Shown here: positions 1-35,653 of the stretch, piece by piece
Layout: every line of letters begins with the position of its first letter
Position numbering within the stretch: position 1 is the first letter of the stretch
IMG/VR virus record: IMGVR_UViG_3300031772_002647
Location: 1-35,653 of that record
Reading direction: 5' to 3' (one strand)
DNA from: a virus
DNA length: 35,653 nucleotides
Translations under genes and position numbers: made by a program
Notes under the pieces: model-generated
Told to the model about the DNA's origin: nothing
What the model saw: the letters and a program-made list of their open reading frames with translations, nothing else
The model's database searches: none

Positions 1-438
1 GGTGTTAGTTTCGGTTCCAACAACGTAGGAAAATATAAAAGACATGGAGTTTGGGCTAAACCCGTCTGGCCTACAGCCAGAGTAATTCAGGGTTCTCCGG
101 CTACCCCTTATATATTCGACGATCTATGTAAATGGGAAGATGTCGCTGACGCGATGATGTATTGGTATTTGATGGCTCCAGAATCCAGAGAGAAGTGTGG
201 ATTTGAAGGCCGCCGCTGGGCAATGAATGAGGGAGGATTGAATCACAAAAACCTGGCAGAACAGTTTATTAAATCTATGGATTTTACACTGGATAATTTC
301 GTCCCAGAAAAACCATACAGCTTACATGTAGATTCGGAGTATGTGGGACATACCATGCCAACTGGAGGTTTCGGATTTGAAATTCCTCCAATTGATAAGA
401 TTCGTGTAATGGAAGAAATATTATCATTAAAACTATGA
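1..438 (+). CDS. glycosyltransferase, C-terminal part (5' end outside window)
   Basis: The frame is open from base 1 to a TGA at 436-438, so this is the last 145 codons of a gene that starts upstream. The segment has the look of the C-terminal half of a GT-B glycosyltransferase: a proline-, glycine- and aromatic-rich stretch, then an acidic helix (WEDVADAMMYWY, about residues 46-57), then a helix like the closing helix of GT4 enzymes (residues about 58-95). An ATG at 154 lies inside this frame but is not the likely start, because similar sequence continues upstream of it. The following gene overlaps its stop by ATGA. The family is inferred from pattern and context (the gene at 1464 is a clearer GT-B); donor and acceptor are unknown. 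Confidence 0.6.
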   Translation, partial: GVSFGSNNVGKYKRHGVWAKPVWPTARVIQGSPATPYIFDDLCKWEDVADAMMYWYLMAPESREKCGFEGRRWAMNEGGLNHKNLAEQFIKSMDFTLDNFVPEKPYSLHVDSEYVGHTMPTGGFGFEIPPIDKIRVMEEILSLKL

Positions 439-773
439 ACATACAATTATCAACAGACATATTAGATTCAGGAATTGAACCCCAAACTGGAAATACATCG
501 ATCTCACAAACTCAAATTACTGAGAAAAAATTGACATTTTTTGAAAAAATTAGAAATTTTAGAAATGAACTGAGATTATCAAAATCTCCACGCCTGTCGG
601 CTTTTCAAAAAGAAATGCAGTTAAAGGCGGGAATTGTTCCAACATCCGTATGTAGAGTTTTTATAGGGGATGGAATGTCATTGGATATGTCGGAATACCC
701 AACGGTAATGCAGTATTTAAAATTTAAGATATGTGGCTTCAGATATATCATTTTAAAGGATAAAATAAGTTGA
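435..773 (+). CDS. hypothetical protein, 112 aa
   Basis: I do not recognise this protein. It has a polar, Thr/Ser/Gln-rich N-terminus (residues 1-30), a basic middle (about 31-65, rich in Lys, Arg and Phe) and a more hydrophobic C-terminal third. No signal peptide or convincing membrane segment is visible. Its ATG overlaps the stop of the preceding glycosyltransferase fragment as ATGA, so it is probably translationally coupled to it. About 30 bases separate it from the dUTPase gene. It could be a small accessory protein of the glycan operon, but nothing in the sequence proves that. Confidence 0.6.
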   Translation: MNIQLSTDILDSGIEPQTGNTSISQTQITEKKLTFFEKIRNFRNELRLSKSPRLSAFQKEMQLKAGIVPTSVCRVFIGDGMSLDMSEYPTVMQYLKFKICGFRYIILKDKIS

Positions 774-805
774 TAAGTTTCAGAATATGGTTATATTAGT
801 GACAC

Positions 806-1459
806 ATGATTATACAAGTATTAAAAAATGACACATATAAGGATGAAGAAAGTCTGCCAAAATCCGCTACAGAACGTTCTACGGGAAAAGATATAGTCTC
901 CACGTCCGATCCGGAAATTGTGGGCGTAAAAAATAAAATCTGGGACTATTATTACGATTCTATCGATTATATTCAATATAGAACTAACTTATTCGTCTCA
1001 GTTCAAAAAGATACAACTTTCGGCGTCCGTGGATCATTTGAAGATTATGATGTATTGGGATTTCCCAGATCATCCATTTCAAAATATAACTTGATGTTAG
1101 CTAATTCCATCTGTTTAATTGATGCTGATTATAGGGGAGAAGTGTTACTGAGGTTTAAATATATATGGCAACCATCGGATATGTTTTTTTACCACGATAA
1201 TAGTGTTACCGGAAAACTCGATTTAAATAAAATATATAAGAAGGGAGACAAAATTTGTCAGTTAAAAATAACAAAATCTGAGAATGTGAGTTTTAAATTG
1301 GTAGATGTGTTAGATGACACTAATAGAGGAACCGGGGGGTTCGGAAGCACCGATACTTCTATAAAGATACCCACTCATATTACGGATTTATATCAATCGT
1401 CACCGACATTAACTCCAAAAACAAAATACAGTGATTTAGTTAAAGAAAGAGAAAAATAA
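806..1459 (+). CDS. dut: trimeric dUTPase (dUTP diphosphatase) family protein
   Basis: Hydrolyses dUTP to dUMP and pyrophosphate, keeping uracil out of DNA and supplying dTMP precursor. All five family motifs are visible in order: motif 1 STGKDI (residues 25-30), motif 2 PRSS (87-90), motif 3 LIDADYRGE (104-112, with the Asp-Tyr-Arg-Gly core), motif 4 GDKICQL (147-153) and motif 5 RGTGGFGSTD (174-183). At 217 residues it is longer than the usual 140-160. The extra length is an insertion between motifs 1 and 2 (about 33-72), one between motifs 3 and 4 (about 120-143), and a C-terminal tail after motif 5. The ATG at 806 follows a 32-base gap. It is a nucleotide-metabolism gene sitting among glycosyltransferases, which supports a viral genome. 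Confidence 0.9.
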   Translation: MIIQVLKNDTYKDEESLPKSATERSTGKDIVSTSDPEIVGVKNKIWDYYYDSIDYIQYRTNLFVSVQKDTTFGVRGSFEDYDVLGFPRSSISKYNLMLANSICLIDADYRGEVLLRFKYIWQPSDMFFYHDNSVTGKLDLNKIYKKGDKICQLKITKSENVSFKLVDVLDDTNRGTGGFGSTDTSIKIPTHITDLYQSSPTLTPKTKYSDLVKEREK

Positions 1460-1463
1460 AAAT

Positions 1464-2777
1464 ATGAAACCAATGTGCATTTTACAATCCCCGCTTTTTA
1501 CGAGAAGCGGATATGGCGAGTGGAGCCTGGCTATGGCCAAGTCTCTATTGAGATATGACAAGTTCGATTTAAAAATAGTTCCCACAAGATGGGGAGGTTG
1601 CCCATCGAAAAATACCATTGAGGATTTGAACGATGATGCAGAAAAGGAATTATTCAATAGAATAATACGGCAACAGATACAAAAACAACCTGAGGTTTTT
1701 ATTCAAATATCAATACCCAATGAATTTCAGGCACCCGCGAAGTTCAACATTGGAATGACGGCTGGAATAGAGACTACTGTCCCTCCGGGGGAATGGATCG
1801 AGGGTCTTAATAGAATGAACGCGAATTTCTTGTTATCCAAGTTTTCTAAAGATATATTACAGTCGGTCACGTTTACAAAACAAAATCCAAATGGAACTAA
1901 AGAAGAAACAAAATCCACAAAACCTATGGAAGTGGTAAATTGGGGAGCTAATACTTCCATTTACAAGAAAACCTCTGAAAAATCTATTTCTCTAGAAGAA
2001 GAAATGTCTTTGGTGAAAGAAAATTTTTGTTTTCTGTTCGTAGGACAGTGGACTCACTCAAATTTATATGGAGATAGAAAAGATATAGGAATGTTGGTAA
2101 AAACATTCTGTGAAACTTTCAGAGGAAAGAAAGATAAGCCGGCCCTCATACTGAAAACGTCCGGAGTCTCTTTTTCTAAGATGGATAAACACGACACTTT
2201 AACAAAAATACACAACATAAAGGCCCAAATTCCCGGAGGAGATTTACCTACAATTTATCTTCTTCATGGGGAGTTACCAGATGTTGATATGAACGCATTG
2301 TTTAATCATGATAAAGTCAAGGTACACATCAGTTTTACACATGGAGAAGGTTATGGACACCCATTATTATTGGCAAGTTTAAGTGGGAAACCTATAATGG
2401 CTCCGGATTGGAGCGGACATTTAGACTTTATGGATCAGTATACCGCTAATTTGTTGCCGGGAGAAGTAAAACTCATATCTCCAGAATCCGTAAATCAATG
2501 GCTTGTAAAAGAATCATCTTGGTTTTATGTAAATTATGATAAAGCCAAAGAAAAGATGTCGGGGATTGTAGAAAATTATGAAAAACTTTTACCTAAAGCT
2601 GAGAAATTGAGATTACAGAATATGGAGAAGTTTAGTAATGAGGCCATAGATAAACAGTTTCATTCCATGTTGGATAAACATGTTCCCGAGTTCTCCATTG
2701 ATCTTCCAATAGTTCTTCCAAAACTAAAGAAAATCTCATTGCCGAATTTGAAAAAAGTTGAGCCGGCTGTTGTATAA
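1464..2777 (+). CDS. GT-B glycosyltransferase (GT4-like, group 1)
   Basis: Predicted to transfer a sugar from a nucleotide-sugar donor to a glycan or protein acceptor in the cytoplasm. The N-terminal half opens with a short beta strand and SGYGEWS (about residues 15-21), as in many GT4 enzymes that begin with a Gly-rich loop. The C-terminal half has FLFVGQW (about 190-196) at the start of the second Rossmann domain and HGEGYGHPLLLAS (about 294-306), the acidic/Gly donor-binding region of this superfamily, followed by GKPIMAPDWSGH. The length, 437 residues, is normal. A basic, Pro/Leu/Lys-rich tail (about 410-437) is extra. Only four bases separate it from the dUTPase stop. The specific sugar cannot be read from sequence. 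Confidence 0.82.
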   Translation: MKPMCILQSPLFTRSGYGEWSLAMAKSLLRYDKFDLKIVPTRWGGCPSKNTIEDLNDDAEKELFNRIIRQQIQKQPEVFIQISIPNEFQAPAKFNIGMTAGIETTVPPGEWIEGLNRMNANFLLSKFSKDILQSVTFTKQNPNGTKEETKSTKPMEVVNWGANTSIYKKTSEKSISLEEEMSLVKENFCFLFVGQWTHSNLYGDRKDIGMLVKTFCETFRGKKDKPALILKTSGVSFSKMDKHDTLTKIHNIKAQIPGGDLPTIYLLHGELPDVDMNALFNHDKVKVHISFTHGEGYGHPLLLASLSGKPIMAPDWSGHLDFMDQYTANLLPGEVKLISPESVNQWLVKESSWFYVNYDKAKEKMSGIVENYEKLLPKAEKLRLQNMEKFSNEAIDKQFHSMLDKHVPEFSIDLPIVLPKLKKISLPNLKKVEPAVV

Positions 2778-2778
2778 T

Positions 2779-3444
2779 ATGTCGGATACGCCTTTCATAT
2801 CATATCTGGTAACATGTAAAAATGAAGGATACCAACTGCAGTTTTTATTAGAACTTCTATACAAATACAAAGAAGGGGCCGAATGTATAATCTTGACGGA
2901 CGACGTTACTGATGTGGATACGTTGTCTGTAATTGATAATTGTAAGAGAAATCCATTTTTTAAAATAGAAAACCACGCTCTTAATAGAGACTATGGAGCC
3001 CATAAAAATGTAGGTAAGTCGTTTTGTTCCGGAAAATACATTTTTCAACTGGACGCAGACGAATCCCCTAGTTTGACGTTGATGGAAAATTTGAAGGATA
3101 TATTAGAATCCAATCCAACTGTGGAACTTTTTTGGTTGCCTAGAATAAACGATTTCAAAGGGGTAACGGAAGAACATGCGAAAAAATGGGGTTGGAGATT
3201 AGACCCATATGAGGATAGACAAATTGTGAATTTTCCTGACCCCCAAACCAGAATTTTTAAGAATCTTCCTCATATAAAATGGGAAAAAAAGTTACATGAG
3301 AGAATCACGGGTGCTAAGTTTGTGTCACATCTTCCAAATGAGTTTGAATTCTCATTGATACATAATAAAACTATGGAAAAACAAGAAGCCACGAATTTGT
3401 GGTATGGAAAAAACTTCACGGCTTCAGAAAATGGAGGGACATGA
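2779..3444 (+). CDS. GT2 family glycosyltransferase
   Basis: A GT-A fold glycosyltransferase of family 2 type. It opens with the strand SYLVTCKNEG, matching the common [V/I]-x-x-K/R-NE pattern of small GT2 enzymes. The metal-binding acidic motif is FQLDADE, near residues 87-93, and a later FKNLPHIKWEKKLHERI segment resembles the acceptor-side region of LpsC/WaaE-like GT2 enzymes. I chose the ATG at 2779, directly after the upstream TAA (2775-2777), because the Met starts the first beta strand. An in-frame TTG at 2758 would add seven residues inside the previous gene. It has 221 residues, short but complete for this subgroup, and its stop overlaps the next start as ATGA. Confidence 0.82.
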   Translation: MSDTPFISYLVTCKNEGYQLQFLLELLYKYKEGAECIILTDDVTDVDTLSVIDNCKRNPFFKIENHALNRDYGAHKNVGKSFCSGKYIFQLDADESPSLTLMENLKDILESNPTVELFWLPRINDFKGVTEEHAKKWGWRLDPYEDRQIVNFPDPQTRIFKNLPHIKWEKKLHERITGAKFVSHLPNEFEFSLIHNKTMEKQEATNLWYGKNFTASENGGT

Positions 3445-4589
3445 TATTATTTTACAACGTATTCATAACAAACTCTCTTCCGGTTAACCAAGCTGGCTCT
3501 AAAATATTACCTGTAAAAAATAGAGGAAATCTTAGAAGCAGTGACAATTTAGATATACTCAAATATTCACTCGCTAGTGTAAGTAAAATCCACAATTGGA
3601 GTCAAGTAATACTGTTCATAAAGTTGGATGATGAATATCATTCCCGCCAAGAAGAATTAACCAAGTTCATTCACTCGGAGTTCAAAAATCAATCTCTGAT
3701 ATTGAGATTTACAAGAAACGAGTATCAGAATGATTGGATAGAAACCTTTAATCTGTTTGACCCGAAAGATAGGTTAATATGGTTTTGTTGTAACCACGAC
3801 CATATTTTTATAGACTATGATATAGAATATTTAAATAAGTTGGTAGATTTGATGTATAAAGAAGAGAAATACTGTTCTCTAATATTTTCACATTGGCAAG
3901 AGAATATTCGTAATATAAAATTTGGGATGGATGCCCGATATAGGGGAGGAGGATTTAACCCTTTGCAACTACCCAGAGAGTATAAAATAGAGGAATTTTA
4001 TCTCTCAAATAGAGGAAATATAATAGATAGCATTCAGATAATCACGAAAGAGTTATATATAAACTGGTGGTTTGTTGGGAAATTTTGGGCTTCGTTTATC
4101 CCCCGGCCGGACTATTTCAATATCAGTCTGGCCCATAAAGAGGAACCTCTAGCTTGGCAAAAAGTTATAATTCCACTCAGAGAACTGTGCCGTCATTTCG
4201 ACGGTTATTCACATGTAGGAATAGGAAATAATCAGTGTCCATCATTAGAAATTCCTTTAGGATTTTTTGAGAATGATATAAAAATAAAGTTAGGTTTTCC
4301 AGTTGATAGAAAATATACAAACTTTAATCCTTGTAATCCCCATTATTTTGCCTATAATGAATTGGGAACAGACTATAAATTCTTACAAGAAGATATTCCG
4401 TTTTTCTGGAAGAATAGAATATCAAATATAGAAACGAATCCGTCGATGGATGTTAATATGAACGTAGAAATGAGATTTAAGTCTATAGTGGAAAGTCTTT
4501 TTTATGAAGCGTTCCCAGTTGATACTGAGGTTATGCTGAAAATAATAAACTTATATATCGGTAAATATGGAGATTTTAGGGTAAAATGA
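3441..4589 (+). CDS. probable glycosyltransferase (GT-A-like), 382 aa
   Basis: Not assigned to a named family. The opening strand FYNVFITNS, a central acidic segment (WFCCNHDHIFID, about residues 112-123) that could serve as the Asp-x-Asp-type metal site, and Trp/Tyr-rich later segments fit a GT-A transferase or capsule/LPS-modifying enzyme. I chose ATG 3441 because it makes an ATGA overlap with the previous stop and GGAGGG lies just upstream; the longer in-frame opening at 3399 would lie in the previous gene. It sits between a GT2 enzyme and the nucleotidyltransferase fusion in an uninterrupted run of glycan genes. The role as glycosyltransferase rests mostly on context. Confidence 0.6.
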   Translation: MILFYNVFITNSLPVNQAGSKILPVKNRGNLRSSDNLDILKYSLASVSKIHNWSQVILFIKLDDEYHSRQEELTKFIHSEFKNQSLILRFTRNEYQNDWIETFNLFDPKDRLIWFCCNHDHIFIDYDIEYLNKLVDLMYKEEKYCSLIFSHWQENIRNIKFGMDARYRGGGFNPLQLPREYKIEEFYLSNRGNIIDSIQIITKELYINWWFVGKFWASFIPRPDYFNISLAHKEEPLAWQKVIIPLRELCRHFDGYSHVGIGNNQCPSLEIPLGFFENDIKIKLGFPVDRKYTNFNPCNPHYFAYNELGTDYKFLQEDIPFFWKNRISNIETNPSMDVNMNVEMRFKSIVESLFYEAFPVDTEVMLKIINLYIGKYGDFRVK

Positions 4590-6436
4590 ACATAATTATT
4601 CCAATCGGAGGAAAAGGTGAACGGTTTAAGAATGAAGGTTACACAACGCCAAAAGTTTTGATACCGGTATTAGGTCAAGAAATAATTTTTTGGGTTCTGG
4701 ATAGACTGTGCATTGATGTAGAAAATACCATAACAATAATTTACAATAATGAACTTGAAAATTGTGGATTAGAGAGTAGAATTAGAAATCGTTACAATAA
4801 ATATAATTTTAACTTCATTAAAATGCCCCATCAATCCAATGGGCCAATAGAAACCATACTATACGGATTGAACAGACTAACCGAAGATCAGTTAGATGAG
4901 ACTCTTTTGATTCACGATGGAGATTCGTTTGTCAAAACTTCAATTTTAGACAAAGTTAAACCGGGAGAACATAAAATATTCTATACCATAAATGATAACC
5001 CCAAACCTTTATTTTCCTATATAACGTTAAATGATGACAAAGTAACAAAGATAAGAGAGAAAGAAAAAATATCAGATAATGCTAATATTGGATGTTATCA
5101 GTTTTCCAGTGGAAGATTTTTCAAAGATTGGGCGACAGAAATATCTCCTGCTGGATACATATCCGAAGTTTATAGAATAATGTTAATGGGGAAAGAAGTT
5201 GTATTGTCAGAAAAAATAGAGCCAGATGATTTCGTATGTCTGGGAACACCTGCGCAAATAATACAATTTTCTTCTAAAACAAAACAACTACCAAAAAGAT
5301 TCTGTTTTGATTTGGATAATACGTTGGTTTCATACCCAGTTGATTCAGGCGACTACTCCACCGTCACACCAATTGAAAAAAACATAAAGTTTTTAAAATC
5401 GTTACATCAATCCGGACATTATATCATAATATATACCGCCAGAAGAATGAAAACACATGGATCTAATGTATCAAAAGTTATTCAAGATATTGGTAAAATA
5501 ACTCTGGATACATTGGAAAAATTTGAAATTCCGTATGATGAGATATGTTTCGGAAAACCATATGCGGATTTTTACATTGATGACTTAGCGGTTAACATTC
5601 ATGAGGACGTTGAGAAACAAACAGGATTTTACATAAACTCTGTAGAACCTAGACACTTCAATAGAGTGGAGTTTACTGATAAAACAGTAATTAAACGATC
5701 CGATAAAGATTTATCTGGAGAAATTAATTTCTATAAACAGTGTCCCAATGAGTTAAAAAAATATTTTCCAACTCTCATAAGATCTACGGAAACTGAGTTA
5801 GAAACCGAAAAAATAGAAGGGAATTTGGTATCAAAAATGTATTGTAACTCATCGTTGCACGAGTGTCACATAGATACATTATTTAATGTGTTGAATGCCA
5901 TCCAATCGTGTAAATTTTTTGATATGGTTGACATTTATGAAAATTATTCTAACAAGTTGGTATCTAGATATAATACCTATGACTATTCCAGATTTGTCAA
6001 TTCCAAAAAAACATTTGATAAAATAAACGAAAAACTAATAGAATATCAGTTGAGGAAATTGGGATGGATGTCTGTTATTCACGGAGATTTTGTTTTTTCA
6101 AATATATTTATAAACCCTAAAGATGAGGTGAAGTTGATAGATATGAGAGGAAAATTGGGAGACAAACTAACAATCTGCGGAGACATAAACTATGATTACG
6201 CAAAATTTTACCAATCTCTCATAGGATATGATTTCATTCTTAACGACAGATATCCTCCAATGATGTATTCCAAAAAATGTATAGATTATTTTGAATCTAA
6301 GTATAAAAAATTATACGGAGAAGAACAGCTTGAATATCTTAAATATATAACCGCTAGTTTATTATTTACCCTAATCCCCCTTCACAATAACAACAAATGT
6401 CAGTCATATTATAATTTGATAGAATATCTGATATAG
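4586..6436 (+). CDS. three-domain fusion: sugar nucleotidyltransferase, HAD phosphatase-like and kinase-like (APH/choline kinase fold)
   Basis: Three enzyme domains in one 616-residue chain. Domain 1 (about 1-225) is an NTP transferase with GGKGERF (8-14), TTPK (20-23) and an HDGDSF metal site near residue 110; it should couple a sugar phosphate or alcohol phosphate to a nucleotide. Domain 2 (about 238-350) is the HAD-like capsular biosynthesis module, with FDLDNT (241-246), an IIYTARR segment and a downstream FGKPYADFYIDD. Domain 3 (about 370-616) resembles aminoglycoside/choline kinases: HGD (499-501) followed by an Asn, and LIDMRG (517-522) in place of the usual Asp metal motif. ATGA overlap joins it to the preceding gene. 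Together they suggest making, phosphorylating and activating an unusual sugar or substituent. Substrates are unknown. Confidence 0.8.
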   Translation: MNIIIPIGGKGERFKNEGYTTPKVLIPVLGQEIIFWVLDRLCIDVENTITIIYNNELENCGLESRIRNRYNKYNFNFIKMPHQSNGPIETILYGLNRLTEDQLDETLLIHDGDSFVKTSILDKVKPGEHKIFYTINDNPKPLFSYITLNDDKVTKIREKEKISDNANIGCYQFSSGRFFKDWATEISPAGYISEVYRIMLMGKEVVLSEKIEPDDFVCLGTPAQIIQFSSKTKQLPKRFCFDLDNTLVSYPVDSGDYSTVTPIEKNIKFLKSLHQSGHYIIIYTARRMKTHGSNVSKVIQDIGKITLDTLEKFEIPYDEICFGKPYADFYIDDLAVNIHEDVEKQTGFYINSVEPRHFNRVEFTDKTVIKRSDKDLSGEINFYKQCPNELKKYFPTLIRSTETELETEKIEGNLVSKMYCNSSLHECHIDTLFNVLNAIQSCKFFDMVDIYENYSNKLVSRYNTYDYSRFVNSKKTFDKINEKLIEYQLRKLGWMSVIHGDFVFSNIFINPKDEVKLIDMRGKLGDKLTICGDINYDYAKFYQSLIGYDFILNDRYPPMMYSKKCIDYFESKYKKLYGEEQLEYLKYITASLLFTLIPLHNNNKCQSYYNLIEYLI

Positions 6437-6474
6437 TTTGACTTTATTATTCTCTGTGATAGTGTATCTTACAT

Positions 6475-7554
6475 ATGAGTTTCGAAATATTAAAATTTGA
6501 AGTTCCCGGAGGAAGTGCTGGAACTTCCCGAGAATTTTGCACTAGATTGAAAGACGCATATATAGAACCTATCTCCGCAACTGTAAACAACAAAATTCAG
6601 AGTAATTATGTAAATGTCTGGCATGATAACATGAAAGTCGTCGCTGGAATAGACAAACAACTTCAGATTCAAGGTTCTCCGGGAACGATCTACGACCCCA
6701 AAAGTTTAAACGATAGTGTTGTTTATGATGAATATGTAGATGATTCTATTTGTTTTATCCACGACGAAGCTGGTATAAATTACCAACATTTCTTTTTTTG
6801 TTTTTTTGGAAGATTCTATTATTTTGACGAACTTAGAAAAACACAAAAAATAAAACTTGGAATATTGGAAGATTTCTATACCGATGTGGGGAACAGCACT
6901 TTCATTAAAGAGTGGATTAATCTATGTTATGGGAAAGATGTAGAAATAGTGGTTCTCAAAAAAAATATAAGATACAAAATTAGAGATTTGATTCTTCCAA
7001 ACGCATTTTATTGTTTTCCACAACCATCTGGTTATAGACATATCGTGGATATGATAAGGAAAGTGGTAGATAAGGTTGATCCATTTCCAGGAGAGTTAAA
7101 AAAAGGAGTTTATATATCAAGACAAGATACAATAAAAAGAGGTTGGTATCATGGCCGGGAAATGAAAAACGAATTGGAACTGATAGAGTTAATTAAAACT
7201 GAATTGGGGTTTGATATAATAGAGTTGATGGATTATAACATGGGGGACAAAATTAGAATATTCAAATCATATAAAAACATAATACAACAACACAGTGCAT
7301 CTACTACTAATATTTTATTCTCAAACCCAAAGACCTATCATTTTTTGATAGAAAACCCTCAACAAAACTGGTGGTTGACACCAAAATGTGAAGAGTGGTC
7401 TACGATGACAAACTCTAGATTGATCAAAATTTCTGGTCAAGGAGAACTTCTAGAATCAGAAATGGACCCGAACAGTTTAGATCGTAATAACATTCCGTGG
7501 AGATTAAATAATGTGGAATCTATAGTCGATTCCATAAAACAATATATAGGATAA
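6475..7554 (+). CDS. GT61 (DUF563)-like glycosyltransferase
   Basis: The C-terminal half carries the DUF563/GT61 pattern: YISRQD (about residues 207-212), then R-x-x-x-NELEL, a GFDIIEL strand, a helix with MGDKIRIFKSYKNIIQQHSAS, and TNILFSNP. In canonical members the last block reads G-x-HGA-x-x-tN-x-F. Here the HGA is replaced by QHSAS, a conservative variant. The N-terminal half has HDEAGINYQHFFF, matching the usual N-x-x-H-x-x-x-[DE]/F region before the catalytic domain. The length, 359 residues, is typical. It starts after a 38-base gap, one of the few in this operon, and ends one base before the 3-dehydrase gene. Family members make O-linked or capsular glycans; the sugar is unknown. Confidence 0.78.
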   Translation: MSFEILKFEVPGGSAGTSREFCTRLKDAYIEPISATVNNKIQSNYVNVWHDNMKVVAGIDKQLQIQGSPGTIYDPKSLNDSVVYDEYVDDSICFIHDEAGINYQHFFFCFFGRFYYFDELRKTQKIKLGILEDFYTDVGNSTFIKEWINLCYGKDVEIVVLKKNIRYKIRDLILPNAFYCFPQPSGYRHIVDMIRKVVDKVDPFPGELKKGVYISRQDTIKRGWYHGREMKNELELIELIKTELGFDIIELMDYNMGDKIRIFKSYKNIIQQHSASTTNILFSNPKTYHFLIENPQQNWWLTPKCEEWSTMTNSRLIKISGQGELLESEMDPNSLDRNNIPWRLNNVESIVDSIKQYIG

Positions 7555-7555
7555 C

Positions 7556-8866
7556 ATGCAAGAGATACTAAAACTAGTAAAAGAATTTATAGACAAAAAG
7601 ACCGCTGACAAAACTTGGTCACCCGGAAAAGATTGGGTTCAATATTCAGGCCCAGTTTTTTCCAGCGATGAATACGTCTCAGCCATCAGTTCTTTGTTAG
7701 AGGGTTGGTTGGTATTGGGGAAAGATGCCATTAGTTTTGAAAATGAGTTTCCTAAACAGTTTAATAAAAAGTATGGGATATTGACTAACAGTGGAAGTAG
7801 TTCAAATTTATTAATGTTATCTGCGTTAACTTCTAAAAGACTTTACAATTTAAAGAGAGGAACTCGGGTTATAACCCCAATAGCAGGCTTCCCGACTACA
7901 TTGAATCCTATATTTCAACTGGGATTCGAGCCCGTATTCGTGGATATAGACATTGATACACTTAACCTAAATTTGGATCAAGTAGAACAAGCGGTTAAAC
8001 TAGGAGCCAAAATTATAACATTTGCCCATGTGTTGGGAAATCCACCTAATATGGATAGGTTGATGGATATAATAAATACCCACAAATTGATTTTTTTAGA
8101 AGATTGTTGTGATGCGTTAGGGTCTACTTATAAAGGAAATCCACTAGGAAGTTTTGGAGAAATGGCCAGCTGTAGTTTTTATCCGGCCCACCACATAACT
8201 ATGGGAGAAGGAGGTTTCGTAGCATGTAACACTCAGTTACAAGAAGTAGTAACCAGAAGTTTTAGAGAATGGGGACGAGGGTGTTATTGTGTTGGAAAAA
8301 AAGCTAATTTGTTAAAAAATGGATCGTGTGGAAAAAGATTCTCAAATTGGCTCCCAGAACTTCCAGATGAAATATTTGATCACAAGTATGTATATGACGA
8401 AGTTGGTTACAACTTAAAGCCAATCGAGTTACAAGCATCAATCGGACTGGCTCAGATGAAAAAGTTGCCAGAAATTCATAGTAAAAGAAAATCTAACCAT
8501 TCTAGATTATTCAATATTTTTAAAAAATATGAGGAGTTTTTTGTATTACCTAAGGCTACAGAGGGGTCTGATCCGAGTTGGTTCGCTTTTGCGTTGACAA
8601 TCAAAGATGGTTCTCCGTTTAAAAGAAAAGATATCGTTGACCATTTTGAGAGTAACAAAATACAAACTCGCCCATATTTTGCCGGAAACATTATGTTACA
8701 GCCAGCATATGATGGATTGATGGATAAACGGGATGTGGTATCAAAGTTCCCAAACGCTAGAAAAGTTACAACTGACACATTTTTCTTAGGAACTAGTCCC
8801 GTGATAACCGAAGAACAGTTAAACTATATAGAAACTGTAACTAATAAATTTTTTACAACAAAATGA
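7556..8866 (+). CDS. rfbH: RfbH/DdhC-type NDP-4-keto-6-deoxyhexose 3-dehydrase (PMP and [2Fe-2S] dependent)
   Basis: Belongs to the DegT/DnrJ/EryC1 aminotransferase fold but to the 3-dehydrase (E1) branch. In normal aminotransferases the PLP-binding Lys lies in an SFxPxK motif; here it is SFYPAHH with His at 212, the diagnostic replacement that stops Schiff-base formation and allows C3 deoxygenation. The iron-sulphur cysteines follow the E1 spacing: C185, 57 residues, C243, one residue, C245. The fourth, C258 before GKRF, is 12 residues on instead of the usual 7, so there is a five-residue insertion. At 436 residues it matches E1 (437). The gene lies just upstream of the 4,6-dehydratase and ThDP enzyme. 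It should give an NDP-3,6-dideoxy-4-ketohexose. The partner reductase (DdhD/RfbI) is not in the window. Confidence 0.92.
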   Translation: MQEILKLVKEFIDKKTADKTWSPGKDWVQYSGPVFSSDEYVSAISSLLEGWLVLGKDAISFENEFPKQFNKKYGILTNSGSSSNLLMLSALTSKRLYNLKRGTRVITPIAGFPTTLNPIFQLGFEPVFVDIDIDTLNLNLDQVEQAVKLGAKIITFAHVLGNPPNMDRLMDIINTHKLIFLEDCCDALGSTYKGNPLGSFGEMASCSFYPAHHITMGEGGFVACNTQLQEVVTRSFREWGRGCYCVGKKANLLKNGSCGKRFSNWLPELPDEIFDHKYVYDEVGYNLKPIELQASIGLAQMKKLPEIHSKRKSNHSRLFNIFKKYEEFFVLPKATEGSDPSWFAFALTIKDGSPFKRKDIVDHFESNKIQTRPYFAGNIMLQPAYDGLMDKRDVVSKFPNARKVTTDTFFLGTSPVITEEQLNYIETVTNKFFTTK

Positions 8867-9786
8867 AATCCGATAAAATAGCCTGCTTATTTTTTAACAT
8901 ATCGCTCGGAGTTAATAGGTATGAATCTGATAACTTCTTCGAACCAAACGCGGTGAAAAGCTTCAAACGTTGGAATCCTGACGTAGAAGTTCATGTAATA
9001 AATAATTCAAACTTTCACGAATATATGAAAGATTTGGAAATAGAAGAATATTACGAAGATATTGGGTTAATAATGTTGATGGTTATAAAACGGATGTTTG
9101 AAAAGTATAATTACAAAAAAATATTTCAACTCGGTATCGATACGATAACATGTTCTAGACTTGACGAGTTTATAGATAACTGCGTCGATGACATAATATG
9201 CACAACCGGAACATTTCATTCTGTGGTAAATGAACATTATATTACTCCAATTTTGGAGTTTATCGAAGGAGATATGTTGTATAGAGATGTCGCGTCTATT
9301 AATGGAGACGTGGTTTGTATAAACAATAAAAGAGCAGCATCGGTGCTGTTAGATACCACATTAAAAATATACACGTCTCAGACATCTCAAGGTGGATTGA
9401 ATTATTGTTATATAAATCAGAAAGAATTGAAGTTATCTGTATCGATAGTAGATTTCCCATATTTTAAAACTAAGGTGGTATACAATATAAGATCTAAAGG
9501 TGTTGTTGGTGGATATTGTTTAGTTAGAGGAAATGTATTGGATGGCCGCCGGGGTAGAGTTATTTCGAATACATATCCATCTACATTATTTGTAGTTAAA
9601 GACGATAAACTTTTTACTCACGATGATAAACAGATAAAGGTGTTCCATTTTTGTGAAGGGTTAGGTTATAAAACGGACGATGTAGATGAACTAACATATG
9701 ACGAACAGATAAATGAGATGAAGACCATGTGGTTTAACGAACGTACTTTGGAATTTTTTAAAAATAAATGTGAGTGTATTTTTTAG
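8863..9786 (+). CDS. probable GT-A glycosyltransferase, 307 aa
   Basis: Not clearly assigned to a family. The N-terminal 130 residues look like a GT-A nucleotide-sugar domain: an opening ACLFFNIS strand, a YKKIFQLGIDTITCSRLDE segment at about 86-104 (a hydrophobic strand followed by Asp-Thr and then a Leu-Asp helix, as in GT8-like and capsule transferases), and later GDVVCINNKRA (about 148-158), which in GT8 enzymes is the strand reporting an acceptor-side residue. The C-terminal third is Val/Tyr-rich and ends with a Lys/Cys-rich helix. ATGA overlap with the 3-dehydrase gene implies coupled expression. It is a plausible transferase for the sugar made by its neighbours, but that is inference from position. 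Confidence 0.6.
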   Translation: MKSDKIACLFFNISLGVNRYESDNFFEPNAVKSFKRWNPDVEVHVINNSNFHEYMKDLEIEEYYEDIGLIMLMVIKRMFEKYNYKKIFQLGIDTITCSRLDEFIDNCVDDIICTTGTFHSVVNEHYITPILEFIEGDMLYRDVASINGDVVCINNKRAASVLLDTTLKIYTSQTSQGGLNYCYINQKELKLSVSIVDFPYFKTKVVYNIRSKGVVGGYCLVRGNVLDGRRGRVISNTYPSTLFVVKDDKLFTHDDKQIKVFHFCEGLGYKTDDVDELTYDEQINEMKTMWFNERTLEFFKNKCECIF

Positions 9787-9828
9787 AATATAAAAAATTC
9801 CACAATTTCATTGTAGATATGTATTTGT

Positions 9829-10782
9829 ATGATTAAAATTGTCTACATCACGGGTTGTCTTGGTTTCATAGGTTCATATGTAACCAGAGAATGTTTAAGG
9901 AAAGGTTGGTATGTTAAAGGGATCGACAAAATGACATACGCTGCTCGCCCGGAACTACTCGACGAGTTTTCAAAAAATCCAAAATTTCATTTTGAAAAAA
10001 TGGATATATGTGACATAGATAGATTGGTAGATTGCGATTATTTTATTAACCTTGCTGCCGAAAGTCACGTAGACAATTCCATCAGAAAAAGCGAAGAATT
10101 TCTACATTCAAATGTAGATGGAGTTTATAACATATTAGAATTGTTAAGAATTTATCAAAGATCTTCTGATTCATCTCCCACTTTTATTCATTTTTCAACT
10201 GACGAGGTATATGGAGATATTGAAGTAGGAAGTCATACGGAATCAGATCCACTAAAACCAAGTAATCCATATTCAGCTACTAAAGCAGCTGCCGATCAGT
10301 TAATCCTCGCCTGGTCGCGGACATATAACCTTCCATATGTCATTCTGCGACCCACAAACAATTATGGAATTGGACAATATGTTGAAAAGTTAATACCAAA
10401 AACTAGTAAGTTTATTAAACTAAATCGTAGAGTTCCACTTCATAACAACGGAACCCCTCGTAGAACTTGGCTTCATGCACATGACACGGCTACATCTGTT
10501 ATAAAAGTCATAGAATCGGGAATTAGAAATGAGATATATAACGTGTCCGGAAACTATGAAGATTCAAACATAAACATAATAAGAAAAATATTGACAGTTA
10601 AGTATGGAGTAGGGTATGATATCAATAAATACGTAGATTTCTCATATACTAGGGCAGGTCAAGATGTGAGGTATAGTTTGGACGATTCTAAATTAAGGTC
10701 GCTGGGTTGGTCAAATCAAATGAGTTTTGACTCGGAACTTCCTCAAATTATAGATTTTTACGATAACAATTTTATTTGGTAA
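9829..10782 (+). CDS. rfbB: RfbB-like NDP-glucose 4,6-dehydratase (extended SDR)
   Basis: Catalyses NAD-dependent conversion of an NDP-hexose to the 4-keto-6-deoxy sugar, the entry step to most 6-deoxyhexoses. The motifs are clear: a Gly-rich NAD loop GCLGFIGS near residue 8, DKMTYAA (close to the DKLTYAG of RfbB), NLAAESHVD, the catalytic FSTDEVYGD with Thr-Asp-Glu, and the SDR YSATK pair. NNYGIGQYVEKLIP and RRTWLHAHD are also typical. At 317 residues it is slightly shorter than the bacterial enzyme (about 340-360). The sequence resembles the dTDP-glucose enzyme more than the CDP-glucose enzyme, although the RfbH-type neighbour classically uses CDP sugars, so the nucleotide is uncertain. A 42-base gap with a small inverted repeat precedes it. 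Confidence 0.9.
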   Translation: MIKIVYITGCLGFIGSYVTRECLRKGWYVKGIDKMTYAARPELLDEFSKNPKFHFEKMDICDIDRLVDCDYFINLAAESHVDNSIRKSEEFLHSNVDGVYNILELLRIYQRSSDSSPTFIHFSTDEVYGDIEVGSHTESDPLKPSNPYSATKAAADQLILAWSRTYNLPYVILRPTNNYGIGQYVEKLIPKTSKFIKLNRRVPLHNNGTPRRTWLHAHDTATSVIKVIESGIRNEIYNVSGNYEDSNINIIRKILTVKYGVGYDINKYVDFSYTRAGQDVRYSLDDSKLRSLGWSNQMSFDSELPQIIDFYDNNFIW

Positions 10783-10792
10783 CATACCGTAT

Positions 10793-12610
10793 ATGAAAAT
10801 TAAAGTAAGCGATCTTATAGCTGAATTTTTAGAAAAAGCAGGAATAGATACAATATTTGGAATAATAGGATCAGCGAACTCCCACATATTCAACTCCATA
10901 GATAAACGAGGTTACACAAAAATTATATGTGTTCATCATGAACAGGCAGCTGTTATGGCTATGGGTGCATACTTTCGATCTTCTGGAAGAATAGCTGCTT
11001 CATTGGTGACCGCTGGTGCGGGTTCATCAAACGCTATCACCGGAGTCGTCAGTAATTGGGCAGACTCAATTCCTGGAATAATACTCTCCGGACAAGAACA
11101 AGCTAAGTTTTTGGAACAATATGAGGGTATGAGAATGTATGGGATTCAGGGGTTTGATTCTCCAAAGATGGTTAAGGATACAACTAAACGCTCAATCACA
11201 GTTAAAGATGAGACATCTGTTCAACATAACTTGGAAGCAGCTCACTTCATAACTCGAACCGGAAGACCGGGCCCAGTGTGGATCGACTTCCCAATGGATG
11301 TTCAATCAAAAATGGTGGAACCTAGAGAATGGAATTTTATATCTCCGTTTGTGGAAGAGGAATTAACTGATTCCGAGAATTTTATATTGGAACAAGTATT
11401 AGAACAAATGTCTCAAGCAAAAAGGCCAATTATTTGGGCTGGCCACGGGATCCGTCTAGCCGGGATGAAGAATGAGTTTAGACAGTTAGTATCAAAACTC
11501 AAAATTCCTGTAATATTGTCTTGGAGTGGTATAGATTTGTTACACAATGACGACCCATATTATTTTGGAAGAGCTGGAGTTACCGCGATACGATATTCCA
11601 ACTTCATAGTTCAGAATTGTGATTTTTTATTGGCTATCGGAACCAGACTCTCTTTATTACAAGCAGGATACGATGCATCTCAATTTGCTAGATCCGCTAA
11701 AATTGTTGTGGTAGACGTTGATAAAACTGAATTAGATAGGTTTGGAAAATTGAAGAATAATATTGTTCTGCCCCACGATTGTAGAACGGTGATGAAGAAG
11801 TTATCTTCGTCTGAAAAATCTTATTTTAAACCTGAGTGGGTAGATTATTGTAACAAGATGAAATCAAAATATCCTCTACTTGAACCATATCATGTGGATA
11901 ATGGATATGCAAATTCATATAAGTTTTTGGATTTTTTAAGCGACAAGCTAAAAGGTAACGAGGTTATCGTAACTGATATGGGCACTGGGTTGTTGAGTGG
12001 ACACTATTCAATTAAGTTGAAGCCAGATAATATGATGTTTACTTCCTTGGGCTTAGGAGAAATGGGTTATGGATTGCCTGGAGCTATAGGAGCAGCTTTT
12101 GCAAATCCGGATAGAGATATCATATGTCTGAACTGTGACGGTGGAATGATGATGAACCTACAAGAACTCCAAACAATAATACATCACAAACTTAGAATTA
12201 AAATTGTAGTGTTCAACAATGATGGATATTTGATGATTAAACATACTCAAAATTTATTATTCAAAGGAGAGAGAACAGCGGTTAGTAAAAATACCGGAGT
12301 AAGTTGTCCAGATTATAGTAAGTTAGGAGAATCTCTTGGATTTCATATAACTAAGCCAGTTAGGTTATGTGATGATACGCTGAGTTCAAAGATTGATGAT
12401 TTTCTATCTGACAACGGCCCAACTATAATGGAAGTGTTCATGGATCCTGAACAGGATTTTTTACCAAAAGTAAAGGGAGTAGTAAACGAAGATGGATCTA
12501 TAACTCCCGCAAGTCTTGAAGAAATGTCGCCGCTGTTGTCATATGAGGATATAGAAGAGGCTATGATTTCCGGAGTTGATCCGAAATCGAAAGTCATAAA
12601 AAGACCATGA
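10793..12610 (+). CDS. ThDP-dependent enzyme, acetolactate synthase/YerE-like, in a sugar pathway
   Basis: Full three-domain ThDP enzyme of the acetohydroxyacid synthase type (605 residues). The N-terminal Pyr domain has VHHEQAA with the catalytic Glu at 50, the central domain has AGHGIRLAG, and the C-terminal PP domain has GEMGYGLPGAIGAAF followed by CDGGMMMNLQELQTI and NND, which is the ThDP/Mg motif (canonical GDG is CDG here). A short tail (VNEDGSITPASLEEMSP) is like that of the ThDP proteins found in O-antigen clusters rather than of biosynthetic IlvB. The best functional precedent is YerE, which adds a two-carbon unit from pyruvate to C4 of a CDP-3,6-dideoxy-4-ketohexose in yersiniose synthesis. 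Its stop overlaps the acetaldehyde dehydrogenase start. Whether it binds FAD cannot be judged here. Confidence 0.88.
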   Translation: MKIKVSDLIAEFLEKAGIDTIFGIIGSANSHIFNSIDKRGYTKIICVHHEQAAVMAMGAYFRSSGRIAASLVTAGAGSSNAITGVVSNWADSIPGIILSGQEQAKFLEQYEGMRMYGIQGFDSPKMVKDTTKRSITVKDETSVQHNLEAAHFITRTGRPGPVWIDFPMDVQSKMVEPREWNFISPFVEEELTDSENFILEQVLEQMSQAKRPIIWAGHGIRLAGMKNEFRQLVSKLKIPVILSWSGIDLLHNDDPYYFGRAGVTAIRYSNFIVQNCDFLLAIGTRLSLLQAGYDASQFARSAKIVVVDVDKTELDRFGKLKNNIVLPHDCRTVMKKLSSSEKSYFKPEWVDYCNKMKSKYPLLEPYHVDNGYANSYKFLDFLSDKLKGNEVIVTDMGTGLLSGHYSIKLKPDNMMFTSLGLGEMGYGLPGAIGAAFANPDRDIICLNCDGGMMMNLQELQTIIHHKLRIKIVVFNNDGYLMIKHTQNLLFKGERTAVSKNTGVSCPDYSKLGESLGFHITKPVRLCDDTLSSKIDDFLSDNGPTIMEVFMDPEQDFLPKVKGVVNEDGSITPASLEEMSPLLSYEDIEEAMISGVDPKSKVIKRP

Positions 12611-13458
12611 AAATTAAAGTTGGAATTATAGGAAGTGGCAATATAGGGACAGATCTTCTAATGAAGACTCTGAAATCCGATATAATTGAAACCACGGCTT
12701 TTGTGGGAAGACGTGAATCCTCAGATGGAATTAAAAAGGCTATTGACAGAGGGATAGTCACATCCACCGATGGGATAGATTTTTTTAGAAAAAATCCAAA
12801 CATATGCGACGTTGTGTTTGATTGCACCAATGCTTTTTCTGCTATTGAGAATAACGAAGTTTTTTCTTATCAGGGGATAAAAATTGTAGATTTAACTCCA
12901 TCCAAGATCGGAGATATGTGCGTTCCTATCATAAATGGAGATATAATCAAAACCAAATCAAATGTGAATATGATAACTTGTGGAGGACAAGCATCTATCC
13001 CAATATTAAACTTGTTATCTACGTTAATACCTAATCAAATTGATTATATAGAAATAGTTTCTCAAGTAGCATCATTGAGCGCAGGTATAGCTACTAGGGT
13101 GAATATAGACAAATATATTCATACGACAGAATCAGCAATTTCACTGTTTACGAACTGTAAAAGTTGTAAAGTTATATTAAATATAAACCCAGCAGAACCG
13201 TGTGTGGATATGCAGACTACCATGTTTATAAAATCTAAGGGTCTAGATTTAAAATCCATATTGTCAGGAATAAAAGAAAGAATTGAGTTGGTAAGGAAAT
13301 ACGTTCCATATTATGATATGGTTATGGATCCAGTTATAAACGATGATGTATTAATTTTAAGCATCAGAGTCAGAGGCGCCGGAGATTATCTACCAAGGTA
13401 TTCTGGAAATTTAGATATAATAAACTGTGCAGCAATAAACGTGGTGGAAAGATTATGA
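12607..13458 (+). CDS. acylating acetaldehyde dehydrogenase (DmpF/MhpF family)
   Basis: Interconverts acetaldehyde plus CoA and acetyl-CoA with NAD. It is recognisable end to end: NAD loop GIIGSGNIGTD (7-17), catalytic Cys at 125 in NMITCGGQASIP (family: NM-[IV]-TCGGQA), SAGIATRVNID (family SAGPGTRANID), KYVPYY, and GAGDYLPRYSGNLDI near the C-terminus. The length, 283 residues, is a little under the usual 300-315. In known systems this enzyme forms a complex with the aldolase encoded next to it and acetaldehyde is channelled between them. The flanking ATGA overlaps on both sides with the ThDP and aldolase genes indicate coupled synthesis of all three. In this context it may act in reverse, making acetaldehyde from acetyl-CoA; direction is inference. 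Confidence 0.92.
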   Translation: MKIKVGIIGSGNIGTDLLMKTLKSDIIETTAFVGRRESSDGIKKAIDRGIVTSTDGIDFFRKNPNICDVVFDCTNAFSAIENNEVFSYQGIKIVDLTPSKIGDMCVPIINGDIIKTKSNVNMITCGGQASIPILNLLSTLIPNQIDYIEIVSQVASLSAGIATRVNIDKYIHTTESAISLFTNCKSCKVILNINPAEPCVDMQTTMFIKSKGLDLKSILSGIKERIELVRKYVPYYDMVMDPVINDDVLILSIRVRGAGDYLPRYSGNLDIINCAAINVVERL

Positions 13459-14462
13459 GCTTTATAACTATTAGTGATCCAACGTTGAGAGATGGAAACC
13501 ATAGCGTTAATCATCAAATTAGCCTTAAAATGGTCGCTGAGTATTGTAGGTTCGCAGAATCTGCTAAAATACGAATCGTGGAAGTCGGTCATGGAAACGG
13601 ACTTGGGGCATCGTCGTTATTAATTGGACAAATGCCTCATACAGACCGCCAACTTCTTTATACCGCACGAGAAAACTTAATTGATTCACAATTGGGAGTA
13701 CATGTTATTCCTGGAATCGCTACCATAGATAGGGATATCTCACCCGCAATTGATATAGGTGTGGATGTGTTTCGAGTAGGATGTCACGTAACAGAGGCTA
13801 ATATCACACAGCCACATATAGAATTTATAAGAAACTCCGGTAAAACGGCAGTTGGCGTATTAATGATGACTGCTCTGGGGGATACAAAAACTTTGGTGAG
13901 CGAGGCTCAGAAGATGGAAAAGTATGGGGTGTCAGATATTATCATAATGGATTCCACAGGAACATACTTACCATCTGACGTATCGGAAAGAATAAAGGCT
14001 CTGAGGAATGGGTTAGTAGTTGGGGTTGGGTTTCATGCTCATAACAATTTAGGTATGGCGGTTGCTAACTCCCTCGCAGCAGCAGAGTCGGGTGCAACTA
14101 TAATAGATGCTACTATGAGAGGGTTTGGAGCCGGAGCTGGGAACACCCAACTTGAGGTTTTAATCCCGGTTCTTGAAAAAAGTGGGTTTTTAACTTACGT
14201 TGATTTTAAAAGAGTCATAAAAGAAGCCAATACCGTAATGGAATATATGATTGTAAAACCACCCACAGTTTCTCCAATTAATATTTTAACTGGACTAAAT
14301 AAACTGTTTTCGGGTTTCGAAAAACCCATTATGAAGGCAGCCTCTCTCTATAAAGTCGAATATTCCGAATTGGTACGTTTATTGGGGGAAAGAAAACTGG
14401 TTGCGGGTCAGGAAGACCTTATCATGGAAGTAGCACAGAACTTATCCCTTCGGAATAAATAA
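13455..14462 (+). CDS. 4-hydroxy-2-oxovalerate aldolase (DmpG/MhpE/BphI family)
   Basis: Class II pyruvate aldolase of the DRE-TIM/HMGL-like superfamily. It shows DPTLRDGNH at residues 8-16 (R12, D13 and H16 correspond to the catalytic Arg, Asp and His of BphI), VEVGHGNGLGASS (42-54), IMDSTGTY (near 164-171), GFHAHNN with the metal ligands H194 and H196, and GFGAGAGNTQLEVL. The C-terminal region after about 265 is the communication domain that docks to the dehydrogenase. The length, 335 residues, is normal. The bacterial homologues split 4-hydroxy-2-oxovalerate to pyruvate and acetaldehyde in meta-cleavage catabolism, but no aromatic-pathway gene is present here. The pair lies in a sugar cluster, so it may run in the synthetic direction or accept another aldehyde. 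Confidence 0.92.
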   Translation: MSFITISDPTLRDGNHSVNHQISLKMVAEYCRFAESAKIRIVEVGHGNGLGASSLLIGQMPHTDRQLLYTARENLIDSQLGVHVIPGIATIDRDISPAIDIGVDVFRVGCHVTEANITQPHIEFIRNSGKTAVGVLMMTALGDTKTLVSEAQKMEKYGVSDIIIMDSTGTYLPSDVSERIKALRNGLVVGVGFHAHNNLGMAVANSLAAAESGATIIDATMRGFGAGAGNTQLEVLIPVLEKSGFLTYVDFKRVIKEANTVMEYMIVKPPTVSPINILTGLNKLFSGFEKPIMKAASLYKVEYSELVRLLGERKLVAGQEDLIMEVAQNLSLRNK

Positions 14463-15328
14463 TGAAAATTTTGATGACAGGAAGAAACGGATTCATAGGT
14501 TCTAATTTAGCACTCACATTAGAATCTCATGGGCACGTCGTCTACTCACTTTCCTATCGAGATTCTTTTCCCGATGTAAGAGATGAAATACTAACTTTTA
14601 ATCCTCAAGTTACAATTCACTGTGGTTGGTTTGGCGGAAACAATTACTCCCAGTCTAATGATATAGATCAATTTCATAAAAATATACCAAATGGAATAAA
14701 ATTGATAGAAATATTAAAAGATATAAAAAATGACCATACGTTTATAGGTTTTGGAACCACCTTTGAATATGGTTTAAAGAATCATGTTGTTGATGAAGAA
14801 GAGGTGGAGACTCCGGTGGATCTATATGGAATGTCAAAGTTAGTTTTTAAGAACTATTCTAGGTTGTTATGCGAAAAATATAATGTAAATTGGACGTGGA
14901 TTAGACCCTGTTACACTTATGGTCCGGGAGATGTCAAAACCAGACTAATTCCGAAAGTTATAAATAACATCCTATCCTCTCAACCATTAATGTTTGATGA
15001 GTGCAAATCCATTATAGATTATCTTTATATTGATGACTTTTCCAACGCTATTTTGAAATTAATAGACAACAAATCAATCGGGGTGTATAATGTCTGTTCA
15101 GGTCAGCAATATAAAATAAAAGATGTAATACTCAAGATATCAGAATTAATGAATTACGATTATAGAAAAATTATATTTGATCCGGAGTTGTATTCCAAAA
15201 CATCCAAACCTCAGTTTATCTGTGCTGACAACTCTAAACTTAGATATACTATAGATTGGGAACCTACAACTAAAATTGAAGTGGGATTATCTAAAACTAT
15301 AGAGAACATTAAAAAGAACCGATTATGA
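14462..15328 (+). CDS. extended SDR, candidate NDP-sugar reductase or epimerase (possible YerF-like step)
   Basis: NAD(P)-dependent sugar enzyme: MTGRNGFIGSN near residue 5 is the Gly-rich cofactor loop, GTTFEYG holds the catalytic Thr/Ser position and LYGMSK the Tyr-Lys pair; WIRPCYTYGPGD and IDYLYIDD are typical of NDP-sugar epimerase/reductases. There are 288 residues. It begins on the last base of the aldolase stop (TAATG), making it the fourth gene of a tightly coupled block with the ThDP enzyme, the dehydrogenase and the aldolase. In yersiniose synthesis YerE is followed by an SDR reductase (YerF) that reduces the keto group of the newly added branch, so the same role is an attractive inference here. 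An alternative is CDP-abequose/paratose synthase-type reduction at C4. Confidence 0.82.
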   Translation: MKILMTGRNGFIGSNLALTLESHGHVVYSLSYRDSFPDVRDEILTFNPQVTIHCGWFGGNNYSQSNDIDQFHKNIPNGIKLIEILKDIKNDHTFIGFGTTFEYGLKNHVVDEEEVETPVDLYGMSKLVFKNYSRLLCEKYNVNWTWIRPCYTYGPGDVKTRLIPKVINNILSSQPLMFDECKSIIDYLYIDDFSNAILKLIDNKSIGVYNVCSGQQYKIKDVILKISELMNYDYRKIIFDPELYSKTSKPQFICADNSKLRYTIDWEPTTKIEVGLSKTIENIKKNRL

Positions 15329-15954
15329 AAGATTTAGTAAAATTAAATGAAGATAATTGGCACTGGCCTATCAGAGATGTAACCAGTTGGGAGGGACAGA
15401 AGAAACAATCTGAGATATTCGAGAATATAAAACCATATGTCAAAAACCGACGAGTGATGATACAAGCCGGTGGAAATTGTGGATTTATATTAAGCAAATT
15501 TGTCGATAAATTTGAACACATTTATACATTCGAGCCAGACCCGGTGAATTTTTATTGTTTAAATTTAAACGTGACTTCAAAAAATGTCACAAAATTCCAA
15601 TCCTGTTTGGGATCAGATAACAAACTAGTAGGAATAGAAGACCATCCCACAGATATAGGGGGTGTACATGTAAAAGGAGAGGGATTCACCCCATGTATAC
15701 AAATAGATAGTCTCAAGTTAAACGGGTGCGATTTGATTCAGTTGGATGTCGAAGGTTATGAATATGATGCTTTATTGGGAGCCACCGACACAATTCAACG
15801 GTTCAAACCAACTTTGTGTTTGGAATGGTGTGAAAAATGGGCTAATAGATACAATGTTCAATATTCTCATCTAGAAAGTTTATTGGAATCCCTAAATTAT
15901 AAACACGTTTCAAATTCGGGAGTGGATAAAATTTATACATATAAATCACAATGA
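15325..15954 (+). CDS. FkbM-family SAM-dependent methyltransferase
   Basis: Class I methyltransferase domain of the FkbM type, normally O-methylating a sugar hydroxyl. Motif I is degenerate but visible (IQAGGNCGFI, about residues 46-55), followed by YTFEPDPVNF, where the acidic residue binds the ribose of SAM. The family signature IQLDVEGYEYDALLGA (about 139-154) is clear, and PTLCLEW follows. The length, 209 residues, is normal. ATGA overlaps link it to the SDR genes on both sides. The methylated sugar is unknown; it may be the sugar made by the upstream pathway. Motif I lacks one of the usual glycines but otherwise I see no reason to doubt activity. Confidence 0.85.
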   Translation: MKDLVKLNEDNWHWPIRDVTSWEGQKKQSEIFENIKPYVKNRRVMIQAGGNCGFILSKFVDKFEHIYTFEPDPVNFYCLNLNVTSKNVTKFQSCLGSDNKLVGIEDHPTDIGGVHVKGEGFTPCIQIDSLKLNGCDLIQLDVEGYEYDALLGATDTIQRFKPTLCLEWCEKWANRYNVQYSHLESLLESLNYKHVSNSGVDKIYTYKSQ

Positions 15955-16790
15955 ATATTTTAGTTACAGGAAGCGACGGGTTTATTGGATCAAACGTAAT
16001 TCGGTTATTATCATCGGATTCAAACCTAAAATTATTTCCCGGAAACAGAAAGTCGGTTAATCTATACTCACAAAAATCTGTAGAAAGTTTTATTGATAAA
16101 AACGAAATAACTGATATCGTACATTGTGCTATAGAAGGGGGTCATAAAAACGACAAAGTTGAAATGTTTTATAACAATTTGTTGATGTTTGAAAATTTGA
16201 AAAGACAATCTCATAAAATAAGAACGTTTATAAATATTGCAAGCGGCGCTGAGTATGATAGGAGACATTCCCTCTATGATGTTTCGACTTATGATTTAGG
16301 AAACTCCATACCCGAAGATTATTATGGATTATCCAAATATTTAATTTCGATGCGGGTAAGAGAAATGATAGGAGGAGTAAATCTTAGAGTGTTCGGGTGC
16401 TTTGGAAGAGGAGAACGCCCAGATAGAATGATCAGTTCGAGTTTAAAAAACTACATAAATGGAAAACCAATAGTAATACACCAAGATAGGTTTATGGATT
16501 TTTTTTACATAGATGATCTGGTATATGTGATTAATAAATTTTTATATAGAGATGATTCTGAATATTCATATTCGGAGAAAGATTTAAACATGTCATACGA
16601 TATAAAGTTTAAATTGTCTGAGGTGGCTAGAATAATAAACAATTTGGATGATAAAAAAGTTCCAATTGTAATACAAGATGCCACTGCTGGAAACGATTAT
16701 TGTGGAATGCCTCCGAGGTGGCCTTTCCAACACCATTTCATAGGATGGGGAAGAGGAATAACAGAATATTACAAGTCGATGAAAGTATGA
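15951..16790 (+). CDS. extended SDR, NAD-dependent sugar epimerase/dehydratase family
   Basis: Contains the cofactor loop VTGSDGFIGSN (residues 5-15), IVHCAIEGG where other members have HLAA, NIASGAEYDR (catalytic Ser), and YYGLSKY (Tyr/Lys pair), then LRVFGCFGRGERPDR and DFFYIDD. The arrangement is closest to GDP-fucose synthase-like and related NDP-hexose epimerases/reductases. There are 279 residues, slightly short. Both ends overlap neighbours by four bases. It is a second sugar-modifying SDR beside the one at 14462, so the cluster could make more than one unusual sugar or finish a sugar in two steps. Specificity cannot be read. Confidence 0.8.
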   Translation: MNILVTGSDGFIGSNVIRLLSSDSNLKLFPGNRKSVNLYSQKSVESFIDKNEITDIVHCAIEGGHKNDKVEMFYNNLLMFENLKRQSHKIRTFINIASGAEYDRRHSLYDVSTYDLGNSIPEDYYGLSKYLISMRVREMIGGVNLRVFGCFGRGERPDRMISSSLKNYINGKPIVIHQDRFMDFFYIDDLVYVINKFLYRDDSEYSYSEKDLNMSYDIKFKLSEVARIINNLDDKKVPIVIQDATAGNDYCGMPPRWPFQHHFIGWGRGITEYYKSMKV

Positions 16791-17728
16791 ACATAAAAGT
16801 ATCAATGCATCTAATGCCGTGGGAAATGGATCATGCTCTGTTGATAGCAGATAGACTTAGACAGAGTAGTTATAACATAGATCCATCTGACACGGTATAT
16901 GTAGATACAGCATTGAATTTATCATCACTGTTAATAGATTGGGAGAAATCAAAATTGCCCAAAGAATTTTTCATAGAAAAGTATAACACATTTTCAAAAA
17001 TTGTGGAAGGACGTATTATCCATAGACCATTTGTTTATGCTGGTGGCGGATTATATGGACACCTAGACCTACAGAAATCAGTAATTCAAGATAACATAGA
17101 TTATTACCTTACAATATGTCCAGACATAGATTTTTCTACTTCTCTGTTATATTATATGATAGAAACTGCGAAAAGGGTAAAAAACAAATATTTCATAGTA
17201 ACTCCCCAGATATTTCGATGTTGGGATAGTAGTTGGGATATGTTGGTGAATGAAAGATTTTTAAAATATGACTATAAAGATTGTATAGATGTAGATATAT
17301 ACGATATTAGAAATCAGATGAATGAGACACAATCTGAAGTGTCTTCGTTTCAAATACAAGATTTCAAATTCGCTGGTTGGTTTGATTTGTACAACAAAGA
17401 TTTTTATGAAAAAATGGTGCCCGCTCGTCCGGAGTGGTCTGGATATGGCCCCTGGGATTTTTATGCGATTAACGTATCATCTTTCGCTAAATCTAGAGGC
17501 GTTGATGTAGTTCAACATGTAGTTAAGGATGAAATTGTATGGTTTTATGATGTTGGGAAACTAAAAAACACGGAAGAATATGGAGCCGATGGTTTGTTGA
17601 AAACAACTTATACCAAATTTTTAACTCGGAAAATTGATAAAGTTTCTCAAGCGGTTGACATCCGAAGTAAACTAAATCTTTACATCAACGAGTGGATAAA
17701 GTATGCTACGGATTCTAAAATAATATGA
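16787..17728 (+). CDS. probable GT-A glycosyltransferase, 313 aa
   Basis: Unassigned. I see a GT-A-like plan: an opening strand [11 protein letters not shown], a middle [12 protein letters not shown] segment (about 102-113) with Asp-x-Asp, then a helix and strand ([18 protein letters not shown]), and a later [15 protein letters not shown] region of the type seen where GT2 enzymes bind acceptor. The start is set at 16787 because it forms ATGA with the preceding stop; an in-frame ATG at 16700 would add 29 residues lying wholly inside the previous gene. It sits between an SDR and an acyltransferase fusion, all with four-base overlaps. The function is inferred from fold-like features and context. 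Confidence 0.58.
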
Positions 17729-18864
17729 ATCAAAATTCTAATAGAATAAGAAGTGTGGGGAAACAGACATATGGGCATGATAATATAGACATATATTATT
17801 GGGGAGAAAATACTTGGTTGGATATAGGAGATTACTGTTCCATATCAGGACATATATTAGTCTATCTAGGAGGAAACCATCGGATAGATTGGGCCACAAC
17901 ATATCCGTTTGGACACGTAAATAAGAATACGTTTAATATGTTTGATGGAAAAGGTCACCCAGGAACCAAGGGAGATGTAAAAATTGGAAATGATGTTTGG
18001 ATAGGAACATATGTTACCATTATGAGCGGAGTAACTATAGGAGATGGAGCATGTATAGCTTGCAATTCGGTAGTGACAAAAGATGTGCCTCCATATGGCA
18101 TCGCCGGTGGCAACCCTGCCAAGTTAATAAAAAACAGGTTTTCAGATGATATCATCAAAAAGTTTCTTTATCATAAGTGGTGGGAATTAGACGTTTCAAC
18201 AATAAATAAAATTTCTCCCTTGTTATGTTCCGATAAATTTGATATATTATTTGAGACTTTGGAAAAACTTAAAAAACCTATGATAGACTTGGAAAACAAG
18301 ATTAATGATCTATATCGAACTCCGTCTGATATAAATGAACATATACCTACCCTTATAAAATTCGCTTCGGAGTGCGAACATATCACCGAAATGGGAGTAA
18401 GAGGAATTTTTACAACTTGGGTATTTTTAGGAGCCAGCCCCAAAAAATTGGTAAGTTATGATTTATACAATCCCTCACATTATGGATCAAACATACAAGA
18501 CGTTTATGATGTAGCTGAATCATATGGAATAGATTTTAAATTCGTGGAATCAGATGTGTTAAAGGTTACAATAGATCAGACCGACCTTTTATTTTTAGAC
18601 ACATGGCACTCATATGATCAATTAAAAGGAGAACTAGCTCTACATTCTTCAAAAGTAAACAAATATATTGTAATGCATGATACCACCACTTATGCTCATA
18701 AAAATGAAGCATTGACATCCGAACATTCTGAAATCGTGGAGGTGGAAACCGGAAAAGGAATTTGGCCAGCGGTGGAAGAATTTTTAGCCTCTACAACAGA
18801 ATGGGAACTTTTAGAGAGACACATAAATAACAATGGATTGACCGTTTTAAAAAGAATAAAATAA
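17725..18864 (+). CDS. fusion: hexapeptide-repeat acyltransferase plus methyltransferase-like domain
   Basis: The N-terminal part (about 1-180) is a left-handed beta-helix acyltransferase of the CatB/WbbJ-xenobiotic type: [19 protein letters not shown] followed by [33 protein letters not shown] is the classical ending. The C-terminal part (about 205-379) looks like a class I SAM methyltransferase: [14 protein letters not shown] as a weak motif [28 protein letters not shown], and IVMHDT, as in Methyltransf_24/CmcI-like domains. At 379 residues it is about the sum of both. The two halves are separated by a short Lys/Asp-rich helix. I infer acetylation and methylation of a sugar by one protein. 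The first half is secure, the second less so. Confidence 0.8.
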
Positions 18865-18866
18865 AT

Positions 18867-18895
18867 TTGGAATACCCAATCAGTATATGTATAAT
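18867..18895 (+). promoter_or_regulatory. candidate sigma70-like promoter upstream of methyltransferase gene
   Basis: TTGGAA (18867-18872) and a perfect TATAAT (18890-18895) are 17 bases apart in one of the few gaps of the glycan operon. The expected transcription start, around 18902, would fall just inside the gene that starts at 18898, so either start or promoter may be shifted or the TATAAT is a coincidence in AT-rich DNA. Evidence is positional only. Confidence 0.3.
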
Positions 18896-18897
18896 TT

Positions 18898-19485
18898 ATG
18901 AATGAAGATGCCTCAGAATTTGATAAAAATGGATTTTTTACATCCGAGAAAGTTACTCATTTTAATTGCGAAATTTTAAAATCGACATTATGTAATTTTT
19001 TGAAAACCAAATCAGTATTAGATTTGGGATGTGGGGATGGGTTTTATATCAAACACTTAGAGCCAGTTTGTTTGAAGGTACAGGGATATGATGGAAACCC
19101 ATACACTAAAAAATTGACAGGTGGGTTAGGAGATTCTTCTGATTTATCACAAGTTCAAAATTTTTATAAATATGATTGGGTTATCTCATTTGAGACGGGG
19201 GAACATATACCGGTTGAGTTTGAAGGAAATTTTATAAACAATTTATGTAGACACGCTAAAGAAGGAATAATTCTTTCTTGGGCATCAATTGATCAAGAAG
19301 GCCAACCTCAACCAGGAACGGGTCATGTAAATTGTAGACCAAATAGTTATTTGATAGAAAAAATGTACGAAAAAAGTTTTTTGTGCGATTATAATCGCAC
19401 TAATTTTTTTAGACATAAAATGGATTTATGGTGGTTAAAGTTTAATTTGATGGTTTTTTATAAAGTGGATAGTTTAATAATATGA
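18898..19485 (+). CDS. class I SAM-dependent methyltransferase
   Basis: Small methyltransferase, 195 residues. Motif I is perfect, VLDLGCGDGFY (about 40-50), followed by VQGYDGNPYT (acidic loop binding the SAM ribose), YDWVISFETGEHIP (motif IV region with Glu-x-x-Glu/His) and ILSWASIDQ. This is the Methyltransf_23/11 type common in glycan and small-molecule clusters. It starts after a 33-base gap with a promoter-like sequence and ends by overlapping the epimerase gene (ATGA). An 18-base perfect palindrome lies in its coding region at 19383-19400. The acceptor is unknown; a sugar is likely from context. Confidence 0.85.
   Translation: MNEDASEFDKNGFFTSEKVTHFNCEILKSTLCNFLKTKSVLDLGCGDGFYIKHLEPVCLKVQGYDGNPYTKKLTGGLGDSSDLSQVQNFYKYDWVISFETGEHIPVEFEGNFINNLCRHAKEGIILSWASIDQEGQPQPGTGHVNCRPNSYLIEKMYEKSFLCDYNRTNFFRHKMDLWWLKFNLMVFYKVDSLII
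19383..19400. repeat. 18-bp perfect palindrome GTGCGATTATAATCGCAC
   Basis: Bases 19383-19391 are the exact reverse complement of 19392-19400, with no spacer. The match stops sharply on both sides. It lies within the methyltransferase coding sequence about 85 bases before its end. It could be a protein-binding operator, a recombination or cleavage site, or chance, though nine consecutive paired bases in one spot is unlikely by chance at a given site. Confidence 0.75.
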
Positions 19486-20492
19486 AAAAAAGTATATTGA
19501 TAACGGGTGTCGCGGGTCTAATTGGTTCGAGATTGGCTGACTGGATTGTAAAAAATAAACCAGAGTATGACGTTATTGGAATAGACGACCTCTCCGGAGG
19601 GTATATAGAAAATGTAGACCCTTCCATAAAATTCCATAACATAATACTTGGTGCCAAAGAACATGATTTGGGAGTGGAATCAATTTTTTCAAAATATAAT
19701 CCGGAATATGTTTTTCATTTTGCTGCATATGCGGCCGAATGTTTAAGTCCTTTCATAAGAAAATACAATTATCAAAACAATTTGATAGCTACCGCTGACG
19801 TAGTAAATAATTGTATTAAATATGGTGTAAAAAGATTGGTCTTCACATCAACCCTGGCGGTATATGGCGACGCAGTTCCTCCGTTTGATGAAACCATGAC
19901 TCCTTTACCTATTGATCCGTATGGAGTTTCAAAATATGCATGTGAGTTGGATATTAGAATTGCGGGAAAACAACATGGGTTGGATTGGTGCGTTCTCCGA
20001 CCACACAATGTTTACGGCGTAAAGCAAAATATTTGGGATAAATATAGAAACGTATTAGGAATCTGGATGTATCAACATTTAAACAATGAACCAATGTCAA
20101 TATTCGGAGATGGTTCACAAACGAGAGCATTTAGTTTTATCGACGACAGTGTTCCGTGTATGTGGAACGCAGCTGTTTTACCAGAAGCATCTAAACAGAT
20201 TATAAATTTAGGAGGGAAAACTCACACGACTATAAAAGAAGCATGTGAAACTTTACAATCTATAATAGGAGGAGGAACTATATCATATAAAGAAGCCCGC
20301 CACGAAGTTAAAAACGCTTACGTTACATGGCAGAAATCTGTGAATATTTTGGGATATGTTGAAAATTATACTTTGGAACAAGGTCTATCCTCAATGTGGA
20401 ATTGGGCTCAAAGACAACAAAAAAGACAAAGATTTGAATGGAATAAATTTGAACTAAATAATGGAGTATATTCATATTGGAAAACAAAATGA
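19482..20492 (+). CDS. UDP-glucose 4-epimerase-like SDR (NDP-sugar epimerase)
   Basis: Extended SDR with LITGVAGLIGSRL (residues 5-17), IDDLSGGY (as in GalE and UDP-GlcNAc epimerases), VFHFAAYAAE, FTSTLAVYG with the catalytic Ser, DPYGVSKYACE with the Tyr-Lys pair, LRPHNVYG and FGDGSQTRAFSFIDD. It has 336 residues, normal for the family. ATGA overlaps bind it to the methyltransferase before and the transferase after. The likely reaction is 4-epimerisation of an NDP-sugar, or decarboxylation/epimerisation in a related branch. The C-terminal tail (QRQQKRQRFEWNKFEL) is unusually basic. Confidence 0.85.
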   Translation: MKKSILITGVAGLIGSRLADWIVKNKPEYDVIGIDDLSGGYIENVDPSIKFHNIILGAKEHDLGVESIFSKYNPEYVFHFAAYAAECLSPFIRKYNYQNNLIATADVVNNCIKYGVKRLVFTSTLAVYGDAVPPFDETMTPLPIDPYGVSKYACELDIRIAGKQHGLDWCVLRPHNVYGVKQNIWDKYRNVLGIWMYQHLNNEPMSIFGDGSQTRAFSFIDDSVPCMWNAAVLPEASKQIINLGGKTHTTIKEACETLQSIIGGGTISYKEARHEVKNAYVTWQKSVNILGYVENYTLEQGLSSMWNWAQRQQKRQRFEWNKFELNNGVYSYWKTK

Positions 20493-21226
20493 AAATAAAC
20501 TTACTAGCAAGACACTGTAACTTCTCAGCAAATAGTGCTAACAAAAAGAATCGGCCGGAGTGGTTTGATAAAGAGAAGATATTTCAATCATTGATGAATT
20601 CCATAGAAGATGATGAACGGGTCAACGTCACTATATTATTTGATGGAGATGTAAGCACACATTTTCTTAAAAATGAAAAAAGGTGTAAAATTGTGGAGAA
20701 AAAGGGGGGAAACGATGGCCAGAGTTTTTTGAACTTATTAGAATACACCAAGGCTCAGAATTACTCAGACGGTGATATAATTTATTTTGTAGAAGATGAT
20801 TATTTTCATAGAGCAGGATGGCAAGATGTTTTAATCGATGGGTTCGAACATTTAAGTTGTGATTATTTTACTTTATATGATCACAATGACAAATACACGT
20901 ATACTGCATACGAGACACTTCAATCTTCAATATACCCAACTAAGTATTGTCATTGGAGAACTTGTCCGTCCACAACTAACACGTATGCCATGTTAGCATC
21001 AACTTTTAGAAAACATTATCAACATCATGTAGATTATTGTGATTTGTCTAGGGGTTATACAAGGGATCACGATAAGTTTCTAAATCTGTGGAAAATAGGC
21101 TCTAACCTAGTATCATCTATTCCGGGATATTCGACTCATTGTGAAAATGAATACATGTCTCCAGTTGTGGATTGGGCTTTAAAATTTAAAAACTTGACAT
21201 ATGATTACGATATGTCGAACAGATAA
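20489..21226 (+). CDS. probable glycosyltransferase (GT-A-like), 245 aa
   Basis: A GT-A-like protein with an opening KINLLARHCNF strand, a VNVTILFDGD strand (about 49-58), and IIYFVEDDYFHRAGW (about 96-110), in which Glu-Asp-Asp occupies the metal-binding place and the following aromatic segment resembles GT families acting on protein or lipid acceptors. The later segment is rich in Tyr, His and Cys. The start is the ATG at 20489 that forms ATGA with the epimerase stop; a GTG/ATG-type opening at 20477 would add four residues. It belongs to the same coupled operon. Family assignment is tentative. Confidence 0.62.
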   Translation: MKINLLARHCNFSANSANKKNRPEWFDKEKIFQSLMNSIEDDERVNVTILFDGDVSTHFLKNEKRCKIVEKKGGNDGQSFLNLLEYTKAQNYSDGDIIYFVEDDYFHRAGWQDVLIDGFEHLSCDYFTLYDHNDKYTYTAYETLQSSIYPTKYCHWRTCPSTTNTYAMLASTFRKHYQHHVDYCDLSRGYTRDHDKFLNLWKIGSNLVSSIPGYSTHCENEYMSPVVDWALKFKNLTYDYDMSNR

Positions 21227-21230
21227 TATT

Positions 21231-22043
21231 ATGTCAATATCTACAATAATACCATCCTATAAAAATCCAAAGTTCCTTGATGCTTGTATACATTCTTGTA
21301 TTAAAGGAAAAAAAAATGAAACGACGAAAATAATAGTTGTCGTTGATGGGTTCATCGGAGAATCTCAACATGTTCTAAATAAATACGAGGGGGGAATTGA
21401 GATACTTGATCTTGGTCAAAACATGGGTATGGATAAAGCTATAAATTATGGTGTGTGGAATTGTGAAAGTGAAAATATATTCGTTGTGAACGATGACCAA
21501 ATTTTCTCTGATAACTGGGATGTTGATTTATCTGAGTTGAACTTGGAAAAAACGGTATATACCATAGAACAGATCGAAAGATCACACGGAATATTCGGAT
21601 TCACTGTAAATAACTTTGGAGACACAGTTGATACATTTAATCAATCAAAATTCGATGATTTTGTTAAGGTAAATAAAAGCGACAAATCCACCGAATCCGG
21701 GCGGATATTTCCATTCTTGATGAAGAAAAAATGGTTTATGTCAGCCGGAGGGTTTGAAGATTTTAAATCTCCGTTTTGGACGGACGTGGATTTCTTTTTG
21801 AAACTAGAGTTAATGGGGTTAGAATTCAGAAGAACATATAAAACCATGTTGTTTCACTGGGGATCATCTGCAACTAAAAACAGAGTCGATTCGGAAGCAA
21901 TAAAATTTAAATCGAGTGAAGGACCGGCCGCACAACTGTTTTACTATAAATGGGGATACATGCCACAGATGGGAGGAAATAATTATAAAAATACAAAATA
22001 TCCACATTCACAAACTGAGGTTAAAGGAGTAATTTTTAACTAA
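21231..22043 (+). CDS. GT2 family glycosyltransferase
   Basis: Opens directly with STIIPSYKNPKFLDACI, the canonical family 2 start, followed by KIIVVVDGF and then ILDLGQNMGMDKAINYGV (the conserved N-x-G-x-x-x-A-x-N-x-G block). The acidic metal site is FVVNDDQIFSDNW (near 94-106). A later FWTDVDFFLKLELMGLEFRR matches the ED-x-D-F-x-x-R-x-x-x-x-G region of the acceptor side. The start is taken as ATG 21231, four bases after the previous stop, not the upstream in-frame opening at 21201 that overlaps it. The length, 270 residues, is normal. It is the last gene clearly tied to glycan assembly. Confidence 0.86.
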   Translation: MSISTIIPSYKNPKFLDACIHSCIKGKKNETTKIIVVVDGFIGESQHVLNKYEGGIEILDLGQNMGMDKAINYGVWNCESENIFVVNDDQIFSDNWDVDLSELNLEKTVYTIEQIERSHGIFGFTVNNFGDTVDTFNQSKFDDFVKVNKSDKSTESGRIFPFLMKKKWFMSAGGFEDFKSPFWTDVDFFLKLELMGLEFRRTYKTMLFHWGSSATKNRVDSEAIKFKSSEGPAAQLFYYKWGYMPQMGGNNYKNTKYPHSQTEVKGVIFN

Positions 22044-22390
22044 TGAACTTAGAATTCATATTTTTTAATGTCCTTTTTTTGTTAATCTGGTTTAAAACCG
22101 AAGCGTTCTTGGAATATTCTAAATTACTTGGATTAACAAAACTATTCCGTATAGATAAATTTGAAAAATTAAAAAGTGAAGATTTTGAGTTAACCTACCA
22201 TTCATTTTTAAAAAAACATGTCGCTAGTGGAAAATATAGTAGATTTTTTTTCAATCTGATCACATGTCCAATATGTCTAATGTGTTGGTCTTGTGTTCCA
22301 GTGTTATATTTACATGGGATAGGAATATATAGTCTTTATGTAGTGTCTATTTTGTTTATATACTATTTATTCTCAAAAGTAATGAGATGA
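22043..22390 (+). CDS. small membrane protein with CPICLMCW motif
   Basis: 115 residues with an N-terminal hydrophobic segment (about 3-17), an amphipathic basic middle and a C-terminal hydrophobic pair (about 72-112). A CPICLMCW motif (about 75-82) lies at the edge of the second membrane region; Cys pairs like this occur in small phage membrane proteins of unknown role and could bind metal or form a disulphide. The start shares a base with the previous stop (TAATG) and the end overlaps the next start (ATGA). I do not assign a function. Confidence 0.68.
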   Translation: MNLEFIFFNVLFLLIWFKTEAFLEYSKLLGLTKLFRIDKFEKLKSEDFELTYHSFLKKHVASGKYSRFFFNLITCPICLMCWSCVPVLYLHGIGIYSLYVVSILFIYYLFSKVMR

Positions 22391-22668
22391 ATATAAATAA
22401 TTTTACAGACTTTTACAATCTTATAAAATCGTGCGGGCTTCAATCCGTTTCTCCGTTCAACAATTTTATATCTACCGTAGAACAATATGTATCTATATGT
22501 GAATGTGATAACCCTTCGTTAAAAGCTGCTAAATTAGCAGATTCTATTAACATATATGAGAGCATTATATCGGGAGCAGTTTCTTCATATATAAACACAT
22601 TTAAATCGAAAAAATCGGTTTCAGTTATACATTTTTACAACAGAGGGAGATTGGTCAGAACGTACTAA
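22387..22668 (+). CDS. hypothetical protein, 93 aa
   Basis: Not recognised. It is mainly helical in character: Asn/Asp/Ser-rich with an Ala-Lys-Leu-Ala helix near the middle and a short basic C-terminus (YNRGRLVRTY). No membrane or signal sequence is visible. It starts by ATGA overlap with the membrane protein gene and its TAA stop (22666-22668) overlaps the TAG stop of the minus-strand nuclease gene (22665-22667), so the two genes converge with no room for a separate terminator. Confidence 0.6.
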   Translation: MNINNFTDFYNLIKSCGLQSVSPFNNFISTVEQYVSICECDNPSLKAAKLADSINIYESIISGAVSSYINTFKSKKSVSVIHFYNRGRLVRTY

Positions 22669-23555
22669 TCTTTATCAGCTTTACCATCACAATTAATTTT
22701 TTTATGGGGACAATATTTACAATTTTTCTTTGCTTTTCCGGGTACTTTTGGGAATACTCCGTTTTCTTTGTATTGCCCGTCTTCGTTAAAGCATTCATTT
22801 ATAAACATAATAAACCCATTGATCGACTTAGCGATTGAAGGTTTGTTGTGGGTAGGTATAAATTTCTGAATTCTACTCTGAGGATATGAGACGTTTTCAT
22901 ACAGTTTTCTTTTCAATATGAAAAATTCTACTTCTATATCATCCAGCGGAACATCAAACTTTTTAGAATAAAATGCTTTGTATAGAAGAAGTTGACTATA
23001 TTTGCTTTCATCCGCCTTCATATGATCATTCCACCCGGTGGCAGAAGTTTTAAAATCTATTATTTTATATTTATTTGTTTCTTTGTCTCTTAAAACTAGA
23101 TCTATGAAAGCTACAAATTGAACGTTGTTTTTAATATCCACTTCCAATGGAAATTCTGTTCCTATAAACTCATATTTTTTACTGGGAAAATTTCTCAGAC
23201 GTATAGCAGTAGATGTAAACGTTTTTATCACATCCTCGGCGTCAAAGCAGAATTCGGTATATTCATCTTCCGTATATTTTACTGGATTATTTTTTTCCCC
23301 ACCTTGTAACTCTCTATCGAACGCGGGTTTAAATATGTCATATAAGTTCAATGAATCTGCTTCCGAATTTCCTTTGGTATATAGAAGTTTTATATATTCC
23401 TGGACCGCTTCGTGTATCGCTGTTCCGAAGGACATGTTTATAGACCCCTCATACACTCTTAATCCCTTCAAATAATCAAGTTTCCATCTATTGGGACAGT
23501 TAAACCAATTTGCATATTGGGAATAACTGACACGCTTCTTTTTAATCTCTTCCAT
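22665..23555 (-). CDS. PD-(D/E)XK nuclease, RecB/Cas4-like with probable Fe-S cysteines
   Basis: The only minus-strand gene. It has the PDDEXK_1 order: GTAIHEAV (His motif, about 43-50), AFIDLVL (first acidic residue), IIDFKTS (Asp-x-Lys core) and YSQLLLYKAF (the Q-x-x-x-Y block). Cys residues at 20, 279, 282 and 289 match the one-plus-three spacing of AddB- and Cas4-type nucleases that hold a 4Fe-4S cluster, so a cluster is likely. There are 296 residues. It may be a DNA exonuclease for recombination, replication or host-DNA processing. Its start is 49 bases from the divergent secreted-protein gene, so the gap should hold promoters both ways. It converges with the gene at 22387. Confidence 0.86.
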   Translation of the reverse strand: MEEIKKKRVSYSQYANWFNCPNRWKLDYLKGLRVYEGSINMSFGTAIHEAVQEYIKLLYTKGNSEADSLNLYDIFKPAFDRELQGGEKNNPVKYTEDEYTEFCFDAEDVIKTFTSTAIRLRNFPSKKYEFIGTEFPLEVDIKNNVQFVAFIDLVLRDKETNKYKIIDFKTSATGWNDHMKADESKYSQLLLYKAFYSKKFDVPLDDIEVEFFILKRKLYENVSYPQSRIQKFIPTHNKPSIAKSINGFIMFINECFNEDGQYKENGVFPKVPGKAKKNCKYCPHKKINCDGKADKD

Positions 23556-23604
23556 CCATACAATGTATGTTAAATTTGTGAAGTTGTCTACTACTTATAA
23601 TTGT

Positions 23605-24369
23605 ATGAAATATATAATTGTTTTGATAACATTGATTGCTTTAAACCTTCTAGCGTCTGAAGTTGAGATGTCATATTATCCATTAAAATATTCCGGAAAA
23701 ATGGAGAACGTTGTGTTTTATGATTCCGGAAAGTTTGAAACCAATAATATAGTAATCGGAAAAACTTATCAGTTTAATAAGTGTCAATTGGATTTCAATA
23801 CAGAAACGAATTCTTTTTTGGATTTAGCGTTATCCGATGACACGTTGATTCATATAGATGAGGGATCTCAGTTTAAATTTCATACATTTCTAACGTCTGT
23901 GGAAAACACCGACGACTTACCAACCATAGCAAGAATATCAAACCAAAATTACATATGCTCTCTAATGGTTGGAATGGTGGACATAGTCAACTCTTCTACC
24001 AATGGGACATTTTTATTACAAACTCCCAGAATAACAATTGTTTTAAAAAAAGGAAAATATAGAGTTGTAGTTCAGGGAAAAACCACGGTTATAGCAGTGT
24101 TGGAGGGAAAGGCGGTTATTTATAAAATCATAGAATCGAAGGAACTTGAAATAAAAGAAAACAGTTTTGCACATGTAACCACATATTTTAGCCTCAGTGG
24201 GAAGGGGATTGATGTGTTAAATAATGGAAGGCCCACTGCGAACGTTCGCCCAATACAACTCGACGATGTAGACAAAATAAAATCCAGTTGTGACGATCTG
24301 ACATCTTCAAAATCTAAAATTTTGTTTTCTATAGTAGATAAAAAGGTTCTTGGAATAAAGATTCGTTGA
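23605..24369 (+). CDS. secreted FecR-domain-like protein, 254 aa
   Basis: A classical signal peptide starts at ATG 23605: a Lys followed by a hydrophobic run (about 3-16) ending LLAS, with cleavage expected near residue 17-18. The mature part has the FecR-type beta pattern: a strand-rich region with DDTLIHIDEGSQFKF (compare the family's LxDGSxVxL), then FLLQTPRITIVLKKGKYRVVV and TTVIAVLEGKAVIY, the last resembling the V-x-E-G-x-V strand of FecR domains. An in-frame opening at 23563 would add 14 residues before the signal peptide and is rejected. It is translated divergently from the nuclease gene. FecR-like periplasmic proteins are odd in a phage; the role is unknown. Confidence 0.72.
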   Translation: MKYIIVLITLIALNLLASEVEMSYYPLKYSGKMENVVFYDSGKFETNNIVIGKTYQFNKCQLDFNTETNSFLDLALSDDTLIHIDEGSQFKFHTFLTSVENTDDLPTIARISNQNYICSLMVGMVDIVNSSTNGTFLLQTPRITIVLKKGKYRVVVQGKTTVIAVLEGKAVIYKIIESKELEIKENSFAHVTTYFSLSGKGIDVLNNGRPTANVRPIQLDDVDKIKSSCDDLTSSKSKILFSIVDKKVLGIKIR

Positions 24370-24399
24370 CACTTATAATGTTTATGTTACTATTTGAGA

Positions 24400-24723
24400 A
24401 TGACTTTAGACCAACTACATTCTCTTACCGAAGAAGAATTACTGATGTTGCTGTATATTGTAAATAATGTACCAACTAGAATATTAACGTATGAGATAAG
24501 TCCCAATCTATTGTGTTCCATTAGAGATGCTTCGTTACTACAATTTGTTATTGACGCGGAAAAAGATTTAACCGACTCTGGAAAATCTATACATTCCTCA
24601 TTAAAAAACAAATTGGGAATAACCCAGCCCCCCGCAGAAGCTCCAATTACAGCATCCGCAGAAGCTCCAATTACAGCATCCGCAGAAGCTCCAATTACAT
24701 CATCCGAAGAATCTTTGAAATAA
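24400..24723 (+). CDS. small protein with C-terminal AEAPITAS repeats, 107 aa
   Basis: Residues 1-73 are helical and acidic/Leu-rich (LHSLTEEELLMLLYIV near the start); residues about 74-107 are a low-complexity tail of three near-identical octapeptides (AEAPITAS, AEAPITAS, AEAPITSS) after a Pro-Pro. No family is recognised. The start is ATG 24400; a TTG two codons earlier (24394) is also in frame. A TTGACA at 24366-24371 followed 16 bases later by TACTAT is a possible promoter, but it would place the RNA start at or near the ATG. The gene ends one base before the GTG start of the DNA polymerase. Confidence 0.62.
   Translation: MTLDQLHSLTEEELLMLLYIVNNVPTRILTYEISPNLLCSIRDASLLQFVIDAEKDLTDSGKSIHSSLKNKLGITQPPAEAPITASAEAPITASAEAPITSSEESLK
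24634..24705 (+). repeat. three tandem 24-bp repeats in coding sequence
   Basis: Units 24634-24657, 24658-24681 and 24682-24705 each encode Ala-Glu-Ala-Pro-Ile-Thr-(Ala/Ser)-Ser. Units 1 and 2 are identical at the DNA level and unit 3 differs only near its end (ACATCA for ACAGCA). The near-perfect identity suggests recent slippage and a copy number that may vary between related genomes. Confidence 0.9.
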
Positions 24724-24724
24724 C

Positions 24725-26470
24725 GTGTATCAAAATATATTTCATTCTAGAAAAGACGACACTATCATAATTTGGGATGATAAAGTTGGAAAAATTGTTA
24801 TTCCCGCTGGCCAGGCTAGATATGCTTATAGAAAAAAGGATGGCGGAATTTACAAATCTCTATATGGAGATGAGTTGGAAAAAGTAACACATTTTTCTCC
24901 AAACGACCCATCGTTATTTGAATCAGATGTCCCACTAACGACTAGAGTTTTGATCGACGCGTATGAAGGCGACGATGAACCATCCACGGGACATAGAGTT
25001 GTCTGTTTGGACATAGAAACCGACGTGGAAGATGGATTTCCAAATATTCAAGAAGGTGATAAAGAAATAACCGCTATAGCTATATATGACGACGTTTCAA
25101 AACACGAAACAGCAATGATTTTGGATAAAGATAGGTTACTTCAAGATTCTGAAACAGCTGGAACATCGATACTCTCGTTTGACAACGAAGAATCTCTTAT
25201 TTCACATTTTATAACAAAAATGGAGGAAATTCAACCAACCATTATCACCGGTTGGAATATAGGAAGTTTCGACATGCCCTACCTCTATAATAGAATTTGT
25301 AGAGTGATGGATAAACGCGTTATTCAGAGACTTTCTCCAATAGGAACGGTTTATATAAACAAGTTTTCAAAAGAACTTAATATAGCTGGAGTTTCCATTT
25401 TAGATTATATCGTTCTGTATAAAAAATTTATTGGTAGAAACGAATCAAGTTATGCTTTGGGAGTCATAGGTAAAAAGGTAGTGAATATGGATAAGATCAC
25501 ATATAAGGGTAGTTTAAACGATTTATATAGATCTGATATTAAGAAGTATATCGAATATAACTTGAATGACGTAAGGATAGTGGTTGCTTTGGATGAAAAA
25601 TTGAAGTTTATAGACCTCGCCAGAAACATCTGTCATACAGGTCACGTTCCATATGAATTTTTCGGGATGTCAAGTCGTTACATTGAGGGGGCTATGTTAT
25701 TATATCTAAGGAGACAGAAATTGGTATCTTCTAATAAACCAGTGAACATAGAGGAAGAAGAAGGTTCTAATCCATCCGATGAAGAGGACGAAGAGGGATT
25801 TGAAGGAGCATATGTCAAAGAACCGATCCCTGGAAGATATGATTGGGTATTTGACTTGGATTTGACTTCTATGTATCCAAACATCATGATTAGCTTAAAT
25901 ATTAGTCCCGAAACGGTGGTGTCTAAAGTTGAAAATTGGAATATCGAAAAATATTTAAAAAATGAAATTTTGGAAATAAAAGTCGCTGGTGAAAATTATA
26001 CATTGGAAGAATTTAAATCGATGATGTTAGAGAAGAAATTTTCCATCGCTTCCAATGGAGTTATTTATAGTAGAGATAAGGTGGGATTGATTCCGAGTAT
26101 TTTGATAAAATGGTTCGATGAAAGAAAAGAGATGAGGAAAAAGGCTAAAAAATTCGCAGATGAAAAGAATTGGGAAAAATACGAATTTTATGATCAGAGA
26201 CAAAAGGTTCAGAAAATCCTTCTTAACAGCGCCTATGGAGTTTTAGGATTGCCAGTATTTAGATTTTACAATAAAGATAACGCCTCAGCGGTGACATTAT
26301 GTGGACAAGATATAATAAAAACAACCGACAAAGTAATAAATCAATTTTATAAAAATATATTGGGTAGAAGGTATAAAGTAACATATGACGATGGATCATC
26401 GGAACTCTTCTATGAACACGAATTGGATAAAAATGTCATTGATAATTATGAAAAATATTGTAAAAATTGA
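24725..26470 (+). CDS. family B DNA polymerase, N-terminal part (exonuclease, motifs A and B); frame broken before motif C
   Basis: T4 gp43-type replicative polymerase. GTG start one base after the previous stop. The exonuclease sites are CLDIETD (D96, E98), GWNIGSFD (N178, D183) and Y278-x3-D282. The polymerase sites are FDLDLTSMYPN with motif A Asp 379 and KILLNSAYG as motif B (497-505). The frame then ends in TGA at 26468-26470, 581 residues, without motif C. The remaining palm and thumb are in the +1 frame just downstream. Residues about 547-580 (a KVTYDDGS segment) are an insertion relative to T4 gp43. A +1 slip in the A5 run 26462-26466 gives a seamless 881-residue polymerase, close to gp43 (898). 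Real split, programmed frameshift and sequence error are all possible. Confidence 0.85.
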   Translation: MYQNIFHSRKDDTIIIWDDKVGKIVIPAGQARYAYRKKDGGIYKSLYGDELEKVTHFSPNDPSLFESDVPLTTRVLIDAYEGDDEPSTGHRVVCLDIETDVEDGFPNIQEGDKEITAIAIYDDVSKHETAMILDKDRLLQDSETAGTSILSFDNEESLISHFITKMEEIQPTIITGWNIGSFDMPYLYNRICRVMDKRVIQRLSPIGTVYINKFSKELNIAGVSILDYIVLYKKFIGRNESSYALGVIGKKVVNMDKITYKGSLNDLYRSDIKKYIEYNLNDVRIVVALDEKLKFIDLARNICHTGHVPYEFFGMSSRYIEGAMLLYLRRQKLVSSNKPVNIEEEEGSNPSDEEDEEGFEGAYVKEPIPGRYDWVFDLDLTSMYPNIMISLNISPETVVSKVENWNIEKYLKNEILEIKVAGENYTLEEFKSMMLEKKFSIASNGVIYSRDKVGLIPSILIKWFDERKEMRKKAKKFADEKNWEKYEFYDQRQKVQKILLNSAYGVLGLPVFRFYNKDNASAVTLCGQDIIKTTDKVINQFYKNILGRRYKVTYDDGSSELFYEHELDKNVIDNYEKYCKN

Positions 26471-27371
26471 AGAAATTGATCAATGTGATCATGTATTATA
26501 TGTAGACACAGACTCAGCGTTCGCATCAGCTGTCCCAATTATCCAAAAAACCATGTCAAATGTGGATTTGAATGATGAAAAACAAATGACCGATGCTATA
26601 TTGAAAATCGCATCAGATGTTCAGATATATGTCAATAAGTTTTATGACGTAATGGCTCAAAAGTTCTTTAATATTGAACAACATAGATTTGATATTAAAC
26701 AAGAAGTCATTTCTAAATCTAGTTTTTGGTTGGCTAAGAAGAGATATTGTCAACTCATAATAAACAAGGGTGGAGTCGTTTGTGATGAAATGGAAGTTAA
26801 AGGAATAGATGTAGTAAGAACTAGTTTCCCTGCTACATTTAGAAAGTTCATGAATAAGTTTTTGATGGATATGCTTAAAAAAGTGGATAGAAAAGAAGTG
26901 GATGATACGATCATACAATTTTTAGAAAATATCAAAGAATTAAACATATTGGATTTGGCCAAAACTACATCTGTAAAGTTTTCAAGTCAAGCTACGAGAA
27001 AAGAGTATAACCCAAAATCCAGAAAACCATTTCAAATAATACTTGGTTCTCCTGCACAAGTAAAATCTGCTCTGATGTATAATGATTTGTTGAAACATTG
27101 GGGGTTGACTAAACATGTTCCTCCTATTTTTAATGGTCAAAAAATCAAATATGTATATCTCAAAGAAAATTCATTTGGAATTGATGCTATGGCGTTGAAA
27201 GCTGATGGAACTGATCCGAAAGAAATTTTAGAGTTTGTGGAAAAGTATATTGACCGAACCGCAATGTATGATCACGAACTAAAGAGCAAGCTGGTAGCAT
27301 TTTATTCCATTTTGAAATGGGATTATCCAAGTTTGGGGAGTAAAAAGGCTGCTGAATTTTTTGAATTTTAA
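26448..27371 (+). CDS. family B DNA polymerase, C-terminal part (motif C, thumb, clamp-binding tail)
   Basis: Carries the rest of the polymerase: LYVDTDSAF is motif C (catalytic Asp pair), then FWLAKKRY, which matches the FWKAKKRY of T4 gp43, VKGIDVVRTSFP, and a C-terminal KKAAEFFEF, a probable sliding-clamp binding peptide like that of gp43. If translated separately the ATG at 26448 is a good candidate; others in the same frame lie at 26385, 26391, 26412 and 26433. The frame is +1 relative to the first part and overlaps it. The sequence aligns with gp43 from just after the N-terminal part, so no conserved region is lost. Only 5 bases separate it from the next gene. Confidence 0.8.
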   Translation: MKNIVKIEEIDQCDHVLYVDTDSAFASAVPIIQKTMSNVDLNDEKQMTDAILKIASDVQIYVNKFYDVMAQKFFNIEQHRFDIKQEVISKSSFWLAKKRYCQLIINKGGVVCDEMEVKGIDVVRTSFPATFRKFMNKFLMDMLKKVDRKEVDDTIIQFLENIKELNILDLAKTTSVKFSSQATRKEYNPKSRKPFQIILGSPAQVKSALMYNDLLKHWGLTKHVPPIFNGQKIKYVYLKENSFGIDAMALKADGTDPKEILEFVEKYIDRTAMYDHELKSKLVAFYSILKWDYPSLGSKKAAEFFEF

Positions 27372-27376
27372 AACAT

Positions 27377-27688
27377 ATGATAATAGATATTCCTGATATT
27401 AATAAATCGATATATGTCCGTATATCTATGTTTTTTAAATGGAATTGTCCAATCACCCGTCACATCTATGGTTGGTATTTTGGGAGAACACAATTTAGAA
27501 AATTCATATTTCCAGCTATTAAAAATTTTGATTATAAAGGATTCTCAGAAGAGATCATGAGCATCCAACCAATGTCTGAACCCAAAGACCAAGTCTTTTA
27601 TGTGGATTATGTATATACTAAGAAGAAAAGATGGTATCAATTTTGGAAGAAATCTCCTATAAAAAATAGACAATTAGACAATGAATGA
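27377..27688 (+). CDS. hypothetical basic protein, 103 aa
   Basis: Not recognised. It is strongly aromatic and basic (many Phe, Trp, Tyr, Lys), with an Ile/Phe-rich start and a KKKRWYQFWKKS stretch near residues 83-94 that could bind nucleic acid or membrane. There is no signal peptide and no long hydrophobic segment. It sits between polymerase and clamp in an operon-like row, so a role in replication is possible by position only. It ends 15 bases before the clamp start. Confidence 0.58.
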   Translation: MIIDIPDINKSIYVRISMFFKWNCPITRHIYGWYFGRTQFRKFIFPAIKNFDYKGFSEEIMSIQPMSEPKDQVFYVDYVYTKKKRWYQFWKKSPIKNRQLDNE

Positions 27689-27703
27689 TAGTATTATAAA
27701 CAT

Positions 27704-28444
27704 ATGAACAAAAAAACAATCGAAACATTTATCAAAAAATATTCCTTAAATGGAGTGATAGAATCCGTAAAGTGGGTGGTAGACTCAAAAAATAAAACCC
27801 TAACGACAAATGCTATTACGGAAGAAAAGAACGTATTGATTGATGTGAAAATGGAGGATTTCACTTCGATTGACGAAGATATCGAAATAGGAATTTATGA
27901 AACTTCTAAATTGGTCAAGATGTTATCGGTGTTGTCTGACGAAATGACTATATCCATTAACAAAAAGGACGACGAAATCAAATCTCTCGGACTTTCTGAC
28001 ACAACCACCGATGTTCAGTTCGTTACCGCTGATTTATCCGTTATCCCAAGTTCACCGGCTTTGAAAAAACTTCCTGATTTCGGAGTTGAAATATCTATGG
28101 ATGAAGAGTTCGTAAATAAGTTTATCAAAGCTAAATCAGCATTACCTGAGGTTGACACTTTTACGTTAAAAATGAACAAGAAAAACAAACTTGAAATGGT
28201 GATAGGATATTCAGAACTAAACAGCAATAGGATTACGTTGTCACTTACAACAGCTGATGGGAAAAATGTTGTGACAAAAAACATTAGTTTTAACGCTAAA
28301 TATCTAAAGGAAATCCTTACTTCAAATAGTGATTGCCCAAATGCTAAGTTAATGGTTAGTGACGCCGGAATTTCAAAAATCGAGTTCTCAAATGACAGTT
28401 TTAGGTCAACGTATTACATGGTAGAAGTAAAAAGTGCTGATTAA
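27704..28444 (+). CDS. DNA polymerase sliding clamp, gp45/PCNA-like
   Basis: A 246-residue protein of the two-domain clamp type, slightly longer than T4 gp45 (228). It starts with a helix (TIETFIKKYSL), then strands (TLTTNAITEEKNVLIDVKM), an acidic loop and YETSKLVKMLSVL, the classic helix of the first clamp domain. The second half repeats the pattern with EEFVNKFIKAKSALPEVDTFTLKM and NISFNAKYLKEILTSN, and ends with STYYMVEVKS as the last strand. It forms a ring (trimer in T4) that tethers the polymerase. The clamp-loader gene follows after three bases. A short AT-rich gap with TATAAA precedes the ATG. Confidence 0.86.
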   Translation: MNKKTIETFIKKYSLNGVIESVKWVVDSKNKTLTTNAITEEKNVLIDVKMEDFTSIDEDIEIGIYETSKLVKMLSVLSDEMTISINKKDDEIKSLGLSDTTTDVQFVTADLSVIPSSPALKKLPDFGVEISMDEEFVNKFIKAKSALPEVDTFTLKMNKKNKLEMVIGYSELNSNRITLSLTTADGKNVVTKNISFNAKYLKEILTSNSDCPNAKLMVSDAGISKIEFSNDSFRSTYYMVEVKSAD

Positions 28445-28447
28445 TAT

Positions 28448-29398
28448 ATGAGTTTTTTATTAGAAGAAGTTCCTACTAAGTCAAACTCAAAACATACTTT
28501 GTGGGTTGAGAAATATAGGCCGGCTGTATTGGATGATTATATAGGGAATGATCAATTGAGGGAGACTGTTAAATCTTTTATAGATAAGGGAGACGTTCCA
28601 CATCTTCTTTTTTATGGAAGCGCTGGAGGTGGTAAAACCGCATTGGCTAAACTAATCACCAAGAATATATCATGTGACGTTTTGTATATAAACTCCAGTG
28701 ATGAAACGGGGGTTGATAATGTAAGAGGTAAAATCAAGGGATTCGCATCTACTTCTGGATTCAACAAACTAAAAATTATTATATTGGACGAAAGCGACTT
28801 TTTAAGCACGGAGAGTCAAGCTGCTCTGAGAAATTTAATGGAAACGTTTAGCTTAACTACTAGGTTTATCTTGACATGTAATTATCATGAAAAGATAATA
28901 TCTCCAATAATTTCCAGATGTCAAACTTTTGAAATAATACCACCATCTAAAAAAGCGGTAGCAATACATTTAAATAACATTCTCGATATGGAATCCGTAG
29001 AACATACGATGGAAGACATTGGATATATTGTAAACACGTATTATCCAGATATTAGGAAAATTTTGAATTTTGCACAACAAAGTTCTCTGGGTGGAAAAAT
29101 AAAAATAAGTTCAGATAAATCATTAGCATCCGATTTGCAGGATAGAATTATTTCTATTTTAAAAAGTGGATCATTAACTGCCTTCGCGGAAATAAGACAG
29201 TTGATTGCAGATAATGATATTTCCATGTTTGATGAATATTATTCTCTGTTATATAGAAAAGTATCCGAGTATTCCAAGAACAAAGATGTAGCGGTTATTA
29301 TGACTATCGCTGAATATCTACACCAAAGTTGTCTGGTGGTAGATAAGGAAATTACGTTCATGGCATGTATAGGAGCAATATTAAAAACCATAAAGTGA
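28448..29398 (+). CDS. clamp loader large-subunit ATPase, gp44/RFC small-subunit-like (AAA+)
   Basis: Loads the sliding clamp. WVEKYRPAVLDDYIGND (residues 19-35) is the RFC box start; Walker A is GSAGGGKT (57-64), Walker B IILDESD (111-117), sensor 1 TCN (143-145), and SRC with the trans Arg finger (156-158). A typical RFC helix region follows and the C-terminal collar helices are rich in Ile and Leu. The length, 316 residues, is like T4 gp44 (319). A gp62 partner was not recognised next to it; the following gene belongs to another family. The gene follows the clamp by three bases and its stop overlaps the next start. Confidence 0.9.
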   Translation: MSFLLEEVPTKSNSKHTLWVEKYRPAVLDDYIGNDQLRETVKSFIDKGDVPHLLFYGSAGGGKTALAKLITKNISCDVLYINSSDETGVDNVRGKIKGFASTSGFNKLKIIILDESDFLSTESQAALRNLMETFSLTTRFILTCNYHEKIISPIISRCQTFEIIPPSKKAVAIHLNNILDMESVEHTMEDIGYIVNTYYPDIRKILNFAQQSSLGGKIKISSDKSLASDLQDRIISILKSGSLTAFAEIRQLIADNDISMFDEYYSLLYRKVSEYSKNKDVAVIMTIAEYLHQSCLVVDKEITFMACIGAILKTIK

Positions 29399-29922
29399 AA
29401 TCTTTAAAGAAAATTTTATCCGAATTAAAAATAGATCCATCGGTTGATCATCTCTCAAAAATAGAAGATGTAAATCAAACCGTTAAAAAATATTCTTTTG
29501 AGATAGGGGGAAACAAGTATATAGTTGCATTTATAACTGATTTTTTTGATAATAAATCGTTTTTAGGGGTAAACTTTAAAAATATAACTGCTATTGAGAA
29601 ATTGAAATCTAAAAAACACGATTCTAAACAAGACCTTTACTCGGATATGGATCGTGCAAAATATGGTCTAACAAATACAGGAAATTCCATGATGGTTTTT
29701 AATGAAATATTCAACGTGGTTGGAAAATATATTGTTTCAAAAAAACCTACATATTTCTCATATGAGGCGGTAGAGGATAATAGAAAAAAACTATATTCTT
29801 CTCTTATTAAAAGAATCGAGAAAACCCTTCCCATAAAATTCAATAGAATACTTGTGAATCCTTTGAGTGGGGATAGTATTTCCGCAACATCTCAATTAAC
29901 GGTGTATGAAATATTAATATGA
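29395..29922 (+). CDS. conserved phage-type protein of unknown function, 175 aa
   Basis: I take the GTG at 29395 as start because it makes a GTGA overlap with the clamp-loader stop; an in-frame ATG at 29365 lies within that gene. It has two strands (YSFEIGGNKYIVAFIT), a GLTNTGNSMMVFNEIFNVVGKYI helix, and KPTYFSYEAVEDNRKKLYSSLIKRI. The order T-G-N-x4-VF-x-x-V...P-x4-F-x-A...R-x-x-LY-x-x-L is one I recognise from unannotated proteins in large phages; no activity has been given to it to my knowledge. It has no likeness to T4 gp62, although it occupies that place in the operon. Confidence 0.68.
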   Translation: MKSLKKILSELKIDPSVDHLSKIEDVNQTVKKYSFEIGGNKYIVAFITDFFDNKSFLGVNFKNITAIEKLKSKKHDSKQDLYSDMDRAKYGLTNTGNSMMVFNEIFNVVGKYIVSKKPTYFSYEAVEDNRKKLYSSLIKRIEKTLPIKFNRILVNPLSGDSISATSQLTVYEILI

Positions 29923-30455
29923 ACGTATTAAAAAATACTAAAGCATATCTTGCCGGGAATTTGGAAAATACGGTGGATTCCCAAAACTGGAGAACATATG
30001 TTTCAGATAAATTGTCCGTTAGAGGAATTAAGTCGCTGTCCCCAGTGGAGATGACATTGGTTAATCAAGTTGGAGAAAATGACGAAGACCGACTCAGGTT
30101 AAAAAAAGAAAGATCGGAGGGTAAATATGACGAAGTTTCATCATACATGAAAACGGTAGTTCAGAAAGACCTTAGACTTATTGATTTGTCAGATTTTCTA
30201 ATAATCAATCTGGAGTTATCTAAACCTACATATGGAACCACACATGAACTAGTGGTGGCCACTCAACAAAAAAAACCTATATTTCTATCGGTTGGAGACA
30301 AACGAGAATGTCCGTTATGGATATTGGGGATAATAAAACATAAGTATATCTACAACAATGTGGATGAAATATTGACAATGATCTATCAGATAGACTCTGG
30401 TATTAAAAAAATTGAATCTTCCAACTGGAGGTTATTGCTTCCAGAATTCCGATAG
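29919..30455 (+). CDS. nucleoside 2-deoxyribosyltransferase-like protein
   Basis: Fold and motifs match the NDT family: KAYLAGNLE (8-16) at the start (compare the family's YLAGPFF), the helical middle, DLRLIDLSDFLIINLE (84-99), where family members place the substrate Asp, and YGTTHELVVATQQKKPI (105-121) with Glu 110 as the likely catalytic nucleophile. The protein has 178 residues. Such enzymes swap bases on deoxynucleosides, or hydrolyse or transfer nucleotides (as in phage nucleotide-modification and NAD-degrading relatives). It starts in an ATGA overlap with the preceding gene. The precise substrate is not clear. Confidence 0.75.
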   Translation: MNVLKNTKAYLAGNLENTVDSQNWRTYVSDKLSVRGIKSLSPVEMTLVNQVGENDEDRLRLKKERSEGKYDEVSSYMKTVVQKDLRLIDLSDFLIINLELSKPTYGTTHELVVATQQKKPIFLSVGDKRECPLWILGIIKHKYIYNNVDEILTMIYQIDSGIKKIESSNWRLLLPEFR

Positions 30456-30466
30456 AATCTCCAAAA

Positions 30467-30518
30467 AACTAGGGTTTTTAGTTTGTATAAATCAACTCCA
30501 CGTTGATATTTATAAACT
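30467..30518 (+). promoter_or_regulatory. intergenic region with two inverted repeats and TATAAA
   Basis: This holds a weak hairpin around AAAAAC-TAGG-GTTTTT (possible terminator of the replication module), then a perfect 6-bp inverted repeat ATCAAC-TCCAC-GTTGAT (30491-30496 and 30502-30507), then TATAAA (30511-30516) two bases before the next ATG. It is the longest gap in the window (63 bases). A transcription boundary is a reasonable inference; the roles of the dyads are not established. Confidence 0.4.
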
Positions 30519-31070
30519 ATGAGTAAAAATATCAATGAAAATGATATGGGGGATCGGATGAGCACCGGAATTTCATTCGGAACATCTGGGATAGTAAACC
30601 CCGGCGTTTCTACATTTTCTTCACCCGACGCTTCTCAACATCCAATAAACTTCTACCCAGTCGCTGCTAATAAGGTGGATATTAATGCGGTCACAAGAAC
30701 CTCGGGCCCCGATGATGAAGATATTAAATCAATAAAGTCCAAAGTAACTCCTGATGAGGTAATTACGGGATTGGATTATGAGTTGAAGAAAATGACATTC
30801 AAAAATAAATCCATTGCTAAAGAAATCGTAATATCTAACCTGAAAAAAGATCCAACATATTATTCTAAACTTCATATGCTTGGAATGGAAGACGATTTAA
30901 TGACAGAAAATACAGAAAAGGAGAAAAAAGAAGCGTTTGAATCTATATTTAAAGAGTTGATCGATAGAAGAAACCAGATAAAATCTAAAAACGTAGATCA
31001 AAGAATAACGGCCGCTTATCAAGACAGTATTGAAAAATTTAAAAATACAAGAGGATATGGCCCAAAATAA
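30519..31070 (+). CDS. hypothetical protein, 183 aa
   Basis: Not recognised. The first 60 residues are Gly/Ser/Asn-rich and look disordered (TGISFGTSGIVNPG, near 16-29); residues 65-183 are charged and helical, with KSKVTPDEVITGLDYELKKM and a long Lys/Glu stretch. No membrane or signal sequence. The first gene after the intergenic region, so it opens a new transcription unit. A disordered N-terminus with a helical C-terminus is common in phage virion or scaffold-like proteins, but no direct sign of that is seen. Its end overlaps the next start by 14 bases. Confidence 0.62.
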   Translation: MSKNINENDMGDRMSTGISFGTSGIVNPGVSTFSSPDASQHPINFYPVAANKVDINAVTRTSGPDDEDIKSIKSKVTPDEVITGLDYELKKMTFKNKSIAKEIVISNLKKDPTYYSKLHMLGMEDDLMTENTEKEKKEAFESIFKELIDRRNQIKSKNVDQRITAAYQDSIEKFKNTRGYGPK

Positions 31071-32535
31071 ATCGGAGGTTTATAGTTTGGGAGATGGAAA
31101 GCCCCACGATCCAACCATAGGTCATCCTTCTATGAGGGGAAGACGTTGGCAAATAGATCAGTCGTATAACGATGGAAAGTCGTTTGATAAAATGAAAGAA
31201 GATTCATTATTGGAGGGACCTGACAAATTACTGTTTAATAACGGAAAATCTAAAATGTATTGGTACGAAGGTACTACGTTTTTTGTGTTCGTCACTCCAT
31301 CTGGAAAAAATACTCACATTGCATTTTCCAGAGGAAATGGGGCCGATTTTCATGTTCAAGTCAACGAGATAAATCTCACAAACTACGTGCGGAATAAATT
31401 TCCAGAGTTTGTATCGTTTTTGAACCATGAGGAACTGGCTAATGTAATCCACTATATAAAACCAGATATCATAAAAGTTAATGCTAATAGAAAGGATTTC
31501 TTATTAAGTGGGAGGATGTGGGAACGAGATGGAAAAAATTATGTTTCCATTTGGAATAACAAATCTACAGTAGATAGGAATAAGGGTTATTTAAACCGGC
31601 TCATGACATTGTTGAATATATCGTATGATAATACATTGTTTGAATTGCCCGAAAATCAGAATGATTATAAACCATATGATCAATTGGATGTCAAAAAAGA
31701 AAAACCTGACTCATCTTCCAAGTCAATGAACAAGTTTATGTCTCAGATTCACACTTTGCCTCCGGGCGCTAAAAAATGGGCTATGAAAGGGATGTCTTTG
31801 AAAGAAATTCTATTAAATGAAAATCCAGACTTTATTAAAATTGACGGGACAATAAAAAATGAATTAAAATATTATGGAAAATATACCACCTCGGTTTTCT
31901 CAATATTTGAAAATTTGAAATCCGATGGTTTGAATTACATAATAGCCAAGATAAAAAACAAAAGTTTATACTCAGTTACCACCGGAGATCCGAGTTTAGA
32001 TAGGGAAATAAATACTTCTAAAATTCTAGCGGCTAATCAAGGTATGGATGTAATTCATGGAAACATAGCACGTCCTCTGATGAATTTAGGAATTTTAAAC
32101 AAAGTAGAAGATGATGATATAGAGTGGAGATCTAAACTCTATATTTTATCTGGTAGGAGTTGGAAAAAAAATAACACTAACTATATGTCTTTTTGGAACA
32201 CGTTAAACGAATGTAAAAAATATAGAGATCATATAGATAAAATTCTACATGAAATTGGAGCGGATAGGTCAAATACATTTTTTGAGTTCATAGATTTTCA
32301 GAAAAAGTTAATGACTTATGACGAATCTTTTCTTGATAAAAAACCTAAAGAATCTGGATTAACTCCGGAAAAAGTTAAAAGTTTGATGAAAGTCCAACAT
32401 GTTGATCCCAGAGCCAAGAAAATTTTAAAGACTTTATTATCCGGAGAAAAACACGCGGATACTATACAAAAAACTGCGTCTGATATGGGAATAACAGTTT
32501 CTCAATTGAGGAATATGATGGTAACAGGAGATTAA
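31057..32535 (+). CDS. large unknown protein with an internal duplication, 492 aa
   Basis: I chose ATG 31057, just downstream of an AAGAGG, over an in-frame ATG at 31030. The protein carries two related modules: residues about 146-198 (FLLSGRMW..NYVSIWNN..TLFEL) and about 358-412 (YILSGRSW..NYMSFWNT..TFFEF), each followed by a Lys-rich helix with (PPGAKKW.. about 235) or (DPRAKKIL.. about 450). Between them are a second N-terminal-type region and a DPSLDREINTS segment. The N-terminal 100 residues have GKSKMYWYEGTTFFVFVTPSG, likely beta. I see no catalytic motif and no membrane segment. An ordinary phage tail or virion component is possible but unproven. Confidence 0.7.
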   Translation: MAQNKSEVYSLGDGKPHDPTIGHPSMRGRRWQIDQSYNDGKSFDKMKEDSLLEGPDKLLFNNGKSKMYWYEGTTFFVFVTPSGKNTHIAFSRGNGADFHVQVNEINLTNYVRNKFPEFVSFLNHEELANVIHYIKPDIIKVNANRKDFLLSGRMWERDGKNYVSIWNNKSTVDRNKGYLNRLMTLLNISYDNTLFELPENQNDYKPYDQLDVKKEKPDSSSKSMNKFMSQIHTLPPGAKKWAMKGMSLKEILLNENPDFIKIDGTIKNELKYYGKYTTSVFSIFENLKSDGLNYIIAKIKNKSLYSVTTGDPSLDREINTSKILAANQGMDVIHGNIARPLMNLGILNKVEDDDIEWRSKLYILSGRSWKKNNTNYMSFWNTLNECKKYRDHIDKILHEIGADRSNTFFEFIDFQKKLMTYDESFLDKKPKESGLTPEKVKSLMKVQHVDPRAKKILKTLLSGEKHADTIQKTASDMGITVSQLRNMMVTGD

Positions 32536-32538
32536 TAT

Positions 32539-33363
32539 ATGAAACGAAAAGATCTTAAGCAGATGATCCGAGAATCAATCTCAGAGGTAATTTCAGATAA
32601 AATGGTTGGATTACATGAGATGGTGCAGTTCTATAGAAATGCTCCATTAGATAAAATACAAGAGGTCGAACGACTACTTGGTGCTGGTGAAAACTCCCCC
32701 GCGTGGGAAGTGATTGTAAATTTTTTAGAAACCGCACAACTTTTAATTAGAAGAATGGAAGAATCCGACTCTGTTAATGAAATTAATTGGAAAAAAGCTT
32801 TAGGAACTGCCGCGGTGGTAGGATCGACAATGTTTGGAACCCCTGATATTAAAGCAGCAAATTCAAAGCCGGATGTTACCCAGACCAAATCTCGGAGTTC
32901 CTTGGTGGATTATTTTAAAAATGTTGAAAATGGAGCTAAAGTTGGGTTTGATAAAAAATCTAATGTTTGGAAATCTATAAAAGGCCCGGCCGGTGGAGAA
33001 ATCGCTATCGCATATGGTCATAACATAAAACCGGGAGAGAATTTTACTAAAGGAATAACTGATCAGGAAGCAAACAGATTGTTGGAAAAAGACATTGAAT
33101 CATCTAAACGTCATGTCTATAAAGATATATCCAGATATGGAATAAGTAAATTAACACCTGAACAAGAAGAGATGTTGATTGATTTCGATTTTAACATAGG
33201 GTCAGTGAACAAATTTCCAAAATTGACAAGGGCCGTATTAAATAAAGACTGGAATACCGTAAAAAAGGAATATAAACGAACTTATGTAGACAGATCTGGA
33301 AAAAAGAAAGAGTTGAGGGGGAGAAATGAGGCTTTCTATAATAGGTTCCTTGCTAACAAATGA
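32539..33363 (+). CDS. GH24 lysozyme-like endolysin or virion lysozyme with N-terminal extension
   Basis: Peptidoglycan N-acetylmuramidase of the T4-lysozyme family. The catalytic domain spans about 118-272: Glu at 130 (FKNVENG), an Asp at 138, IAYGHNI (157-163), ITDQEANRLLEKDI (the usual helix), LTPEQEEMLIDFDFNIG and FLANK-type end. The usual Thr before the IGYGH strand is replaced by Ala (156), so the catalytic water position is altered or realigned. The first 80 residues, KRKDLKQMIRESISEVI, are a charged helix like those on phage structural proteins. There is a modest hydrophobic stretch (about 88-100). AGGAG lies eight bases before ATG. A virion-bound lysozyme is as likely as a soluble endolysin. 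Confidence 0.8.
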   Translation: MKRKDLKQMIRESISEVISDKMVGLHEMVQFYRNAPLDKIQEVERLLGAGENSPAWEVIVNFLETAQLLIRRMEESDSVNEINWKKALGTAAVVGSTMFGTPDIKAANSKPDVTQTKSRSSLVDYFKNVENGAKVGFDKKSNVWKSIKGPAGGEIAIAYGHNIKPGENFTKGITDQEANRLLEKDIESSKRHVYKDISRYGISKLTPEQEEMLIDFDFNIGSVNKFPKLTRAVLNKDWNTVKKEYKRTYVDRSGKKKELRGRNEAFYNRFLANK

Positions 33364-33656
33364 GTGAAGAATATAAAATTATGAATAACCCTTTTGGATC
33401 ACTTAATTATGATCCAATACATGCATTATTTATAAAAAAGAAGCAGATGGAAAAGGATGGTGAAATTGATTTAACTCCAAAACATTATAACGAAGATGAT
33501 ATGTATGAGTTAGAGTCGTTTTGTAAGAAATATGGGATAGTAGGTGCAAATTTTGGAAATATGAGCCCGAAATCCACTTTAAAGATGTTAAAGTCAAAAA
33601 TGGGAATAGTCGAAGAACCCATCCAAGTTCAGACTAAAGTTTTATTAAAAGGATAA
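33360..33656 (+). CDS. hypothetical protein, 98 aa
   Basis: Not recognised. It is charged and helical, with a KKKQMEKDGEIDL segment, a YELESFCKKYGIVGANFGN middle and a Lys/Gly-rich C-terminal helix (SPKSTLKMLKSKMG). The start forms ATGA with the lysozyme stop and the next start is two bases after its stop, so the three genes should be translated together. Nothing indicates membrane localisation. A lysis-partner role is conceivable only by position. Confidence 0.6.
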   Translation: MSEEYKIMNNPFGSLNYDPIHALFIKKKQMEKDGEIDLTPKHYNEDDMYELESFCKKYGIVGANFGNMSPKSTLKMLKSKMGIVEEPIQVQTKVLLKG

Positions 33657-33658
33657 TT

Positions 33659-34621
33659 ATGAAGAAAAAGTTAATATATGTAATGTTGTCGTTGTCGTTG
33701 ATTACTGCGGGCTGTTCTATGTTTGGAAGCAAAAAACCAAAAGTGGAGTCGAGAGATAAACTTGACAAGAAAATGGAAGAAGTCCAACAGAAAAAAGATT
33801 TAATATCCTCTAATGATAAAAAGAAATTGACACAGATAGGGATAGTCGCTAAGGGAACTCAACATGCATTGGATAAAGTTGAAGAACCAAAAAAAGAAGT
33901 GAATGTGGCTAAGCAATTGAATGACAGAGTAATATCATTAGCAAACAATCCGGAGATCAAAGATGTAATCCGAATACAGAAAATAGTGGATGATTTAATT
34001 TCTGAAGTTAAAAAGGAAAGAGAAAAAGGAGCTTCTGATTTAGCTAAATTGGATCATGAACTACAATATGTTCAGAGTGAGAGGAATACTCTACAGAATT
34101 CTTTGAATCAGAAAGAAAAACAATTTGAAGATTTAAGTTTTGGAATAGCAGCAAAAAACGACGAAAACTCAGCCATAGTTGGGGATATGAACAAATGGTT
34201 TGGATTAGGAGCGATTTTTTACGGAATAAAAAGAATGATTTTCAGTATTCTTATTATAGGAGGAATTCTAGCACTATTATTCTTCATACTAAAAATAGCA
34301 TCAGCATCAAACCCAATTGCTGCTACGATTTTTAGTCTGTTTGAAATGGCAGGAAGTTGGGTGTTGAAAGGGGTAAAGATGATAACTCCAAATTCTTTCG
34401 GAGTTGCTAAGTTTATACCGGAAACCGTCCATCTAAAATACAAAAGCGCGTTGGACAAAATAATCGATACGCTTGAATCATTAAAAGAAAAAAACAAGGT
34501 TTTGGACGGAGATAAAAAATATAAATTGGAAGATTTGTTAGTTGAATTGGATAAGAAATTAGACACTCAGGATAAAATTGCAATAGACGAATGTTTAAAA
34601 GAATTGAAGTGGAAAATATAA
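33659..34621 (+). CDS. lipobox protein with coiled coil and internal membrane segment
   Basis: The N-terminus is a lipoprotein-type signal: KKK, a hydrophobic run, then TAGC with Cys at 19. A long charged helix (about 25-180; many Lys, Glu, Gln) looks coiled coil. One strong transmembrane segment follows at about 193-213 (FSILIIGGILALLFFILKI), then an amphipathic stretch, then a Lys/Asp-rich C-terminal domain to 320. A good ribosome site (AAAGGA) is upstream. Lipid-anchored N-terminus plus an inner membrane segment is the outline of a unimolecular spanin (u-spanin), and it lies just after the lysozyme; but a u-spanin normally ends at the TM, whereas here 105 residues follow. The alternative is a structural or injection-related protein. 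Confidence 0.68.
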   Translation: MKKKLIYVMLSLSLITAGCSMFGSKKPKVESRDKLDKKMEEVQQKKDLISSNDKKKLTQIGIVAKGTQHALDKVEEPKKEVNVAKQLNDRVISLANNPEIKDVIRIQKIVDDLISEVKKEREKGASDLAKLDHELQYVQSERNTLQNSLNQKEKQFEDLSFGIAAKNDENSAIVGDMNKWFGLGAIFYGIKRMIFSILIIGGILALLFFILKIASASNPIAATIFSLFEMAGSWVLKGVKMITPNSFGVAKFIPETVHLKYKSALDKIIDTLESLKEKNKVLDGDKKYKLEDLLVELDKKLDTQDKIAIDECLKELKWKI

Positions 34622-34664
34622 ATAGTTGAATACTTCAAATTAAAGGTATATATTAGAAAGAGTT

Positions 34665-34964
34665 ATGAAATATTACATCGTCGATACAACACTGGCCCAC
34701 ACTGATCACACGTTTGGGGAATTACACGAATTGGTAAACCACCTCGAAGGAACTGTCCAACGAAAGTTCAAAACCGACCGTCAACATTATATGCAAAACT
34801 TAATCGATTTGGGATATGGTTACGACGATGACAACGGAGCTACCTTTACTACATCTATGTCTGAGTTTTTTAACATCGGAATTTTTAGAAATGGGCGACC
34901 ACTTAGAACCAATGTCCATGAAGCTGCCAATCACAATAAGTTTAGGGTTCAGAATGGTGATTAA
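34665..34964 (+). CDS. hypothetical protein, 99 aa
   Basis: Not recognised. Asp/His/Thr-rich start (VDTTLAHTDHTFGEL), then a helical region (VNHLEGTVQRKF), an acidic turn (YGYDDDNGATF) and a Asn/Arg-rich end. No membrane or signal sequence. It follows a 43-base gap that contains a short inverted repeat, TTGAA-TAC-TTCAA (34626-34638), and lies upstream of the helicase gene. The function is unknown. Confidence 0.58.
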   Translation: MKYYIVDTTLAHTDHTFGELHELVNHLEGTVQRKFKTDRQHYMQNLIDLGYGYDDDNGATFTTSMSEFFNIGIFRNGRPLRTNVHEAANHNKFRVQNGD

Positions 34965-34975
34965 TACGTGTTGTC

Positions 34976-35653
34976 ATGATAAAGTTGGATATAAAATGGA
35001 GTGACCCTCTACCATTTAAAGCTGAATATGGACCTTGCTGGAAGAGGGAATGGTTGATTCCACTAAAATATAGGTCAGAATTTTTTTCTTTTTGGAGACA
35101 GTCATCATTTAAGTTAAAAGACGAAGGATACGGTGTCTACAAAAAAAATGAGGATTGGTATATTACTGAGTCGAAGTTAGAAAAACACCAATTCAAAGAT
35201 TTAAATCAATTACCAAAAAAAGAAGAATCTGTAATAGAAGTTCGCCCATTAACCCCAAAAGTAGTAAAGAATGTCGCAGGATTGAGGACATGGCAAGTAG
35301 CGTCCGTTGGAAAATTATGTGCGGCTATAGAAAAGTGGGGATGTGCGATTGATGGATCAGATGTCGGTGTCGGAAAAACTTTCGTTGCATGTTCCGTGGC
35401 CAGAGAATTAGATATGGATATTCTTGTGGTATGTCCGAAAGCAGTAAAGGAAAGCTGGAGGAGGGTAATAAAAAACCACTTTGACATGAATCATAAGTTA
35501 GTGGGAATTATAAACTACGAATCCTTGATTAGAGGTCGAACGGATTCTGAGATAGCATCTTTTATACGAAATAAAAAAACACACATAAACGAATTTATAT
35601 GGAAAATTCCAAAAAGCACTTTGATAATTTGGGATGAGAGTCAAAAGTTAAAA
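34976..35653 (+). CDS. SF2 helicase (SNF2/DEAD-like), N-terminal part, truncated by window end
   Basis: From ATG 34976 the frame is open for 226 codons to the last base. The first 100 residues are a charged, Trp-rich N-terminal domain. Then comes RTWQ (a Q-motif-like element), Walker A IDGSDVGVGKT, VVCPKAVKESW (motif Ia, as in SNF2 helicases: LVVCPKSVL-x-W) and IIWDESQKLK as the Walker B/DExx box with Ser in place of Ala and Gln in place of His. The pattern is the phage-type SNF2/UvsW-like DNA translocase or helicase. The C-terminal helicase domain lies outside the window. In the T4 model such enzymes help branch migration and replication restart. Confidence 0.85.
   Translation, partial: MIKLDIKWSDPLPFKAEYGPCWKREWLIPLKYRSEFFSFWRQSSFKLKDEGYGVYKKNEDWYITESKLEKHQFKDLNQLPKKEESVIEVRPLTPKVVKNVAGLRTWQVASVGKLCAAIEKWGCAIDGSDVGVGKTFVACSVARELDMDILVVCPKAVKESWRRVIKNHFDMNHKLVGIINYESLIRGRTDSEIASFIRNKKTHINEFIWKIPKSTLIIWDESQKLK

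Follow-up and report, generated by a model that had tools for sequence, protein, structure and literature searches.

The window, i.e., the whole stretch of 35,653 nucleotides of viral DNA analysed here, carries a gene cassette whose product is probably a nucleotide-linked, erwiniose-like branched sugar, as judged from the enzyme families that it encodes. The original prediction had described a virus-borne pathway to a 3-deoxy, 4-C-branched sugar that follows the logic of yersiniose synthesis. The observation was confirmed, since the genes are present and all cassette open reading frames were recovered at the coordinates given, and the enzyme families supported a pathway of this kind. The interpretation was partly supported: the predicted product would not be yersiniose but a 3,6-dideoxy sugar whose C4 carries a four-carbon branch.

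Gene content of the cassette

The six cassette frames are all open, and the genes lie on the plus strand. Downstream of the core enzymes described below, the expected SDR at 14462..15328 matched PF01370 and has the YxxxK and GxxGxxG motifs, making it a candidate branch-ketone reductase. A second SDR (15951..16790, +; PF01370) is a rival candidate for the same role, and a relative of it was found in 46/62 viral loci, compared with 22/62 for the first SDR. Between them, 15325..15954 (+) encodes an FkbM-family methyltransferase (TIGR01444, 46.8 bits, above cut-off), which might O-methylate the sugar and has relatives in 19 of the 62 viral loci. Among the pathway genes, 8863..9786 (+) may encode a GT-A-type glycosyltransferase; Pfam and PHROG searches gave no match for its product, and its model (pLDDT 71.5) had GlyE as best Foldseek match, a weak one (E 3.6e-6, TM about 0.4).

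The 3-dehydrase, the 4,6-dehydratase and the nucleotide

The product of 7556..8866 (+) proved to be the RfbH/E1-type 3-dehydrase (PMP, [2Fe-2S]) that had been proposed from His212. It scored 476.8 bits against NF011936 (cut-off 423), and alignment to 3bcx/3bb8 placed His212 (in SFYPAHH) in the catalytic position, His standing for Lys. The four Fe-S ligands required of RfbH/DdhC E1 enzymes are also present (C185-X57-C243-X1-C245-X12-C258); relative to the E1 ligand motif, which we take to be C-X57-C-X1-C-X7-C, the last spacing is X12 instead of X7, giving a longer Fe-S loop, a trait in which the viral cassettes differ from the bacterial ones.

The gene at 9829..10782 (+) encodes the anticipated NDP-glucose 4,6-dehydratase, which adjoins the ThDP gene in 49/62 viral loci. 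Its product matched TIGR01181 at 301.9 bits, under that model's own dTDP equivalog cut-off of 365.1, and the CDP type TIGR02622 at 61.6 bits (cut-off 278.45), suggesting a dTDP-like enzyme on the RmlB side, with the nucleotide assigned at family level, and making the formerly assumed CDP route doubtful. A CDP-type dehydratase above cut-off was found in 1/50 viral records versus 47/50 bacterial genomes (counted in 50 of the 80 bacterial loci). The 50-record viral set comprised the 62 viral loci minus the near-copies L009, L017, L020, L022, L045, L051, L052, L054, L060 and L064, the truncated L056 and the distant L066. A dTDP route would need a change of E1 specificity, because in the characterised pathway the E1 substrate is a CDP sugar. 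One viral contig of 192 kb (L005) has RfbF-, RfbG- and RfbH-like genes in one row with the ThDP, ALDH and HOA genes.

The absence of RfbF-like and E3 genes from the window, already pointed out in the original prediction, extended to a near-identical 41 kb sister contig, which covers the cassette and reaches 11 kb further upstream: neither an RfbF-size nucleotidyltransferase nor a Fer2-type (E3-like) reductase was found in it. The sole nucleotidyltransferase-like domain seen is in a fusion protein (4586-6436). Flippase PF01943, priming transferase PF02397 and Fer2 reductase PF00111 were each found in 0/50 viral records.

The ThDP enzyme

The enzyme encoded at 10793..12610 (+) belongs to the YerE-like ThDP carboligases (JanthE/ErwE group) by sequence, fold and catalytic residues. 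As predicted, it is YerE-like, its nearest solved structure being 8rph (JanthE), which scored 592 bits versus 232 bits for acetohydroxyacid synthase; TM was 0.91 at 45% identity with JanthE, and about 0.8 at 25% with acetohydroxyacid synthase. Grouping with acetolactate synthase, which would have spoken against the original prediction, was looked for and not found. The acetolactate synthase reading was ruled out, JanthE being closer in both sequence and fold, and the best NCBIfam equivalog (TIGR00118) scored 328.6 bits against a cut-off of 538.35. The catalytic Glu50 and a Cys448-Asp-Gly (CDG) motif are present, and the equivalents of JanthE Tyr297 and Lys567 (here Lys559) are retained. Residue comparison showed that JanthE Y268 and P293, reported as FAD-stabilising, are replaced by T264 and L289; this pair is a JanthE trait, not demonstrated as family-defining, and Tyr at the 268 position is kept in 22/51 viral HOA loci and 68/68 bacterial ones.

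Donor supply by ALDH and HOA

The product of 12607..13458 (+) is an acylating acetaldehyde dehydrogenase (ALDH; TIGR03215, 313.6 bits, equivalog cut-off 282.25) and that of 13455..14462 (+) a 4-hydroxy-2-oxovalerate aldolase (HOA; TIGR03217, 306 bits, equivalog cut-off 286). The pair shares the defining features of DmpFG/BphIJ: the ALDH has its catalytic Cys125, and the HOA has the Arg-Asp-His and metal His pair (R12, D13, H16, H194 and H196) and the DmpG communication domain (PF07836). The ALDH would supply acetaldehyde to the aldolase. Enzymes of these two families make the C5 2-keto acid used by ErwE.

The 4S-control residues of BphI, Leu87 and Tyr290, are not retained in the window HOA, which has His83 and Phe285 at these positions. 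His at position 87 was found in 40/40 viral and 68/68 bacterial aldolases, and Phe at 290 in 39/40 viral (one gap) and 68/68 bacterial ones; a wider viral set of 75 rows was not uniform (87: His 73, Phe 2; 290: Phe 68, Met 4, Val 2, gap 1). In the available text of PMC3962088, comparable substitutions inverted BphI from 4S to 4R, the variants L87N/Y290F and L87W/Y290F cleaving the 4R but not the 4S form. The HOA product is therefore probably (4R)-4-hydroxy-2-oxovalerate, as far as these two positions predict it.

Recurrence in viruses and bacteria

The ThDP, ALDH and HOA genes are contiguous on one strand in 51/62 viral loci (a set that includes some near-copies), which excludes a chance gene order. 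All three occur in 68 of the best 80 bacterial relatives, and in a viral scan that started from HOA, ThDP and ALDH genes were found in 64/65 loci having >3 kb before the HOA match; in the exception, L211, the contig ends inside its ThDP gene, and L225, L226 and L227 (aldolase match <100 bits or none) are omitted from the count. The original prediction had regarded the ALDH and aldolase as extra to the pathway. They are not, because their genes constantly accompany that of the ThDP enzyme and their families make the ErwE donor. The scans used exact peptide patterns, so the counts describe close relatives among the loci listed (80 at most), and many contigs appear in both viral scans. Dozens of sequences from uncultivated phages carry the cassette, and in trees the all-viral clades holding the sister contig comprise 39 ThDP, 36 HOA and 36 ALDH rows.

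Three bacterial CDG loci (L094, L126 and L128; >4.5 kb on both sides) are without ALDH or HOA. A second viral variant combines an HpaI-type aldolase with a GDG instead of a CDG ThDP motif, and 9/10 GDG loci carry another aldolase in the same place, implying that the donor differs in some relatives. The ThDP tree (123/146 ThDP rows, near-copies and short rows omitted) has only two independent pairs for the correlation of motif and aldolase, too few for a test.

The original prediction had also held such a set to be unfamiliar from phages. This stood in so far as the best matches among 50,697 INPHARED records, among the matches listed, are at most 35.3% identical, which set aside a relative in a cultured phage; the ThDP protein, however, does match phrog_11199 (unknown function, 316 bits), so a related protein is already in the PHROG phage collection. 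Identity to the ThDP protein reaches 30.3% at most in the best 20 of 50 INPHARED matches, of which the annotated ones are acetolactate synthases. No full-length aldolase match exceeded 35.3%, and the best comes from a draft contig of Salmonella that is listed as a phage. Plasmid origin was rejected, with no ThDP match at 1e-90 among 72,556 plasmid records.

Alternative explanations

A yersiniose-type pathway, in which the unit added by the ThDP enzyme has two carbons and comes from pyruvate and the ALDH and HOA have another role such as acetaldehyde recycling, would have the identical order of steps, and the ThDP family includes the pyruvate-preferring YerE as well as JanthE, which accepts pyruvate too. 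The two-carbon addition originally proposed nevertheless seems unlikely to us, as ALDH and HOA genes accompany the ThDP gene in viral and bacterial loci alike, and relatives without them mostly carry another aldolase in their place. The gene context thus points to a donor other than the pyruvate of the yersiniose pathway. That donor could itself differ if the HOA accepted an aldehyde such as propanal or glycolaldehyde, and the hydroxylated branch would then be a different one: ErwE also uses 4-hydroxy-2-oxobutanoate and -hexanoate, aldolases of the BphI family take longer aldehydes after changes near 87 and 89 (available text of PMC3962088), and position 87 differs in the window HOA. We give this little weight, since an ALDH above the acetaldehyde dehydrogenase equivalog cut-off and contiguous with HOA fits acetaldehyde.

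It is very improbable that the ALDH and HOA form a catabolic auxiliary metabolic pair (meta-cleavage end) lying in a sugar island by chance. Aromatic catabolism is where their families are most familiar (mhpF-mhpE in E. coli, for instance), and the available part of one virome paper (PMC13303688) counts the aldolase among viral genes of amino-acid metabolism, but viral HOA is practically always accompanied by a ThDP gene, His and Phe at the stereo-control positions separate the viral and bacterial cassette aldolases from MhpE, and long branches separate them in trees. Decayed or non-functional cargo is an equally poor prospect: the changed FAD-contact residues of the ThDP enzyme and the lack of an E3 or RfbF gene (sister contig; Fer2 in 0/50 viral records) would suit it, yet the frames are open, the catalytic residues of the dehydrase, ThDP enzyme, ALDH and HOA are intact, and gene order is retained across distant viral relatives.

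Proposed pathway and its implications

In the erwiniose-like route that we favour, the 4,6-dehydratase would convert an NDP-glucose, most likely host dTDP-glucose, to the 4-keto-6-deoxy sugar, and the RfbH/E1-type dehydrase would strip the C3 hydroxyl with electrons from a host reductase. The ALDH would turn acetyl-CoA into acetaldehyde and hand it to the HOA, which would join it with pyruvate to 4-hydroxy-2-oxovalerate; the families are established, the direction and the 4R stereochemistry presumed. The ThDP enzyme, established as to type, would decarboxylate this substrate and transfer what remains, an acyl unit of four carbons, to the keto group at C4. JanthE takes 4-hydroxy-2-oxovalerate as donor with benzaldehyde, and also pyruvate (PMC12188165), so a mixed donor is possible. 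One of the two SDRs would then reduce the branch ketone to a 3,6-dideoxy-4-C-(1,3-dihydroxybutyl)-hexose, possibly O-methylated. In the weakest step, cytoplasmic attachment by phage glycosyltransferases might follow, with a phage product a likelier recipient of the sugar than a polysaccharide destined for export.

We tentatively suggest, as a broader possibility, that large phages own a modular, virus-specific, dTDP-linked C4-branched deoxysugar chemistry, in which exchange of the aldolase sets the branch (4R-specific HOA with CDG ThDP; HpaI-type with GDG ThDP) and the sugars are placed on their own virion components in the cytoplasm. If the erwiniose-like route itself is right, phages would encode, with the carbon-donor supply included, a complete pathway to a sugar type that is among the rarest, and phage coding would go beyond sugar-modifying enzymes; no close cassette relative was seen among the matches listed from the 50,697 named phage records. 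Branch chemistry in phages and bacteria would become predictable by a genomic rule based on aldolase type and ThDP motif, a physiological donor would be suggested for JanthE, and the stereo-inversion made in BphI by design would be predicted to occur naturally. The phage set would also be an enzyme source for tertiary-alcohol synthesis.

Comparison with known systems

The cassette has two features in common with the erwiniose pathway, E1-type 3-deoxygenation and a YerE-like ThDP carboligase, for which 4-hydroxy-2-oxopentanoate would be the donor and a 4-keto-3,6-dideoxy sugar the acceptor. ErwE of Pectobacterium atrosepticum uses this C5 2-keto acid instead of pyruvate (PMC12247030), and the likeness is drawn from the published description of ErwE, not its sequence. 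No erwiniose gene cluster was found in a literature search, and Pectobacterium is absent among the best 80 bacterial loci. The stereochemical match of the product to erwiniose rests on the systematic name of erwiniose as we presume it to be. Enzymes for 4-hydroxy-2-oxopentanoate supply are encoded beside the ThDP gene, but the cassette is virus-encoded, its 4,6-dehydratase is dTDP-like, not CDP-type, and no RfbF/E3 gene was seen; we therefore file the cassette as a variant, not a member, of the erwiniose pathway, which has CDP-sugar intermediates.

JanthE of Janthinobacterium sp. HH01 (8rph, 8rpi, 8rpj), whose physiological substrates were stated as not identified (PMC12188165), shares the uncommon CDG motif, whereas the window has Thr and Leu at its Y268 and P293 positions. 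Yersiniose A synthesis (YerE, DdhC; Yersinia pseudotuberculosis) has 4,6-dehydration, C3 deoxygenation, ThDP addition at C4 and keto reduction in common with the cassette, and differs in its pyruvate donor, two-carbon branch and CDP sugar made by the RfbF/RfbG route, of which neither enzyme was seen here. To our knowledge, it proceeds without dedicated donor-making enzymes. BphI-BphJ, DmpG-DmpF and MhpE-MhpF resemble the window pair in families, catalytic residues, communication domain and gene adjacency; the window pair differs in its biosynthetic setting and in the His/Phe at BphI Leu87/Tyr290, and is well separated in trees from the E. coli pair MhpE and MhpF. Caryophyllose (MMAR_2332, Mycobacterium marinum), with a six-carbon branch at C4, likewise has a hydroxylated 2-keto acid as the source of a longer branch, at a different locus, and the GDG/HpaI relatives perhaps make a product of the caryophyllose kind.

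Pathway Genes in the Window

The window, a virus record of 35,653 bases, encodes proteins matching the T4-type DNA polymerase and clamp loader, dUTPase, exonuclease, helicase and endolysin families. The polymerase lies in two overlapping frames (24725-26470 and 26385-27371), and a near-identical sister contig (L230, 430-2175 and 2090-3076) carries frames of equal lengths and overlap. All the genes named in the original prediction were recovered, including a 3-dehydrase (7556-8866), a 4,6-dehydratase (9829-10782), a YerE-like ThDP enzyme (10793-12610), an acetaldehyde dehydrogenase (ALDH, 12607-13458), a 4-hydroxy-2-oxovalerate aldolase (HOA, 13455-14462) and an SDR (14462-15328). The 3-dehydrase contained the predicted His212 and passed the RfbH equivalog cut-off (476.8 bits against 423), and the CDP-sugar 3-dehydrase entries 3bcx and 3bb8 aligned with almost its full length. 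Its four cysteines follow the E1 pattern, with a final spacing of 12, not the 7 of the motif that we take as the E1 reference. Against a cut-off of 365.1, the 4,6-dehydratase scored 301.9 bits with the dTDP model; with the CDP model it scored 61.6 bits (cut-off 278.45). Both ALDH and HOA exceeded their equivalog cut-offs, and HOA contains the DmpG communication domain.

Glycosyltransferase, methyltransferase and acetyltransferase genes surround the cassette. A single protein at 4586-6436 combines nucleotidyltransferase-like and HAD phosphatase-like parts with a C-terminal part judged kinase-like by eye; five further cassette-bearing records have nucleotidyltransferase matches within frames 602-647 aa long. 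The protein at 17725-18864 begins with a hexapeptide acetyltransferase-like part, the only one detected by domain search, followed by a part that looks methyltransferase-like by eye.

ThDP Enzyme and Its Predicted Donor

The closest solved structure to the ThDP enzyme was 8rph (592 bits; runner-up, a Pseudomonas acetolactate synthase, 232 bits), which a passage of the JanthE paper identifies as JanthE (PMC12188165). The AlphaFold2 model (pLDDT 80.5) matched JanthE with a TM score of 0.91 and 45% identity, and acetohydroxyacid synthases ranked behind it at ~25% identity. The two enzymes share the uncommon CDG motif (Cys448 in the window); two residues tied by the JanthE authors to FAD stabilisation are changed in the window enzyme.

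The same paper describes 4-hydroxy-2-oxovalerate as a JanthE substrate, with benzaldehyde (PMC12188165). This acid is the aldol-direction product of the HOA family, with acetaldehyde coming from the dehydrogenase. Since the acid is both a product of the window aldolase's family and accepted by JanthE, the cassette is predicted to yield a four-carbon, erwiniose-like branch, unlike the two-carbon branch of yersiniose. The original prediction, a yersiniose-type two-carbon addition to which ALDH and aldolase were extra, is not supported on either point, as the families of these two enzymes yield a JanthE substrate and the predicted donor genes point to four carbons. Erwiniose is described as a ten-carbon sugar with a four-carbon branch (PMC8657720).

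Conservation in Viruses and Bacteria

The viral set comprised 62 loci, some of them near-copies: 61 from a viral-contig scan with the ThDP protein and L005 from a first aldolase scan. ALDH was present in 53 and HOA in 52 records, and ThDP, ALDH and HOA genes were contiguous on one strand in 51. A 4,6-dehydratase (>50% identity to that of the window) adjoined the ThDP gene in 49 of the 62 and lay elsewhere in 5 more; in 47 of the 52 HOA loci, an SDR lay no more than 600 bases after HOA. A separate viral scan with an aldolase alignment gave at least 80 loci, many on contigs of the ThDP scan; 77 of the 80 listed had an aldolase match >100 bits. Among the 65 with >3 kb ahead of that match, 64 contained both ThDP and ALDH genes, the sole exception being L211, whose contig ends within its ThDP gene.

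Of the best 80 bacterial ThDP relatives, 68 had ALDH and HOA inside the fetched flanks, several of them from Oxalobacteraceae such as Duganella and Massilia (ThDP relatives L090, L096, L108, L110, L113, L114, L116, L120 and L129). Janthinobacterium, the source of JanthE, belongs to this family, and these neighbourhoods point to 4-hydroxy-2-oxovalerate as the natural donor of JanthE. Against the co-occurrence of the three genes stand three bacterial CDG loci (L094, L126 and L128) that have neither ALDH nor HOA although >4.5 kb was available on each side.

Among 142 loci (62 viral and the 80 best bacterial), 51 viral and 67 bacterial ones combined the CDG motif with HOA, whereas 3 viral and 7 bacterial ones had GDG in its place and no HOA; GDG with HOA was found once, in L005. 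The remaining 13 had another or unreadable motif, or CDG without HOA, several on cut-off contigs. Of the 10 GDG loci without HOA, 9 have an HpaI-like aldolase (Pfam check at L043 and L142) directly 3′ of the ThDP gene, and the contig of the tenth (L138) stops 28 bases past that gene; none of 120 HOA loci has such an aldolase. Because the tree requires two motif changes, the pairing is suggestive, not significant; it suggests that the GDG/HpaI relatives use a different, perhaps longer, donor. In viral GDG/HpaI loci, a 4Fe-4S protein weakly similar to LdpA, possibly an electron donor, lies near the 3-dehydrase or ThDP gene (L043, 13212-14372; L038, 13226-14374; L055, 13106-14263; L225, 8239-9243). 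L225 represents yet another variant: one row (6161-15558) comprises nucleotidyltransferase-like, RfbH-like, distant HMGL-type aldolase (28% identity), HpaI-like and GDG ThDP genes, and gave no acetaldehyde dehydrogenase match.

All trees were quick ones, built without bootstrap and with long branches flagged. The ThDP tree gathered 39 viral rows into a single all-viral clade (SH-aLRT 100); four other viral rows (L029, L037, L039 and L040) nested in a proteobacterial clade. The HOA and ALDH trees each contained an all-viral clade of 36 rows including the sister contig (SH-aLRT 99 and 100). These topologies fit at least two acquisitions.

Sugar Nucleotide, Electron Supply and Acceptor

Of 50 viral records, one (L005) had a CDP-glucose 4,6-dehydratase above cut-off, compared with 47 of 50 bacterial genomes that carry this ThDP enzyme; among the control genomes it was 1 of 14. 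On the 192 kb contig L005, RfbF-, RfbG- and RfbH-like genes form a single row with those for the ThDP enzyme, ALDH and HOA; a nucleotidyltransferase domain occurred in 9 of the 50 viral records. We infer that most cassette phages begin from host dTDP-glucose; SpnQ of spinosyn synthesis is reportedly an E1 homologue working on a dTDP sugar.

RfbH exceeded its cut-off in 34 of the 50 viral records and matched more weakly in 12 further; all 14 controls gave below-cut-off matches only. At ten viral loci (L013, L014, L019, L025, L028, L032, L036, L048, L060 and L064), the best RfbH match was a His-type dehydrase (SFYASH/SFYSSH) lacking the CxC motif. These proteins may be ColD-like, and their occurrence suggests two interchangeable kinds of C3 deoxygenation. 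The Fe-S loop is 4-6 residues longer in viral E1 proteins (X11-X13 in 34, X7 in 2) than in bacterial ones (X7 in 53); the pattern did not fit 2 full-length viral proteins and 12 full-length bacterial ones. Since no Fer2-type reductase was detected in the 50 viral records (controls, 12 of 14), we infer that electrons for the 3-dehydrase come from the host.

Neither a Polysacc_synt flippase nor a Bac_transf priming transferase was detected in the 50 viral records (controls, 13 and 9 of 14). We favour an acceptor in the cytoplasm, for example a virion protein; alternatively, host machinery could export the glycan. Terminase-family matches occurred in 13 of the 50, seven strong ones on contigs of 131-327 kb, although this model also matches 11 of 14 cellular controls and alone is no proof of a virus.

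Comparison with Known Systems

A literature search with preprints and most subscription journals outside its scope listed no paper whose title or abstract opening describes a phage YerE/ErwE-type pathway. A groundwater virome paper names this aldolase as a viral auxiliary gene, in a passage giving no YerE/ErwE-type context (PMC13303688).

As described for BphI, the wild-type aldolase is strictly 4S, Y290F loses this control, and L87N/Y290F and L87W/Y290F cleave the 4R but not the 4S substrate (PMC3962088; PMC4012138). Residues were mapped via E. coli MhpE (L85, L87, Y288), assuming a constant offset of two to BphI. Position 87 is His in 40/40 viral and 68/68 bacterial cassette aldolases, and position 290 is Phe in 39/40 (one gap) and 68/68; a wider viral set of 75 rows had His (73) or Phe (2) at 87 and Phe (68), Met (4), Val (2) or a gap (1) at 290. 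Because His is not among the residues tried at position 87 of BphI, it is by analogy that the cassette aldolases are predicted to be 4R-specific. As 3,6,8-trideoxy-4-C-[(R)-1-hydroxyethyl]-D-gulo-octose, erwiniose would have the R configuration at C7, the one expected from a 4R acid.
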